64,000 bases of DNA from Cohaesibacter sp. ES.047. GTDB taxonomy: Bacteria > Pseudomonadota > Alphaproteobacteria > Rhizobiales > Cohaesibacteraceae. Below, one piece after another: positions 1 to 64,000 of this stretch. The stretch covers positions 2,452,501-2,516,500 of the forward strand of contig NZ_LT907844.1 of NCBI RefSeq assembly GCF_900215505.1. Direction: 5' to 3'. The translations under genes were made by a program, and so were the position numbers. Below the pieces are notes generated by a model. The model made no database searches. It saw only the letters and a program-made list of their open reading frames with translations, and had not been told where the DNA came from. Numbering within the stretch: position 1 is the first letter of the stretch; each line of letters begins with the position of its first letter.

Positions 1-2
1 CT

Positions 3-497
3 GAGCTGTTTCTGGGCCTGCCCCATTTCGTCCTGTTGATGCTGGTTGCCTATGCAGCGGGTGGAGGCGTCAAGGGTGTCATCCTTGGGGTTGGTCTCAC
101 CCATTGGCCGCGTCTTGCGCGCCTGTTGCGTCACGAGACCCAGCGGGTGCTGGCGTCCGATTATGTGGCCGTCTCGCGTGGGCTCGGGCGCAGTCCGCTT
201 TGGGTGGCGCGGCGACATCTGCTGCCTCATCTCATCCCCCAGATCATTGCTGGCTTCGTGCTTATCTTCCCCCATGCCATCCTGCACGAGGCGGGGCTGT
301 CCTTCATCGGGCTCGGGGTGCCGCCGCACCTGCCATCCATCGGCGTTATTCTGTCCGAGTCCCTAAGGGCGCTTGGATCTGGCCTTTGGTGGCTCGCTTT
401 CTTTCCCGGTCTGGGCCTGCTGCTCGTTGCCCTGTCATTTGAGATGTTCGGCGAAGCACTGCGGCGGGTATCCGACCCAGACGAAGGGGTGGCCTGA
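3..497 (+). CDS. ABC transporter permease, C-terminal part (nickel/dipeptide type, NikC-like)
   Basis: Only the 3' part is in the window; the frame is open from the first bases, so the ATG at 36 is not the real start. The visible ~164 residues belong to a binding-protein-dependent inner-membrane permease: the cytoplasmic EAA-type loop appears as SDYVAVSRGLGRSPLWVARR, followed by HLLPH and hydrophobic segments with SFIGLGVPP, typical of the NikC/DppC/OppC group. The stop overlaps the next ATG (TGATG), so translation is coupled to the two ATPases behind it. Order permease-ATPase-ATPase-NikR-like regulator suggests a nickel or related metal importer, but substrate cannot be read from the permease alone. 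Confidence 0.85.
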   Translation, partial: ELFLGLPHFVLLMLVAYAAGGGVKGVILGVGLTHWPRLARLLRHETQRVLASDYVAVSRGLGRSPLWVARRHLLPHLIPQIIAGFVLIFPHAILHEAGLSFIGLGVPPHLPSIGVILSESLRALGSGLWWLAFFPGLGLLLVALSFEMFGEALRRVSDPDEGVA

Positions 498-1258
498 TGC
501 TGGTGGTTGAAAATTTGTCTGTTCGGTTCCGACAGCACGATGGGGCTCATCTGGCTCCGATCAGGGACGTGTCCTTCACTCTGCCGCGGGGGGAGCTCAC
601 CGGGCTGGTCGGTGGATCGGGGGCAGGTAAGAGCCTGATTGCCGAGGCGCTGATTGGCAATTTGCCCCACAATGCCGAAATCACGGGGCGGATGGAGTTT
701 GATGGCGCACGGTTAAAGCACGGCACTCTCGCGCTTGCCCCGCAAAGCCGGGATGCCTTGGACCCACTCAGCCCGGTCGGTCGTCAGGTCGCCCGTTTTG
801 CCAAGCTTGCCGGACGGGATTGTAATGTGGCGACGCTCTTCTCGCATCTTGGGCTGCCGCCAGCAAACCTGAAGCTGTGGCCCCATGAACTGTCGGGCGG
901 CATGGCAAAGCGCGTGCTGCTCGCAACTGCGCTCGCAACCGGGGCTGACTGCATCATCGCGGACGAGCCAACCGCAGGTCTGGATGGAGAAGCCGCCGAC
1001 CGCATTATGGCGCTTCTTGGATCTCTTGCGTCAGATGGCAAGGCCGTTCTTGTGATCAGCCATGATCTCACGCGGCTGGCGCAAATCGCTAGGCAAATGG
1101 TGATCCTGAAGGACGGGCGACAAGTGGACGTAACCGACACGGAAGCCTTCCACACCGGGGCGCTGACGCATCCGTTCACCAAGGCGCTCTGGCAGGCGCA
1201 AACCTGGGAAGATTTTGCTCTCCCACCAAGAGAGGGGCAATACGATGCTCAGCGCTGA
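497..1258 (+). CDS. ABC transporter ATP-binding protein, NikD-like
   Basis: Cytoplasmic ATPase subunit of the importer, 253 aa. All nucleotide-binding motifs are readable: Walker A GGSGAGKS near residue 40, Q-loop ALAPQS near 80, signature LSGGMAKR near 130, Walker B CIIADEPTAGLD and the switch histidine in VISHDL. It is at the short end for oligopeptide/nickel ATPases, and lacks the C-terminal Cys cluster that binds an Fe-S site in many DppD/OppD proteins. Its start overlaps the permease stop and its end overlaps the next ATPase by 14 bases, a tight operon. By position it is the NikD partner of a NikE-like protein. Confidence 0.85.
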   Translation: MLVVENLSVRFRQHDGAHLAPIRDVSFTLPRGELTGLVGGSGAGKSLIAEALIGNLPHNAEITGRMEFDGARLKHGTLALAPQSRDALDPLSPVGRQVARFAKLAGRDCNVATLFSHLGLPPANLKLWPHELSGGMAKRVLLATALATGADCIIADEPTAGLDGEAADRIMALLGSLASDGKAVLVISHDLTRLAQIARQMVILKDGRQVDVTDTEAFHTGALTHPFTKALWQAQTWEDFALPPREGQYDAQR

Positions 1259-1925
1259 GGGTCTGTTCCACCGGTTTGGCGATGCCGTGATCCTCGATCA
1301 GGCAAGCATTGCAGTAGAGGCGACCGCGCGGATAGGCATCGCAGGTCCGTCCGGTGTTGGAAAAACGACGCTTGGCCGCATTCTGGCCGGTCAGTTGCGG
1401 CCGCAAGCGGGTCATGTCTCTTGGGATGGCGCGGATATCGCCGCGCTTAAGGGGCCATCGCCCGTGCAACTGGCACCGCAGTCTCCAGAGCTGGCCGTGG
1501 ATCCGCGCTGGTCCATTGCCGATGTCCTTGAAAATGGCGGCGCGATTGATGACACAATCCTTGAAGGGCTTGGCATCCGGCCTGAATGGCATGGACGACG
1601 AGCGCGCGAGCTGTCGGGTGGAGAGCTTGCGCGGGTTTCGCTTGCGCGCCTCATCCTGCCAACAACGCGCCTCCTCATCTGCGACGAGATCACCGCCCAG
1701 CTTGATGCCATCTCGGCGCGGCAGATCTGGCAGGCCTTGTTGGCTGTGCTGACCGAGAGGCACATCGGCCTTGTCGTCATCAGCCATGATGACAGGTTGC
1801 GCAAAGCCGTCTGCACCAAAAGCTTCCAGCTTCAGGGCGGACAATTGCAGCCTGATGTGTGTTTCGACCGCACCGAGGCTCGGGACGGAGCCTCGTCCTC
1901 TGGTGGAATGGCAGGGAGGGGATGA
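1245..1925 (+). CDS. ABC transporter ATP-binding protein, NikE-like
   Basis: Second ATPase of the importer, 226 aa. Walker A GPSGVGKT, Q-loop QLAPQS, signature LSGGELAR, Walker B LLICDEITAQLD and switch VISHDD are all intact, so hydrolysis is expected. The ATG at 1245 is chosen over one at 1215 because it follows a purine-rich ribosome site (agagaggggcaa) and gives the family N-terminus. Like its partner it is compact, ending soon after the switch region with a short divergent tail. Last gene of the transporter before a 154-base gap and the NikR-like gene. Confidence 0.85.
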   Translation: MLSAEGLFHRFGDAVILDQASIAVEATARIGIAGPSGVGKTTLGRILAGQLRPQAGHVSWDGADIAALKGPSPVQLAPQSPELAVDPRWSIADVLENGGAIDDTILEGLGIRPEWHGRRARELSGGELARVSLARLILPTTRLLICDEITAQLDAISARQIWQALLAVLTERHIGLVVISHDDRLRKAVCTKSFQLQGGQLQPDVCFDRTEARDGASSSGGMAGRG

Positions 1926-2079
1926 GTTCCAGTCACTGAAGACACTGCGATAGGGGGGGGCTTCGTCAGGCCCGGATTGCGGGCAGGTGGTATTTTGCTT
2001 CTTCTGATATCGCCCGTTTGCTGCTAGGTTCCTGTTGTGGCGTCGAGCCGGGGGTAACAGTCGGAAGTCTGGAAAAGAA

Positions 2080-2589
2080 ATGAAGCGCATAACCATCACG
2101 CTTTCAGATGAAATCGCAGCAGCATTAGACCAGTATATGAGCGAAAGCGGCGCGCAAAATCGGTCAGAAGCCATCAGGGATCTGGTTCGCCGCGCCATGC
2201 TCGACCGACCGGAGGGGCCCGAGGATGCCGACTGCCTCGGGGTTGTGTCCTACACCGTGGACCAAACAACCCGAAACCTCGGAGCGCGGTTGGCAAAACG
2301 CCGCCTTGATGCGCACGACAGGCACCTTACCTCCCTTTCCATTCCTCTGGATCATTCCACCGCGCTGGAGATCGAAGTCACGCATGGAAAACTGCGTGAT
2401 GTTGCCTCCACCGCCGAAACCCTCTTTTTGGAACGAGGGGTCGCGCATGGATCGCTCTCCCTCGTCCCCGTGACCGCCAGTGGCACACACCATGTCCACG
2501 AAGGCGAACGCGCTTCTCCGCATCACCACATCCAGGTGCAACAAAGCTTCAGCAAATCGCACAAAAAGCACGAGCCGGATAGCCATTGA
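2080..2589 (+). CDS. nikR: NikR-like ribbon-helix-helix metal regulator lacking the nickel ligands
   Basis: 169 aa. Residues 1-45 are the ribbon-helix-helix DNA-binding domain (MKRITITLSD, NRSEAIRDLVR) and residues ~52-130 the ACT-like metal domain; it aligns with E. coli NikR without gaps over the first 100 residues. On that alignment the four high-affinity Ni ligands His76, His87, His89 and Cys95 are Leu76, Ser87, Pro89 and Ala95. A tail of ~38 residues absent from E. coli NikR carries nine histidines (137, 138, 140, 148-150, 161, 164, 169). The start at 2080 has a good ribosome site (ggaaaag); the longer reading from 2035 lacks family similarity. The fold call is firm; nickel sensing is doubtful. 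The adjacent importer is the probable target. Confidence 0.85.
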   Translation: MKRITITLSDEIAAALDQYMSESGAQNRSEAIRDLVRRAMLDRPEGPEDADCLGVVSYTVDQTTRNLGARLAKRRLDAHDRHLTSLSIPLDHSTALEIEVTHGKLRDVASTAETLFLERGVAHGSLSLVPVTASGTHHVHEGERASPHHHIQVQQSFSKSHKKHEPDSH

Positions 2590-2778
2590 CCTGCTGAACC
2601 GACAGGTAAGGGGGAGGGTGCTCAATGGGGCGGATTGCGGATATTGCCCTTGCGGATATCCGCCAGCACCCTGTCGTCCTTGTCCGATAAGGTTGATACA
2701 GGACTCCGTGCCTTCCCCACACGGTCATCACACCTGCCGAAGCCTTTGTGCTTGTCGTGGTCGGGTTGGGTCGCTTAG

Positions 2779-2946
2779 GGAGTCGAGTTCGCCAATACGG
2801 TCGGAGGCACTCAGGCCTTCAGGGACAGCGTCTATTATTTTGATGATGATCACCTGTCCATTCAAGGCTCCTCTCTGCTCGCCCCCGAAATTGCCTCAGG
2901 TGTCGAGCCCTTCCTGAAAAGAGCCACACAAGCTCGGGCACAGTAG
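2779..2946 (+). pseudogene. Remnant of an SGNH/acyltransferase-type C-terminus
   Basis: After a stop at 2776 the frame encodes about 55 residues including VYYFDDDHLSIQGSSLLAP and ends at TAG 2944-2946. The D-x-x-H arrangement followed by S-x-x-G is the hallmark of the C-terminal catalytic block of SGNH hydrolases fused to acyltransferase-3 proteins. Nothing upstream in the same frame carries the rest of the domain and no start is present, so this looks like a fragment left by decay. The rest of the 2590-3054 gap holds only shadow frames, apart from the TetR promoter region. Confidence 0.5.
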
Positions 2947-3028
2947 GAACCGGGTGGCGGTCAGCATGCCAGCTGCCCTCTGGCCCGTTATGCGTACCAT
3001 CCGCGTTAACCTAATTTGCATCAGACAC

Positions 3029-3043
3029 TAGACGACCGGTCTA
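3029..3043. promoter_or_regulatory. Inverted repeat, probable TetR operator
   Basis: TAGAC-N5-GTCTA, a perfect 5+5 inverted repeat, with the 8-base palindrome GACCGGTC nested inside it. It lies 12 bases before the ATG at 3055. TetR regulators usually bind such repeats over their own promoter, so this is the natural autoregulatory site for the gene that follows. It also argues against translation starting at 3016, which would put the repeat inside the coding region. Confidence 0.5.
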
Positions 3044-3054
3044 TTAGTCCCTAT

Positions 3055-3654
3055 ATGGCAAGTATGAAACGCATGAAAAAATCGGATGTAACCCGCCAGA
3101 CGATCCTCTCCACGGGGCGGGCTCTCGTGACAAAGGGCGGCTTTGGCGCCATGGGCCTGTCGACGTTGCTCAATGAGAGCGGGGTCCCCAAGGGGTCCTT
3201 CTACTATTACTTCCCCTCCAAGGAGGCCTTTGGCGAAGCGATGCTTCGGGACTATGTGGAAGACTATCTGACGCGCGTCGAGGCTCTGATGACCCGGGAC
3301 GGGTGCGGCGCAGACAAGCTTATGGCTTTCTGTTCTGCATGGCTGGATCACGATCGGCATCAGGGACTGGTGAGCACCTGCCTTGTCGTCAAACTCGGGG
3401 CCGAAGTCGCCGATCTGTCGGAGACGATGCGTCTGGTGCTCGACAATGGCGTCAAGGCGCTCGTCGGAAAACTTGCGATCATCATGCGTGAAGGGGAGGC
3501 CGACGGCTCTCTCCACCCCCAGGAGGCCACGGAAAGGTCAGTACAGGTGCTCTACGCGCAATTGCTGGGCGCGGCCATCCAATCGAAACTCTCGCACGAT
3601 CAGACCCCGCTGGAAGCGGTTCTGGAAGACATAAAGGCACGTCTGATCGTCTGA
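3055..3654 (+). CDS. TetR/AcrR-family transcriptional regulator
   Basis: 199 aa from 3055; in-frame ATGs also occur at 3016, 3064 and 3073 and none has a strong ribosome site. The N-terminal helix-turn-helix is clear (TILSTGRALVTKGGFGAMGLSTLLNE split by SGVPKGSFYYYFPSKEAFGEAML, about residues 13-60). The C-terminal ligand domain contains LVVKLGAEVADLS, as in regulators of the NemR/AcuR kind that control enal- or quinone-reducing enzymes; that analogy is an inference. It sits 18 bases before an oxidoreductase gene on the same strand, with which it almost certainly forms a self-regulated operon. Confidence 0.85.
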   Translation: MASMKRMKKSDVTRQTILSTGRALVTKGGFGAMGLSTLLNESGVPKGSFYYYFPSKEAFGEAMLRDYVEDYLTRVEALMTRDGCGADKLMAFCSAWLDHDRHQGLVSTCLVVKLGAEVADLSETMRLVLDNGVKALVGKLAIIMREGEADGSLHPQEATERSVQVLYAQLLGAAIQSKLSHDQTPLEAVLEDIKARLIV

Positions 3655-3672
3655 CCATAAGGATTATGACTC

Positions 3673-4653
3673 ATGAAAGCTGCTGTTCACGACCAGTTTG
3701 GAAACCCCGCAGATGTTCTCGAACCCCGCGATGTTGATCTGTCCACTCCGGGCGAGGGCGAGGTCCGGATCAAGACCATCCTGTCCCCAATTCACAATCA
3801 CGACCTCTGGACCATCCGTGGAGACTATGGCTACAAGCCGCCGCTTCCCGAAGCCATTGGCGGCTCCGAAGCCGTGGGAACCATCGAAGCGGTCGGGCAA
3901 GGCGTTGATGATGCGATGATTGGCCGGCGTGTCGCGATTGCCGGTGTGCACGGGTCATGGGCTGAATACTTCATTGCGCCCACAGCGGGCCTGTTGCCCT
4001 TGCCCGAGCAGATCAGCGACGAACAGGGCGCGCAATTGATCGCGATGCCCTTTTCAGCCATCTCCCTGTTGCAGACCCTTCAGGCCAAGCCCGGCGAGTG
4101 GATCGTTCAGACCGCGTCCAACGGCGCTGTCGGACGGATCATGGTGGGCCTGACCAAGGCGCGCGGCATTCACCTTCTCAATCTGGTGCGTCGTCCAGAG
4201 GCCGCCGAAGAGTTGCGCGAGGCGGGTATCGAGAATGTGCTCTCTACCTCGGTTGAGGGGTGGAAAGACGATGCCCGCGCTCTGGTCGGCGATGGTCGCA
4301 TCACCTCCGCTATCGATTCTGTCGGCGGGGCGATATCCGCCGATCTGATCGATCTGCTCTCTGCGGACGGGGAGCTGGTCATTTTTGGCTCCGCCACGGG
4401 CGAGCCAATGAAGCTTGGGTCCGGGCCGCTGATCATGAAGCAGATCGTGATCAAGGGGTTTTGGGGGGCACAAGTGAGCGCCAATATGGCACCGGATCTG
4501 CGCAAGGACCTGATTTCTGAGCTGGTGAAGCTGGCCCTTCAGGGGGACTTACCACTGGAAACCGGCGGGATCTACGCCCTCGACCAAGCCAAGGAAGCCA
4601 TGACCGCGGCTCTGACACCGGGCCGGGCAGGCAAGATCCTGCTCAAGCCTTGA
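3673..4653 (+). CDS. MDR-superfamily NADPH oxidoreductase, enoyl-reductase (MECR/ETR)-like
   Basis: 326 aa, full length for a medium-chain dehydrogenase/reductase without zinc. The N-terminal GroES-like half has NHDLWTIRGDYGYKPPLP and IGGSEAVGTIEAVG, and the Rossmann half starts at WIVQTASNGAVGR near residue 140, a pattern shared with mitochondrial-type 2-enoyl reductases. No structural zinc cysteine cluster is visible. Likely substrate: an enal, enone or enoyl thioester reduced with NADPH; the exact one is not readable. Cotranscribed with the TetR regulator upstream. Confidence 0.8.
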   Translation: MKAAVHDQFGNPADVLEPRDVDLSTPGEGEVRIKTILSPIHNHDLWTIRGDYGYKPPLPEAIGGSEAVGTIEAVGQGVDDAMIGRRVAIAGVHGSWAEYFIAPTAGLLPLPEQISDEQGAQLIAMPFSAISLLQTLQAKPGEWIVQTASNGAVGRIMVGLTKARGIHLLNLVRRPEAAEELREAGIENVLSTSVEGWKDDARALVGDGRITSAIDSVGGAISADLIDLLSADGELVIFGSATGEPMKLGSGPLIMKQIVIKGFWGAQVSANMAPDLRKDLISELVKLALQGDLPLETGGIYALDQAKEAMTAALTPGRAGKILLKP

Positions 4654-4724
4654 TCTGGCAAGGCAGGTGAAACACGGCTTGCACCGCTGTGTTGCCTGCC
4701 TTTGAATGTCGACCAAGCAAAAAC

Positions 4725-4755
4725 AAAGAGGCATCGTCAATGATGATGCCTCTTT
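4725..4755. terminator. Bidirectional intrinsic terminator
   Basis: Perfect 11-base stem (AAAGAGGCATC with GATGCCTCTTT) around a 9-base loop, A-rich before and T-rich after, between the convergent oxidoreductase gene and the M48 remnant. An imperfect hairpin at about 4661-4703 (ggcagg...cctgcc) may assist. Confidence 0.8.
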
Positions 4756-4795
4756 AGTTAGCTAAAACAATCCGCTAGCAAATGCAGAACGACTC

Positions 4796-6160
4796 CTAGA
4801 GACCGAGAAGTCCTCCAAGGAATTTGCTGTTTGAGGCTTGTGGCGCCAGCCCCCGGTTCTGGTCATCGCCACTATTTGCCAGAGCTCCGATCAAACCATC
4901 GGCTGAGCGGTACTTTTCATCTGCGCGGCGCCCTTGGGACGCTTGCTTGCAAAGGTCGCGAATCTGCTTGTCGCCCTGCGATTTGCAGCTCTCCATACTA
5001 GCCGTCATCCATTCTTTATCACCGAGTGTCCGGGCCGTCGTGATGGCAGTCGGCAGAGTGCTGGAAACCGGAAACTTTCGCTGCATCCGAGCGATGACCT
5101 TTTTGGCATCAACGCCATTCTTGTGCTGGGCATGGGCCCCAGCCAACATGCAATAGTAGCCGATTGGTGCCGATTGCGTGTTTTGGGCTCCCTTCAGAAG
5201 CTTGTAGGCTATCTCTGGATCCCAAGTGTTCAGCGAAGCAAAGGCCATGGTGCGCGCGGTTGCTGATTTGCCGAAGCCTCCTTTGAGCATGGATGCAAGT
5301 TTGCGAAGGCTCGATTTGTTATCGGCATCTGCGATATACTGATGCAGACGTTGATAAAAAGATGCAAGATTGCGGAAGGAAGATGCGGACTTGGCTGCCT
5401 TGTGACGCTTTGTCTCGCGTTGCGCCGGGACCGAATCTCCGAGCAGCTTGGCTGCCTGCTTGTTGACCCGATCAAGACGCGATTTTGCCGATGGATGCGT
5501 TTGCTTGACCTTTTGGGCCAACTCGGACACCGAACCGGTAATACCATTGATCATGACGTCGGTAACCGAGTCGAAGTCAAAACTCTTGATTTTGGTTTTC
5601 TTGCCGTTGCGCGCCAGCCTCTGTTTCTCGGCCTCGGCCTCGGCGGTGCGGATATGCTCTAGCACATCGGCCATCGCGGTCGGATCATAGCCTGCTTTGA
5701 GGAGCATTTCGACGGCGAAGGCATCTGCCTTGTGTTCTTGACTGCGGTCGAACTGGGCCAATCCGACATCCTTGAGCAAGGTCACCCCGGTTACGAGCAT
5801 GGCCGCGCTGTGGACAGCATCGTCACGCACGGCGGCCTGCTCACTGTCCGGCAGATAATACTGGTAAGATCCCTTGCCGATTTTGCGCGAGTCCATGCGC
5901 GAGACGACGCTGGCGTAGGTAAAGGCCTGCGCCGCAACAGAGCCCGCATCGGTCATGGCACGCACCACCTCGGCATCCTTGTGGTGGCCCATCAGGATGT
6001 GACCCATCTCGTGCGCGATGATGGCAGCAAGTTCATCCTCGGATTCGGTTTTCTGAACGGCGAGAATGCTGATGAAAATATCGCCAGACGGCGTGGCCTG
6101 ACCGTTTAGGCCATCTTGAGGCGAGAGAAAGATTCCAACGCGTTCCGGCTCCTCTCCAGT
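4796..6160 (-). pseudogene. M48-family zinc metalloprotease, 5'-truncated
   Basis: The frame encodes a Zn peptidase: HEMGH with the third ligand in QEHKADAFAV about 90 residues later, then a helical/TPR-like C-terminal region, ending ANSKFLGGLLGL. The first ATG in frame (6007) lies inside the HEMGH motif, so a protein started there would be dead. Protease-like sequence continues upstream in frame (TPSGDIFISILAV, TGEEPERVGIFLS) up to a TAG at 6161-6163, with no ATG, GTG or TTG in between. The start and signal peptide are missing. The gene appears fused to the FkbM fragment upstream and inactivated. Confidence 0.75.
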
Positions 6161-6760
6161 CTAATGGCGCAACAGGTGGGCGCCGATCCGCTGCATGTGT
6201 TTCTCCAGCGGCCGGATTTCCAGCGTGCCGTCTGCATCGGGCTTGATCTTTGTGCCGCCGATATTGTCCTCGTTAAACTGTGCAATGCTGCCTTTCGAAG
6301 GGGAATTGCCAAGTCCAAAGTTATGACAGTCAACGCGGCCTTCAAGGGCGTTCAGTGCGACATTCCGCTCAAGAATTGAGAAGGTCTCGGGCACTGGTTC
6401 AAAACAGTAGATGTGCTTTGCATGGGTGTGTCTGCCCCAATAGACAGCATGGTTGCCAATATTGGCGCCGATATCAAGGATGATAGCATCCTCTTGAATG
6501 CGGCTTTTCAAGCTCTCGAGTATCTCGAATTCGACATAGTTTCTGAGCTTGAGCAAATGTTTCTGGATGATATCCTGCTGATGATTGGGAACATGAAACT
6601 GCGCCCCGTCCCGCAAGGTGATCACCGCATCAGCTGTCATCGGCGGGATGACGAGATGTTCGAGCAACTCGATGCGCGCGCACAGCTCGCGATAGCTCTT
6701 GGTTCTTTTGAACAGACTGTTCGTGGTTTTGGCTGCGAGCTTTGCAAAGGGATTTTTCAT
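6161..6760 (-). pseudogene. FkbM-family methyltransferase, 3'-truncated and fused in frame to the M48 remnant
   Basis: 199 codons from ATG 6760. The SAM-binding motif ILDIGANIGNHAVYWG (about residues 93-108) and CFEPVPETFSILERN are typical of FkbM methyltransferases, but the family's C-terminal KIDVEG block is absent: after LEIRPLEK the sequence turns into what resembles the start of an M48 domain (MQRIGAHLLRH) and stops at TAG. The M48 frame resumes immediately after that stop in the same frame. The upstream reading to 7507 is a shadow of yghU on the other strand. Best read as a deletion joining two genes followed by a nonsense change. Confidence 0.7.
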
Positions 6761-7021
6761 CGTCTTCAGCCTTTTGGGCCCTGTAGGGGACGATTGTCGG
6801 GCGTATGAAAAGGTGTAGCGTACCGTAAAATATATCATGGGGAAAGTTGCCTGGTGGCTTTGACCAAAATCCCATTGGACTGGATCTCTTAAAGGCTGCA
6901 TCACCGCCACTTTGTAATAGCGGGTCTTGATGGGGACTTTTGTGTCCGGGCATGAGTGCCTATATTGAACAGCAATCGATCGTCGTTTTGACGCTTCTCC
7001 GATAATGAAAGGTTTAGAGCA

Positions 7022-7885
7022 TTGTCTGATCAGAATGGGTACGAGCCGCCAAAGGTATGGGTTTGGGATCAGGAAGGGGCTGGCGCCTGGGCCAAGATAA
7101 ACCGCCCTGTTTCCGGCGCAACACATGAGAAGGAATTGCCGCAGGGCAAGCATCCCTTGCAGCTTTATTCTCTTGCAACACCCAATGGCCAAAAGGTCAC
7201 GATTTTGCTTGAGGAGCTGCTTGAGCTGGGCGTCAAGGACGCTGAATATGATGCCTGGTTGATCAAGATCGGCGATGGCGAACAGTTTTCTTCGGGCTTT
7301 GTTGAGGTGAACCCCAACTCCAAGATCCCGGCGCTGTTCGACAAGGACCGCGGCATCCGCGTGTTTGAATCCGGCGCGATCTGTCTCTATCTGGCGGAAA
7401 AGTTCGGTCACTTCCTGCCCACCGATATTGCGCATCGCACCGAGGTTCTGAACTGGCTGTTCTGGCTGCAGGGATCGGCACCCTATCTGGGCGGCGGCTT
7501 TGGCCATTTTTATAGCTATGCGCCGTTCAAGATCGAGTATGCCATCGATCGCTTCACCATGGAGGCCAAGCGCCAGCTCGATGTTCTGGAAAAGGAGCTG
7601 GCCAAGAACCGGTATCTTGGCGGCGACGAATACACCGTCGCCGACATGGTAACCTGGCCCTGGTACGGCAATCTAGCGCTGGGCAAGCAATATGATGCCG
7701 GTGAGTTTCTCTCTGTCGAGGACTATGTGAATGTGCGTCGCTGGGCCAACGAAATACTTGAGCGACCAGCTGTCCAGCGCGGGCGCATGGTCAACCGTGT
7801 CAAAGGCGAACTGAGCGAACAGCTGCACGAGCGTCATGATGCATCCGATTTCGACCTGCGCACTGAAGACAAGCTCCAGTCCTAG
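7022..7885 (+). CDS. yghU: Glutathione-dependent disulfide-bond oxidoreductase YghU
   Basis: 287 aa, colinear with E. coli YghU along its whole length, including INRPVSG, GKHPLQLYSLATPNGQKVT, SSGFVEVNPNSKIPAL and the C-terminal QLHERHDASDF. YghU is a Nu-class glutathione transferase fold that holds two GSH molecules and reduces disulfides and peroxides in the cytoplasm. The start is TTG (7022), since no in-frame ATG gives the conserved N-terminus. It is monocistronic, facing away from the decayed FkbM/M48 locus. Confidence 0.95.
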   Translation: MSDQNGYEPPKVWVWDQEGAGAWAKINRPVSGATHEKELPQGKHPLQLYSLATPNGQKVTILLEELLELGVKDAEYDAWLIKIGDGEQFSSGFVEVNPNSKIPALFDKDRGIRVFESGAICLYLAEKFGHFLPTDIAHRTEVLNWLFWLQGSAPYLGGGFGHFYSYAPFKIEYAIDRFTMEAKRQLDVLEKELAKNRYLGGDEYTVADMVTWPWYGNLALGKQYDAGEFLSVEDYVNVRRWANEILERPAVQRGRMVNRVKGELSEQLHERHDASDFDLRTEDKLQS

Positions 7886-7988
7886 ATCTGGATCGGGCCG
7901 CAAGTCGTCTGAAATGGAAAAAGCGTCGGCAGCCTCCGCTCCGGCGCTTTTTCTTTGGCTGCCTGTTGCCGCACGTCTCCCCAAACGT

Positions 7989-8684
7989 TCAGAGCGAAAA
8001 CAGGGAAGGCGGCTCTTCGGCCGGTTCGATGAGTTTTTCTCCGCTTGCCCGGCTGTTGCCAACCGCTCGGTCGACCTGGTAGGAGATCAGTTCGTGATCG
8101 CGATGTTCGTTGAGGACAGCGCGGGCATCATCGACGCCGTTCGAGCGATCAAGCCAGGTATCATAGACCTCGGGCTTGAGGATCACCGGCATGCGGTGGT
8201 GGATATGCTTGATTTCCTTGACGGCGGGTGCGGTCAGAATGGTGCAGCTGAAAAGGCCAAGGGTTTCGTTGAAGGCACTGAGCCCCGCAAAGGCAAACGC
8301 CTCGAAGTCCGGCAGGTGCAGCAGATGCGGATCTTTCTTGCCGTCTTTCGGGCTTTTCGTCCATTCATAATAGCCGTCCGCCGGGATGAGGCAGCGGCCA
8401 TATTTGAATGCTTCGCGAAAGGCGGGTTTCTTGTGCGCTTCCTCCGAACGGGCGTTGAACATAGGATACTCGTTCTGCAGATCCTTGGCCCAGTGTGGCA
8501 CGAGCCACCAGCGCCCCGACAGAAGACGGCGCTCGCCATTCACATCGGCGACATAGAGAATCTCCTGCGTCGGTGCGATGTTGTAACGCGGTGGCACGTT
8601 TCTGTGCGTGTCCTCGGGATGGATCAGATTGTACATCTGATGGATGGCCGCCCAAGAGCCCTTCAGGATAAAGCGTCCACACAT
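7989..8684 (-). CDS. SOS response-associated peptidase family protein (YedK/HMCES)
   Basis: 231 aa. It starts MCGRF, so Cys2 becomes the N-terminal nucleophile after Met removal; RYNIAPTQ, WWLVPHWAKD, FNARSEE, CLIPADGYYEW and HHRMPVIL supply the conserved Asn, Glu and His of the family. Members crosslink covalently to abasic sites in single-stranded DNA and shield them from error-prone repair. The gene stands alone, converging on yghU and divergent from the thioesterase gene. No LexA box was recognised in the ~200 bases before it. Confidence 0.93.
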   Translation of the reverse strand: MCGRFILKGSWAAIHQMYNLIHPEDTHRNVPPRYNIAPTQEILYVADVNGERRLLSGRWWLVPHWAKDLQNEYPMFNARSEEAHKKPAFREAFKYGRCLIPADGYYEWTKSPKDGKKDPHLLHLPDFEAFAFAGLSAFNETLGLFSCTILTAPAVKEIKHIHHRMPVILKPEVYDTWLDRSNGVDDARAVLNEHRDHELISYQVDRAVGNSRASGEKLIEPAEEPPSLFSL

Positions 8685-8884
8685 CTTGGTCTCCTTTGTG
8701 CATCTGCATGCGCGTCACGATGAAGCACATCATGCAACGGCACCTAGCCGGGTTCAACCTTGCCATTGACAAAGGGATACAGTAGAAGATGACTGCCGTT
8801 ATCGTAAAGGGAAGGTGAGGAGCCTCATCTGCCCACATCCCTTCTGCTTATATCTGTCTTGGCCGAGAAAGGGCCCCGTCCATC

Positions 8885-9424
8885 ATGTATCCCGTCGTGC
8901 GCCTCACCAAGACTATACTGAGCGCCAGAGCCCAGTTGAAAAGAGAACGCTTGCCGTTTGAAAAGACGAGCGAGATTACTTTCATCTGCCGCCCTTGGGA
9001 TCTGGACATGTTCATGGAGATGAACAACGGGCGGGTTCTCACCCTTTATGATCTGGGGCGGTTTGATTATGCCATCCGCACCGGTTTCAGCGATGCCATG
9101 AAGAAGCAGAAATGGGGATTGGCCGTAGCCGGGAGTTCGACCCGCTATCGTCGCCGCGTTCGGTTATTCGACAAGGTGACCATGCGCACGAGGGTTGCGG
9201 GCATCGAAGGGCGCTGGTTTTACATGGCCCAATCCATGTGGGTTCGGGGGGAGCCGGTGTCATCGGCCCTGTTGCGCACGTGCGTCACGCAAAAGGGGCG
9301 CTCGCTTCTCGCCAGCGATGTCATGGCCTCCATTCCCGGAGCGAACGAGAGCGCTGCAGTCCCCGACTGGGTCGCTGCATGGTCTGAGGCTGACCTCTTG
9401 CGCCCTTGGCCACCCGAAGAGTGA
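8885..9424 (+). CDS. Hotdog-fold thioesterase family protein (acyl-CoA thioesterase/THEM6-like)
   Basis: 179 aa. WDLDMFMEMNNGRVLTLYDL matches the 4HBT active-site helix pattern, with Asp and paired Asn in place, and KWGLAVAGSSTRYRRRVRLF and TMRTRVAGIEGRWFY are the strands that follow. It is a soluble hotdog protein that probably hydrolyses acyl-CoA; substrate unknown. ATG at 8885 is the first in frame and keeps the hydrophobic N-terminal lead (VVRLTKTIL) seen in such proteins. Nothing else recognisable lies in the 9425-9683 gap after it. Confidence 0.8.
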   Translation: MYPVVRLTKTILSARAQLKRERLPFEKTSEITFICRPWDLDMFMEMNNGRVLTLYDLGRFDYAIRTGFSDAMKKQKWGLAVAGSSTRYRRRVRLFDKVTMRTRVAGIEGRWFYMAQSMWVRGEPVSSALLRTCVTQKGRSLLASDVMASIPGANESAAVPDWVAAWSEADLLRPWPPEE

Positions 9425-9683
9425 GTGGCTTGACAACCACACCCAAGAAAAAATGGGAAATTGTTAGGGTAGTTTTGAAATCCCCCCTATGCAAATCAAA
9501 ACAAAGAGATTACGGGGTGTGGAAATGGTCGCCCTCAACCCAATGCCTGTCTCCAAAGCAGCGCTCTGGTTGTCGACGGGACCAACGGCTCTTCTCGCAG
9601 TATCCTGACGCAAACCAGGTGCAGGGATCCATCCACCCGACATTTAGACTATGCAGGCTTGCTCCTGCTACAACGTTCTTCGG

Positions 9684-11171
9684 ATGATCGCCATGGCTCA
9701 GATGATCGCTCCCGTCGCGTCGCTTCTCTTTTCAGTTGTCCTGCTTCTGCTAGGCCATGGTCTCCAGATGACCATCGTGCCGCTTGCATCACTGTCCCTT
9801 CAGTTTGAAGGCTTCATGATCGGTCTTGCAGCGTCTGCCTACTTCGCTGGCTTTGTTGCAGGTGCCATCATCACGCCGCACGTGGTGGTGAGGGCCGGAC
9901 ATATTCGTGGCTTTGCCGTCATGGTCTCGTCCATGTCGGCTGCTGCGCTGTTGCATCCGTTGGTTACACAGGCCGAAGCCTGGATCCTGTTCCGCTTCAT
10001 GACTGGCTTCTGCATTTCCGGCCTTTATCTGATCATCGAGAGCTGGCTGAACGAATTCGCCGACAATTCGAACCGCGGCTTGATCATGTCGGTCTATATT
10101 GTCGTGAACTATGCTGCCTTCACCTGCGGTCAGCTCATGGCAACCTTGGCCGGGCCGGAGAGTTTTCATCTTTTTGCTATTGCCTCGATCATCATTTCGA
10201 TGGCCGTGATGCCCGTCGCCATGACGAAAGCGGCTCAGCCAGCTCCGATCGCCATCGTCAAGCTTGATCTGCGCAAGGTTTTCAAGACCTCTCCTGCCGC
10301 CATTGTTTCGGCGCTGGTGATTGGTGTGGTGGTGGGCTCTCACATGAGTTTCGCGCCGATTTATGCAGTGGAGAAGGGATATAACTCGATGTCCCAGGCA
10401 CCCATCTTTGCCGCGATGCTGGGGCTTGGCGGCATGCTCAGCCAATGGCCGATTGGTCGCTTCTCCGACAGGATGGACCGGCGTCTGGTTCTGCTTGTGA
10501 TCAGCATTCTGGGCATCTTCGCCTCGATCTCGATCACTTTGCTCGATTCTGGGAACTTTTATCTCTTCCTGTTTGTCGGGGCATTGATTGGCGCGGCAAC
10601 CCAGCCTGCCTATTCGCTCGCTGCTGCGCATGGATACGACCATGCGAATGAAAATGGCTATGTCCGCATGGCGGCAGGCCTTCTGGTGTCTTTCGGCGTT
10701 GGGTCATCGATTGGTCCGGTCGTCACCTCGGTGTTGATGCAATATATGGGTGTCGATGCTCTTTTCCTCTTCCCCTGCTTCCTGCTGGCTTTTCTGGTCG
10801 CCTATCTGGCGGTGAGGATCGTGCGCAACGACGCCTTGGTTGCCGAAGACAAGGACGACTTCGATTTCGCGTCCACCTCGGCGACCCTCGGTGGTGTTGT
10901 CTCTCCCGAACTGCTCAACGAAGAAGACCGCTATGTTGTCGTTCCCGATAGCTGGGAACCGTCCGAAGAAGAGGAAGAGATTTCCTCTGATGAAGACACA
11001 GAAGCAGCGGAGGCAGCGGACACTGAGGCTGAGCCGGAAGAGACGGACGAGGCACACGACGCTAAGGACGATGCTTCAGACGGCGCCCCAGTTTCGTCAG
11101 AGCAAAAGGTCTCTGCAGAGCAATCAGACGTCACAACAGATGACGAAGGGGCAGACAAGCCAAAAAGCTGA
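9684..11171 (+). CDS. MFS transporter (YcaD-like) with a long acidic C-terminal tail
   Basis: About 495 aa. Roughly twelve membrane segments fill residues 5-390 (first ones around VASLLFSVVLLLLGHGLQ and FMIGLAASAYFAGFVAGAI); the inter-half loop and GRFSDRMDRRLVLL are typical of MFS. After the last helix there is a cytoplasmic tail of ~100 residues, very rich in Glu, Asp and Ser (EEEEEISSDEDTEAAEAAD). Three in-frame ATGs (9651, 9684, 9693) are possible; none has a clear ribosome site, and 9684 keeps the family-like N-terminus. Substrate unknown. It converges on the GGDEF-EAL gene, whose stop is 25 bases away. Confidence 0.8.
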   Translation: MIAMAQMIAPVASLLFSVVLLLLGHGLQMTIVPLASLSLQFEGFMIGLAASAYFAGFVAGAIITPHVVVRAGHIRGFAVMVSSMSAAALLHPLVTQAEAWILFRFMTGFCISGLYLIIESWLNEFADNSNRGLIMSVYIVVNYAAFTCGQLMATLAGPESFHLFAIASIIISMAVMPVAMTKAAQPAPIAIVKLDLRKVFKTSPAAIVSALVIGVVVGSHMSFAPIYAVEKGYNSMSQAPIFAAMLGLGGMLSQWPIGRFSDRMDRRLVLLVISILGIFASISITLLDSGNFYLFLFVGALIGAATQPAYSLAAAHGYDHANENGYVRMAAGLLVSFGVGSSIGPVVTSVLMQYMGVDALFLFPCFLLAFLVAYLAVRIVRNDALVAEDKDDFDFASTSATLGGVVSPELLNEEDRYVVVPDSWEPSEEEEEISSDEDTEAAEAADTEAEPEETDEAHDAKDDASDGAPVSSEQKVSAEQSDVTTDDEGADKPKS

Positions 11172-11195
11172 TCCGGGTCTCCGTCTCTAGAGGGA

Positions 11196-14066
11196 TCAGT
11201 TGGTGCTGCCGAAGTAGGTCGTTGCCTTATCGTCATCGTCCTGCTTGCGAGGAGGCGGAGGGGTTAGCACCCCTTCATAGCGCTTCTCGCGCAGCCATTT
11301 GGTGACGAGATCGAAGCTCAGCGGGCGCGAGACGAGGTAACCCTGTACGGAACAATTGGCGATCTGGGATACGGTGCTCAGCTGCTGATGCGTCTCGATG
11401 CCTTCGCACACGACCCGCAACTGCATCAACTTGGACATGGACATCACGACCTCAACGATCGCCTGTTGCTTCTCGCAGCTTGAAATGTTGCTCACGAACG
11501 ACCGGTCGATCTTGATGCCGTCGACGGGCAAGTTCGATAGATGCGAAAGGGACGCATATCCGGTTCCGAAGTCATCCAGCTCGATATGAACGCCTCTTGC
11601 CGCCATGGCGCTGACAAGTTCCATGATGTTGGGGTGCTTGTTATCCATCAATGTGCTTTCGAGCAGTTCAACGGCCAGAAGGTCAGGGTTCACACCGTGC
11701 CGCTCGACGCTCTCGAAGAAGTCGTCAATGAGAATATTCTTCTTGAGGTGGGACGGAGACAGATTGATCGACAGGCGACCGAAATCGAGCCCTTCATCAA
11801 TCCATTTTCGCGCAGCAATCATCGCCTTTTCAAAGATCGTGCGACCAAGCGCCGATGCCATGCCATGTTGCTCGACCACGTCCATGAAGAGACCGGGGGG
11901 CAATTGGCCCTTTTCGGGATGGTTCCAGCGCAGCAGAGCTTCGATCCCGGTGACGCGTTCGTCTATCGTACTGATTTGTGGTTGGAAATAGAGCTCGAAC
12001 TGGTCCTGCTCAAGGGCGGTTCGCACGTCGGTTTCGATTTCGATGTCGCTGTCGACCTTCTCCTTCATCTCGGCTGCGAAGAACTGATAGCCGTCGCGTC
12101 CCATTTCCTTGGTTTTGTAAAGGGCCAGATCGGCGTAGATCATCAGGGATTCAAGATCAGAAGCATCGTCAGGATACACCGCGACACCGAGGCTCGCTGT
12201 TGGCCAAAGAGTGAGCGTGTCAGACTGAACCGGAATGGCCACCAGATCTGTGAGTTCCTGACACAGATCTTCAAGATCGGTCGTGCAGTCAACCTCGACC
12301 GTTGCCACGAATTCATCTCCGCCCCAGCGATAGGGATGGAATGTATGCACCTTTTCCGCAAGGAACATCAGGCGCGTCCCGATTTCCTTGAGAAGATGAT
12401 CGCCGACAGCATGGCCCATCGTGTCATTGACACGTTTGAACCGGTCAAGGTCGATTTGAACGATGGCAAAACGGCGCGGTGTCGTCGCTGACTTGAATTT
12501 CTTTTCCAGATCCTGCTGACAGCGTGCGCGGTTCGGAAGGGTGGTAAGCGCATCATAATAGGCGATATGCTGCAGAGCGTCTCGTGTTCGGCGCAATTCC
12601 GCCTCTCGTGCCCGGGCTGTCGTGACATCGGCATAGGTGGACAGGATATCGCCATTTGAGAGCTTGCGATCGGTGACAACGAGCTGAGTTCCGTCGTACA
12701 GCGCTATTTCGTGCTCGATTTCACCGTTTTCTTCGAGAGATTCGTTGCGCTTGTCGATCAGGGCCTGCGTTTCCCAACCCTCGGCGCGCCAGACCTGTTT
12801 CTCCACACAAAGGGTCAGCAACTCGCGCAACAGCAGACCGGGCTTGATGTGCTCGGCGATGGGGCCATTGAAATGCCTGAACGCATCATTGGCCATTACC
12901 AGTCTGTCCTTGCAATCCCAGATGACAAAGCCGTTCTTCATCGAATTGATTGAATTGAGCAGATGCGAATTAGTCTTGATCTGCTCGCGCTGGGCAGCAG
13001 AAAGATCGCGGGAAGCCTGTTCTGCTTCCTCGCGCTTGAACTTCAGATCCTCGATCATCTGGCTGCGTTCGGTCACATCGATGTGGGAGCTGACAAAACC
13101 GCCACCTTCAATCGGCCACCCTTTGATCTCGAGAACCTTGCCATTTGACATTTTCTTCTCCAGCACATGTGGCTGAAGCAAGAAGTCCTGATCGAAAGCC
13201 TTGTCAACGAGGTCTTCAACCGTATCTGCGCCAAGCTCATCAAGATCTCCCCGCTCGGCCATCAAACGGAGCAGATCCGTCATGTGACTGCCAACAGGAA
13301 ATTCCTTTTCCGATATGCTGTTAAGGTCATAGAAAGACGGATTGGCGATCTGCAGCCGGAAATCCGCGTCATAGGCACTGATGGAACCTGGAAAGTTTTC
13401 AAAGGTCGCCGACAGGAGACTGTTGTACTCCTTGAGAGCGTTCTCCTGCAGCTTGAGCTCGGTGATGTCGGTGCGGATGGAAATGATTTCTTCGAGCTTT
13501 CCGTCCTTGTCGTAGATCGGCATCACAGTTGTTGCAACCCAATAGATGCTGCCGTCCTTGGCGCGGTTTCGGATTTCTCCCGACCAACTCACGCCAAGCA
13601 CGATCTTCTGATACATGTCCTTGAACAGGCTCTTGTCATGGTAACCCGAGTTCAAGATGCGGTGGTTCTGGCCGACCAACTCGTCCCGGGAGTATTTGGA
13701 AATTTCACAAAACTTGTCGTTGGCATAGGTGATGGTGCCGCGGGCGTCGGTGATCGAAACGATGGCGTGGGAGTCGATGCCTGTCTTGTGAGAGGTATGT
13801 TTGCGCTCGAGCTTTTCTGCTTTGGTTTGCAGATGGCTCAGCTCTTGGGCGAGCCGCTTGACATGCTTGATCGAAAAATAGAGTCCGATCGACAGAAGCG
13901 TCGTCGCTGTTATGAAGATCTGGTTTGAAAAGGACAGGGCGTTTCTTGCGGTCTGGGTGCCTTCCCCAAACGAGAAATAAAGGAGCACGGCATCTCCGGC
14001 AAGTATGACAATCAGCAGGCAAAAGGCTATCAAATAGTCACGTTTGTTGCCAGTTCCTTCATGCAT
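11196..14066 (-). CDS. Membrane-bound PAS-GGDEF-EAL cyclic-di-GMP enzyme
   Basis: 956 aa. Two N-terminal membrane helices (about residues 10-30 and 48-66) are followed by a short coiled coil, an Aer-type PAS domain (~98-205, with HRILNSGYHDKSLF), a second PAS-7-like block (~215-335), a third (~370-490), then GGDEF (~500-660; RWGGDEF intact, no upstream RxxD inhibitory site) and EAL (~680-925). The EAL domain keeps EALLRW, NLSP, the ELLES glutamate, ELDDFGTGY, KIDRSFV and CEGIET, so both diguanylate cyclase and phosphodiesterase activity are possible. The tail is charged (PPPPRKQDDDDK). It probably senses redox or small molecules through PAS. Confidence 0.93.
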   Translation of the reverse strand: MHEGTGNKRDYLIAFCLLIVILAGDAVLLYFSFGEGTQTARNALSFSNQIFITATTLLSIGLYFSIKHVKRLAQELSHLQTKAEKLERKHTSHKTGIDSHAIVSITDARGTITYANDKFCEISKYSRDELVGQNHRILNSGYHDKSLFKDMYQKIVLGVSWSGEIRNRAKDGSIYWVATTVMPIYDKDGKLEEIISIRTDITELKLQENALKEYNSLLSATFENFPGSISAYDADFRLQIANPSFYDLNSISEKEFPVGSHMTDLLRLMAERGDLDELGADTVEDLVDKAFDQDFLLQPHVLEKKMSNGKVLEIKGWPIEGGGFVSSHIDVTERSQMIEDLKFKREEAEQASRDLSAAQREQIKTNSHLLNSINSMKNGFVIWDCKDRLVMANDAFRHFNGPIAEHIKPGLLLRELLTLCVEKQVWRAEGWETQALIDKRNESLEENGEIEHEIALYDGTQLVVTDRKLSNGDILSTYADVTTARAREAELRRTRDALQHIAYYDALTTLPNRARCQQDLEKKFKSATTPRRFAIVQIDLDRFKRVNDTMGHAVGDHLLKEIGTRLMFLAEKVHTFHPYRWGGDEFVATVEVDCTTDLEDLCQELTDLVAIPVQSDTLTLWPTASLGVAVYPDDASDLESLMIYADLALYKTKEMGRDGYQFFAAEMKEKVDSDIEIETDVRTALEQDQFELYFQPQISTIDERVTGIEALLRWNHPEKGQLPPGLFMDVVEQHGMASALGRTIFEKAMIAARKWIDEGLDFGRLSINLSPSHLKKNILIDDFFESVERHGVNPDLLAVELLESTLMDNKHPNIMELVSAMAARGVHIELDDFGTGYASLSHLSNLPVDGIKIDRSFVSNISSCEKQQAIVEVVMSMSKLMQLRVVCEGIETHQQLSTVSQIANCSVQGYLVSRPLSFDLVTKWLREKRYEGVLTPPPPRKQDDDDKATTYFGSTN

Positions 14067-14312
14067 CCCGATATCCTCGAACTCTGTCCAAACAGTCCCC
14101 GGATGAAATGGCCATCACTCATTTGGCAGCCCTAAAAGTCATCGTCCGAGTATTCCGCTGCTTTCGATCCGTGTCACAACGAAGGTTCAGTGAGCATCAC
14201 AGAAAAATATTGAAATATATATAAACGCCCCGTGGAAATTGGCAGGAGGGCAGGTCGCGCCCCTCAACAAGCGCCAAGGGGCGCTTTACCGAGCGGCATC
14301 GCGGCTCATGAA

Positions 14313-14350
14313 TGAAAAAATCCCGCACTTCTGTTGGGAAATGCGGGATT
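14313..14350 (-). terminator. Intrinsic terminator of the chemoreceptor gene
   Basis: On the minus strand, AATCCCGCA pairs with TGCGGGATT over a 14-base loop and is followed by TTTTTT. It lies ~70 bases past the chemoreceptor stop. The rest of the 14067-14420 gap has another GC hairpin around 14259-14290 and an AT-rich stretch near 14205-14222, presumably the promoter of the GGDEF-EAL gene; no coding frame is convincing. Confidence 0.8.
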
Positions 14351-14420
14351 GAAGAGCTTGTCTGTCTGGGAAACATCTTGAAACAATTGCCCAAAAGGCG
14401 TTTCAGGATCGTTTCAGGGG

Positions 14421-16160
14421 TCAGGCTGCTGTCGCTTCCTGAGTATCCGTGCGATGCTCCCGAACACCTGAGAGGAAGTCAACGATCTGCTGCTCCAGAG
14501 AATCCATCTGTTCACAAAGCTCGCGCATGTTGTCAGACATGATGACGGACGATTTGCCATTCTCGCCGGCCAGACCATTGAGGGCTTCCGCATTGTGCGA
14601 AACGTCACGGCTCCCCGCAGCTGCAAGTGTGATAGAGCTGGAAATCTCGCCGGTTGCCGTTCCCTGTTCCTCAACCGCAGCAGCAATCGTGCTCGATATA
14701 GCCGTCATGCTGTCGATGGTTTTCTTGACCAGCCCGATCGCGTCGACTGCACCGGAAATGTTGTTCTGGATGGAGACGATCTGGCCTGAGATTTCCTCGG
14801 TGGCGTTGCCGGTCTGCGAAGCAAGATCCTTGACCTCTGCGGCAACGACGGCAAAGCCTCTGCCGGCTTCACCTGCTCTTGCCGCTTCGATGGTCGCGTT
14901 GAGCGCCAGAAGATTGGTCTGTTCCGCGATATCCTGAATGAGACCGACGATCCTGCCGATGGCATCGGATGCCTGCGAAAGTGTGGAGATCACATGAGAT
15001 GCTTTGTTCACCTCATCCACCGCAGTTTCGGCGACACCACGTGACTCTTCTACCTGAACGGCAATCTCTGAAATCGAGGCTGTCATTTCCTCGGTCGCGC
15101 TTGCAACGGTTTCCACGTTGGTGCTCGATTCTTCCATGGCCGAAGAAATCGTTGTCACACGATCGGTGTTTTCCTTGGCGCGATCAGCGAGAAGGCTCAT
15201 TTCCTGCTCAAGCATCTCAGCCCCTTGCTTGACCTGCGTAAAGATCGAGCCGACCTGCCGGTCGAATGTATCCGCCATCTCAAGCAACATCTTTCGCTGC
15301 TGTTCTTCTGCCAGCGCCTTCTGTTCAGCCTGTTGTGCTTCAAGGGTCAGTCGTTCATTCGCGTTGTCGCGGAAAACCAGCAAGGCCTTGCTCATATTCC
15401 CGATTTCATCGCGCCGCTTCTGATGCGGAATGGAAATGTCGAGTTGGCCTTCCGCCAGTTGCAGCATCGAATGAACAATTTGGCCAATCGGACGGGTAAT
15501 GCTGATCGCAAGAAAGACCGAGACGGAGCTGAGCACTGCCAAGATGATCAGGCTGCTGATGAGCAGACTTTTCAGATTTGACCAGTAGATCGCATCGAGA
15601 TCATCGATGTAAGAGCCGGTTCCGACAACCCAGCCCCAGTCCTTGTGATAGTCGACATACGCCATCTTTGGAACCGGCTGGCTGTTGCCCGGGCGTGGCC
15701 AGGAGTAGCGAACGACGCCGCCACCATCGTGGGCAACGTTGACGAACTCCCGCATGAAATAAAGACCGTTGGGATCCTGCTTGTCCGACATGTCAACCCC
15801 TTTAAGTTCGGGATCGGTCCCATGCATGACGAAGACCGCGTTGTCGTCATTGATCCAGAAATAGTCGCCGTCATTGTAACGCAGAATCGACAGGGCTTCT
15901 TGTGCGCGAGTCTGTGCTTCCTCCACACTCATCTGACCCGCCTTTGCCTGACGATCGAACGACTCAATCGTGGCCATAGCGGTTTCGATCAGATGTTTGA
16001 GTTCCAGACTTTTCGAGCGCTCGAGATCCTCTCTGCTGAAAAAACTGCTTTGCACAGTGAGAACACCGATCCCCAAAATGGACACAAGAACGATGAAATA
16101 GATTTTCGCTGACAGACCATGAAGCCATGCCGGAAAAATTGAACGTTTTTTGGATGTCAT
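14421..16160 (-). CDS. Methyl-accepting chemotaxis protein with a single Cache domain
   Basis: 579 aa from ATG 16160, which follows AGAGG at a good distance; an ATG at 16223 is less likely. TM1 lies at ~17-38, then a periplasmic sCache_2 domain (~45-190: [38 protein letters not shown]), TM2 (~200-220), HAMP (~222-275) and the coiled signalling domain with the hairpin tip [19 protein letters not shown]. Cache domains of this type commonly bind small organic acids. No C-terminal CheR/CheB pentapeptide is present. No che genes lie nearby. Confidence 0.93.
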
Positions 16161-16764
16161 TAGAATTGCCTCTTGAGCCTTAGTACGGGCTGTGGCCAGC
16201 ATAGCGTATGGAGAAACAACCATGGATTGTTTTTATTAGTATTCTATAACAATCTTAATGAATGCTAAAACATTAGCATCTTCTAAGAAGGGAATCTTCA
16301 ATGTATGTAAATATACTTATAGTAGATTATTGGGTATGCAATACTTGCATAATGTGGTCGTGTATTGAGTGTAAGAAGGTTTTTTTGGATCTTTCCAGCA
16401 AGAATACAATGAAAATAAAATGCGTTATATTCGAAATTTGGAGATTTATATGATCATAAAATTTATAAAAAATGATAGTATATTGAACTGATGATTTATC
16501 AATATTTATTGATCTATTTTAATTCGAAGAACGAATTTATAACGACTTTTCATCTATGCACCAATAAAGTGCGTATCGATGTCATGTCTAGCCAAGCATG
16601 TTGGGAGATGATAATAACAACAATTCAATTCATCCACCGGTGCCGTATTCTCGTTTCCCCGGTTCATCCGATTTAGACATTTCAGTCCCGATCATTAACG
16701 CAAACAGCTGCTCGCGTTGTCAGCGTGCAATGGTTTTGGGCTCTACTTTTTTGGAGCACTTCAA
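16161..16764. other. AT-rich intergenic region
   Basis: About 600 bases without a convincing gene. From ~16220 to ~16600 the base composition is strikingly AT-rich compared with the surrounding GC-rich genes. It should contain the divergent promoters of the chemoreceptor and the Bcr/CflA gene; a frame at 16491-16676 is not supported by any motif or ribosome site. Confidence 0.6.
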
Positions 16765-18051
16765 GTGACCCAGCAGACCACGGTCAATCCTCCGTCGGAG
16801 GCGCAAACGCCGAACGAAACTGACAAGGATCAGGCGCAGCCGAACATGCCCTTTGCAGAATTCATCATCTTGATGGCGCTATTGATGTCACTTCCAGCCC
16901 TCAGCACCGATGCGATTCTGCCCTCTCTGGATCAAGTGGGCAGGGAGCTGGGCCATACCGTTCCTCAGGACCTGCAAAAGGTCATCACGACGCTGTTTGC
17001 CGGTCTGGCGATTGGCCAGCTGTTCTATGGCCCCCTGTCTGATCAGCTTGGTCGCAAGAAGACCATTTTCATCGGTATGGCGATCTTCATTGCTGGCAAC
17101 ATTCTTGCGATGGTCTCCACCTCGTTTGAAACGCTGATGCTCGGGCGGTTCCTGCAAGGCATCGGTGTTGCCGGACCGCGCATCGTGTTGATCGCGCTGG
17201 TGCGGGATCTGTTTGTCGGGCGTGCGATGGCGCGGGTGATGTCCTTTGTCATGGGCGTGTTCATTTTTGTTCCCGTCATAGCGCCGATCCTCGGACAGGT
17301 GGTGGCGCAAATCGCTGGCTGGCGATCGCTGTTTTTGTTTTTCATGCTTTTGTCGACCATCGGAGGCGTTTGGCTCTTGGTCCGGCAGAAGGAAACCCTG
17401 CCCCCATCACGCCGGATCAAGATCTCGCCAGCATCGCTCTGGAATGGCACACGCACGGTCTTCACCACCGTCAGCTGTTTGGGTTACATGATTGGCGCTG
17501 GCATCGTTATGGGGCCATTCGTCCTTTACATCAGTATTGCACAGCACCTGTTCCAGTCCACCTACGGTCTTGGTGAGAATTTCCCATACTTCTTTGCCGG
17601 TTTGGCTCTGTCGATCGGCGTCGCCTCGTTTGCCAACAGCCGGCTGGCGGTTCACTTCGGCATGCGCCGCGTCGCCAAGACGGCGGTAACAGCCCTGATT
17701 ATACTGGCTGCCATATCGCTTGCCGTATCTTACCCCTACGGATTTGTTCCACCACTCTGGCTCTTCGTTGCCATGTTCTGCCCCATGTTCTTCTGCATTG
17801 GCCTGATGTTCGGCAACATGAACTCGCTGGCCATGGAAGAAGTCGGGCATGTCGCCGGTATGGCATCCGCGTGGGTCGGTGCCATCTCGACCTTCATTGC
17901 CATGGGGATCGCGACGGGCCTCGGGCTGATTTATGACGGCTCCATTCTGGCACTCGCCGGTGCTTTTGTTTTTTGTGGCCTCGCGTCGGTCACGGTGATC
18001 ACGGTGACCGAAAAGCTGCGTCCCAAGACGGAAGCGGCAAACCGTTCCTAG
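16765..18051 (+). CDS. Bcr/CflA-family multidrug efflux MFS transporter
   Basis: 428 aa from GTG 16765, preceded by GGAG eight bases away; a longer reading from 16717 gives an unlikely hydrophobic lead. Twelve predicted helices begin around FAEFIILMALLMSLPALSTD. The motif-A loop reads GPLSDQLGRKKTIFIG and RFLQGIGVAGPRIVLIALVRD is characteristic of the Bcr/CflA drug:proton antiporter subgroup. It sits in the inner membrane and would export small toxic compounds such as sulfonamides, bicyclomycin-like drugs or metabolites. It has no adjacent regulator. Confidence 0.88.
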   Translation: MTQQTTVNPPSEAQTPNETDKDQAQPNMPFAEFIILMALLMSLPALSTDAILPSLDQVGRELGHTVPQDLQKVITTLFAGLAIGQLFYGPLSDQLGRKKTIFIGMAIFIAGNILAMVSTSFETLMLGRFLQGIGVAGPRIVLIALVRDLFVGRAMARVMSFVMGVFIFVPVIAPILGQVVAQIAGWRSLFLFFMLLSTIGGVWLLVRQKETLPPSRRIKISPASLWNGTRTVFTTVSCLGYMIGAGIVMGPFVLYISIAQHLFQSTYGLGENFPYFFAGLALSIGVASFANSRLAVHFGMRRVAKTAVTALIILAAISLAVSYPYGFVPPLWLFVAMFCPMFFCIGLMFGNMNSLAMEEVGHVAGMASAWVGAISTFIAMGIATGLGLIYDGSILALAGAFVFCGLASVTVITVTEKLRPKTEAANRS

Positions 18052-18190
18052 GCACTGATTCCAACCAAAACCCGTGCTATGGTTGCCTGAGACCTACGCC
18101 CAAGGCGGTATTGCTCACGAAATGGCCGCAATCGGCTGAATAGGTCTTTCAGCCGCTCGACGCGAGCTTACGGATCAGGACAATGCCGCC

Positions 18191-18235
18191 ATAACACGGA
18201 ACGCCATGACACGGAACGCCATGACACGGAACGCA
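18191..18235 (+). repeat. Three tandem copies of a 15-base unit spanning the start codon
   Basis: Units ataacacggaacgcc, atgacacggaacgcc and atgacacggaacgca follow each other directly. Being 15 bases, the unit stays in frame and supplies two consecutive ATG codons, so the N-terminus reads MTRNAMTRN. Confidence 0.9.
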
Positions 18236-19309
18236 AGCACATCCTCAGACCAGCGACGGTTGAACAGCATATCTCTCGACCGTCATCTCCTCGACGAGTT
18301 GGCGCTGAAGGGCGTGATTTCGCCGGACCTACGTCAAGCATCCCTCGATTGGCTGCATCCGTCTCGGGCGTGGGCCCAGTGGGCGATGGTGTTGATGCTG
18401 GCTTTCGGCACCGGGCTTATCCTTGCTGGCATTGTGTTCTTCTTCGCATTCAACTGGGCCTCCATTCCCGATCTGGCAAAGCTGGGAATGATCGAGGCCG
18501 GTTTGATCGCTGCGGCCCTTGGCGCCTGGTTCATAACGCTCAAACGGCTGAGCGGACAATTGCTGCTGCTTGTGGCCTCAACGCTCGTTGGCGTGTTTCT
18601 GGCAACGTTCGGGCAGATCTATCAAAGTGGCGCGGACCCATGGCAATTGTTCGCGCTTTGGGCTCTGCTGATCACGCCATGGACACTCCTGTCCCGCTTT
18701 TCCGCTCTCTGGCTTATATGGTGGGCGCTGATCAACATCGCTCTGATGTTGTGGTGGGACGAAGCATTGGGCAGCAATTCCGCCCTTGATGCCTACCTTT
18801 CCTTTACGTTCAGCCTGTTGAACGGCAGCGCACTTGTCCTGAGAGAGGGGATCGTGCGCTTAAGCGCGAAACGGGGAGGGGAAACGAACCAATGGCTCGG
18901 TCCGGTCTGGACCCGCTGGCTTCTGGTCGCAGCGACCCTTGGATGTCTCTTCCCGTTGCTGATCGAGTTTGTCTCCGCCGTGGCATCGGGGGAGGGTGTC
19001 TCCGGCTTGGTTGGCCCTGTCGGCTGCGTGCTCCTTGCCGGGGCCTATCTCTATTTCCGCTATGTGGATCTCGATATTCCGGTGCTTGCCATGGCACTAC
19101 TCGTTGCCTGTTTGCTGTTCCTGGTCGGCCTCGCTGTCTTTCTTGACAACCACGAGGCTGATGCGCTGATTACCACGCTTCTGACAGGCATCGCTGCCAT
19201 TGGGTCCTTTGGCGCGGCCGCCGGATATCTGCGCAAACTTCTGCAGCTTGTATCTGAAGTGGAACCCACTGAAATCGAAGCAATGAACGGGGAGCAGCAC
19301 GGTGACTGA
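18206..19309 (+). CDS. DUF2157 domain-containing integral membrane protein
   Basis: 367 aa, starting at ATG 18206 or 18221 inside the tandem repeat. A short cytoplasmic N-terminal part (residues ~20-50, LDELALKGVISPDLRQASLDWL) precedes about ten membrane helices, the DUF2157 layout. The first gene of a three-gene overlapping operon with a DUF4401 protein and a GDYxxLxY protein, a combination found together in many proteobacteria. Function is not established; the set may form one membrane complex. Confidence 0.85.
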   Translation: MTRNAMTRNASTSSDQRRLNSISLDRHLLDELALKGVISPDLRQASLDWLHPSRAWAQWAMVLMLAFGTGLILAGIVFFFAFNWASIPDLAKLGMIEAGLIAAALGAWFITLKRLSGQLLLLVASTLVGVFLATFGQIYQSGADPWQLFALWALLITPWTLLSRFSALWLIWWALINIALMLWWDEALGSNSALDAYLSFTFSLLNGSALVLREGIVRLSAKRGGETNQWLGPVWTRWLLVAATLGCLFPLLIEFVSAVASGEGVSGLVGPVGCVLLAGAYLYFRYVDLDIPVLAMALLVACLLFLVGLAVFLDNHEADALITTLLTGIAAIGSFGAAAGYLRKLLQLVSEVEPTEIEAMNGEQHGD

Positions 19310-20582
19310 TACCCCGATCAAAAAGGAGCCCACAGCAACGAAGAAACACGCCCCGCTCATCGAGGAGGGCTACCGCTGGATGCTCGAGGCACCGAAGGTT
19401 CCTCAGTGGCTGGACCATGTGCGCAAGGACTTCTCGTTGACGGCGGAGGACGCGGCCGCGATAAAGACCGAAATTCTTGCCATTGAAGATCGCGCTCATG
19501 CAGAGGCGCCGCTCTATCTCAGAGCGCTCAGCGGCATTGGTGCGATTGTCTCGGGACTTCTGTTCCTTTATCTACTTTATCTGTTTGGTCTGTTCAAACT
19601 CAATGACGCCAGTCTGATCGGCAATGGCCTGCTTTTGATGCTGGTTGCGATGGGGCTATACCGGTCCGGCATCAAGAAACTCGGACTGGCGCAGGATTTT
19701 ATGGTCCAGACCGCGCTCACTCTGCTGCAAGCGGGCAAGGTGGCACTGATCTCCGGTCTCGTTCAGATGACCGATACCCTGTTCAATCTGTCATGGACCT
19801 GGCCGGTGGCGGCCATTCTGGGGCTTGTGGCGATCCTGTCCTTTCTGCTTTTCCCTTCGTCGCTCGAGCGCTTCGTGGCGGGGATCACCTTTCTGATGTC
19901 CTTTTGGATCTGTCTGCTGATTGACGGGCCGGAGGGAGGGCGCGCCTTTGCCTTCACCGCTCTGGTCGCAGCGCATCTTCTCGCATTAGCTGCGTTTCTA
20001 GCCTATCCGTGGGTCCGCAAAGCGCTCACCAGCCTGTTTGACGCGCTGATCGTCTCGCTTTGTGCCGGTGTTGGCATCGTGTCGACCTTCGTCAAGATGC
20101 ACGGCCTGAAGCAGGTCGATCTTGATGTTGTCGATCTGTCGATCGATATGAGCGGGTTCGCACAGAAATGGCCCATTCAGATCCTGCTCACGCTTGCTTT
20201 GTTCGCCCTGATCCGCTGGATCGCCGGGCGACAAACGGCCTGGCGGTCCGAACCGATCCTGATCGCCTTTGCCGGGGTTGTTCTTCTGGGCCTTGTTGCC
20301 GATCCTGCAATCCTTCTGGCTCTGGCTCTGATGATCGCTGGCTATGCCACGCACCGGCCCGTTCATTCGCTGCTGGGGCTTTTGTTAGCGCTCGGCTTTG
20401 GTTGCTACTATTATTATGCTCTGGATATTACGCTTTTGCAGAAGTCTGTTGTTCTCATCCTGTCGGGCATTGTCTTCCTGTTCGGTGCGGCCATCGTTTA
20501 CGCGAAGGGCTGGCATCTGTCGGCGGTGAAGAACCCCACGGTGACAGGGCCCCTGTCCAATGGAGATGCAGACCATGCCTAG
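19302..20582 (+). CDS. DUF4401 domain-containing integral membrane protein
   Basis: 426 aa. GTG start at 19302 with GGGAGCAGCAC upstream; it overlaps the DUF2157 stop by eight bases. A soluble head of ~70 residues (WMLEAPKVPQWLDHVRKDF) leads into roughly ten hydrophobic helices with a YYYY cluster late in the protein. The architecture parallels its upstream neighbour, so the two may be distant relatives that heteromerise. Function unknown. Confidence 0.82.
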   Translation: MTDTPIKKEPTATKKHAPLIEEGYRWMLEAPKVPQWLDHVRKDFSLTAEDAAAIKTEILAIEDRAHAEAPLYLRALSGIGAIVSGLLFLYLLYLFGLFKLNDASLIGNGLLLMLVAMGLYRSGIKKLGLAQDFMVQTALTLLQAGKVALISGLVQMTDTLFNLSWTWPVAAILGLVAILSFLLFPSSLERFVAGITFLMSFWICLLIDGPEGGRAFAFTALVAAHLLALAAFLAYPWVRKALTSLFDALIVSLCAGVGIVSTFVKMHGLKQVDLDVVDLSIDMSGFAQKWPIQILLTLALFALIRWIAGRQTAWRSEPILIAFAGVVLLGLVADPAILLALALMIAGYATHRPVHSLLGLLLALGFGCYYYYALDITLLQKSVVLILSGIVFLFGAAIVYAKGWHLSAVKNPTVTGPLSNGDADHA

Positions 20583-21111
20583 TCGGCTTATCCTCATCGC
20601 GCTGCTGCCGATCCTCGTCGTTTTCAACTATGCCATTTTCAGCAAGGAAACCCTCAGGAACAATGGTGAGTTGATCTTCTTGGAGCTCGCGCCCGTTGAT
20701 CCGCGCTCGTTGATGCAAGGGGATTACATGCGCCTGAACTACAAGATCGCACAAGAAGCGGGAAGCCGGCTGAACGCGCTGAGAGATGAGGGCGGCGGTG
20801 CAGCAGAGGCTGCCGAAGACGCCTCTCAACTGGTGCTGCGCATCGATGGCAACAAGGTGGCACATTTCAACCGTTTTCACCGCTCGGACGTGGCGCTCGA
20901 AAGCAATGAGCGTCTGTTTGCCTTTCGCGTCGATCCCGGAAACTCTGTGCGACCTGTGGCTTTGCATCCCGACAGTTTTTTCTTTCAGGAAGGCCACGCA
21001 AGCGCCTTTGAGCGGGCGCAGTATGGGCGCATGCGGATCAACGAGAGCGGCGACCATATCCTTGTTGGCTTAGCTGATTCCCAGAGGGTCGAAATCCGCC
21101 CTCAGCCATGA
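20575..21111 (+). CDS. GDYXXLXY domain-containing protein
   Basis: 178 aa from ATG 20575, which overlaps the preceding stop and has GGAG nine bases upstream. One N-terminal membrane anchor (residues ~4-22) is followed by a periplasmic domain containing the defining motif GDYMRLNY at about residues 49-56 and a β-rich remainder (FQEGHASAFERAQYGRMRI). The domain is named for that motif and occurs as the third member of DUF2157/DUF4401 operons. Biochemical role unknown. Confidence 0.88.
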   Translation: MPSRLILIALLPILVVFNYAIFSKETLRNNGELIFLELAPVDPRSLMQGDYMRLNYKIAQEAGSRLNALRDEGGGAAEAAEDASQLVLRIDGNKVAHFNRFHRSDVALESNERLFAFRVDPGNSVRPVALHPDSFFFQEGHASAFERAQYGRMRINESGDHILVGLADSQRVEIRPQP

Positions 21112-21347
21112 ACGCCCCCACGGGAATTCCATGCAATAATGCCAATCGCTGCACATTCGGTTGATACTTGCGTGTTTGTGCTTATGGGCAATCTAAAACA
21201 AATCAGCATTTGCCGCCGTTGCGTTGTGATTATTAACGGGCGGCTAACCTGAACCTCGTTACTCTTGGACCGGTTGTTTCGAGGTCTCTGATAGTTGTAC
21301 TGTGGTCTTTGCAATAGCCGTCATACTGTAACATTCAAGAGAATCCC

Positions 21348-23519
21348 ATGCTCGAACTGGCTCAATTCCTCATGTCGATGACAGGCTTCGGTTTGCCTTT
21401 GGGCATACTGTTGCTGATGTCCGGCCGAGTGAAAGCTCGCAACGAGTTGGACACGATCACGCGCGTCGTCGCCGGTTTCTGCATTGGGCTTGTATGTTAT
21501 TGGCTGATCGGTTACTCGCTTATCAGTGGCAGGAGCGTCGCGGGCCTCTTCGGCCTTGGCTTTGGATTGTTTGGGCAGATCGATGTTGATTTCAACATGA
21601 ACGATTTGCCTCTTCTTCTGCTCTATACGATCCCTTGCATCCTCGCCACGGCTTCGCTGTCCGAACGTGGCAACTTCATCGGAAGCAATGCTCTGGTCGG
21701 GGTTGCCGCACTTTTTATTGTCCCACTCGTGACCCACTGGGTGCGATCGAATGGGACCGGTCACGCCGGCTGGATCTCTGGCTTGGGATTCAACGATCAG
21801 ACTGGCGCCGAGGCCATCTTCGTCTCTGCCGGGGCTGTTGGGTTGGCCGCCAGCGCCGCCATTGGTCCTCGCAGAGGGCGCTTCCCGCTCCATTCCGGAC
21901 GCCCCCGCGGCCATAGCCCCACGATGCATGCGCTTGGCGTGATTGTCATGATCTTTGGCACAGCCGGTCTGAGCATCGCTCAGGTTTCTAATCTCGACGC
22001 CATGCCTGACGTTCTGTTCAAGGTTCTCTTGGGGGCGAGCTTCGCCGTGGTGTCCGCCATGATCTTGCTGATGTCCCAGCGCGAAAAGGGAGCGGCGATG
22101 GATGTCATGGCTGCCGCACTCGCTGGTGCCATCGCGCTGGTTGCCTTTGCGCCGTACGTCACCGCAGCAAATGCAGCCCTGATTGGCTTGTTTGCAGGAA
22201 CGGTCTGTATCGGTCTGCGGCGCATTCTGATGGTCATCGAGGTTGACGATCCGGGAGATCTGATTGCAACGTTCCTCGCTGGCGGCCTCATAGGTGGCCT
22301 TCTCTCGCCAGTGCTCCAGATGAGCCGGAGTGCAAACCTGACTGAGCTTATGATTGCCCAACTAATTGGCATATTTGCGATTTCAGCCTGGTCATTTGGC
22401 ATAACCTATGCCGCAGCTCGGGTTCTCGATTTCTACGGCAGACTGAGGGTTAGTGAATTTGACGAAGCGCGCGGCCTCTCACGGGCGCAATTCGGCATTC
22501 AGAGTGAAATGGACTTTTTTCTGTCCCAAATGGGCCGCCGCGGCAGTGTGTCGATGCAGGAGGCTGAAAGCGATAGTGAACAAAGCTCGCAGTTGGCACA
22601 GATCTTCGGTCAGGCGGTGGTGCGAACGCGCAATGAAGCCCATCGGGCAGTTGATCGCATTCAGAGCGCGACCGGTAACAGCAAAGAAAATGCCGCGATG
22701 ACGTCCCGGATCCGGTTTGCCGAGGATACCCTGAAAGTGAAAGCAGAAGATATCATGCTGTTGCTGGACGGGACCCTCAACAGCGAGAGTACTGCGATCA
22801 ACGGCGTTGAATTCCGCGTCTGGCTTGAGGAAGCCATGGAGATATTGCTTCAACCAGCTCTTCAGGATCTTGAGCAGTTCTGCCGCCATATGCCCTTGCA
22901 GGCCGAATTCAACGAAATCGAAAATCTGGTCGTCGCGGCAACGAGCTCGGTCACACGCACCGCTCACCAGCTCGAGTTGCTTCATGATTTCTCGGATGCG
23001 CAAATCAAGGGGTTCTATTCCCGCGATCACAGCTGCGACCTTGCCAGTTTGCTCAAGGAACAATCCTCGTTTCTCAAAACCCTAGCTGAAGTGCGCAACA
23101 GCCCGATCCAGATCGATTGCACAGACGACTCAGGCCTGATGGTCAATGGCGATGCCAATGCCTTCTCGCGCATCATCTCACTTGCGGTCGAGGGGGCTTT
23201 GGCACGGCTTCTGGGAGAAGAGGGACAGCCGGTTCGCGTCGAATTGCGCAAGCACAGTTCAGGTCAGCATATCGTGTTCGAGTGTCTGGACACGGGCACG
23301 GCTCTGTCGGCACGCCAAATCCGGACGATCACCAACCCCTTGCACATCGAGTCGCAATTAAGCGAGATCGGTTTGCGGCAAATCCTGCCGTTGATGCTGG
23401 TGGGCCAACTTGTTGAAGCGATCGGCGGGGAAATGACCCTGTCGAGTGAACAAGGTCTTGGAACCCTGATGCATTGCCGGTTTCGGATGGCGTCAACGCA
23501 GCGCACCAAAACGGATTGA
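21348..23519 (+). CDS. Amt-like membrane sensor fused to a degenerate histidine-kinase ATPase domain
   Basis: 723 aa. Residues ~1-362 have the ammonium-transporter (Amt/Mep/Rh) fold, eleven or so helices, with family landmarks such as the conserved Asp (D150) of the fifth helix, GAVGLAASAAIGPRRG, and ALAGAIALVAF followed by DDPGDL. The two pore histidines of AmtB (H168, H318) align to Phe158 and Phe309. The soluble part carries coiled-coil-like helices (~380-550) and a HATPase-like fold (~595-715) with N-box Asn replaced (AVEGALAR), G1 box DTGTAL and no clear phospho-accepting His. It is likely a non-transporting ammonium or gas sensor with an allosteric, not catalytic, output. Start ATG follows a run of AAGAGAATCCC. 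Confidence 0.8.
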   Translation: MLELAQFLMSMTGFGLPLGILLLMSGRVKARNELDTITRVVAGFCIGLVCYWLIGYSLISGRSVAGLFGLGFGLFGQIDVDFNMNDLPLLLLYTIPCILATASLSERGNFIGSNALVGVAALFIVPLVTHWVRSNGTGHAGWISGLGFNDQTGAEAIFVSAGAVGLAASAAIGPRRGRFPLHSGRPRGHSPTMHALGVIVMIFGTAGLSIAQVSNLDAMPDVLFKVLLGASFAVVSAMILLMSQREKGAAMDVMAAALAGAIALVAFAPYVTAANAALIGLFAGTVCIGLRRILMVIEVDDPGDLIATFLAGGLIGGLLSPVLQMSRSANLTELMIAQLIGIFAISAWSFGITYAAARVLDFYGRLRVSEFDEARGLSRAQFGIQSEMDFFLSQMGRRGSVSMQEAESDSEQSSQLAQIFGQAVVRTRNEAHRAVDRIQSATGNSKENAAMTSRIRFAEDTLKVKAEDIMLLLDGTLNSESTAINGVEFRVWLEEAMEILLQPALQDLEQFCRHMPLQAEFNEIENLVVAATSSVTRTAHQLELLHDFSDAQIKGFYSRDHSCDLASLLKEQSSFLKTLAEVRNSPIQIDCTDDSGLMVNGDANAFSRIISLAVEGALARLLGEEGQPVRVELRKHSSGQHIVFECLDTGTALSARQIRTITNPLHIESQLSEIGLRQILPLMLVGQLVEAIGGEMTLSSEQGLGTLMHCRFRMASTQRTKTD

Positions 23520-23543
23520 TGAGCTGTCATGCTCCAGGTCGGC

Positions 23544-25346
23544 CTAGTGAAGCGTTCCCTTGGAAACTGGTGTCCATTCAGGATTGATCTGGCTGAGCGT
23601 CTGTTCAAGAAGGCTGCCTACAGAGCTTGATGCATCAAGTTCGATCCAGCGGGTCCAGTCCCGGCTGAGCTCGGTTCTGCGGAGAATCGGCAACACTGCC
23701 TCTGAGGTGCCAAGCTCGACACGGTCACACCCTGATGATGCGCTCTGCAATTCCAACTCTTCAAGCGCTCCTGCCTTTGGGGCAAGTTCTGCACCATGCC
23801 GATGGTCTCGCGAGGTATCGAACAGATGAAAGGCCTGAAGCAACACCGAGGTTGGGATCTTGTGATCAAGCTCGGTCAATATCTCTCGGCTTTCCGGGCT
23901 GTCGAACCGTCCTTCCAGGACCACTGAATATCCGGTCTCAAGGGCAATCAGTGCCTTCTCGGCCATTCTGCGATAAACCAACCGCCAAACCGACTTGCGA
24001 TGGGCCGATTGGGGCAGCATGGACGGTGACGCCACCGCATGCAGAGACAGGATCTCCTGATCTGCCGATAGATAGACCGCGCCCGGCAGGCGCCCGATGA
24101 CCGGAGCAAGCAACCGTGCAAGGTTGGATCGGTTTGCATGGGTGCTGCCGCCAATGACCACCAGTGCTGCTTCATCCTGCAAGAGACTCTCGCGCGCCGT
24201 CGTCACATATCCCTTGAGCGCACGGGGTTTCATGCCGCCGTCGGTTTCATGCAATGGTCGGGTGGTCAAGGCGGCACTCAGCCGTTTCGCCCTGTCCGTG
24301 GCGCGCATGAAGATATAAAGATCCAGCACCTTCAATCCGTTGAGCGCATCGCTGTCGACCTGATTGTTGCAATAGTGCGAAAAAACCCAATTCGCCTGAC
24401 GATGCAAACCACGCGACCACAATTCGGCGATCAGAGAAGCGAGGTCATAGAAGGGGTCACCATGCCACTTGCGCACCTGATTGGCTTTTGAGCTGACCAG
24501 TGGATGGATAAGCCGCAGGCCCTTGGATGTCTCCACCACGTTGCTCAGGCCCAGATTGCCATGAATGGGATGGAACTGGCCGTGCTGGCAGCGTTCCTGC
24601 AACCCTTGTGAGGCGCGCTCAAGCAATTCCGAGGCCCGATTGAGACAGGCTCTGAGAGTGGTGTTTTTTGCATCTCTATCAAGTGCGCGAACCAGCGGCG
24701 AGAAGCTGCCGATCATCTCCTCCAGATGCCGCAGCCAGCTGCGGGCGGATCGGCGCTTCTGCCGTCTGGTCTGGCTGGGCGCGATCAGATCGGCCAGCCG
24801 ATTGCATTCGTCGAAATTGGGCTGATAGATTTCCACCCGCTTGTCATAGCACTTGGAGAAATCATACCGCTGCATCATGATCAGCCAGTCGACGATTGGA
24901 GCCTCTGATGCCATGCGTGCGACATCGGTCGATCTCTCTTCGCTTGCCGTCAGAGGCAGGTCCAGAAACAGCTGATTATGGAGACATCGCACCGGTACAA
25001 GCCCGAGATAAAGCTCCGGGGCAAAGGCACTTCCCAGCCGCATTTCCTCTTTAGCCAGTTGATGGCGCTGTTCAAGTGTGAAGGCTTCGCTTTGTCCCAG
25101 AGGTACGTCGCGCTGCAGTTTGTAGCAATGGCCGCCGGCCATGAACAGCACCGAAGACATCATGTCGATCCGATCGACCGGATCGGTCTCGCCATAACTG
25201 CGCGGCTCAGTCAGAAAGGCAACGACAGCGCGCTGTTCATCGCTCACAGACAGCGGCAGACCGCTGTGCGTTGCTGTAAGCGCGTGATCCTGGTCCAGAG
25301 AATCGAACGGCTCTTTGGCCGGGATTTGGTAACTGAGGGATTCCAT
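23544..25346 (-). CDS. APH/P-loop kinase two-domain protein (COG2187+COG0645 layout) with degenerate active sites
   Basis: 600 aa from ATG 25346 (GGAAGCGG upstream; an ATG at 25433 is possible). Residues ~60-360 resemble aminoglycoside phosphotransferases and ~390-560 a P-loop kinase, the order of a known bifunctional family. The APH catalytic loop, normally HGDxHxxN, reads HGNLGLSN (262-269): the base Asp is Asn and the His is Gly; the metal Asp downstream is His (LIHPLV). The Walker A site, normally GGLSGxGKS, reads GGSTHANRS (399-407), with Lys replaced by Arg. Both halves therefore look non-catalytic. It converges on the Amt-fusion gene 24 bases away; whether they work together is unknown. 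Confidence 0.7.
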   Translation of the reverse strand: MESLSYQIPAKEPFDSLDQDHALTATHSGLPLSVSDEQRAVVAFLTEPRSYGETDPVDRIDMMSSVLFMAGGHCYKLQRDVPLGQSEAFTLEQRHQLAKEEMRLGSAFAPELYLGLVPVRCLHNQLFLDLPLTASEERSTDVARMASEAPIVDWLIMMQRYDFSKCYDKRVEIYQPNFDECNRLADLIAPSQTRRQKRRSARSWLRHLEEMIGSFSPLVRALDRDAKNTTLRACLNRASELLERASQGLQERCQHGQFHPIHGNLGLSNVVETSKGLRLIHPLVSSKANQVRKWHGDPFYDLASLIAELWSRGLHRQANWVFSHYCNNQVDSDALNGLKVLDLYIFMRATDRAKRLSAALTTRPLHETDGGMKPRALKGYVTTARESLLQDEAALVVIGGSTHANRSNLARLLAPVIGRLPGAVYLSADQEILSLHAVASPSMLPQSAHRKSVWRLVYRRMAEKALIALETGYSVVLEGRFDSPESREILTELDHKIPTSVLLQAFHLFDTSRDHRHGAELAPKAGALEELELQSASSGCDRVELGTSEAVLPILRRTELSRDWTRWIELDASSSVGSLLEQTLSQINPEWTPVSKGTLH

Positions 25347-25803
25347 CTGTCCGCTTCCGAAGAATGCAGTGGTGAAACTTTGCACCACGCCCGAGCTGAA
25401 GGCAGTTAACACGAACTGACTGCGGCCAATCATGCGCTAACAATGCCGACAGGAAGCGTCTTTTGCATTGAGGGATGTCAAGATACGTAACCTCCCATAC
25501 AGCTTCTTTAAACGATTCAATGTGGGCGAATTTTATACGCAAAAACAATACGCTAGGGCTATTTGACTGCGAGCTTGGATTAAAGTTGTATTCTTGACGT
25601 GAAGCAATCGAAGGTAATTGGGGCTATTCTTCGGGAGCATCGTGCGAATAAGGAAACTTGCGAGTCGCGATCCAGCCGGGGGTGCGGTGCATCAGATCGG
25701 GCGTAACGTGTATTGGGGTCAAGCGGTTGCTGGCTTTCTGGACGCAACTGGCAGGCCTGATTGCAGGTCGAACACCCAGACAAGGAAAGCGCAGGGAGGA
25801 AAC
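25347..25803. other. Intergenic region between divergent genes
   Basis: About 450 bases. The stretch ~25440-25600 is comparatively AT-rich and presumably holds both promoters. A frame open from 25618 merely extends the next gene upstream and has no family-like sequence before the internal ATG with the strong ribosome site. Confidence 0.5.
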
Positions 25804-26181
25804 ATGTCCAACATTATCATGAAAAAAGTGCGGCTTAATCTGGCGCGCGATGCTGAGCATCCGAACGGCAGCGCCCAACACGGCTATGAGTTTGTTGCGC
25901 CGCTTGATGCCGAAGGCCACATTGACGCGGCAACCTGGCGGGAGCATCGAAAGGACTGTCGGGTTCACCGGTTCTGGCAGGGGGAGACCGACGAGCATGG
26001 CCATCTCATCCATCGGCCCGGAGGCAGTTGGGCCTTTACCTATGATATCGAAGGTGAAGACGACGTCGAGGCCGGCTATCGTTTTGGTCAGCACCCCTTC
26101 AGGCCGGGCGAATATGTCTCGATCAAGGATGAAGACGGCGATCTCTACACTTTTCAAGTCGTCACCGTGGAGCCGATTTGA
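25804..26181 (+). CDS. Conserved hypothetical protein
   Basis: 125 aa. ATG 25804 is chosen because GGGAGGAAAC stands directly before it. The protein is acidic and soluble, with MKKVRLNLARD near the start, HRFWQGETDEHGHLIHRPGG in the middle and FRPGEYVSIKDEDGDLYTFQV at the end, a β-rich pattern. No family name could be assigned. It contains no signal peptide or cysteines that would suggest a secreted role. It is monocistronic and divergent from the pseudoenzyme gene. Confidence 0.75.
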   Translation: MSNIIMKKVRLNLARDAEHPNGSAQHGYEFVAPLDAEGHIDAATWREHRKDCRVHRFWQGETDEHGHLIHRPGGSWAFTYDIEGEDDVEAGYRFGQHPFRPGEYVSIKDEDGDLYTFQVVTVEPI

Positions 26182-26485
26182 CAGCACAACTTTTGGTCGG
26201 TGCTGACGAGATCAACGATTGGAATCATGTTAAGCTGATGGGGCATGTCAGGAAGCGCATTCATGACGACTGGAGAGAACCGGTTTGTTCGCAAAAGCGC
26301 GTTCCTGGTTGCTGATCGCTCGGAACAGGATAGGGCAAAAAGCAAAAGTTCCGACTGGCTGCAACAGGAAACCAGCATTGAGATGCGGCGGTCTCTCTGC
26401 CCCGTAACACTGACATCACAGGAGCGCGAATCCCCCCGGTTCGCGGTCCTGCTTTATGGAATCCACGTTCATGCTTTGATGGCGG
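26182..26485. other. Gap without a recognisable gene
   Basis: Convergent spacer of ~300 bases. A frame at 26245-26529 runs into the opposite gene and has no family features. No clear terminator hairpin was seen. Confidence 0.4.
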
Positions 26486-29200
26486 CTAGATCAGATCCGC
26501 AATCTTGCGGCCGATCTCAGGCACCTTGAACACCATATGCACCAGATCAGGGTCATCCGGGTCCGTCCGGGTTTCAAAGCCGAGGGCTTCACACATCTGG
26601 CGCATGGTCTTGTTGGAGCGCAGGACCTCTCCGGCCACTTCGCGAAAACCGTCCTTTTCGGCAAATTGCAGGATGAGCTTCATCATGATCCAGCCAAGAC
26701 CCAATCCCTTGAGATCCGAACGCACCATCACGGCATACTCACCCGTTTCATGATTGCCATCCCCCATCAAGCGGACCGAGGCCAGCATTTCACCGCTCAT
26801 GGGGTCCACCGCGATGAAGGCCATGGAACGGGCATAATCGATTTGCGTTAACCGGGAGATGAAGGCGTGGGTCATGGTGCGCGCCGCCGAGAAGAAACGC
26901 AGCCGCATGTCTTCATCCGTGACATGATCGAAAAAGCCCGGAAACAGCGCCTCGTCTTCGGGTTTCATGGGTCTGATGAAGACCGTGCGGCCATTCTTGA
27001 GCTCGCGCACCTGTTCCCAGTCGTGCGGGTAGGGTTTGACGGCAAACCGATTGTGCGGATGGATGCCCTCGGGCACCTTGATCACTTCAACACGGGCATC
27101 GGCAATGACAAAGCCACCGGCATCGGCCAACAGGGGATTGAAATCGAGTTCAGCGATTTCGGGGAAGTCCGCGACCATCCGGCTCATCTTAACGAGGATT
27201 TGCGCAAGGGCCGCGCGATCACAAGCAGGCGTGTCCCTATAGCCTTCGAGGCGGCGGTTGACGCGTGTCTTCTCGATCATGCGGAGCGCCGAGAGGGGAT
27301 CGAGCGGAGGCAGTGCCATGGCCTTGTCCCGGATCACCTCGACCGCAGTACCGCCGCGCCCGAAGACCATCACCGGCCCGAAAATCGGATCTACGTTCAT
27401 GCCGGCGAACAGTTCGATGGAATGGGGCTTCCTGACCATGGGGTGAACCGTCACGCCGTCAATCACGGCCTCGGGGTTGGCCTCCCGTGCCCGGGTCATG
27501 ACCTGTTGTGCCGCCGTGGCAACGGCTCCGGTGTTGCCAAGGTGAAGCACGACGCCGCCGATGTCGGATTTATAGAGAATATCGGGACTGTCAATCTTGA
27601 CCACGGCGGAGCCATAACGAGCGATGAGGGGGGCTGCCTTCTGGGCCGCTTCAACCGCCGTTGGAGCGGCATAGGAGGGGGCGATGGGAATGTCATACGC
27701 TTCGAGAAGCTTGGTCACGGCCACTGCATTCAACCGGTGTTGACTATCATGCAGAGCGTCATCGATCACCGTCCGTGCCGCTTCGTAATCGGGCTGAAAA
27801 TCGCCGATGGCAGGTGGCATGCGCATCAACTGATCCTGCGCCTCCATGTAGCGCACCACGTAGGAAAATCCCCTGAGGGCATCAGCGGGCGTTGGATAGT
27901 GTGGGATACCAGCAGCCTCGAACATCCGATTGACGGTTTCGCCTCCGCCCAGCCATGCCGCAAACACCGGAATGCGCCGTTTGCCCGCCTTCTTGCGTTC
28001 CTCGATCACGTCGATGATGGCCTTGGCTGCCTCTTCGCCGGTGGCAAGCGCGGTCGGGCAGGTCATGACTAGGATCGCGTGGCTGTTGCGGTCTTCCATG
28101 AGGATATCAAGCGCATCCTTGTAGCGCTGCGGGCCAGAATCCACCACGATGTTGACCGGGTTGCTGCGAGACCAGCTGGCTGGCAGAATGGCGTCGAGTT
28201 TGTCAATCGTGCTGTCTTCAAGCGTGGCCAATGAGCCGCCGTGATCAATCAGATCATCCACGGCAAGAACACCGATGCCGGCGCTGTTGGTCATCACCGT
28301 AAGCTTGGAGCCATTGAGCTTGCGCACATGCGTGAGGGTCTCGACGGCGGCAAAGAACTCGTCGAGGTCATGCACCCGCAGCAGCCCCGTGCGCTCGAAC
28401 GCGGCATCATAGGCCGCGTCGGCACCGACCAGTTTGTTGTTGCGCGAGGCAAAGGCCGATGCGCCCTCTGCGTGGCGTCCCGACTTGATCAGGACCACCG
28501 GCTTTGTGCGGGCGGCCGCACGGGCTGACGACATGAATTTGCGTGCGTTGATGATGGTCTCCACATAAAGCAGGATCGCCCGTGTGTGCGGGTCCATGGC
28601 AAAGTGGTCCATCATGTCGGCAAAATCGACATCAGCCTTGTCGCCAAGGGAAATGAGGCCAGAAAATCCGATGTTGTTGTGGCTGGCCCAATCCGCAACC
28701 GAGGCCGTGATCGCTCCCGATTGGGAAATCAGCGCAAGATCGCCTGAAAGTGCCGAGACATGGCAATAGGACGCATTGAGACCATGGCGCGGGGACTGGA
28801 TACCCATGCAGTTGGGACCGATCAGTCGCACCTTGTGATCTGCCGCCGCATCCATGGTTTCGCGTTTCTGTTTGTCGTCAAGCCCGCCCATCTCCGTGGT
28901 GATCACCACGGCGCCCCGGCAGCCTTTCTCGCCCAAGGCCTTGATGGCGGGCGCAACTTTGTCCGGCGCAAGGGCAACAATGGCCAGATCGGGCTTGATC
29001 TCCAACGCATCAACAGACGTGAGCACCGCCAAACCCTCGATCTCCCCCCCGTCCGGGTGGATCAGATACACCTTGTCGCGATATTTGCCGCTGAGAAGAT
29101 TGCGCGTAACCGCCTGTCCGATGGTTCCCTCCGCTGCCGAGGCACCGACGACGATGACGTTGCGGGGCCTGAAAAAGACGTCGAGATGGTAGCTGCTCAT
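26486..29200 (-). CDS. Pat-type bifunctional acyl-CoA-synthetase-like/GNAT acetyltransferase
   Basis: 904 aa from ATG 29200 (GAGGGG upstream); the longer frame to 29362 has no family sequence. Order: CoA-binding Rossmann domain (FFRPRNVIVVGAS, ~8-130), succinyl-CoA-ligase-like domains (~150-460), ATP-grasp (~490-710) and a C-terminal GNAT domain (~735-895, with LKGLGLGWIMMKLIL as the acetyl-CoA loop). This is the layout of Pat/PatZ protein lysine acetyltransferases, which silence acetyl-CoA synthetase. Where active NDP-forming synthetases have SHTG with the phospho-histidine, this protein has SRNN, so the synthetase half is probably regulatory only. Confidence 0.88.
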   Translation of the reverse strand: MSSYHLDVFFRPRNVIVVGASAAEGTIGQAVTRNLLSGKYRDKVYLIHPDGGEIEGLAVLTSVDALEIKPDLAIVALAPDKVAPAIKALGEKGCRGAVVITTEMGGLDDKQKRETMDAAADHKVRLIGPNCMGIQSPRHGLNASYCHVSALSGDLALISQSGAITASVADWASHNNIGFSGLISLGDKADVDFADMMDHFAMDPHTRAILLYVETIINARKFMSSARAAARTKPVVLIKSGRHAEGASAFASRNNKLVGADAAYDAAFERTGLLRVHDLDEFFAAVETLTHVRKLNGSKLTVMTNSAGIGVLAVDDLIDHGGSLATLEDSTIDKLDAILPASWSRSNPVNIVVDSGPQRYKDALDILMEDRNSHAILVMTCPTALATGEEAAKAIIDVIEERKKAGKRRIPVFAAWLGGGETVNRMFEAAGIPHYPTPADALRGFSYVVRYMEAQDQLMRMPPAIGDFQPDYEAARTVIDDALHDSQHRLNAVAVTKLLEAYDIPIAPSYAAPTAVEAAQKAAPLIARYGSAVVKIDSPDILYKSDIGGVVLHLGNTGAVATAAQQVMTRAREANPEAVIDGVTVHPMVRKPHSIELFAGMNVDPIFGPVMVFGRGGTAVEVIRDKAMALPPLDPLSALRMIEKTRVNRRLEGYRDTPACDRAALAQILVKMSRMVADFPEIAELDFNPLLADAGGFVIADARVEVIKVPEGIHPHNRFAVKPYPHDWEQVRELKNGRTVFIRPMKPEDEALFPGFFDHVTDEDMRLRFFSAARTMTHAFISRLTQIDYARSMAFIAVDPMSGEMLASVRLMGDGNHETGEYAVMVRSDLKGLGLGWIMMKLILQFAEKDGFREVAGEVLRSNKTMRQMCEALGFETRTDPDDPDLVHMVFKVPEIGRKIADLI

Positions 29201-29541
29201 GATCCCCTCATTCGCTGTAAGTCCATGTAAGCCCACGGAAGCCCATGAAACGGCACCCCGCGAGGAGGCACTCCTGTCCCTAACCGGCCCATGACAGCTT
29301 GTCCTTGATGTATCCAGTGTTGCCAGCGCTTTGCTTTGAAATTCACAAGCAATCTGGATCATACTTTAGTTAAAGACAGTCCTGTCCAAGATCGGGGCGA
29401 TTAATAAGGTGTTAAGCAAAGGAAAAGGCAAATAAAAACAGATGCAATCTATTAAAGTTCTGCTGTTAGTCTTTCGCCTAGCGCGATCGTGAACGGGTAT
29501 TGAGTGGGCGCGCGACAGGGGTAAGGCACTTGGAACGGGAA
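29201..29541. other. Intergenic region with imperfect direct repeats
   Basis: About 340 bases between divergent genes. At 29218-29248 three imperfect copies of aagYccaYg occur (aagtccatg, aagcccacg, aagcccatg). The section 29340-29470 is AT-rich and probably carries the promoters. Confidence 0.45.
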
Positions 29542-29949
29542 ATGGAACTGGGGAGTGTGGAGAATCTGGTTGATGCTGATGAAAGCCACCGGGCCAATCA
29601 TCATCGAGCAATTGCGGAATACCAGAAACTACGCTCGGACATTGATGTATTGGGCACCAAGCTTTCGGCGGCCGATTATGGTCGCTCTGCAGACATGGAA
29701 AGAGTCTTGACGGAAGTGTCCAGCCTCAAGGGGCAGGTCAATATGCTTCTGCAGCAGATCGCGCCCTTGCAGGAAATGCACGAGAACTCCCTGAAATCGC
29801 AGGAACGACTCAACAAGGTTGAATCCAAATTGCGCAAACTGGCGGAAATGGCGTCGAGGACACCCAACTATGTCCAGACCCAGCATACCTGGTTGCCGCT
29901 GTTTGCCATCATCCAGCTGATCATGAGCTGGGTCATCCTTGTCGAGTAG
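29542..29949 (+). CDS. Coiled-coil protein with a C-terminal membrane anchor
   Basis: 135 aa from ATG 29542, which follows GGAACGGGA; an in-frame TTG start exists about 40 bases upstream. Residues ~20-100 are a heptad-rich helix (VLTEVSSLKGQVNMLLQQI, SQERLNKVESKLRKLAEMA), and residues ~115-133 are hydrophobic (WLPLFAIIQLIMSWVILV), ending at VE. That is a tail-anchored layout: a cytoplasmic coiled coil held by its last helix. No family recognised. Confidence 0.7.
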   Translation: MELGSVENLVDADESHRANHHRAIAEYQKLRSDIDVLGTKLSAADYGRSADMERVLTEVSSLKGQVNMLLQQIAPLQEMHENSLKSQERLNKVESKLRKLAEMASRTPNYVQTQHTWLPLFAIIQLIMSWVILVE

Positions 29950-29999
29950 ACGCCGTGCAGGAAACGACGGCCCTCAAAAGGGGACACCAAAATGCGCCA

Positions 30000-30023
30000 C
30001 CCGGCAAGGCTATCCTCGCCGGG
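30000..30023. terminator. Hairpin between convergent genes
   Basis: CCCGGCAAGG pairs with CCTCGCCGGG (one G-U-type mismatch) over a 4-base loop, 17 bases beyond the stress-protein stop; AAAATG/CATTTT flanks one side. Confidence 0.65.
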
Positions 30024-30039
30024 CACGCTGTCGTGCGCT

Positions 30040-30876
30040 CTAGTGGGCCATGATGCAAGGCACTGACATTGACGTCAGCATTTCGCGTGTGGCCCCACCC
30101 ATGATGAATTCGCGCATGCGGCTATGACCGTATCCGCCCATCACGACGAGTTCGATCTTGTTCGATTCGACATAGTCCAGCAGAGCGCCGGCAACGCCCT
30201 TGCCTTCGGACGAGACACTGCTGATCGTTACTTCTACCCCATGACGGGCGAGATAGGTTGCCAGATCGGCGCCGGGGTCGCCCGGCAGATGCAGTTTCTT
30301 GCCATCGACCAGCACGACTTGTACTTCCTCGGCAAGTTCAAGGATGGGCATGGCGGCATGGATGGCACGCGCGGCCGTCTTGGACCCATCCCAGGCCACC
30401 ATGACCTTTTTGGCCGAGAAGGCTTCTGTGCCGACGTAGGGCACGACCATGATCGGCTGGCCTGAATCGAACAGTGCAGCTTCAATCAGATCCGCGCGCA
30501 GGGGTTCCGGCTTGTCCGGATTGTCCTGTCCCACGATGATCAGATCGCAAAGGCGCGTGTTGTTGACGAAGGTTTCTAGACCTCCGGGTGTGATGTCCAG
30601 CAACCGGGTTTCGAGCGTGACGTCGCTTTTTTGAGCGTATTCCGAGAACCGCTCCAGAGCAGATTTTGCTTTCTGGATCGAACGGTTACGCGCGTCGGCA
30701 ATGAACTGATCGGGCACCGGCTGAACCATGAGAGCCGGGACGACCGGCTCGATCAGCGGAGCAACGCCCGTGAGGTGCGCATTCAGATGGCTGGCTATTT
30801 CCGTTGCGATTTGGACGGGGGCGGTTGTGAGATCCGTCTCCGTGTCGAGCAGGCAAACGATATCTTTGATGGCCAT
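30040..30876 (-). CDS. Universal stress protein, tandem Usp domains
   Basis: 278 aa made of two Usp folds (~1-145 and ~150-278). The second contains the ATP-binding signature MGGYGHSRMREFIMGGATREML (G-x2-G-x9-G-T/S); the first is degenerate there (IIVGQDNP). Tandem Usp proteins act in the cytoplasm under starvation, oxygen limitation or other stress. A perfect FNR-type box lies 175 bases upstream of its start, which fits known oxygen-controlled Usp genes in alphaproteobacteria. It is monocistronic. Confidence 0.9.
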   Translation of the reverse strand: MAIKDIVCLLDTETDLTTAPVQIATEIASHLNAHLTGVAPLIEPVVPALMVQPVPDQFIADARNRSIQKAKSALERFSEYAQKSDVTLETRLLDITPGGLETFVNNTRLCDLIIVGQDNPDKPEPLRADLIEAALFDSGQPIMVVPYVGTEAFSAKKVMVAWDGSKTAARAIHAAMPILELAEEVQVVLVDGKKLHLPGDPGADLATYLARHGVEVTISSVSSEGKGVAGALLDYVESNKIELVVMGGYGHSRMREFIMGGATREMLTSMSVPCIMAH

Positions 30877-31050
30877 ATCCGGCCTCCTCTCCTAGGGGGC
30901 AAATGTGTGATAGACCGCCAAATCCTAATCTCCGGATTTGGTCGATCTTCATGACTAGATGAATATCTCTTCAGCAAGTGAGCAAGCCGCCGTCAGAGAC
31001 TGCCGAGTGTTCGGCTATGTGACTATGGCCCAACGCCTTTATGGACTGCT

Positions 31051-31064
31051 TTGATTGGAATCAA
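31051..31064. promoter_or_regulatory. FNR/FixK-type box
   Basis: TTGATTGGAATCAA, an exact match to the consensus TTGAT-N4-ATCAA, in the 455-base gap between the divergent stress-protein gene (175 bases away) and the DMT transporter gene (268 bases away). The stress protein is the likelier target. The remainder of the gap (30877-31331) shows nothing else recognisable. Confidence 0.65.
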
Positions 31065-31331
31065 GTGGTCAGAGCAATAGCCAAAAGGTGTAGAGCAATC
31101 ATTGTCCTCGTCTCTCCAAAGCAGAAAAATTGCACATTTTCAAGCAGAAAGCCCGATCCGGGTTTGTGGCGTACTGTCATGACCAGAAACGACTTGTCAT
31201 GTCGAGGCAACGCTTGCTAATAGTCAAGAAGCTTCCCGTCGCCCTCCATGTGTGGCCAGTCCATTGGTGCTTGTCTTTCCTCAGGCAAGCCACGAGCCAC
31301 AAGCGGTCGCACACCCCTGAAAGAATGACAG

Positions 31332-32201
31332 ATGCGCATTTCCGGCCCAGTCTTCGCCCTGCTTGCAGTCACGATCTTTTCGATTCAGGACGCGATCACA
31401 AAGCATGTGGGCCAGCTTTATTCGCCGTTTCTGATCAGCATGATCCGCTACTGGGCCTTTGCTTTGTTCGGTGTGTTGCTGGTCATGAATACCAAGGGCA
31501 GCTTTCGCCAGGCGATCCACACCGCCCGCCCGATGTTGCAGATTGGCAGAGGCCTTCTGCTTGTCGTGCAAATCCTGTTATCAATTCTCAGCTTCGCCTA
31601 TGTGGGCCTGGCGCAAAGTCAGGCGATTTTCGTTGCCGCGCCGCTGATGGTAGCCTTGCTGTCCATTCCGATCCTTGGTGAGATCATTGGCTGGAAGCGC
31701 TGGATGGCAATTGCCGTGGGCATGTGCGGCGTCCTCATCATCATCAATCCCTTTGATGCGGATTTCTCGAACTATACTTTCCTGCCGGTGTTCTGTGTCT
31801 TCACGCTGTCCCTTTACAACATTCTGACCCGCCTGGCTGGACGTACGGATCCGCCGCAAGTGAGTTTCTTCTACACCGGCGTGATCGGCCTCGTGGTCAC
31901 CAGTTGCATCGGGCCGTTCTTCTGGACCGATATTCCGCTTGCGGATTGGGTATGGCTGATCGCTTTGTGTCTGACAGGGGTGTCAGGTCACTATTGCCTC
32001 ATTCGGGCGCTGGACCTTTCTGAAGCGGTGACGGTCCAGACCCTGAGCTATCTGCAACTCGTCTATGGATTGGCCTATGGCTATTTCATCTTCAACGAGA
32101 ATTTGACCATGGTAATGCTGCTGGGATCCATGCTGGTCGTCTTCGCTGGTGTCTTCACGATCTGGCGTGATCACAGATTAAAAAGAGCAGGAAAAGCCTG
32201 A
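31332..32201 (+). CDS. DMT-superfamily transporter (EamA family)
   Basis: 289 aa with ten hydrophobic helices in two EamA repeats (~5-135 and ~147-280). The second repeat carries LSEAVTVQTLSYLQLVYGLAYGYFIF split by short turns, the usual drug/metabolite transporter pattern. It is an inner-membrane exporter or importer of small metabolites; substrate cannot be told. The protein starts MRISGPVFALLAV and ends in a short basic tail. It converges on rsmD with 53 bases between the stops. Confidence 0.88.
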   Translation: MRISGPVFALLAVTIFSIQDAITKHVGQLYSPFLISMIRYWAFALFGVLLVMNTKGSFRQAIHTARPMLQIGRGLLLVVQILLSILSFAYVGLAQSQAIFVAAPLMVALLSIPILGEIIGWKRWMAIAVGMCGVLIIINPFDADFSNYTFLPVFCVFTLSLYNILTRLAGRTDPPQVSFFYTGVIGLVVTSCIGPFFWTDIPLADWVWLIALCLTGVSGHYCLIRALDLSEAVTVQTLSYLQLVYGLAYGYFIFNENLTMVMLLGSMLVVFAGVFTIWRDHRLKRAGKA

Positions 32202-32254
32202 CGTTCAATGCCTGTTGGGTGGTTGCGCGCTCAAGCAACTGGTTTTTGCGTAAA

Positions 32255-32824
32255 TCAGGCGAGGTTCGGTTGGCCCAACCGCAGGAAAACAAGCTTCGTG
32301 TCGCCATAGCTGCGTTCGTCGAGACGCTCGAAGCCATCGGGTATGGCAAGCTCGGCCCGCTCATCCTCTTCCCAGACAATCAGAGCCGCCGGTTTGAGCC
32401 AGCCGCCTGCAACAGCACTCTCGAGGGCCCGCTCTCCAAGCCCCTTGTTGTAAGGAGGATCCATGAAGAGAAGAGAGAAGGGCTCCATGGTGCCGATGTC
32501 GCCAAGCTTTGTTGCATCCCGGCGAAAGATCTTGGCAACGCCATTCAGGCCGAGGGTTTCCATGTTGGTCCGGATGAGACCGCGCCCCTCGATGCCATCT
32601 TCGACGAAAAGCGCCGCTGATGCGCCGCGCGAAAGCGCCTCGCAGCCAAGAGCACCAGTGCCCGCAAACAGATCGAGCACCCGCGCATCCTCAACCACGT
32701 GATCATAGGAATGGGCAAGAATATTGAACAGGGTCTCGCGCACCCGATCCGTTGTGGGGCGGATCGATTGGCTTTTGGGACTGGCCAGTTGCTTGCCCTT
32801 GAGGCGTCCTCCGACAATGCGCAT
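32255..32824 (-). CDS. rsmD: 16S rRNA (guanine(966)-N(2))-methyltransferase RsmD
   Basis: 189 aa, normal length. MRIVGGRLKGKQL and RPTTDRVRETLFNIL are the RsmD N-terminal signature, DLFAGTGALGCEALSRGA binds SAM (~50-68) and MDPPYNKG is the catalytic N-methylase motif (~120). It modifies G966 of 16S rRNA during 30S assembly. It lies 106 bases downstream of the pseudouridine synthase gene on the same strand, with a terminator hairpin between them, so it probably also has its own promoter. Confidence 0.95.
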   Translation of the reverse strand: MRIVGGRLKGKQLASPKSQSIRPTTDRVRETLFNILAHSYDHVVEDARVLDLFAGTGALGCEALSRGASAALFVEDGIEGRGLIRTNMETLGLNGVAKIFRRDATKLGDIGTMEPFSLLFMDPPYNKGLGERALESAVAGGWLKPAALIVWEEDERAELAIPDGFERLDERSYGDTKLVFLRLGQPNLA

Positions 32825-32878
32825 GATCAGGGGCCTTCTTGATGTTCGTAAAGACAGAGACGTATTGAAACAAGGAAA

Positions 32879-32903
32879 GACCGGACGGTTTCAACGCCCG
32901 GTC
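32879..32903 (-). terminator. Hairpin downstream of the pseudouridine synthase gene
   Basis: On the minus strand GACCGG...CCGGTC closes a 13-base loop and is followed by TTTCCTTGTTTC. It would reduce read-through into rsmD. Confidence 0.55.
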
Positions 32904-32930
32904 AATCGGAATGGCACAAAGCCGTTTGGA

Positions 32931-34916
32931 CTAGTCGCGCCCGGACCGTCCCTTCGGACCACCGGGCCGGAAACCGCCCTGACCCGATCCACGCGGACCT
33001 GAGCCGCCAGAACGCGGTCCACCAGAACGCGGTCCACCGGAGCGTGGCCCTTCTGAACGTGATCCCTTGGGGCCAGAGCCGCGCGGCCCATCGGCACGGA
33101 ATTTACCTGACCCGGCATTGCTCTTGCCGCCGCCGAAGCCCTTCTTGCCGCCAAAGGATTTGGAGCCGTCGGACTTCTTGCGCTCAATGCGGGCATTGGG
33201 GTCGAGCATGTCTGCCTTTTGGGGGCGACCGCCGACCTTGCGCGAATTGCGCCCTGAGGTCTTGCGTCCGTCTGCGCCTTCTTCCCGGTAGACGAAGCTC
33301 GTGCGACGCGGAGCGGTTGGATCAAACTTCTTGCGTTCGGCATAGGGAATGGCGTTGTAGCTTGGCTTGTCGCCGCGATCAAAGCCGCGGTCATCGCCCT
33401 GCCGATCCCGGCCGCCATCGCGATCCCGGCCACCATTTCTGTCCCGACCACCATCGCGGTCTCGGCTGCGGGGGCCATCGCGATCCTTGAAGCCGCCATC
33501 CCGATCCCTGTCGGATCCGCGGGCTTTGCGACCCTCGCGATCGGCAATCACGCGTGCGCCTTCCTTGGCCGAAAGATAGCCGCCCTTGGCACCGCCCGAT
33601 TTCTTGCGCTCGTCTTTCTTGTCCTTCTTGGGATCTTCCTTGGCAATCTCGGTCAGGATCGGCGCGTCAAAATCCGCACCAGAATCCTCCACCAACCGTT
33701 CGCCGAGCTGATCTCTCAGCACGCGGCCACGGATTTCCGAAATTTTGCCCTCTTCCAGATCAAGCAGCTGGAACGGACCATAGGAGACACGGATCAGACG
33801 GTTCACATCAAGGCCAAGATGGCCCAGAACCTTTTTCACTTCCCGGTTCTTGCCTTCGCGCAGAGCGACCGTGATCCAGACGTTGTCGCCCACTTCGCGC
33901 TCAATTTCTGCATCGATGGAGCCATAGAGAACGCCGTCAACAGCAACACCTTCGGCCAGCGTGTCGAGCTGGGCCTGTGTCACCTTGCCATAGGCACGCA
34001 CGCGATAGCGCCGGAGCCAACCCGTGGAGGGCAACTCCAACACACGGGCGAGACCGCCGTCGTTGGTCAGCAGCAGAAGACCTTCGGTGTTGATATCAAG
34101 GCGTCCCACAGTGATCACTCGCGGCAACCCTTCGGGCAGCTTTTCAAACACCGTCTGACGGCCTTCCGGGTCGGACGTGGTGGTCACAAGACCTCTGGGC
34201 TTGTTGTAAAGCCACAGGCGTGTGCGCTCGCGAACGGGCAGGGGAGCGCCGTCGACCAGAACCTTGTCTTTGGGATGAATGTTGATCGCGGGGGTGTCGA
34301 GCACCTTGCCGTTAACGCTTACCCGGCCGGCATCAATCCAGACCTCCGCATCGCGGCGCGAACACAGACCAGCGCGTGCCATGATCTTGGCAATGCGCTC
34401 GCCCTCCTCGAGGGCGCGTGTTGGCGGCGTGTAGGCTGGCCCCTTCGGCTTGTCGGGTTCCGTGGGCTTGACGGATTTGTTGCTGTGCGGGCGGGCCGAT
34501 GCGGGACGGTCCTTGCGTTTGCCGTCAAACGACTTCGCGCCGGGTTTTTGGCGCTCTCCGGCAAAGCCGCGCTTTCCGTCTGCACCAAACGAGCGTTTGG
34601 CGGGCTTGCGTTCATCACGCTCGGTTCGCTCGTTGCTGCTGCGCATTTCGCTCTCTTCTTGCGTTTCGCGCCGGGCATCAAGGCCCGGAGCCCAGCCGCC
34701 ACCGTCGCGATCGCGCGTCCGGTATGGCTTTTTCTCGCCACGGCCTTTTGTTGAAGAACTTTTGTTGTCCTTGCCACCTTTGTGCATGCTGTCTTTCCTA
34801 TCAGAAAAGCTTGCAGAATTTTTCTTGTGGGCGCCATCGCGGCGCGCAGTTTCGGATCGGTCTGGCGACGTCGCGTCGGCAGAACCGGGTCCATTTTGAC
34901 CAGATTTGCGTTCCAT
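32931..34916 (-). CDS. RluB/RsuA-type rRNA pseudouridine synthase with long charged arms
   Basis: 661 aa from ATG 34916, about twice the family's usual length. The core (~165-400) holds an S4 RNA-binding domain ([25 protein letters not shown]) and the catalytic [17 protein letters not shown], where the Asp is the nucleophile. The first ~165 residues are rich in Lys, Ser, Arg and Asp; the last ~240 contain repeats such as [13 protein letters not shown] and [13 protein letters not shown]-like. Such arms are disordered and bind RNA. The target is probably 23S rRNA U2605-type uridine. The start shares a CCATGG with the divergent strand. Confidence 0.88.
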
Positions 34917-34974
34917 GGCGAAAGCCTTTACCACAGATGCGACAGTCAAGGCGAGCGAAAACGGCAAGTGGCCC

Positions 34975-35472
34975 ATGCAGAGCAGTCACACAAGGTTAGC
35001 ATCGGAAAAAAGCGGCAGCATCACAGGTGTTGAGAGCTTCATGCAACGCGCACTCGCCGAGGCGCGCGCTGCCCAGACGCGGGGCGAAGTGCCCATCGGT
35101 GCTGTGCTGGTCAGGGACGGCACAATCCTTGCTGCTGATGGCAACCGAACGATTGAGCACAATGATCCCACCGCCCATGCCGAAATTCTTGTCATTCGGC
35201 AGGCCTGCAAGGCGCAGGGGAGCCAGCGCCTGCCCGAGTGCGATCTCTACGTGACGCTTGAACCGTGTCCCATGTGCGCGGCGGCCATTTCCTTTGCCCG
35301 CATCCGCAGACTCTATTTTGGCGCCGCTGACATCAAGGGCGGTGCCGTCGACAATGGCCCCTGCCTCTATCATCAGCCGATCTGTCACCATGCGCCGGAT
35401 GTCTATTCAGGATTTTCCGAAACCGAAGCCGCTGAATTGCTCAAGGATTTCTTTGCCGCGCGGCGGGACTGA
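34975..35472 (+). CDS. tadA: tRNA-specific adenosine deaminase TadA
   Basis: Deaminates A34 to inosine in tRNA-Arg(ACG). The zinc site is intact: HAEIL with the catalytic Glu, and [10 protein letters not shown]-terminal [12 protein letters not shown] and [10 protein letters not shown]-like [10 protein letters not shown] match the family. Starts at 34915, 34975 and 35041 are all in frame; 34975 is a compromise, because 35041 (after GAGAG) would trim two residues of the conserved SFM and 34915 adds an unlikely lead. It is divergent from the pseudouridine synthase gene. About 165 aa, normal length. Confidence 0.93.
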
Positions 35473-35709
35473 AGGCCGCCCCGCCAAGAGGCTGAACCGC
35501 TCTCAGTCCTTGCTCTCAAAAGCTTTTCAACCAGCTTGACGATCTTGTCGGCAAAGAACAGCCGGTTCTTGGTTGAACTGACACCACTTTTTTTGACGTG
35601 CAGCTCAGGCTGCAGGCGATTGCGACGGCTCCCCGCTCTGTGGCATTCTCCGGCATTGCCCTGATTCTGGATCGGGCGATTCTCAAATCCAAGAAAGCAG
35701 CTTGTTCCC

Positions 35710-37725
35710 ATGGCGGAAACCACTTCGAGAATTCTTCAGCTGGACGAGGCGACGATCAACAAGATTGCCGCTGGTGAGGTGGTTGAGCGGCCCGCGAGCG
35801 TGGTCAAGGAACTGGTGGAAAATGCCATTGATGCCGGTGCCGACCGCATCGAGATCGTCACGGCGGGTGGCGGTAAGAATCTCATCCGCGTGCTCGACAA
35901 TGGTGACGGCATGACCCAGCCGGATCTGGGACTTGCGGTGCAGCGACATTGCACCTCCAAGCTTGATCCCGATGACCTCATGGATATCCGGCATCTGGGG
36001 TTTCGCGGCGAAGCGCTGCCTTCCATTGGCTCCATCGCGCGATTGACGATCACGTCACGCCACGCCAGCGAACCCCATGCCTGGGAAATCGCAGTGGAAG
36101 GCGGCAAGGAAAGCAAACCCAAGCCCGCGGCGCTGAATGTCGGGACGCGCATCGAGGTACGCGACTTGTTTTTCTCAACGCCCGCACGGCTGAAGTTCCT
36201 GAAGACCGACAGGGCGGAAAACGCTGCCATCTCCGAAGTGATCAAGCGCGTCGCCATGGCCAATCCCGGCATTCGCTTCACCGTTACCGGTGAGGATCGC
36301 TCGCGACTTGATTATGCATCAGTCAAGGGACCGGACGCTCATCTCGTGCGCATGGGGCAGGTGATGGGTAAGGCCTTTCGCGACAACGCAGTTGAGCTTG
36401 ATGCCCTGCGCGATACGGTGCGTCTCACCGGCTATGCCGGTTTGCCGACCCTCAACCGTGCCAATTCCCTGCAGCAATTCGTTTTCGTCAATGGCCGTCC
36501 CATCCGCGACAAGATGATGCTTGGCGCCATTCGCGGTGCCTATTCGGACTTTCTGGCAGGGGGGCGGCATCCTTGCGTCGTTCTCTTTATCGATCTTGAT
36601 CCGCACGAAGTGGATGTCAATGTCCACCCAACCAAGGCCGATGTCCGGTTCCGGGATTCAGGGCACATTCGCGGCCTTGTCGTCGGGGCCATTCGTCAGG
36701 CCTTGATGGAGGCGGGGCACCGCGCCACCTCGACCGGCGGCACGGCAACCCTTGCAGCCTTGCGCCCGGATGGCATGCGCCATACGCAGGCAACGTCCGG
36801 CGCTGCCCAACCGCAACGTCCGTTCGCACAGCCAAACCGCCCGCTTGATTGGGACTGGCGCCAAAGCCCCTATGCCCCGGCGAGCGATCCGGTCGAGGCT
36901 ACGGCAACGGCCGGACACGATTTGCCGACACACAATGAGCCCTTTAGTGAACGATCGGGTCATGAGATATCGGGGCTCTCCGAGGGCCTTGCCCCGGGCC
37001 ACTGGATGGAGCCTCACGAGGCATCCCTTGATCCGAACGCACCAATCGGGCAGGGGGGGGAATCGCAAGGCCGAATGGCCGATGTCAGCCGTCCGTCGGC
37101 GGACGCCCGCGCGACGATGGCAGAGCCGGACAGCGAAACCTTGAGGCGTCCCCTTGGTGCCGCGCGTGCCCAGATTCACGAGAATTACATCATCACCCAG
37201 ACCGAAGACGGGCTTGTGATCGTCGACCAGCATGCAGCCCACGAACGGTTGGTCTATGAGCGCTTGAAGGCTTCGCTTGAGAAAAAGGGCATTGCCCGTC
37301 AGGGTCTTCTCATTCCCCACGTGGTGGAACTAGAAGAAGATGACGTGGCACGCCTTGAAGCCGCACAGGAAGATCTGGAAGCCCTCGGCTTGACGCTCGA
37401 TGCCTTCGGTCCGGGTGCCGTGGCCGTGCGCGAAACCCCGGCCATTCTTGGCAAACCGGATATTGACCGCCTCGTGCGGGATGTTGCTGACGACCTTGCC
37501 GAATGGGACAAGGCCAGTCGGGTGGAGGAAAAAATCCTCCATGTCGCCGCCACCATGGCCTGTCACGGATCAATCCGTTCGGGGCGACGCCTGCGGCCTG
37601 AAGAAATGGATGCACTGCTTCGCGAAATGGAAGTCACACCGCATTCGGGTCAGTGCAACCATGGCCGCCCCACCTATGTGGAGCTGAAGCTCAGTGACAT
37701 CGAAAGGCTCTTTGGTCGGAGCTGA
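35710..37725 (+). CDS. mutL: DNA mismatch repair protein MutL
   Basis: 671 aa. The GHKL ATPase half (~1-330) has ELVENAIDAGA, DNGDGM, GFRGEALPSIGSIA and the FF-STPARLKFLK loop. A ~140-residue linker rich in Pro, Ala and Gln follows. The C-terminal dimerisation half has DQHAAHERLVYERL, the DQHAx2Ex4E nicking-endonuclease motif, plus ACHGSIRSGRRL and CNHGRPTY zinc-site motifs. So this MutL is of the incising type, expected where MutH is absent. It stands alone, 237 bases after tadA. Confidence 0.96.
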   Translation: MAETTSRILQLDEATINKIAAGEVVERPASVVKELVENAIDAGADRIEIVTAGGGKNLIRVLDNGDGMTQPDLGLAVQRHCTSKLDPDDLMDIRHLGFRGEALPSIGSIARLTITSRHASEPHAWEIAVEGGKESKPKPAALNVGTRIEVRDLFFSTPARLKFLKTDRAENAAISEVIKRVAMANPGIRFTVTGEDRSRLDYASVKGPDAHLVRMGQVMGKAFRDNAVELDALRDTVRLTGYAGLPTLNRANSLQQFVFVNGRPIRDKMMLGAIRGAYSDFLAGGRHPCVVLFIDLDPHEVDVNVHPTKADVRFRDSGHIRGLVVGAIRQALMEAGHRATSTGGTATLAALRPDGMRHTQATSGAAQPQRPFAQPNRPLDWDWRQSPYAPASDPVEATATAGHDLPTHNEPFSERSGHEISGLSEGLAPGHWMEPHEASLDPNAPIGQGGESQGRMADVSRPSADARATMAEPDSETLRRPLGAARAQIHENYIITQTEDGLVIVDQHAAHERLVYERLKASLEKKGIARQGLLIPHVVELEEDDVARLEAAQEDLEALGLTLDAFGPGAVAVRETPAILGKPDIDRLVRDVADDLAEWDKASRVEEKILHVAATMACHGSIRSGRRLRPEEMDALLREMEVTPHSGQCNHGRPTYVELKLSDIERLFGRS

Positions 37726-37775
37726 GCGCCCGTTTTCCCTGCCCTAACACCACCAGCCAGTCCGCAAATCGTGTC

Positions 37776-37811
37776 CGTCATCTCCCTCGTCATCTCCCCC
37801 GTCATCTCTCT
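37776..37811 (+). repeat. Three tandem copies of a 12-base unit
   Basis: cgtcatctccct, cgtcatctcccc and cgtcatctctct follow one another in the gap between mutL and the diacylglycerol kinase gene. Confidence 0.85.
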
Positions 37812-37922
37812 GTCACACGGATCGGGTGTAAGGACGCCAAACGATCCGGTCATTGGGATCTTCCTGAGAATCACACAGTGCTATGTTATTCAGTGCATGT
37901 GTTATAAGGATGGTCCGCCCCT

Positions 37923-37974
37923 GATGAGATGCAGATGCCTGATGAGATTCAGATGCCCGATGAGATTCAGATGG
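37923..37974 (+). repeat. About 2.9 tandem copies of an 18-base unit at the dgkA start
   Basis: gatgagatgcagatgcct, gatgagattcagatgccc and gatgagattcagatgg. The unit is a multiple of three and carries in-frame ATGs, giving the N-terminal repeat MPDEIQMPDEIQM. Confidence 0.88.
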
Positions 37975-38393
37975 ATGACAAGAGTTTGATGGATATGGTC
38001 GAGCAAGACGAGCCAACTGGCCCAACCGCCACCAAACACATACGCCATACCTTCAATGCGGCGCGCTATTCCTTCGCCGGTGCCAAGCGCCTGTTTCAGG
38101 AAACGGCTGCGCAGGCCGAGGCGATCTTCTATGGCGCCCTGATGCTGCTTTATATGTTGATCGGTGCCCGCTTCGAGCATTACGCGATTCTCACCTTCAT
38201 TTTTCTTGTCACAATCGCGGTCGAGGCGCTCAACACCGCCATTGAGGTGCTGGTTGATCATCTCACCAACGAGTTCGCCGAATTTGCACGGCAAGCCAAG
38301 GATCTGGGGTCCTTCGCGGTTTTCTGCACCTTGACGATGATGAGCCTGTTCAGCCTCTATGTGCTCTATGATCTGTTTTTCCCGCCAATCTGA
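37929..38393 (+). CDS. dgkA: Diacylglycerol kinase, DgkA type
   Basis: 154 aa. Residues ~35-150 are the small integral membrane kinase: HTFNAARYSFAGAKRLF surface helix, then three membrane helices with the active-site AIEVLVDHLTNEFAEFARQAKDL region (VEALNTAIE conserved). It phosphorylates diacylglycerol to phosphatidate, recycling lipid released during glucan or lipid A decoration. The N-terminal ~30 residues are an acidic, repeat-derived extension, and the true start could be any of several in-frame ATGs within the repeat (37929, 37935, 37953, 37971). Confidence 0.9.
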   Translation: MQMPDEIQMPDEIQMDDKSLMDMVEQDEPTGPTATKHIRHTFNAARYSFAGAKRLFQETAAQAEAIFYGALMLLYMLIGARFEHYAILTFIFLVTIAVEALNTAIEVLVDHLTNEFAEFARQAKDLGSFAVFCTLTMMSLFSLYVLYDLFFPPI

Positions 38394-38528
38394 CATGGTG
38401 TGACCACGTAGGATCTCTTTGCCATCGCTCAATCATATAGGTGGCAAGATGTCTCAGGCTCTTGTCTTTGTCGCAATCACAAGGCAAGAAGCGTTGGAGA
38501 AGAGCACAAAGTCTGAAAAGGACCGATC

Positions 38529-39062
38529 ATGAGCAATCCGAACCCGAAGCGCATATCCATCCGCAACCATCTCTCGCGGTTGGTGCGCCTGAGAAAACTC
38601 ATTGTCGGATTGGCGCTTTTGGCGCTGTCGCTCTACGTGCTCTTCGGGCCACGCATCGAGGGGGGCAACGTCTACCTGACCCTGTTGATGCTAGCTGCTG
38701 CCTTTATTGCTTTCGGGCTGGGGTGGGTGTGGTTCTCGCACGGGCTGATGGGATGGTCACGCCAGTTCGATTTCGATTTCGAGAAGAATGAGGCGCGTCA
38801 GATCTCGGCTTCGATCCTTGGCCGGTCGCGGCCCTACGTTGTGCCCTTTTCCGAAATCGTCGATTTCGTCATCAAGGAAGGGCCCGTCAGAGGTGAGGGA
38901 GGTCTGACTGCAGAAGCGCTGATTGAAATGAAGGATCCCAGCGGTCGCCCCTTCATGCGCGCCGGCATGTTCGACAGCCGTCAGGAGGCCGAAGAAATGG
39001 TCACGCGCATCAAGGACGCCGTGGCTATGGCGCGGCAACAGGCGGATGCCGAAGGCCGATAG
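38529..39062 (+). CDS. Small membrane protein with two N-terminal helices and a PH-like soluble domain
   Basis: 177 aa. Two helices (~22-41 and ~50-73, LIVGLALLALSLYVLFG) are followed by a soluble part (FDFDFEKNEARQISASILGR, SEIVDFVIKEG, MFDSRQEAEEMVTRI) resembling bacterial PH-like membrane domains. It has the same plan as the protein at 42018, though sequence identity looks low. ATG has AAAAGGACCGATC upstream. Function unknown. Confidence 0.7.
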   Translation: MSNPNPKRISIRNHLSRLVRLRKLIVGLALLALSLYVLFGPRIEGGNVYLTLLMLAAAFIAFGLGWVWFSHGLMGWSRQFDFDFEKNEARQISASILGRSRPYVVPFSEIVDFVIKEGPVRGEGGLTAEALIEMKDPSGRPFMRAGMFDSRQEAEEMVTRIKDAVAMARQQADAEGR

Positions 39063-39068
39063 GCGCCC

Positions 39069-39644
39069 TCAGTTCCCCGAATCAAATCCGACGAGGATTT
39101 CCACATTCCGCTCCTGCGGGCTGGGGATGCCGATGGCTTCGTCGACCTTGGCGAACAAACCTGAACGATCCGGCGGGTTCAGCTGGACAGTGACCTTGTG
39201 CAACTGGCTATAGAGCAGAGTGTCTTCCTGCTTCACCACAATACGCAGCGGCAGGACGGCCTTGCTGTTATCTGAGGATTTTGGTCCGCCAAGAACGCGG
39301 CCGGCAACCCCCACCTTGAGGAACATCTCCGCCCCCAGTGAGGTACACTCCCGAGCGGTCTGTGTGATGGAGGCCTGATAGATCAGCTCGTGCGCATTGC
39401 CTGCGTTGCCGCGCGTGTAGCTTTGATAGGCATTGGTATCCCCAAGAATGGCAATCGTTGGACAATAGCCATTGAGTTTGTTCGCATTGGACAGCACCAA
39501 CTGCGTGGTTTCGTCAACCACCTTACCCGAATTGGACACATCGCTCGCCGTGGTCTGCACGCCGTCTGTGACACATCCCGCCAGGGACAGACCAACAACA
39601 GACAGGGCAACCAGATCACGAAGACGGGAGAGAGACACTGGCAT
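39069..39644 (-). CDS. Putative lipoprotein
   Basis: 191 aa. MPVSLSRLRDLVALSVVGLS precedes LAGC, a clear lipobox with the lipidated Cys at residue 24. The mature part contains CPTIAILGDTNAYQSYTRGN and AGRVLGGPKSSDNSKAVLPLRIVV, β-rich, with two or three further Cys. It is expected in the outer membrane facing the periplasm. The upstream extension in this frame to 40205 is a shadow of ispH. ATG at 39644 follows AAGAGTTGAAT. Family not recognised. Confidence 0.78.
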   Translation of the reverse strand: MPVSLSRLRDLVALSVVGLSLAGCVTDGVQTTASDVSNSGKVVDETTQLVLSNANKLNGYCPTIAILGDTNAYQSYTRGNAGNAHELIYQASITQTARECTSLGAEMFLKVGVAGRVLGGPKSSDNSKAVLPLRIVVKQEDTLLYSQLHKVTVQLNPPDRSGLFAKVDEAIGIPSPQERNVEILVGFDSGN

Positions 39645-39843
39645 ATTCAACTCTTTCTTGACGCACTGACTTGAGCCGCACCATCGCGGCAGACCTGATG
39701 AGCTGTGAGAGCTCAACCTTTTGCCTGCAACTGAGGCCCCAATTGGGCGGAACATATAACACAATTGAATCAAATGGCGAATACTAACAGAATTGCCAAG
39801 GCTTTTTCTCGGGATCTGGAGGCGTTTTCCCGGTCCTAACATC

Positions 39844-39873
39844 TTGACATTGTCCCGGACAATCGCCTTGTTA
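39844..39873 (+). promoter_or_regulatory. Putative ispH promoter with a palindromic operator
   Basis: TTGACA (39844-39849) and TTGTTA (39868-39873), 18 bases apart, frame a perfect 7+1+7 palindrome ATTGTCC-C-GGACAAT (39849-39863). An operator in the spacer would block RNA polymerase. It lies ~90 bases before the ispH start. The -10 match is poor. The rest of the 39645-39959 gap shows no coding frame. Confidence 0.45.
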
Positions 39874-39959
39874 GCAGCAAATAGGAGCGATCCGATCGGG
39901 TCCCGTTCCCAAAAAGCGACCGACATGCGCAGCAAGGCTTGCACCAAGGACAGGACAGT

Positions 39960-40967
39960 ATGAGCGAACAACGCCCCCCACTCGACATCTATCTGTGTGC
40001 CCCGCGCGGCTTTTGCGCGGGCGTTGACCGTGCGATCCAGATCGTAGAGCTGGCGCTGGCCACCTATGGCGCGCCTGTCTATGTTCGCCACGAGATTGTG
40101 CACAACAAGTTCGTGGTCGAGAGCCTCAAGGCCAAGGGCGCGGTTTTCGTCGAGGAACTGGATGAAATCCCCCAGACCAAGCAGCCGGTGATCTTCTCGG
40201 CCCACGGCGTGCCCAAATCGGTGCCCGAGACCGCAAGTGCGATGAATTTCTTCTATCTCGATGCGACCTGCCCACTGGTGTCAAAGGTTCACAAGGAAGC
40301 GATCCTGCACGACAGGCGCGGCCACGAGATCGTGCTCATCGGTCATGCCGGTCACCCCGAGGTCATCGGCACCATGGGGCAGCTTGGCGACAATGTGGTC
40401 AAGCTCATTGAAACCGTGGAAGATGTCGAGGCCTTGGAGCCCAGAGATCCGGAGAATCTTGCCTGGATCACCCAGACAACCCTGTCGGTCGATGACACGG
40501 CTGATATTGTTGCGGCTCTCAAACGTCGCTTTCCCTCCATCAAGGGGCCGAACAAGGACGATATCTGCTACGCCACGACCAACCGTCAGGAAGCCGTCAA
40601 GCAGACGGCCCCTCGTTCTGATGTGATGATCGTGGTGGGGGCACCGAACAGCTCCAATTCGCGCCGTCTGCGCGAGGTCGGCGAACGCGCCGGATGCCGC
40701 CATTCGCTGTTGTTGCAACGGGCATCGGACATCGATTGGGAGAGCCTTGGCGACATTTCCTCCGTGACCATCACGGCAGGCGCATCGGCGCCCGAAATAC
40801 TGGTCAATGAAGTGATCGACGCCTTCTCGGAACGCTATGATGCAAAAGTTGAGACGGTTGTCACCGCCAATGAGGATGTGATCTTCAACATCCCCCGCGA
40901 GTTGCGCGAGGCTGCCATTGCTGCAGGTGTTCTCGAGGCGGGCCCCAAGGCCGAGGCGGTGGGGTGA
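39960..40967 (+). CDS. ispH: 4-hydroxy-3-methylbut-2-enyl diphosphate reductase IspH
   Basis: 335 aa. Last step of the MEP isoprenoid pathway, producing IPP and DMAPP. The three cluster cysteines are in [23 protein letters not shown] and [28 protein letters not shown] closes the active site. ATG 39960 is chosen over an upstream TTG at 39939 because AAGGACAGGACAGT stands before it. It is followed by thrB 78 bases on, an arrangement common in Rhizobiales. Confidence 0.97.
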
Positions 40968-41045
40968 CCCGGATACCGCCGGTTCACTCTGCCCGGCGCT
41001 GAGCTTTTAGAAAAAACGCAAGAAGAAGAACGAAAGGGGCCCGAT

Positions 41046-42011
41046 ATGGCGGTCTATACCGAGGTCAGCGACGAAGAACTTGACGCCTTCGTGAACAGTT
41101 ACGATGTGGGCTCGCTCACATCTTACAAGGGCATCGCCGAAGGGGTGGAGAATTCCAACTTCCTCGTCCAGACCACGACCGGTCCCTACATCCTCACGCT
41201 CTATGAAAAACGGGTCAATCCAAACGACCTGCCTTTCTTCCTTGGCCTCAAGGAGCATCTTTCCGAGCGCGGCCTCAACTGTCCGACCCCGTTACGCAAC
41301 AAGGAAGGCAAGGCGCTGGGTCATCTCGCTGGCCGTCCTGCCGCCATGGTCACCTTTCTGGAAGGCATGTGGGTCCGGCGGCCCACTGTTCAGCATTGCG
41401 AACAGCTTGGTGTCGCGATGGCAAGGATGCATCAGGCGGGCGAGGATTTCGAATTGAGACGCGAGAACGCGCTCTCGGTGCCCGGCTGGCGGCCTCTTTA
41501 TGCGATGTGTTCCGATCGAGCCGACACGGTGGAGCCGGGACTGAAGGCCGAAATCGCCGCCGAGCTTGATTTCTTTGAAAACAACTGGCCCAAGAACCTG
41601 CCAGAAGGCATTATTCACGCCGATCTTTTCCCGGACAATGTCTTCTTCCTGCGCAATGAGCTTTCCGGCCTTATCGATTTCTATTTTGCCTGCAACGATC
41701 TGCTCGCCTACGACATCGCGATCTGCATCAACGCCTGGTGTTTCGAGCCTGATGACATGTTCAACGTGACCAAGACCCGCGCCTTGCTCAAGGGCTACCA
41801 GTCGGTGCGCAAACTCACGCAGGCTGAATATGACGCCCTGCCGCTGTTGGCCCGGGGGGCGGCCTTGCGCTTCCTGCTCACCCGGCTCTACGATTGGCTG
41901 AATGTGCCGGAAGGCGCGCAAGTCACACCGAAGGATCCGGTGGAGTATCTGAAGAAACTGCGCTTCCACCGCTCGATCCGGTCAGCAGCGGATTATGGTA
42001 TTGAGGGTTGA
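41046..42011 (+). CDS. thrB: Homoserine kinase, APH-fold type (ThrB)
   Basis: 321 aa, cytoplasmic, phosphorylates homoserine for threonine synthesis. It belongs to the choline-kinase-like form used by alphaproteobacteria, not the GHMP form: catalytic loop [13 protein letters not shown] (Brenner-type HxDxxxxN) and metal-binding [11 protein letters not shown], with GVENSNFLV in the nucleotide loop. thrC, the next enzyme in the pathway, is 18 kb further on. GAACGAAAGGGGCC gives the ribosome site. Confidence 0.95.
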
Positions 42012-42017
42012 GACAGC

Positions 42018-42659
42018 ATGAGCAGATGCGGCACAGGCCACGGCACCAAGGCGAAGGATGATCCATTCCTTTTCCGCAATCACTATCCCCTGCCAGTGAG
42101 GGTGATGGTGGGCCTTTTTGGCTGTGTGCTCTGGCTTTTGCCGTGGTATCTGCTGGTTGCGCCGAACTGGAACCATTTCAGCTGGCTGCTCATCCCATAT
42201 GGCTTTCTGGGCCTTGTCGGTGCGGCTGCGGGAACCTCTTTCCTGCTTTCTGCCATTCTGGGAGAAGCACGGGAAACGCGGCTGGATCTCTCCTGCCAGC
42301 AGCTTGTACAGACGTCCCGTGACTGGCTATTTCGCCAACGCGTAACACGCACCCCCTTCTCGGACATCGCCATCCTTGAGCTCTATCGCCCCTCCTGGGC
42401 GACCGAGGAGACGGTACTGTCGCTGCACCCTGTGCTGGAGAATGGCGACAGTCTGCCTGCTTTCGGGGCCTTTCCCAGCCCTGAGGAAGCCGAAAAGATC
42501 AAGGCCCTGATGGGACATCGCCCTGAAGGAATAGAAGGGCTCGGCATTACGTGGACCAAGATGGAACTGGCTGCCCTCAAGAAATCTCTTCGAGCCCAGA
42601 CGGAAAAGTCGAGCGGTGGCGGGTGCAGTGACACACCGCAGATTCCCACGTTACATTAG
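42018..42659 (+). CDS. Membrane protein with two helices and a C-terminal soluble domain
   Basis: 213 aa, six bases after thrB and so probably in its operon (GAGGGTTGAGA precedes the ATG). Two helices at ~30-52 and ~58-82 (PVRVMVGLFGCVLWLLPWYL) lead to a β-rich PH-like part (TRLDLSCQQLVQTSRDWLF, SDIAILELYRPSW). Same plan as the 38529 protein. It ends in a low-complexity GGGCSDTPQ tail. Function unknown. Confidence 0.68.
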   Translation: MSRCGTGHGTKAKDDPFLFRNHYPLPVRVMVGLFGCVLWLLPWYLLVAPNWNHFSWLLIPYGFLGLVGAAAGTSFLLSAILGEARETRLDLSCQQLVQTSRDWLFRQRVTRTPFSDIAILELYRPSWATEETVLSLHPVLENGDSLPAFGAFPSPEEAEKIKALMGHRPEGIEGLGITWTKMELAALKKSLRAQTEKSSGGGCSDTPQIPTLH

Positions 42660-42676
42660 CTGCCGTTTCGCTAGTC

Positions 42677-43087
42677 TTAACCTGTCGGCAGGGCGTCAAA
42701 GCGGATGACGTCTTCCAGCTTCTCATCCCAGTTGGCGCGAGAGCCTGTAAATATGTGCGCGGTCGGTTCGAGCTCCACGGGCGTATCGAGGCACCCGGCG
42801 GGCACCATGATGCCGCTATTGTCCTGTTGGACACTGGGCAACGCCGCGCCGCAACACTTGCAGAAACTGCGGCTGTGTCGCGTGTCCGGCAGATTGTAGC
42901 GGGCAATCAGGTCCTCGCCAGCTAGCCAAGTCAGATGGGCTGAGTTGCTGAACAGGTTGGATGCGTGGGCTGAGCCGGTACCCTTGCGACAATGGGAGCA
43001 ATGGCACAGGAAGAAGTGCTCGAACGGGCCTTGGATGCGGAAAGAGACCCCGCCGCAAAGACAGCTCCCCTGATGCATGTCTGTCAT
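42677..43087 (-). CDS. GFA family protein (glutathione-dependent formaldehyde-activating fold)
   Basis: 136 aa. The zinc-binding cysteines of the GFA/CENP-V fold are present: GSCLCGGVSF, LCHCSHCRKGTGSAH and FCKCCGAALP. Members of this large family mostly lack proven activity; the founding one links GSH to formaldehyde. The stop is 18 bases from the convergent membrane-protein gene. It follows ialB on the same strand but a terminator separates them. Confidence 0.9.
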   Translation of the reverse strand: MTDMHQGSCLCGGVSFRIQGPFEHFFLCHCSHCRKGTGSAHASNLFSNSAHLTWLAGEDLIARYNLPDTRHSRSFCKCCGAALPSVQQDNSGIMVPAGCLDTPVELEPTAHIFTGSRANWDEKLEDVIRFDALPTG

Positions 43088-43112
43088 GATGAAAAGCCTT
43101 TGAAAAAGAAAA

Positions 43113-43128
43113 GGCCTCAGATGAGGCC
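43113..43128 (-). terminator. Intrinsic terminator of ialB
   Basis: On the minus strand GGCCTC-ATCT-GAGGCC is followed by TTTTCTTTTTC, 25 bases past the ialB stop and before the GFA start. Confidence 0.75.
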
Positions 43129-43152
43129 CTTACCCGTCACGCGAAGAATGGA

Positions 43153-43722
43153 TCACTTCAGCTCTTCGAAGCCAGCCTTGAAGCCGCTGAGGGCGATCGG
43201 AATGCCGATGCCTTCCTCCGGTGTCTGAAAGACGATGAAAGTGGCCGTGCTGCCTTTGCTCATCAGCTCAACCAGCTTGTCGTCCATGATCACTTCGGCG
43301 ATGCAACCTTGAGGCAGACAGCGCACGAACCCTGCACGCCCCACATCGGTATCATCAACCTTGAGGCCAAGCCCGTGCGGCAGCAACACACCAAGCGGCG
43401 TGAGGACGCGCAGAATACGGGCTGACTTGTCCGCAGTGCGCAGCACGATCACGGTGAGGCCCACATTGTCGCGATCCGCAGCGGTTACATACTGCATGAG
43501 GGCGCATTGTTCAGAAGGGGCACCTGGCGGTGTGTCACACCGGATTTCCCACTCGCCATGCACGGAGCGAACCGCGCCTTGTGCAAGGGCGCTGCCGGAA
43601 CCAAGGCCCAGCATTAGCCCAATCGTGCTCAAAAGGAATGCCACTGCCAACAGGGCCGACGTGGCTACACTGCGGGGAAGGCGGTCTTGCGCGCGCTCTT
43701 CTTTCATCGGGATCGTCACCAT
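43153..43722 (-). CDS. Invasion-associated locus B (IalB) family periplasmic protein
   Basis: 189 aa. A basic lead and a hydrophobic segment (ATSALLAVAFLLSTIGLML) with an ALAQG cleavage site form a signal peptide or anchor. The mature domain has the family pattern GEWEIRCDT, CALMQYV, VIVLRTADK, CLPQGCIAEVIMD and a C-terminal GFKAGFEEL; paired Cys should form disulfides in the periplasm. IalB proteins are widespread in Rhizobiales, not only in invasive species, and their role outside Bartonella is unclear. Starts at 43722 or 43707 are possible. Confidence 0.88.
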   Translation of the reverse strand: MVTIPMKEERAQDRLPRSVATSALLAVAFLLSTIGLMLGLGSGSALAQGAVRSVHGEWEIRCDTPPGAPSEQCALMQYVTAADRDNVGLTVIVLRTADKSARILRVLTPLGVLLPHGLGLKVDDTDVGRAGFVRCLPQGCIAEVIMDDKLVELMSKGSTATFIVFQTPEEGIGIPIALSGFKAGFEELK

Positions 43723-43978
43723 GAATGTCTGCTCGAAAAAAGGCCCTGAGACCTCGGGTCCCGTCCTATTTGCCTGATTCGTCGTTCAAATGTCGCATAT
43801 TTGAATGCTCTGTGAGCACTAACCTGCAATTGTGGCAATAAAACATTGGGGATAATGCAACTTTTTCCACCCAATATGGAAAATTACAGATAGGAAAAGT
43901 TAGGTTCTCTCGCGTCTTTTCTGTAAATAGAGACATATTGTCGCACTAATTTCCCAATTTCAAAGGTTGCGACAGACG

Positions 43979-43992
43979 GACGCATATGCGTC
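43979..43992. promoter_or_regulatory. 14-base perfect palindrome upstream of coxB
   Basis: GACGCATATGCGTC, 12 bases before the FNR-type box. It may be a second regulator site; no known consensus was recognised. Confidence 0.4.
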
Positions 43993-44004
43993 AATGGGGG
44001 GTGT

Positions 44005-44018
44005 TTGATCTGGATCAA
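44005..44018. promoter_or_regulatory. FNR/FixK-type box upstream of the cox operon
   Basis: TTGATCTGGATCAA, exact TTGAT-N4-ATCAA, within the larger palindrome TTTGATCTGGATCAAA. It lies 273 bases before the coxB start in a 569-base gap (43723-44291) between divergent ialB and coxB. The AT-rich part (43790-43960) is the likely promoter area. No coding frame was convincing. Confidence 0.65.
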
Positions 44019-44291
44019 ATACCCTCGCGCGAAGGCGCAAGTGAGACAAGAGGCCTGCATCGGAGGAAGCGTTAGCTTGATGCAGGAAAGTGTCGAAAGT
44101 TCGGCATGGTTCGGACCGGAGTGTGATCGCGGCCTTTAGGGGGCGCAAGCGACTCTCCGGTCCCGACCATGTTTGGCAGTGGGCTTAGGTGTTGCACCGG
44201 TTCACGCCACGAAAGACAGCAAAGCAAGCATCAGTGGTGCCCTCGGGTTTTGAGGGCGCGCAGAGCACGCTCGAAAGGGAGGATCAAGAAG

Positions 44292-46837
<2,546 letters not shown>

Positions 46838-46978
46838 GGCAAGGCGTATCGGGGCATTCCAACCAAAGACTGCCCCCACGAGATCCGGGCCCGCCCAAAG
46901 GGGCGCTCCCGACACCCACGCCGGACTGATTGGCATTAATTGATCCGTCCGATTGCTGGTAAGAAAAGGGAGAGTGAC

Positions 46979-47944
46979 ATGAGCCTGATGGAGCAGACAG
47001 ACCAGACAGCGACGCTGAACGGCACCGACATCACAATGGTTGATTTTGGTGGTGCAGACGTGCGCGACTATATCGCCTTGCTGAAGCCTCGGGTCATGTC
47101 TCTTGTTGTCTTCACCGCGTTCGTCGGTCTGGCGATTGCCCCCGGTTCCCTGCATCCGCTCGAATCCTTCATCGCGATCCTGTGCATTGCCATCGGTGGC
47201 GGCGCATCCGGTGCCCTCAACATGTGGTATGACGCCGACATTGATGCGGTCATGACGCGCACCGCCAATCGTCCCGTTCCCGCCGGGCGCATTTCGCGTG
47301 AGCAGGCCCTGAGCTTCGGGCTGTCCTTGTCGGTCGGCTCTGTGCTGATCCTCGGGCTGCTGATCAACTGGCTGGCCGCCGGGCTGCTGGCCTTCACGAT
47401 CTTCTTCTATGCTGTGGTCTACACCATCTGGCTCAAGCGCTCGACGCCGCAGAACATTGTCATTGGCGGTGCCGCAGGGGCCTTTCCTCCGATGATCGGC
47501 TGGGCGGCCGTGACCGGTTCCGTGACGATGGAATCGATCCTTCTCTTCCTCATCATCTTCATGTGGACACCACCCCATTTCTGGGCCTTGGCTCTGATCA
47601 AGAGCGAGGACTATCGCAAGGCCAAAGTGCCGATGCTGCCCGTCGTGGCTGGCGAGGCAGTCACCCGCGCTCAGATCCTGCTCTATTCAGTCCTGCTTGT
47701 CCCGCTGGGCATGGCGCCTGCCGCGCTCGGTTTCGCAGGCATAACCTACGCCGTTCTCTCTGCCGGGCTCGGAGCCCTGTTCCTTGTCGCAGCGTTGCGC
47801 GTCTACTTCATTCGCGAGGGTGCACCTGCCAAGAAGGCCGCCGGCCAGATGTTCGGCTTTTCCATCCTCTATCTGTTTGCGCTCTATGCCACACTGTTGG
47901 CAGAGCATCTCATCGGGCTGCCGATGCTCTCGGCGCTGATCTAG
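46979..47944 (+). CDS. ctaB: Protoheme IX farnesyltransferase (heme O synthase)
   Basis: 321 aa with about nine helices. ATG 46979 has AAAAGGGAGAG before it. The prenyltransferase Asp motifs are [19 protein letters not shown] near residue 85 and a second in the later loop ([16 protein letters not shown]). It adds the farnesyl tail to heme b for the heme a of subunit I. Part of the cox operon. Confidence 0.96.
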
Positions 47945-47973
47945 CGCGCATTGGAACCCAAAAGGAGAAGACC

Positions 47974-48135
47974 ATGCCCCAGATCGTTGAAATGGTTCAA
48001 TTGAACCAAGAGCAGAAAAAACGTCAGCGCAATCGCTCCATCGCCATCGCGGTGGTGCTCGGGCTGCTGGTGGTCCTGTTCTACGCCGTCACCATCGTCA
48101 AGATGGGTCCGGGCGTGATGGATCGCCCTTTGTAA
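47974..48135 (+). CDS. Small single-helix oxidase-associated protein (CoxF-like)
   Basis: 53 aa with a very strong ribosome site (AAAGGAGAAGACC). A short N-terminal charged segment (LNQEQKKRQRNRS) leads to one membrane helix (IAIAVVLGLLVVLFYAVTIV) and a short end KMGPGVMDRPL. Position between ctaB and ctaG is that of the small protein called CoxF in rhizobial cox operons; sequence is too short to prove it. Probably a structural or assembly partner of the oxidase. Confidence 0.8.
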   Translation: MPQIVEMVQLNQEQKKRQRNRSIAIAVVLGLLVVLFYAVTIVKMGPGVMDRPL

Positions 48136-48180
48136 AGTGATTGACGACCAGACCTGTTCGAAAGAAAGACAAGAAACCCG

Positions 48181-48837
48181 ATGAGTGACACCAAGACCAT
48201 GCACAACAAGAGCCGGAAAGATCCCTCCAGCGCTAACCGGCGTCTGGCGATAGGTCTTCTTGTGTTTGTTGGTTGCATGGTCGGCATGGCCTATGCTGCG
48301 GTGCCTCTCTATCAGCTTTTCTGTCAGGTGACGGGGTATGGAGGCACCACGCAAGCCGCAGACACTGCCCCTGCTGGCCTGATTGATCGCAAGATCACGG
48401 TACGCTTCGATGCCAATGTCTCAGGTGGCCTGAATTGGAACTTTAAGCCGATCGACCGGCCGGTGACCATGAAGATCGGTCAAACCGCCCAGATCGCCTA
48501 TGAGGTGGTCAACAAGGGCAAGATCGCGACGTCTGGCACGTCGACCTTCAATGTCACGCCGCAGGCAGCAGGCATCTATTTCAACAAGCTGGAGTGTTTC
48601 TGCTTCACTGAACAGACCGTTCAGGCGGGCGAGCACGTCACCATGCCGGTGGTCTTTTTTGTCGATCCTGACATCGACTTGGATCCGAATTTGAAATCGA
48701 TCGATACGATCACCCTGTCCTATACGTTCTTTCCCGACGAAAAGGCGAACGCCAAAGCAAAAGAAGCTGCGGTGAAAGGAACCGGGACAGGCAGAGAACC
48801 AATTGAGCTGCGCGCAGGGGCGCAGCAAAAAAGCTAA
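48181..48837 (+). CDS. ctaG: Cytochrome c oxidase assembly protein CtaG/Cox11
   Basis: 218 aa. One N-terminal anchor (~22-42) and a periplasmic Ig-like copper-binding domain with FCQVTGYGG and the defining ECFCFTEQ copper motif. It delivers CuB to subunit I. A charged tail rich in Lys and Ala ends the protein. In the cox operon, 45 bases after the small protein. Confidence 0.97.
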
Positions 48838-48857
48838 GGAGCTTGGAGGGACCCATA

Positions 48858-49697
48858 ATGGCTGAGGCTCATACCAAAAATCACGATTATCACATCATCG
48901 ATCCCAGCCCGTGGCCATTCATTGGCTCGGTGTCGGCCTTTGTGATGGCTGTCGGTGCGGTCACCTATTTCCATGACGGTCCGATCTGGTTCATGCTCAT
49001 CGGCCTGTTGGGCGTGCTCTATACCATGATTGCCTGGTGGCGCGATGTGATCAAGGAATCCCGCGCCGGTGACCATACGCCGGTGGTCCAGATGCACTTG
49101 CGTTACGGCATGATCCTGTTCATTGCGTCCGAGGTGATGTTCTTCGTGGCCTGGTTCTGGGCCTTCTTTGACGCGAGCCTCTTCGCCGGTGAAATTCAAC
49201 AATATGCCCGTGCCGAATTTACTGGCGGCACATGGCCTCCGCAAGGCATCGAAGTGATTGATCCGTGGCATCTGCCGCTGTTTAACACGCTTTTGCTGCT
49301 CGCGTCAGGCACGACGGTTACGTGGGCCCATCACGCCCTGATCGAGGAAGACAATGACAGCCTCAAATGGGGCCTCATCCTGACGGTCCTTCTCGGCGTC
49401 ATTTTCACCTGCGTGCAGGTCTATGAATATGTTTATGCGCCGTTCGGCTTCAAGGAAAGCATCTATGGGGCCACCTTCTTCATGGCAACCGGGTTCCACG
49501 GTTTCCATGTCTTCGTGGGAACGGTCTTCCTGATCGTCTGTCTTGTTCGTGCTTACAAGGGCCACTTCACCCCCAAGAAGCATTTCGGGTTCGAAGCTGC
49601 CGCATGGTACTGGCACTTTGTCGATGTTGTCTGGCTGTTCCTGTTCGCCTCCATCTATCTGTGGGGCAATGCGGGCGGCGTGATCGCCCACCACTAG
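48858..49697 (+). CDS. coxC: Cytochrome c oxidase subunit III
   Basis: 279 aa, seven helices. ATG 48858 with GGAGGG upstream; the TTG at 48843 is discounted. Conserved [19 protein letters not shown], with the buried Glu, and [19 protein letters not shown] and [15 protein letters not shown] mark subunit III, which stabilises the oxidase and its proton uptake. Follows ctaG closely. Confidence 0.97.
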
Positions 49698-49739
49698 ATG
49701 ATCTGCCCCACTCGCGGGCTAAGGGTCGAGAGACGAAAG

Positions 49740-49766
49740 AAAGGGTGGTCTTGCATCACCCTTTTT
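49740..49766 (+). terminator. Hairpin after coxC
   Basis: AAAGGGTG pairs with CACCCTTT over nine bases and is followed by TT, 43 bases past the coxC stop and 33 before the DUF983 gene. Probably partial termination within the operon. Confidence 0.6.
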
Positions 49767-49798
49767 GCATTAAGGCAAAGAGCAAAAAGAGAGGCGAT

Positions 49799-50185
49799 AT
49801 GGACAGCAACAAGGGCAGCGTGATGAAATCCGCACTGAGCGGCAAATGTCCTCGCTGCGGTCAGGGCTCGCTTTACAACGGTTTTCTCAAAATTGCCGAT
49901 CGCTGCGATGTCTGCGGTCTCGACTTTTCCTTTGCCGATAGCGGTGATGGCCCGGCGGTGTTTGTCATGACGATCGTCGGATTTATGGCGATGGGAGGTG
50001 TTCTCTACACCGAATTCGTCTATGAGCCGCCCCTGTGGGTTCTACCGCTCATTTGGGGGCCAGTGACGATCATCCTTTGCCTTGCCTTCCTTTACTGGTT
50101 GAAAGGCGCGCTCATTGCCCAGCAATTTTTGACCAAGGCCGAGCAGGGTCACATCTCGACAGTTGAACCGGATGATCAACACTAG
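49799..50185 (+). CDS. DUF983 domain-containing zinc-ribbon membrane protein
   Basis: 128 aa from ATG 49799 (AGAGAGGCG upstream). KCPRCGQGSLYNGFL and RCDVCGLDF form a CxxC-CxxC zinc ribbon, then two helices (~55-75 and ~82-105). DUF983 proteins are almost always encoded in alphaproteobacterial cox operons next to SURF1, so an assembly role is inferred. Confidence 0.88.
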   Translation: MDSNKGSVMKSALSGKCPRCGQGSLYNGFLKIADRCDVCGLDFSFADSGDGPAVFVMTIVGFMAMGGVLYTEFVYEPPLWVLPLIWGPVTIILCLAFLYWLKGALIAQQFLTKAEQGHISTVEPDDQH

Positions 50186-50307
50186 GCGTGGCAGGGGATA
50201 TTTTGCTCAGGAATGAACGAATTGAACGGAAAGCATATGCCTTGTTGGCATTCGGCATTATAACCGTTGAAGATGTTCCTGATTGTTGCTGTGAGATGGA
50301 TTGACGC

Positions 50308-51072
50308 GTGACCGGATCGACTAGAACACTCAAGATCGCGACCTTTACCCTGTTTGCGCTCGTCCTCCTATGCGCCCTCATCGCGCTGGGGACATGGCAG
50401 CTGCGCCGGCTGGAATGGAAGGAGCAACTGATCGCGGATGTCAATGCGCGCATCGAGGCCGCACCCGTTCCCGCCATGGGCCCGGACCAGTGGGCCGATC
50501 TCAGCCAGGAAGAAAGCGAGTATCTTCCGGTAACCGCCACGGGCACTTACAATCACGACCGCGAGGTCCATGTCTGGTTTCCGCTCAACAATCCAAGAGG
50601 CGGTGACTATGGCGGGTCTGGCTACTTCATTCTGACGCCCTTGACCACTGCCGAAGGCTGGACGGTGATCGTTAACCGCGGCTTCGTTCCCGAAACAATG
50701 AAACAGACCGAGACACGCCCCCAGACTCTCGTGGCGGGCGAGCAGACCGTCACCGGTCTGGTCCGGTTCGATGAACCCGAACACTGGAACAGCCCCAGAC
50801 CGGACAGGGAAAAGAATGTCTGGATCGGCCGTCAGGTGGACAAGATGGCGGGTTTCATGCTGCTCGATCAGGATCGTACTGCGCCTTACTGGATCGACCT
50901 TTTGAGCGGGCAGGGCGTCAATGGGCTGCCTCAGGGCGGCGAAACGCGTATCACTTTCCGCAATGCGCATCTCTCCTATGCCCTGACTTGGTTCGGATTG
51001 GCATTTGCGCTTATTGCGGTTTATGGCGCCTGGATCTATCGAAGCCTGCGCGGCCCATCAGCGCGAAGCTGA
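50308..51072 (+). CDS. SURF1 family cytochrome oxidase biogenesis protein
   Basis: 254 aa, GTG start. Two helices flank a periplasmic domain: N-terminal ALIALGTWQLRRLEWKE and C-terminal NAHLSYALTWFGLAFALIAVY, with VNRGFVP in the middle, the SURF1 signature set. SURF1 helps put heme a into subunit I. It closes the recognisable cox cluster. Confidence 0.95.
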   Translation: MTGSTRTLKIATFTLFALVLLCALIALGTWQLRRLEWKEQLIADVNARIEAAPVPAMGPDQWADLSQEESEYLPVTATGTYNHDREVHVWFPLNNPRGGDYGGSGYFILTPLTTAEGWTVIVNRGFVPETMKQTETRPQTLVAGEQTVTGLVRFDEPEHWNSPRPDREKNVWIGRQVDKMAGFMLLDQDRTAPYWIDLLSGQGVNGLPQGGETRITFRNAHLSYALTWFGLAFALIAVYGAWIYRSLRGPSARS

Positions 51073-51217
51073 GGCTGAGTTTGTGGAACGCAAAGACTGT
51101 CACTATATGTGATCGCATGGCCATTGACCTTAACGGCCAAACGGTTCATGCATCGACTGGACGGGGCTCTCCCGCCAATTTCAAAGCCCACACGACTGAC
51201 TTCAAGGAAAAATACAC

Positions 51218-51889
51218 ATGCTGGTGATCTTCGACTGCGACGGGACTCTGATCGATTCCGAAATTCTCTGGGCTCGGGCCAGCGTTGAAATTTTTCAGGA
51301 AGAAGAGCTCGAAATTGGCCTTGAGGATTACAACAGCACCTATGCGGGCATGACCAACGAGGAAATCATCCAGCAGATCGAAGCAGAGCTGGAGCGCTCG
51401 CTGCCGCATGATCTGACGGACCGCATCAACGATCTCGCCATGCGCAGGATCGACAAGCTCGAAGCCATCGAAGGCGCGCAAGAGATGCTCGATCAACTCG
51501 ACTATGCCCGGTGTATGTGTTCGAACTCGAGCTCCGAAATGCTGGAGGCCAATCTGCGCCGCACCGGTCTGTGGGATCGTTTCCGCCCCTATATCTATTC
51601 CGCCATCGAAGTTGGCACCAAGGCACCAAAGCCGGATCCCAATGTCTTTTTGCACGCGGCAACCACGCTTGATGTCGATCCCGCCGAATGCTTCGTCGTG
51701 GAAGACAGCTTTCATGGCGTGCAGGCGGCAAGCAACGCCGGCATGCGTGTGATCGGGTTCATCGGTGCTGGGCACACCTATCTGGGGCATGGTGAGCATC
51801 TGATGGATGCAGGCGCTGAGACGGTTGTTCGCCGCTTGGCGGAATTGCCCGCCACGATCGATGCGTTGAGCAGTTGGAAGCCAGAATAG
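51218..51889 (+). CDS. HAD-superfamily phosphatase/β-phosphoglucomutase-like hydrolase
   Basis: 223 aa. Motif I FDCDGTLIDSE with the nucleophile Asp near residue 6, motif II CSNSS, motif III Lys in TKAPKPDPNVF and motif IV VVEDSFHGVQAA are intact; a helical cap lies between motifs I and II. Subfamily IA; substrate is likely a sugar phosphate or similar small molecule. Encoded alone, 146 bases after SURF1. Confidence 0.9.
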   Translation: MLVIFDCDGTLIDSEILWARASVEIFQEEELEIGLEDYNSTYAGMTNEEIIQQIEAELERSLPHDLTDRINDLAMRRIDKLEAIEGAQEMLDQLDYARCMCSNSSSEMLEANLRRTGLWDRFRPYIYSAIEVGTKAPKPDPNVFLHAATTLDVDPAECFVVEDSFHGVQAASNAGMRVIGFIGAGHTYLGHGEHLMDAGAETVVRRLAELPATIDALSSWKPE

Positions 51890-52104
51890 CGGCAAGCGCG
51901 GCGGCAACCGTCGCCTGCCGCAATCGAGAGTCTTGTAAAATCGACGGGGTGTCCGGCTTTTTTACACTTGGCTAACCTTGACTAATTAAAGCCGTCACGT
52001 ACCCGGAATTCTGTACTACCCTGTCCCCATATTTTACGATTTGTGAAACCCGGTGTGGTTTGCTCAGGTTCGATTAAATTTTTAGCTACTGGGTAGGGTT
52101 ACGG

Positions 52105-52644
52105 ATGATGAGCAGATTTAACATGATAAGGCGATTACCAATCGCAATCATGACTGTCACATTGTTCCATTTCCCGGGTCTGGTGGCGACCAACGCAAAC
52201 GCAAAATCACTCCAAGAGCCAAAAGGCCCAACGATCCTGACCGTTGTTGGGCTGCTTTCCAATCACAATGGCGGCGGCAAAGCGCGATTTGATATCGGCA
52301 TGCTGCAAAGCCTTGGCACCAAGCGCCTGCACACCCGGACATGTTGTTCCGACACGGCGTCCGACTGGAAGGGCGTGCTGATGCGTAGTCTGCTCACGCA
52401 CGTGGGAGCCAGGGGCCATCGCGTGACCATCAGCGCACTGGATGGTTATCAGGTCGAAATACCCACCGAAGATTTCTACAAGCATGACGTTCTTCTTGCC
52501 TTTGAGCAGGATGGCAAACGCCTGACGGTGCGTACACGTGGCCCGTTGCGGTTGATCTATCCACACGACCACAATAGCGAATTACACGATCCCAAATATG
52601 CGGCGCGCTACGTTTGGCAGATCAGGAAGATAGACGTCAGATGA
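52105..52644 (+). CDS. Secreted molybdopterin-dependent-oxidoreductase-fold protein, partner of a GGDEF-EAL gene
   Basis: 179 aa with a signal peptide (IMTVTLFHFPGLVATNANA) and a mature domain whose end (ALDGYQVEIPTEDFYKHDV, GPLRLIYPHD, WQIRKIDV) matches the sulfite-oxidase-type molybdopterin-binding fold. At ~140 mature residues it is smaller than a catalytic SUOX domain; the Cys pair in TRTCCSDT is notable. Its TGA overlaps the ATG of the next gene (ATGA), so it likely serves as the periplasmic input of that signalling protein. Cofactor binding is not established. Confidence 0.72.
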   Translation: MMSRFNMIRRLPIAIMTVTLFHFPGLVATNANAKSLQEPKGPTILTVVGLLSNHNGGGKARFDIGMLQSLGTKRLHTRTCCSDTASDWKGVLMRSLLTHVGARGHRVTISALDGYQVEIPTEDFYKHDVLLAFEQDGKRLTVRTRGPLRLIYPHDHNSELHDPKYAARYVWQIRKIDVR

Positions 52645-54668
52645 AACATCGGTACAAATTGCTGGTCGTTACCTACCTGAGTGCCGTTGCTCTGCTTTTC
52701 TTGCTTGAGCTATCCCAGTTCAACAAGACCGATAGTCTTCGCATGCAGATCGAGGAAAGCTACCACATGACATCCGGCCGGGATGCGGGGTTGCGTCTCG
52801 AACTGGATTACCGGCGTTTCCGCACGAAGCTGACCAATTACATCCTGAATGATTCCGGTTTGCTCTCGACGGCCGGAAGCGATTATGTCGCGCATGAGGA
52901 TTTGATGACCTGGTTCGATATCTTCTGGAGCCGGATGTTTTCGATCAACAACACCGAATTCAATATCGTGAAACAGGAAGAGCCGGCTCTGGAGGAAGAA
53001 CTGGCTGCCTTGCGTCAAACGCTTCAGCGAATTGATCCCATTCTTCAGATCTTGAGGCCGGGTGATTTCAAAAGCTATCGTGCGGTCCGCGATGAGTTGA
53101 ACGGGCACGACAAACTGATCTCCACCTTTGCAAGCGCGGTGACCGGCAGTCGCATGCGGCAAGCGGATCGCCTGCAGAACAAATTGACCCATGCTCTGAA
53201 ATCCATGGACACCCTGCTGATTTCATCTGCGATTGGTGGTGCTCTGCTCATGAGCCTTATCGGTTTGGAAGCTCTGCGCGCCCGCAATGAGGAACAGAAA
53301 ACCCGGGCGCGTGAGGCACGGGTTCGGTTTCTGGCACAGCATGACACCCTGACCGGACTGAGAAACCGATCCTTTCTCAATGAGAAGGTCGCGGACTACA
53401 TCCAGACCTGCGATCGGGATGGGGGGAGCTTCCATCTGCTGTTGCTTGATCTGGACAAATTCAAGGATGTAAACGACACCTTCGGCCATCCAATGGGAGA
53501 CAGGCTGCTGAAAAAAGCGGCCTCTCGTATCGTCAACATCTTCTCTTCAACAGAGGATATCGTCTCGCGCCTTGGCGGGGATGAATTTGCAATCGTGATG
53601 TATGGCTCCCGTGATGACGCCAAGTCTTCGGCCCGGAAAGCGATCGACGCGCTGTCCTCGCCCTTCGAAATTGCCGGGCACGAGATTTGCATTTCGACCT
53701 CAATCGGTATTTCCTGCTATCCTCAGCTGTCCAGTTCTGTCGAAGACCTGATGCGTGATGCCGATCTGGCTCTTTACTCCGCCAAGAACAAGGGCCGCCA
53801 GACCTATGCGTTTTTTGAGCCTGCAATGAGCGTGGCGATCAAGCATCGCATGCTGCTGGAAGGCGACTTGCGCCGGGCACTGAGCAGTGAAACCGGCTCG
53901 GGTCTTGAGGTCTACTATCAACCGCAGGTCTCCCTCGATGACCGTGATGGCACCCGCCGCATTGTTGGCGTCGAGGCCCTCGTGCGTTGGTTCCATCCCA
54001 AACGTGGCCAGATCCCGACGATGGAATTTATCGAAATTGCAGAAACCGCCGGGCTGATTGACGAGCTATCGGACTGGATCATTCGCCAGGCTTGTCAGGA
54101 CGTTGTTCTGTGGCATGAGGCGGGTTATATGATCGATCTGTCGGTGAACCTGTCGCCGCTGCAGCTGAACAATCCCAACCTGCCGGAAGAACTGCTCGGC
54201 CATCTGGACCGGTGCGGTTTTGACCCCAATTACCTGACCCTTGAAATCACCGAAAGCGTCGACGTGAACGACACATGGGCCGCAGCCGCCATGCTGTCGC
54301 GCCTTGTCGACAAGGGCATTTCGCTGGCCATGGATGACTTCGGTACCGGCTACTCCAACCTTGGCTATCTAAAAAGCCTGCCGTTGAACACGCTCAAGAT
54401 CGACCGATCCTTCGTCATGTTGCTTGAGGAAAAGGAAGAGGACCGCAAGCTGGTGCGCGGTATTATCAACCTTGCCCGGGGCATGGGGCTTGAAGTCGTG
54501 GCAGAAGGGGTGGAAACCGAGAATCAGGTCGCGTTCTTGCGCGAAGCTGCCTGCGACATCGCGCAAGGCTATCTTTTTGGTCGCCCGATGCACAAGCTGG
54601 GCATGTTGGCCCTACTCAACGAAATGCACGACAGTGCGCAGCCGGAGCCGCTACAGCTCGAAGCCTGA
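52641..54668 (+). CDS. Membrane GGDEF-EAL cyclic-di-GMP enzyme
   Basis: 675 aa. TM1 at ~6-22, a helical periplasmic domain (~25-195, YHMTSGRDAGLRLELDYRRF), TM2 (~200-220), then GGDEF (~235-400; RLGGDEFAIVMYG intact, no RxxD inhibitory site) and EAL (~415-660). EALVRW, NLSPLQL, EITESVDV, MDDFGTGYSN, KIDRSFV and AEGVETE are all there, so both synthesis and hydrolysis of c-di-GMP are possible. Coupled translationally with the secreted protein upstream, which probably docks on its periplasmic domain. Confidence 0.93.
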   Translation: MKHRYKLLVVTYLSAVALLFLLELSQFNKTDSLRMQIEESYHMTSGRDAGLRLELDYRRFRTKLTNYILNDSGLLSTAGSDYVAHEDLMTWFDIFWSRMFSINNTEFNIVKQEEPALEEELAALRQTLQRIDPILQILRPGDFKSYRAVRDELNGHDKLISTFASAVTGSRMRQADRLQNKLTHALKSMDTLLISSAIGGALLMSLIGLEALRARNEEQKTRAREARVRFLAQHDTLTGLRNRSFLNEKVADYIQTCDRDGGSFHLLLLDLDKFKDVNDTFGHPMGDRLLKKAASRIVNIFSSTEDIVSRLGGDEFAIVMYGSRDDAKSSARKAIDALSSPFEIAGHEICISTSIGISCYPQLSSSVEDLMRDADLALYSAKNKGRQTYAFFEPAMSVAIKHRMLLEGDLRRALSSETGSGLEVYYQPQVSLDDRDGTRRIVGVEALVRWFHPKRGQIPTMEFIEIAETAGLIDELSDWIIRQACQDVVLWHEAGYMIDLSVNLSPLQLNNPNLPEELLGHLDRCGFDPNYLTLEITESVDVNDTWAAAAMLSRLVDKGISLAMDDFGTGYSNLGYLKSLPLNTLKIDRSFVMLLEEKEEDRKLVRGIINLARGMGLEVVAEGVETENQVAFLREAACDIAQGYLFGRPMHKLGMLALLNEMHDSAQPEPLQLEA

Positions 54669-54693
54669 TGGGACACGGGTTGCACAATCAAAA

Positions 54694-54751
54694 AAAGCCC
54701 GGGCGCCAAGCACATCTGTGCAGGTGCATCAGTGCTCGACAGCCGGGCTTT
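54694..54751. terminator. Bidirectional hairpin between GGDEF-EAL and gcvH
   Basis: AAAGCCCGG and CCGGGCTTT, nine perfect pairs, enclose a 40-base inner segment with a smaller stem (cacatctgtg...); A-run before, T-rich after. Sits between convergent stops. Confidence 0.75.
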
Positions 54752-54768
54752 CGTTTGGGACGCGCTGG

Positions 54769-55143
54769 TTAGTCGAGGTCTGCCACCAGAGCCTTGTATT
54801 CATCCTCGTTCATCAGATCATCAAGCTGTTTCTTGTTGGAGAGTTTGAGCTTGATGAACCAGGCATCCCCTTCCGGATCGGAATTGACCATCGCCGGATC
54901 CTCTTCAAGACTGCCGTTGGTTTCCACCACCTCGCCATCAAGCGGCGCATAGACTTCCGATGCTGCCTTGACGCTCTCGACAACAGCAGCTTCATCACTC
55001 TTTTCCAGAGTGGTGCCAACGTCGGGTAGCTCGACAAAGACAATATCGCCCAACTGGCTCTGGGCATAATTGGTGATACCGATGGTGGCGACGTCGCCCT
55101 CCACAGAAATCCATTCGTGTTCTTCACTGTAATAGGTGCTCAT
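54769..55143 (-). CDS. gcvH: Glycine cleavage system H protein
   Basis: 124 aa, normal size. The lipoyl lysine lies in VESVKAASEVYAPLDG near residue 60; N-terminal HEWISVEGDVATIGIT and C-terminal GDAWFIKLKL are family marks. H carries the aminomethyl group between P, T and L proteins. Encoded 78 bases after gcvT and under the same riboswitch. No gcvP follows; the operon ends at a terminator. Confidence 0.97.
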   Translation of the reverse strand: MSTYYSEEHEWISVEGDVATIGITNYAQSQLGDIVFVELPDVGTTLEKSDEAAVVESVKAASEVYAPLDGEVVETNGSLEEDPAMVNSDPEGDAWFIKLKLSNKKQLDDLMNEDEYKALVADLD

Positions 55144-55221
55144 TGATCTGGCGTCCTTTTGATCAACTGGTCGTTTGAACGGTCTGGCCGAACTGCCATG
55201 GTGGCAGCTTGGGCGTGATTA

Positions 55222-56358
55222 TCAAGCTTTGCGAACATAGTGCTGCGGAACAAAGGGCATACTTGCCACTTCGGCCTCAATGATCCGCTTGCGCACGATG
55301 AGATTGACTTTGGTTCCTGCCACTGCATGCTCCGGCAGTACATATCCCATGGCGATGGGGGCCTGAAGACTGGGAGCAAAGCCGCCTGAGGTCACGATGC
55401 CGATGCTCTCGCCATCAGGGGACTGGATTTCCGTGCCTTCCCGCGCCGGGGCCTTGCCCACAATCTTGAGACCCACCCGAATGCGTGACGGACCTTCGCT
55501 AAGGCCAGTCAGAATGCGCTCCGCTCCGGGGAACCCGGCTTCTTCGCGCCGACGCTTCTGAATCGCCCAGCCAAGATCCGCTTCAGCCGGATCAATCTCG
55601 GTGGTGAGGTCGTGACCATAAAGGCAAAGACCGCTTTCAAGCCGCAGGCTGTCGCGGGCGCCAAGTCCCGCAGGCTCAACTTCCGGCTCTGTAAGCAAAA
55701 GGCGGGCAAGGCGTTCGGCATCTTGTTGGTCGCAGGAAAGCTCAAAGCCGTCCTCGCCGGTATAGCCGCAACGGGATATGACAACCTCGATCCCATCGAT
55801 GACATCGAGCGTTTGCGACATGAAGGTCAGCCCGTCTGCCTTGCCGGAATGGCGCTTGAGGGCATCAATGGCCTTGGGGCCTTGCAGGGCAATGAGGGCT
55901 TTGCTGTCGAGCGGCGTCAGCGTAATGCCATCGGGAAGGTTGGCTTTCAGATGGGCATAGTCGCCATCCTTGCACGCGCCATTGACCACCAGCATCAAGG
56001 TGCCATCAAGCGAGGGATCCTCTGGTCGGGTGACAATGAAATCATCAATGATGCCGCCTGCGTCATTGAGAAGGACGCTGTATCGCATGCGCCCAACGCC
56101 AAGCTTGGTAAAGGCCGACGGCGTCAGGCTTTCAAGAAAGCGCGCAACACTTTCATGGTCGGCGCCCTTAAGCAGGGCCTGCCCCATGTGCGACACATCA
56201 AACAGAGAGGCGCTCTCTCGGCAGTGCAGATGTTCGGCCATGATGCCGGCGGGATATCGCACGGGCAGGGCATAGCCCGCAAAGTCGACAAGGCTGCCGC
56301 CCAGTTCCACATGCAGATCGTAAAGAGGGGTCTTTTGGGTAGCACTGAGATCAGCCAT
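55222..56358 (-). CDS. gcvT: Glycine cleavage system aminomethyltransferase T
   Basis: 378 aa. ATG 56358 is chosen (AGGA eight bases upstream) over the adjacent ATG 56361. LSATQKTPLYDLHVELGG starts the protein; SLFDVSHMGQ, the folate-binding GYTGEDGFEL and LGARDSLRLESGLCLYGHD are GCV_T landmarks. It transfers the methylene unit to tetrahydrofolate and releases ammonia. Regulation by the glycine riboswitch ~85 bases upstream. Confidence 0.97.
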   Translation of the reverse strand: MADLSATQKTPLYDLHVELGGSLVDFAGYALPVRYPAGIMAEHLHCRESASLFDVSHMGQALLKGADHESVARFLESLTPSAFTKLGVGRMRYSVLLNDAGGIIDDFIVTRPEDPSLDGTLMLVVNGACKDGDYAHLKANLPDGITLTPLDSKALIALQGPKAIDALKRHSGKADGLTFMSQTLDVIDGIEVVISRCGYTGEDGFELSCDQQDAERLARLLLTEPEVEPAGLGARDSLRLESGLCLYGHDLTTEIDPAEADLGWAIQKRRREEAGFPGAERILTGLSEGPSRIRVGLKIVGKAPAREGTEIQSPDGESIGIVTSGGFAPSLQAPIAMGYVLPEHAVAGTKVNLIVRKRIIEAEVASMPFVPQHYVRKA

Positions 56359-56442
56359 CATCTCTTTCCTGTTCAATCGGCGCACGAAAGCGCCCGGGGT
56401 TGCACGGGTGCGTCTGGAAACCGGACAGGTTCCAATAGCATC

Positions 56443-56660
56443 GGTGCCTCCTCTGTCACAGAACCTGAGAGATTTCCCATCCCGCTCAGCCCATCGGGGT
56501 CTATGCGGTCCGGTTGCTTCCTTCGGTGAGCCGGGAACGATGCCCGCGGCTGCTTTCCAGAGTGTCGCTGGCCGGGCGGTCCTTTGTGCCTGAGAGTTTC
56601 CGAGGCGGTTGCTCCTTCGGCGCAATCGGATATTTGATCCTCTTGCTCTCCCGCTGGCCT
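56443..56660 (-). ncRNA. Tandem glycine riboswitch
   Basis: On the minus strand the leader holds two gcvT-type aptamers in a row: GGGAGAG...CGCCGAAGGAGCAA...AAACTCTCAGGC then AAAGGACCG linker, ACTCTGGAAAG...CACCGAAGGAAGCAA...AATCTCTCAGG and CAGAGGAGGCACC. Aptamer 1 is roughly 56580-56660, aptamer 2 roughly 56443-56565. Glycine-bound riboswitch switches gcvT-gcvH on. The remaining 56661-56853 stretch is promoter and spacer. Confidence 0.95.
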
Positions 56661-56853
56661 GATGCAGCAAATCCGCTGGGGCTTCCCCTCGGGCTCACCG
56701 CAGGTTGGATCGCGACATTAATCCTGTTGGCTTCAAGTTGCTTGGGAGGGGGGGCAAAGTCAAGCCGGTATTTCTCGCCCGAACAAAAAGCTGAGGGAAA
56801 CGGAAAGGCGGCGTTGTTGCCCTAAAACGTCTTTTGCCACTCCGGCGATGATC

Positions 56854-57690
56854 TCAGCCAGCGCGCTTTTCCGCCAAGACCAGATGGCCATAAATGGGAT
56901 TGCCTTCGTCCGTGCGCACCACAATGGCCTGGAAATGCTTCACATCCATGCCGTTCGCCGTGAGCAGGCGTCGCACATAGCGCTCCGAATGTGCGAAGCG
57001 CTGTTTCGGTCCCACTTTGTAATCGGCGTCTCCAAAGGCATCGGGCATGGTCTCGGAGGAAAAGGCAAACAGACCACCTGTGTCGAGGCACCGTCCGACA
57101 TGATGGAATTTTTCTTCGAGGTCTCCCAGATAGGGCAGGACATCGGTCGAGACGATCAGATCCCAGCCACCCTGTTGATCCGAGCCGTCATCCTCGATGT
57201 CGCGGAGGAACTCGACCACATCGCCCGCATAAAGCTCGCTGTAGACGTCTTTGTCGTAGGCTTCATCGAGCATGCCGGTGGAAATGTCGACGCCGATCAT
57301 CTCGTCCACCTTGCCGCTCATGCTGATGCCGGTCAGGCCGGTGCCGCAGCCAAGATCGAGCATGCGCGCAAACTGCCGTTCGGGCTGATATCCGACAATC
57401 ATCTCCCGCACCATCATCGGGACGGCATAGCCCAGATCGTCGACGAGGATCTTCTCGAAGGCGGACGCATGCTGATCAAAGAGCGTTGCCACATAGGCAA
57501 CAGAAGCCTTCTCCGGTGACGGACCGCGCTCGATTGAGGCCAACCTGATGGCAGCACCGGTGTGATCATCCGGATCCAGCGCCAGCGCCTCGCGATAGGC
57601 CGCGGCTGCCTCATCCAGATTACCTGCCTTTTCAAGCTTTAGTGCCCTGTTATAGGCTTCGGCCAATGCCTCTGTGTTCAATTCGCTCAT
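56854..57690 (-). CDS. TPR-containing class I SAM-dependent methyltransferase
   Basis: 278 aa from ATG 57690 (GGAAGACGTG upstream; the ATG at 57723 lacks a site). Residues ~8-50 form a TPR-like pair (YNRALKLEKAGNLDEAAAAYREALALDPDD), followed by a Rossmann methyltransferase: LDLGCGTGLTGISM (~115), IGVDISTGMLDEA and WDLIVSTDVLPYLGDLE. Looks like a small-molecule or carrier methyltransferase; substrate unknown. Divergent from rnhA. Confidence 0.85.
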   Translation of the reverse strand: MSELNTEALAEAYNRALKLEKAGNLDEAAAAYREALALDPDDHTGAAIRLASIERGPSPEKASVAYVATLFDQHASAFEKILVDDLGYAVPMMVREMIVGYQPERQFARMLDLGCGTGLTGISMSGKVDEMIGVDISTGMLDEAYDKDVYSELYAGDVVEFLRDIEDDGSDQQGGWDLIVSTDVLPYLGDLEEKFHHVGRCLDTGGLFAFSSETMPDAFGDADYKVGPKQRFAHSERYVRRLLTANGMDVKHFQAIVVRTDEGNPIYGHLVLAEKRAG

Positions 57691-57880
57691 CACGTCTTCC
57701 TGAAGGCTTTCACTGTTGGCCAAGCTCTACACCTGCACACTGGAAAGGTCCAGCCCCGCCGTGCCAATGGGCTTGTCACGACAGCTCAGTGTGTCTAGAC
57801 AAGGCCCTCAGGCGCGTGATCTCATCAGGCGTTATGAGCATACCCAGTTAGCCGGATTTTCAGACCCAAAGGACCTTTCC

Positions 57881-58318
57881 ATGGATAATGTGACTATCTT
57901 CACCGACGGTGCCTGTTCGGGAAACCCGGGACCGGGAGGATGGGGGGCTTTGCTGACGATGGGCACACATGAGAAGGAACTCTGCGGCGGCGAGGCGGAA
58001 ACCACCAACAACCGCATGGAACTACGGGCTGCCATCGAGGCGCTCAACACCCTCAAGCGCCCATGCGAAGTCGATCTGTGGACCGATAGTCAATATGTGA
58101 AGGGCGGGATCACCGGCTGGATTCATGGCTGGAAGAAGAATGGCTGGAAGACATCCAACAAGAAGCCGGTGAAGAATGTCGAACTCTGGCAGGCGCTTGA
58201 TGAGGCGCTCAAGCGGCACAAGGTCAATTGGCACTGGGTGAAGGGGCATGCCGGTCACGAGGGCAATGAACGGGCCGACGAGCTGGCTCGCAAGGGCATG
58301 GCACCATTCAAAGGATAG
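57881..58318 (+). CDS. rnhA: Ribonuclease HI
   Basis: 145 aa from ATG 57881 (AAAGGACC before it). Catalytic acids: [19 protein letters not shown] (Asp near 7), NRMELRAAI (Glu), [10 protein letters not shown] (Asp), and the final NERADELAR Asp, with basic handle [15 protein letters not shown]. Removes RNA from RNA-DNA hybrids. In many Rhizobiales rnhA stands directly after ispH-thrB; here it is 16 kb from thrB. Confidence 0.97.
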
Positions 58319-58451
58319 CCGGAACTTCGGTCCCCGATTGGACTTCTTACCGAGCAGAACGAAAAAGCGTTGGCCTGTGAGGGTCCACCGCCACGCTTAC
58401 GTGCGAGATAAGCATGCCTTGAGGTCGTGTCTTGCTGGGATCAGCGCGTTT

Positions 58452-58778
58452 TCAGCCCCTTGTTGCGATAATCGACATCCGTCGGATATCGGATTTTCCG
58501 AATGTACGAACGTCTTTCATTTCGGTCGAAAGCTCGACGCCGACACTGTCTCCGTGCTTCCACACCAGATTGGCTTCGGCGAGGGTTCCCTCTTTGCGAT
58601 TGAGAAGGGCGAAGTGCGACGGCAGAGCCGCTTGCGGATCAATCCGGATCTGCATGCCATGTTCGCTTTCATTGCGGATCGTGCAATCCAGACTGATCGA
58701 AAAATTGTTGTAAAAGATTTTGCCGCCTTTCAGGACACGCTTCCTGTCTTCCCGGCGGCGCTCCGATGTGACTGTCAC
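58452..58778 (-). CDS. PilZ-domain cyclic-di-GMP receptor
   Basis: 108 aa, GTG start. RREDRKRV supplies the RxxxR switch and RNESEHGMQI the [DN]xSxxG motif, so c-di-GMP binding is likely; VGVEL ends the β-barrel. A stand-alone PilZ adaptor, 5 kb from a GGDEF-EAL gene. No neighbour suggests its target. Confidence 0.85.
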   Translation of the reverse strand: MTVTSERRREDRKRVLKGGKIFYNNFSISLDCTIRNESEHGMQIRIDPQAALPSHFALLNRKEGTLAEANLVWKHGDSVGVELSTEMKDVRTFGKSDIRRMSIIATRG

Positions 58779-59528
58779 GGCTTTTTATCCTTTTGCTGAG
58801 GTGGCAACAGCTGACAAGGGCCGGAAGGCCCCCACATGTCTGTCGCCTTATGATTTAACTAAAATTCTATCAAAATTGAGCGGGACAATCATCACCGGAT
58901 TGATTCGGCGGTTAACGATCCGTAAATGCCTGCTGTGCCGAACCCGGATTCTTTGCAGGAACGCGAATCCGGCACGATCCGTTGTGTGAAACAATGTTGC
59001 TTCGTTCGCCCATACTGACGCGAACTGGCCCGGCTCAGCGTCGGTCGAGAGGAACAAAAAAAGTACGATTTGGGGATAATTCGCTGTCCAGACAAAACGC
59101 AAAAAATTTGAGCAATTGCGCGAATTGCCACGCTTGACAGGCAGGAGCCATGAAGTGTCAGAGGCTTACCAATGCGAACTCTGGGGATTTGTGGAAATTA
59201 AAAAAACGCTTGTCATAGGAAGTGGACAAACAGCGTGAAAGAATCGTTTCCAAAGTGTTAAGAGCTTGCCACACTGCAGTCGTGAAGTTCGCGGAGGAAA
59301 GAACCGGGACCAAGAAAGATCGTTTGCACGAAAGTGGCTACAAACGGCACCAAGGTCACAAACACCGGTCTTTCAAGTGAGCAATTTCAGCTTTCTTACG
59401 AGGCAAACCTGACGGTTCGATAAGGGCTGGCCGCCAGCTTCACAGCATCATGTTGCATGTTAGATGCGGCACCATCGACATGCGCATGATCAAGGATGGC
59501 ATGACCAAAAAAAGAAAGGCAAGCTGAC
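58779..59528. other. Long intergenic region without a recognised gene
   Basis: 750 bases. A hairpin near 58935-58973 pairs gtgcc...cggatt with aatccggcac around a 15-base loop. TTGACA occurs near 59133 but without a matching -10. No frame has coding character. It could carry a small RNA as well as the PilZ and ParD promoters; this is a guess. Confidence 0.4.
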
Positions 59529-59876
59529 GTGAATACGACAGACAAAGCGGTAGAAATCGGCACCTATTTCGAACAGTTCATCTCCAGCCAGGTGGCCACC
59601 GGACGTTTTGCAAGCGACGCGGACGTGTTGCAGGCAGGCCTCCGCCTTCTGGAAGAACAGCAGATCCAGTTCAACCTCAAAAAGAGCGAACTGGAAAACA
59701 AAGATGCCGGTCTTGTCGGCGCGCTGGATGATCAGAACCCGGATGTTCGGGGCGTTTCTCAATCCGTAACCGAAGCCATGCGAACGCTGGCCTCTGTTGC
59801 TGGAGACTCCGAGCAGAGCATCCCGGCGATCCCAGCCACTAAAGGCCTCTTGCGCTCTCAGATCGCGGCTGAATAG
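59529..59876 (+). CDS. ParD-like antitoxin without a ParE partner
   Basis: 115 aa, GTG start. Residues ~8-50 match ParD/CopG-type ribbon-helix-helix antitoxins (IGTYFEQFISSQVATGRFASDADVLQAGLRLLEEQQ). The remaining ~60 residues are unlike the usual toxin-wrapping tail (GVSQSVTEAMRTLASVAG). The 248-base gap downstream to thrC contains no toxin-like frame. May be a solitary regulator derived from a toxin-antitoxin pair. Confidence 0.75.
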   Translation: MNTTDKAVEIGTYFEQFISSQVATGRFASDADVLQAGLRLLEEQQIQFNLKKSELENKDAGLVGALDDQNPDVRGVSQSVTEAMRTLASVAGDSEQSIPAIPATKGLLRSQIAAE

Positions 59877-60124
59877 AGCGTCCCACCCCACACATTGGCC
59901 GGAAGTTTGCCTTCCTTGTAAAAAGCGGCGTAGGGTTCCCTGCGCTGCTTTTTCACGTTTGGTCGCCAGCGCTGAGCCGTCTGTATGGTCGGCGACGTGA
60001 CGCGGACAGGGACAGCACCGCGCGTGCTCTTGCCCTGCCATGTCGGAGGATGTAGGGTTCGCGCGACTTCAGCGGCTCGACCCTTTGTTGGGGATGAGCA
60101 GAGACAAACACAGGTTGGTTAGTC

Positions 60125-61570
60125 GTGAAATATTTGAGCACGCGGGGCGGAGCCCCTGAACTGGGTTTCTGTGATGCAATCCTGGCTGGCCTTGCCAGCG
60201 ATGGGGGGCTCTATCTGCCAAAGGTCTGGCCGACCCTGACTGACGAGGAAATCGCGGATCTTGCGGGCAAGAGCTATGCCGACATCGCCTTTGCCGTTAT
60301 GAAGCCCTATGTCGATGGCGAGATCCCCGATGCGACTTTCCGCACCATGATCAACGAGGCCTATGCCACCTTCCGGCACGAGGCGGTGACGCCGCTGGTG
60401 CAGACCGGGGCAAACGAGTTCGTTCTTGAGCTGTTTCACGGTCCGACGCTTGCCTTCAAGGATGTGGCGATGCAATTGCTGGCGCGGCTGATGGACTTTG
60501 TCCTAGAGCAGCGCGATGCGCGTGCCACGATTGTCGGTGCGACGTCCGGCGATACGGGTGGTGCCGCGATTGAAGCCTTCAAGGGACGCGCGAACACCGA
60601 CATCTTCATTCTCTTCCCCGAGGGGCGTGTCTCCGAGGTCCAGCAACGTCAGATGACGTCGGTGCTTGATGACAATGTGCATTGCATCGCGCTCAAGGGC
60701 CACTTCGATGATTGTCAGGCAATCGTCAAGGACATGTTTGCACACGAGAACTTTCGAAAGACGGTGGCGTTGTCCGGTGTGAATTCCATCAACTGGGGCC
60801 GCATCATGGCTCAGGTGGTCTATTACTTCGCCGCCGCCGTTGCTTTGGGCGCGCCGAAGCGATCTGTTTCCTTCACGGTGCCGACGGGCAATTTCGGCGA
60901 TATCTTCGCAGGCTATGTCGCCAAGAAAATGGGCCTGCCCATCGACAAGCTGGTGATTGCGACCAACCAGAACGACATTCTGGCTCGCACCATCGAGACG
61001 GGCACCTATGAGGTGCTCGGTGTGACCCCGTCCGTCTCGCCCAGCATGGACATTCAGGTCTCCTCGAACTTCGAGCGCCTTCTATTCGAGCTTCATGATC
61101 GTGATAGCGAGACTGTCTGTCGCATGATGTCTGGTCTCAAACAGTCCGGCTCGTTCACCATTGCCGAGGCGCCCCTTACGGCGTTGCGCGAGAGTTTTGC
61201 GGCTGACCGGGCCAGCGAAGCGGCCACCGCCGCCACGATTCAGGCGGTCTTCGGGGCGTCGGGCTATCTGCTCGACCCACATTCCGCGGTCGGCGTGCAT
61301 GTTGCCCGCAAACTGGCCGAGGAAGAAGCCGCGGCAGACGCGCAAGGTGAAAGTGCGGGGCCGAAAAGCCCGATGATCGTCTTGTCGACAGCACACCCGG
61401 CCAAGTTCCCCAAAGCCGTTGAAGACGCATCCGGGTACCATCCCGATTTGCCCGCCTGGTTGTCGGACCTCTTGGACAGGGAGGAAAAGCTGTCAAGCAT
61501 CGACAATAGTGTCGAGGCGGTCGAGGCTTTCATTCTCTCCCATGCAAGGGCTGTCCAAAATCAGGATTGA
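60125..61570 (+). CDS. thrC: Threonine synthase
   Basis: 481 aa, GTG start. N-terminus KYLSTRGGAPELGFCDAIL; PLP lysine in HGPTLAFKDVAMQLLARL (~residue 113); phosphate loop GATSGDTGGAAIE; VPTGNFGDIFAGYVAKKMG. Converts O-phosphohomoserine made by ThrB into threonine. It forms a block with the M16 peptidase and GNAT genes behind it. Confidence 0.97.
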   Translation: MKYLSTRGGAPELGFCDAILAGLASDGGLYLPKVWPTLTDEEIADLAGKSYADIAFAVMKPYVDGEIPDATFRTMINEAYATFRHEAVTPLVQTGANEFVLELFHGPTLAFKDVAMQLLARLMDFVLEQRDARATIVGATSGDTGGAAIEAFKGRANTDIFILFPEGRVSEVQQRQMTSVLDDNVHCIALKGHFDDCQAIVKDMFAHENFRKTVALSGVNSINWGRIMAQVVYYFAAAVALGAPKRSVSFTVPTGNFGDIFAGYVAKKMGLPIDKLVIATNQNDILARTIETGTYEVLGVTPSVSPSMDIQVSSNFERLLFELHDRDSETVCRMMSGLKQSGSFTIAEAPLTALRESFAADRASEAATAATIQAVFGASGYLLDPHSAVGVHVARKLAEEEAAADAQGESAGPKSPMIVLSTAHPAKFPKAVEDASGYHPDLPAWLSDLLDREEKLSSIDNSVEAVEAFILSHARAVQNQD

Positions 61571-61646
61571 GTGTTGGGTCAAAAAATGCTGATAATCGAA
61601 CGGTCTGAACAGTAGGGATGAGAAATCATCAGATGGGAGTGAGAGT

Positions 61647-62960
61647 TTGACCGTAAATATGTCCAGTTTGGCGAACGGTTTGACCGTTCTGTCTGATGAA
61701 ATGCCGCATTTGAAAAGCACGGCCGTCGGGGTCTGGGTTTCGGCTGGCTCTCGTCACGAAAAGGCAGGGCAACACGGCATTTCCCATCTGCTGGAGCATA
61801 TGGCCTTCAAGGGCACGAGCAATCGGTCAGCTGTGGCTATCGTCGAGGAAATCGAGGCCGTCGGCGGGGAGCTGAACGCCGCGACCGGCCTTGAGCACAC
61901 CTCGTACTATGCCCGCGTGTTGGAGGAAGACCTTCCGCTCGCCATTGATATTCTGGGTGACATTCTCGTCAACTCCAGCTTCGACCCTGACGAATTGCAC
62001 CGCGAAAAGCACGTCATTTTGCAAGAGATCGGCGCGTCCCATGACATGCCGGAAGATCGCGTCTTCGATCACTTGCAGGAGCTGGCCTTTCCCGGTCAGC
62101 CGCTTGGGCGCACGATTCTGGGCACGCCCGATACGGTGAGTGATTTCAACCCGTCCGATCTGCATCAATATATGGACACCCACTATCGCGGACCCTCAAT
62201 GATCCTGTCCGCCGCCGGGGCGGTCAAGCATGAAGAGCTCGTTGCGCTGGGAAAAGAGGCCCTCTCGAGCTTTGATGCAGAAGAAAGCCCCTTACCGACA
62301 CCGGCCACCTATCTGGGAGGCGAGAGCCGTGACCTTCAGCGCGACCTGATGGAAGCGCAAGTGATTCTGGCGTTTGAGGGACGGTCCTACAAGGACAAGG
62401 ATTTCTACACGGCCCAGATTCTTGCCACGATGCTTGGCGGCGGCATGTCGTCACGTCTGTTTCAGGAAGTGCGCGAAAAGCGCGGCCTTTGCTATTCGGT
62501 CTATGCCTTCCACTGGGGGGTCGTCGAGACTGGCCTGTTCGGCATTCACGCGGCGACAGGGGCAGAAAATCTTGAAGAATTAATGCCGGTCATCACCGGT
62601 GAGCTTGCGCGTGCTGCCGAGGATCTCACCGAAGTGGAGCTCAATCGGGCCCGCGCCCAGATCAAGGCCGGTCTCCTGATGGGCATGGAAAGCCCCTCGG
62701 CTCGCGCCGGTCAATTGGCGCGTCAGAAGCTGCTCTTCGGACATCCCAAATCCCTTGAAGAAATGATCGACTCCGTCGCCAACATTTCGGTTGCCGATGT
62801 GCGCGATCTGGCAGGCAATCTGATCACCGGCTCGCCCCCATCAATGGCATCGGTCGGCCCGGTCGAGAATCTGATGTGGATCGACGAGATTTCCAGTCGT
62901 CTGGGCTGTGCCCCGGCGGCCACTGAAGAACAGATCAAGGCCGTGGGAGGAGGGCTTTGA
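61647..62960 (+). CDS. M16-family zinc peptidase (mitochondrial processing peptidase-like)
   Basis: 437 aa. TTG 61647 is the start because GGGAGTGAGAG precedes it and it gives the family N-terminus; ATG 61659 is the alternative. Inverted zinc site HLLEHMAFKGT with HxxEH, the third ligand Glu ~75 residues on (in the LGDILVNSSFDPDELHREKHVILQE region), and the R/Y pair in REKRGLCYSVYAFHW of the second domain. Alphaproteobacterial relatives are the presumed ancestors of MPP-β. Role: peptide degradation in periplasm or cytoplasm; no signal peptide seen. Confidence 0.93.
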   Translation: MTVNMSSLANGLTVLSDEMPHLKSTAVGVWVSAGSRHEKAGQHGISHLLEHMAFKGTSNRSAVAIVEEIEAVGGELNAATGLEHTSYYARVLEEDLPLAIDILGDILVNSSFDPDELHREKHVILQEIGASHDMPEDRVFDHLQELAFPGQPLGRTILGTPDTVSDFNPSDLHQYMDTHYRGPSMILSAAGAVKHEELVALGKEALSSFDAEESPLPTPATYLGGESRDLQRDLMEAQVILAFEGRSYKDKDFYTAQILATMLGGGMSSRLFQEVREKRGLCYSVYAFHWGVVETGLFGIHAATGAENLEELMPVITGELARAAEDLTEVELNRARAQIKAGLLMGMESPSARAGQLARQKLLFGHPKSLEEMIDSVANISVADVRDLAGNLITGSPPSMASVGPVENLMWIDEISSRLGCAPAATEEQIKAVGGGL

Positions 62961-63307
62961 GCTGATCAACCCCTTCGCTGTCTGCAAGGGATGACAGGAC
63001 CAAAGGGCTCGGGCATCGAGCCTTCGGTTATGCAATCCAGGACAACGAGGCAACCGCCGCACCTGACAACAAGAACGACGAAACGCCTTGAAAAGAGGTC
63101 AGTTCGAGCAGGGGCGGTAATTTCGACTTGTGGTAGATTGTGACTATCTGAAAACAGGTCAATTGAGTAAAATGGATCCGAAGGGAGAGTCGGATCTGGG
63201 CATCTGCCCCCACCGTTTCTCTCGTGAGGGTATGGGGATCTTTGCGCGCCTGCGCCTTTGTGCGTGGGCGTGTCCGATCCGCAGGCGGAGAAACGGGAGT
63301 TGTTGCG
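62961..63307. other. Gap without a recognised gene
   Basis: About 350 bases between the M16 gene and the GNAT gene. Only shadow frames and the strong GGGAG ribosome site at its end are visible. Confidence 0.4.
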
Positions 63308-64000
63308 ATGGCCGGTGAACAGGCCAGAAACGGCAGGGATTGGATGTCCTTCTTGCGTTATGCATTGAAAGGCAAAGTCATGCGTTCGCGTTCCGCTTCC
63401 CATCCGGACCAGACCGGATTCTCGGCAGAGCCAAAAACTTCCCCTGATCGCCCGAGGAGTTGGGCCTCCACACAGAGGTTGGCTTTCTCCGTCAGTCAGT
63501 TCGCAACGCGAGGCGTGTCCGTCCCCGCGATCGGCGACCCTTTGGGCGGTGAACGATTGTATCTGCGTCCTCCGGCGAAGGTCGATTATTCCCAATGGGC
63601 GCATTTGCGCGCCGCAAGTGCGGATTTTCTGCGCCCGTGGGAGCCGGTCTGGCCGTCAGATGACCTGACCCCCGAGGGCTTTCGGCGTCGTCTCGAGCAG
63701 TATCAGCGGGATCGGCGCATCGGACGGGCGTTGCCCTATCTGATCTTTGATCGCGACAGAGACCACCTGCTTGGGGGCGTCAACGTCACCAACATTCGCC
63801 GCGGCATCTGCCAGTCGGCCTCGATTGGGTACTGGATGGGCGAGGATCATGCTGGACAGGGGCACATGAGCGCGGCTCTGGCCTTGTTATTGCCCTATTT
63901 GTTTGATTTTCAGGGGCTCCACCGAGTGGAAGCCGCTTGCCTGCCGATCAATCAGGCTTCAATGGCTGTATTGATGAAACAGGGGTTCAAGCTGGAGGGA
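63308..64000 (+). CDS. GNAT N-acetyltransferase, RimJ/RimL type, 5' part
   Basis: 231 codons to the window edge; the gene continues beyond it. Start ATG 63308 follows CGGGAG. The first ~75 residues are basic and unlike the family (SFLRYALKGKVMRSRSAS), so the real start could be later. From GGERLYLRPPAKVDYSQW on it is a RimJ/L GNAT: HLLGGVNVTNIRRG, SIGYWMGEDHAGQGHMSAAL as the acetyl-CoA loop and HRVEAACLPINQASMAVL. Probably acetylates a ribosomal-protein or peptide N-terminus. Confidence 0.85.
   Translation, partial: MAGEQARNGRDWMSFLRYALKGKVMRSRSASHPDQTGFSAEPKTSPDRPRSWASTQRLAFSVSQFATRGVSVPAIGDPLGGERLYLRPPAKVDYSQWAHLRAASADFLRPWEPVWPSDDLTPEGFRRRLEQYQRDRRIGRALPYLIFDRDRDHLLGGVNVTNIRRGICQSASIGYWMGEDHAGQGHMSAALALLLPYLFDFQGLHRVEAACLPINQASMAVLMKQGFKLEG

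Follow-up and report, generated by a model that had tools for sequence, protein, structure and literature searches.

A Cohaesibacter ammonium-transporter fold without its twin pore histidines, joined to a histidine-kinase-like core without its catalytic motifs

Among solved ammonium transporters (Amts), Sd-Amt1 of Shewanella denitrificans (PDB 8qj3, 8qj4, 8qpf) is the best match, by both sequence and fold, to a protein encoded at 21348..23519 (+) of the 64,000-nt stretch of Cohaesibacter sp. ES.047 DNA analysed here (the window; all coordinates refer to it). The PDB titles describe Sd-Amt1 as a receptor with ON and OFF states, and we take it to be a diguanylate cyclase fusion. Its sequence match extends to residue 399, or profile position 427, with both pore histidines of Sd-Amt1 present in the alignment, while its C-terminal output part is unlike that of the window protein. 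Closer in architecture is Ks-Amt5 of Kuenenia stuttgartiensis (6eu6), in which, as in the window protein, an Amt is directly fused to a histidine-kinase (HK) type module without a HAMP domain; according to the part of PMC5764959 available to us, Ks-Amt5 is an ammonium sensor histidine kinase in which ammonium is not efficiently translocated. Ks-Amt5 nevertheless keeps the twin histidines, the Phe gate, the selectivity filter, the ammonium sites and an active kinase, all of which the window protein appears, by sequence, to have lost.

On the kinase side, DivL of Caulobacter (4q20) and RetS (6dk7, 6dk8) lead the profile matches to solved HK cores and rank near the top by fold. DivL, which binds DivK~P, acts neither as a kinase nor as a phosphatase (PMC4211667, partial text), and its profile similarity to the window protein spans residues 526-717, most of it in the CA domain and the second of the DHp helices. 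RetS downregulates GacS by heterodimerising (PMC12189002, partial text), but is also described as dephosphorylating GacS, and so is not simply dead. No Amt domain is reported on either protein in the portions of the literature consulted for both. As for the pore, PMC7447429 describes the change of the first-site His to Glu in fungal Mep proteins as the only natural variation of the twin histidines, and a literature search thin on subscription papers and preprints found no report of a family in which an Amt without twin histidines is joined to a pseudokinase. Amt sensors and pseudokinases are known separately. The Cohaesibacter family is a natural test of the Amt fold without its transport residues, and together with its relatives, which run from an intact pore through an eroded gate with both histidines kept to the loss of both, it forms a graded series that bears on how a transporter turns into a signalling protein. 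In this family, moreover, an apparent pseudo-histidine-kinase is attached to a type of membrane domain known as a trimer from other Amts, whereas HKs mostly function as dimers; Ks-Amt5 is the precedent for HK modules on a trimer (PMC5764959, partial text).

The gene starts with ATG and encodes 723 aa, an Amt-fold domain fused to an apparent DHp-CA pseudo-histidine-kinase. The Amt-fold membrane domain comprises residues 1-366 (21348..22445, +) and is followed by a cytoplasmic connector with helices in the AlphaFold model (residues 367-485; 22446..22802, +); no HAMP domain is found among the Pfam matches of the protein up to E=10. That the N-terminus has an Amt fold, as proposed for residues 1-362 in an earlier note on this DNA, is borne out to about residue 380 by a match to Ammonium_transp (PF00909; residues 17-383, E=3.4e-38, 131.8 bits against a cut-off of 23.2) and by predicted-structure matches to Amts. 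The full-length AlphaFold model, made from seven sequences, is of moderate quality (mean pLDDT 72.7, pTM 0.50); its closest PDB folds by Foldseek are Sd-Amt1, Ks-Amt5 and AmtB, with target TM from 0.78 (AmtB, 1u77) to 0.80 (Sd-Amt1 8qj4, E=6.1e-12). The protein scores 152 bits against the 343-bit cut-off of NCBIfam TIGR00836 and, in a Pfam search of 80 genomes of the phylum, 134 bits, against at least 280 for each of the other full-length matches listed. The host genome has two further Amts, both with canonical pore residues: a 457-codon open frame and a 1105-aa Amt-PAS-GGDEF-EAL protein, encoded at 5529-8846 (+) of another stretch of that genome (L088), which is probably an intact second Amt-type sensor.

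We placed the pore residues by aligning the protein in MAFFT with AmtB of E. coli and further Amts, including the two canonical ones of the host genome; HMMER alignments to two solved Amts, 8qj3 and 6eu6, gave the same register. Phe158 (21819..21821, +) falls on AmtB H168 and Phe309 (22272..22274, +) on H318, exactly as the earlier note had placed them, and the assignment of D150 also holds. Independently of any alignment, the window protein has no histidine in residues 140-181 or 195-431, so no plausible register shift would give a pore histidine at either position. The losses extend well beyond the twin histidines, with Leu92 (21621..21623, +) at the Phe-gate position F107, Arg133 (21744..21746, +) at the S1-site W148, and Thr205, Leu208 and Gln212 (21960..21983, +) at W212, F215 (gate) and S219 (S1 site). 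Read across AmtB positions 107, 148, 160, 168, 212, 215, 219, 310 and 318, the window protein has LRDFTLQDF, compared with FWDHWFSDH in 49/49 comparison Amts, a non-random sample made up of the 30 best-match loci from the search of 80 phylum genomes and 19 of the 20 stretches chosen by hand (L129, which lacks an Amt, was excluded from the census). The loss in the window protein is no chance event, given that all 49 have both histidines and that Phe at the first site is fixed in the orthologues described next.

Counting the window protein, we compared 18 orthologues from the Cohaesibacteraceae. Neither histidine is present in any of them, the gate Phe at position 107 is kept in none, and the same is true of each of W212, F215 and S219, while Trp is found at position 148 in 12 proteins, the window protein not among them. 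The aspartates fare better, with Asp in 17/18 at the D160 site and in 18/18 at the D310 site. Phe occupies the first histidine site in all 18 and the second in 14, the exceptions being L010 (Thr), L016 (Ser), L018 (Ala) and L021 (Ala). The Phe pair, for which the earlier note had suggested looking in homologues, is thus carried by 14 of the 18 proteins, and the replacement of both histidines by one and the same residue, which it noted in the window protein, holds in these 14 and not in the other four. On these counts the two phenylalanines are unequally conserved: the first is fixed and the second is not required. A sequencing or alignment artefact was considered and ruled out, since the orthologues come from separate genomes, the MAFFT modes and HMMER agree, and the window protein has no histidine near either site.

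Mutants of AmtB give some idea of what these changes would mean. The H168A/H318A protein still binds NH4+ yet fails to transport it, and S219A/H168A/H318A shows no current (both in the available part of PMC7447429). Judged by its residues, the window protein has lost more than the triple mutant; because the losses go beyond those of transport-dead AmtB mutants, we conclude that it probably does not transport, and the proposal that the pore no longer does so is supported as a likely consequence of losing both histidines.

The C-terminal part consists of a DHp-like two-helix segment (residues 486-556; 22803..23015, +) and a CA-like, that is HATPase_c-like, domain (residues 557-716; 23016..23495, +). 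AlphaFold predicts a confident DHp-CA fold for the isolated module (pLDDT 84.9, pTM 0.81), and Pfam matches HATPase_c at residues 601-714 with 24.9 bits, just below the cut-off of 26.4. We aligned the module with four kinases, including an Amt-HK fusion from genome G424 (L128; SHELRTPL, NLLSN, DTGIG, GTGLG). This fusion has full pore residues together with its canonical SHELRTPL kinase, and would make a good active control for the family. In three MAFFT modes, none of the 32 family members has His at the H-box column; the window residue there is Ile499 by alignment, or Glu498 if Pro is taken as the anchor, and within six columns of it a His occurs solely in L082, where it is shifted one position upstream. 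Among the 17 Cohaesibacter proteins, Leu or Met takes the place of the first N-box Asn and Gly or Ala that of the second, while the last Gly of DTGxG is changed to Ala, Ser or Thr and the inner G2 glycines to Ile/Val and Pro. Judged by its motifs, the attached module would not work as a histidine kinase. On the other side, all 32 members retain the D and G of the DTG box, so that the CA-like domain may bind nucleotide weakly.

Comparisons with solved kinases place the module near DivL, though not near DivL only. As profile matches, with the full alignment, DivL comes first (E=1.1e-16), followed by RetS (2.3e-11) and 7z8n (2.7e-11), and with the C-terminal alignment DivL and RetS tie at 3.7e-8 each. 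By fold, DivL (E=7.6e-10) is followed by HK853 (1.1e-9) and RetS (1.8e-9), and the near equality of an active kinase, HK853, with DivL counts against a DivL-like pseudokinase reading. The best kinase-type match in NCBIfam is RcsD (1.4e-9), far below its cut-off. The idea that the Amt domain is joined to a signalling module thus holds as far as a fusion to a signalling-type module goes, but the catalytic motifs of that module (the H-box His, the N-box and the inner G2 glycines) are missing. A sensor role is conceivable, but contrary to the earlier note the fusion by itself does not imply one, since neither the known input sites (see below) nor the catalytic output motifs survive.

The reading that we favour, and consider somewhat better than an even bet, is of a membrane receptor or scaffold that combines a transport-dead Amt with a catalytically dead histidine-kinase core and acts by protein contact. 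Both activities, ammonium transport and kinase, would have been lost. The Amt part would be trimeric in the membrane, like other Amts, with hydrophobic and aromatic side chains closing its pore, and would either anchor the module or change shape on a signal that is probably not ammonium. The trimer would hold, and perhaps conformationally control, up to three pseudokinase modules. The CA and DHp surfaces would bind a partner, either a response regulator or an active kinase, in place of phosphotransfer, on the pattern of DivL with DivK~P and CckA or of RetS with GacS. From the missing motifs we conclude that the output is probably not phosphotransfer.

Measured in six pairs, dN/dS in the Amt half of the protein was 0.05-0.15, and in the C-terminal half 0.03-0.10, the values being rough in the two of 12 comparisons where dS was 5.3 and 2.8, and these ratios indicate that the gene is under strong purifying selection. 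Decay into a pseudogene is ruled out by the same values (0.03-0.15 in all) and by intact frames in 16/17 other genomes of the genus. Within the Amt domain, conservation in the 17 Cohaesibacter proteins is the same at pore-lining sites as elsewhere (0.53 vs 0.53, P=0.53), while in 13 canonical Amts it is 0.79 at pore-lining sites vs 0.43 elsewhere, a difference reached in 0/10,000 random draws. The 20 pore-lining positions used here are our own choice, based on AmtB structures. Pore sites no more conserved than the rest imply that the special constraint on the pore is gone. Unlike the other pore sites, F158 and L305 (Leu at the position of AmtB V314) are invariant in the 17 proteins.

The lack of excess conservation at pore sites would also suit an Amt domain with no sensing role, which would serve purely as a trimeric membrane anchor for the pseudokinase. 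Human RhD and RhCE, members of the Amt superfamily that are not known to transport and have a structural role, would be a precedent of this kind, but the portions of the literature consulted neither confirmed it nor gave their pore residues. At the same time, the low dN/dS across the whole Amt domain and the invariance of F158 and L305 are more than an inert anchor seems to need, and we regard a pure scaffold as rather unlikely.

What the favoured receptor or scaffold might use for contact is suggested by its CA-like domain, which of the four parts of the protein has the highest identity to the window (56-82%) in 16/16 comparisons within the genus. Its conservation when the ATP-site motifs are gone hints at a conserved binding surface, though folding alone could be the cause. 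In comparisons with the more distant L021 and L022 the CA-like domain is not the most conserved part; we count this against the favoured reading, along with the dispensable second Phe and the remnant of the periplasmic ammonium site described next.

Could the protein sense ammonium as Ks-Amt5 does, binding it without passage and signalling to the kinase-like module, with the phenylalanines merely closing the pore? The architecture of Amt plus HK is shared with Ks-Amt5, the closest solved relatives, Sd-Amt1 and Ks-Amt5, are both Amt receptors, and AmtB lacking both histidines still associates with NH4+ (PMC7447429, partial text). Moreover, with D160 in 17/18 and W148 in 12/18 Cohaesibacteraceae proteins, part of the ancestral periplasmic site remains. 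However, Ks-Amt5 itself has W144/S227, the Phe gate and both histidines (in the available text), while gate and S219 are lost in 18/18 Cohaesibacteraceae proteins, and in AmtB it is the addition of S219A to the histidine losses that abolishes the ammonium current (PMC7447429, partial text). The intramembrane ammonium ligands of Ks-Amt5 are given as Q24, E31, N47, D50, T51, T109 and T112 (PMC5764959, partial text). The first six of these correspond to P17, M24, V40, G43, F44 and I98 in the window protein, so that T112, which is T101 in the window protein, is the sole ligand kept of seven and neither acidic one survives; the Q24 position is Pro in 18/18 Cohaesibacteraceae, and the two acidic positions have an acidic residue in 0/18. 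Ammonium sensing at the known sites is probably beyond the window protein, judging from these replacements, and an ammonium sensor of the Ks-Amt5 type seems to us distinctly unlikely. The earlier suggestion that the pore may still bind ammonium or methylammonium accordingly finds little support, with F107, F215 and S219 kept in 0/18 proteins and six of the seven ligands replaced.

A Phe-lined path could instead pass or bind a neutral compound, CO2 or a hydrophobic metabolite for instance, which would fit the fixation of F158 in 18/18 proteins and the mostly hydrophobic lining; since an altered channel or small-molecule pore sits poorly with lining sites that are no less variable than other positions of the domain, we think it very improbable. 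Hardly credible is the idea that the kinase is active and phosphorylates an unusual residue, such as His514, which is conserved in the genus. The intact D and G of the DTG box and the near invariance of His514 among the 18 proteins might speak for it, but L021 and the aligned members from other families lack this His, which lies 15 positions past the H-box column, and both N-box asparagines and two inner G2 glycines are lost in 17/17 members of the genus.

The distribution of the gene bears on how the two sets of losses arose. A full-length copy is present in 16/17 other Cohaesibacter genomes (17/18 with the window's own), and a diverged copy in another genus of the Cohaesibacteraceae. Among 397 genomes of the order, at least 33 have C-terminal profile matches at E<1e-70, the next match being at 7.8e-34; these comprise 18 Cohaesibacteraceae, 12 from one genus of another family, and G223, G112 and G361. 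In a class sample of 385 genomes the window's own genome was the sole one to pass with the C-terminal profile among the candidates scored, and both the order and the class counts are lower bounds, at most five candidates having been scored per genome. No relatives of the family were found in viral contigs. In G361 the Amt and kinase-like halves lie in different frames of the assembly (L097), with a canonical pore; we left this locus out of the C-terminal counts and the tree and kept it in the pore-site table.

The proteins from other families (the 12-member group L022, L083-L085, L087 and L090-L096, together with L082 and L086) have the architecture of the window protein, no His at the H-box column and C-terminal matches at E<1e-70, but, unlike the window protein, they keep both pore histidines. 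In the 12-member group F107 and S219 are lost in 12/12 and the DTGxG glycine is kept in 12/12, while L086 keeps the whole pore signature. In the tree the Cohaesibacteraceae form one clade (support 100/99); L082 has a very long branch and is possibly drawn to that clade, and L086 sits on a weak fork (72/39). A gene of the CoA-ligase/GNAT cluster (c1) lies about 4 kb from the L086 gene, and L082 starts, by eye, with the apparent end of a CoA-ligase/GNAT gene; as such a gene is also near the window gene (see below), this favours orthology. Read most simply, the residue table suggests that the kinase would have lost its His first, with the gate and S1 site following and the pore histidines going last, in the Cohaesibacteraceae, an order taken from the table itself and not reconstructed on the tree, in which the placement of L082 and L086 is unsure. 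Combining this order with the favoured receptor gives a more specific model, which we hold only tentatively: a trimeric Amt receptor, both transporter and kinase having become pseudo-proteins in the order kinase His, gate/S1 site, pore histidines, that would pass a non-ammonium signal by contact to a separate two-component system.

Synteny was followed in the window and nine other Cohaesibacter regions (of the 16 other genomes with the gene). Two downstream genes are present in 10/10 regions: one convergent with the Amt gene, which encodes 629 aa (23544-25433, -) and has a weak Zeta_toxin-type match at residues 420-517, below the Pfam cut-off, and one for an ADP-forming CoA-ligase-type protein with a GNAT domain (26486-29362, -). 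Upstream is a tight trio of DUF2157, DUF4401 and GDYXXLXY genes (18206-21111, +); DUF2157 and DUF4401 are found in 9/10 regions, and their absence from L041 indicates that they are not tied to the Amt gene. No response regulator or histidine kinase domain was matched by Pfam in the 11 neighbouring open reading frames between 11196 and 30876, so the genome context names no partner, a further point against the favoured reading, and an operon partner was rejected, as no regulator adjoins the window gene. Signals in a promoter and terminator scan did not clearly outnumber those in shuffled sequence. Genes for a PAS-GGDEF-EAL protein and a Cache-type chemoreceptor (11196-16223, -) are also located upstream of the Amt gene, at a distance of a few kb.
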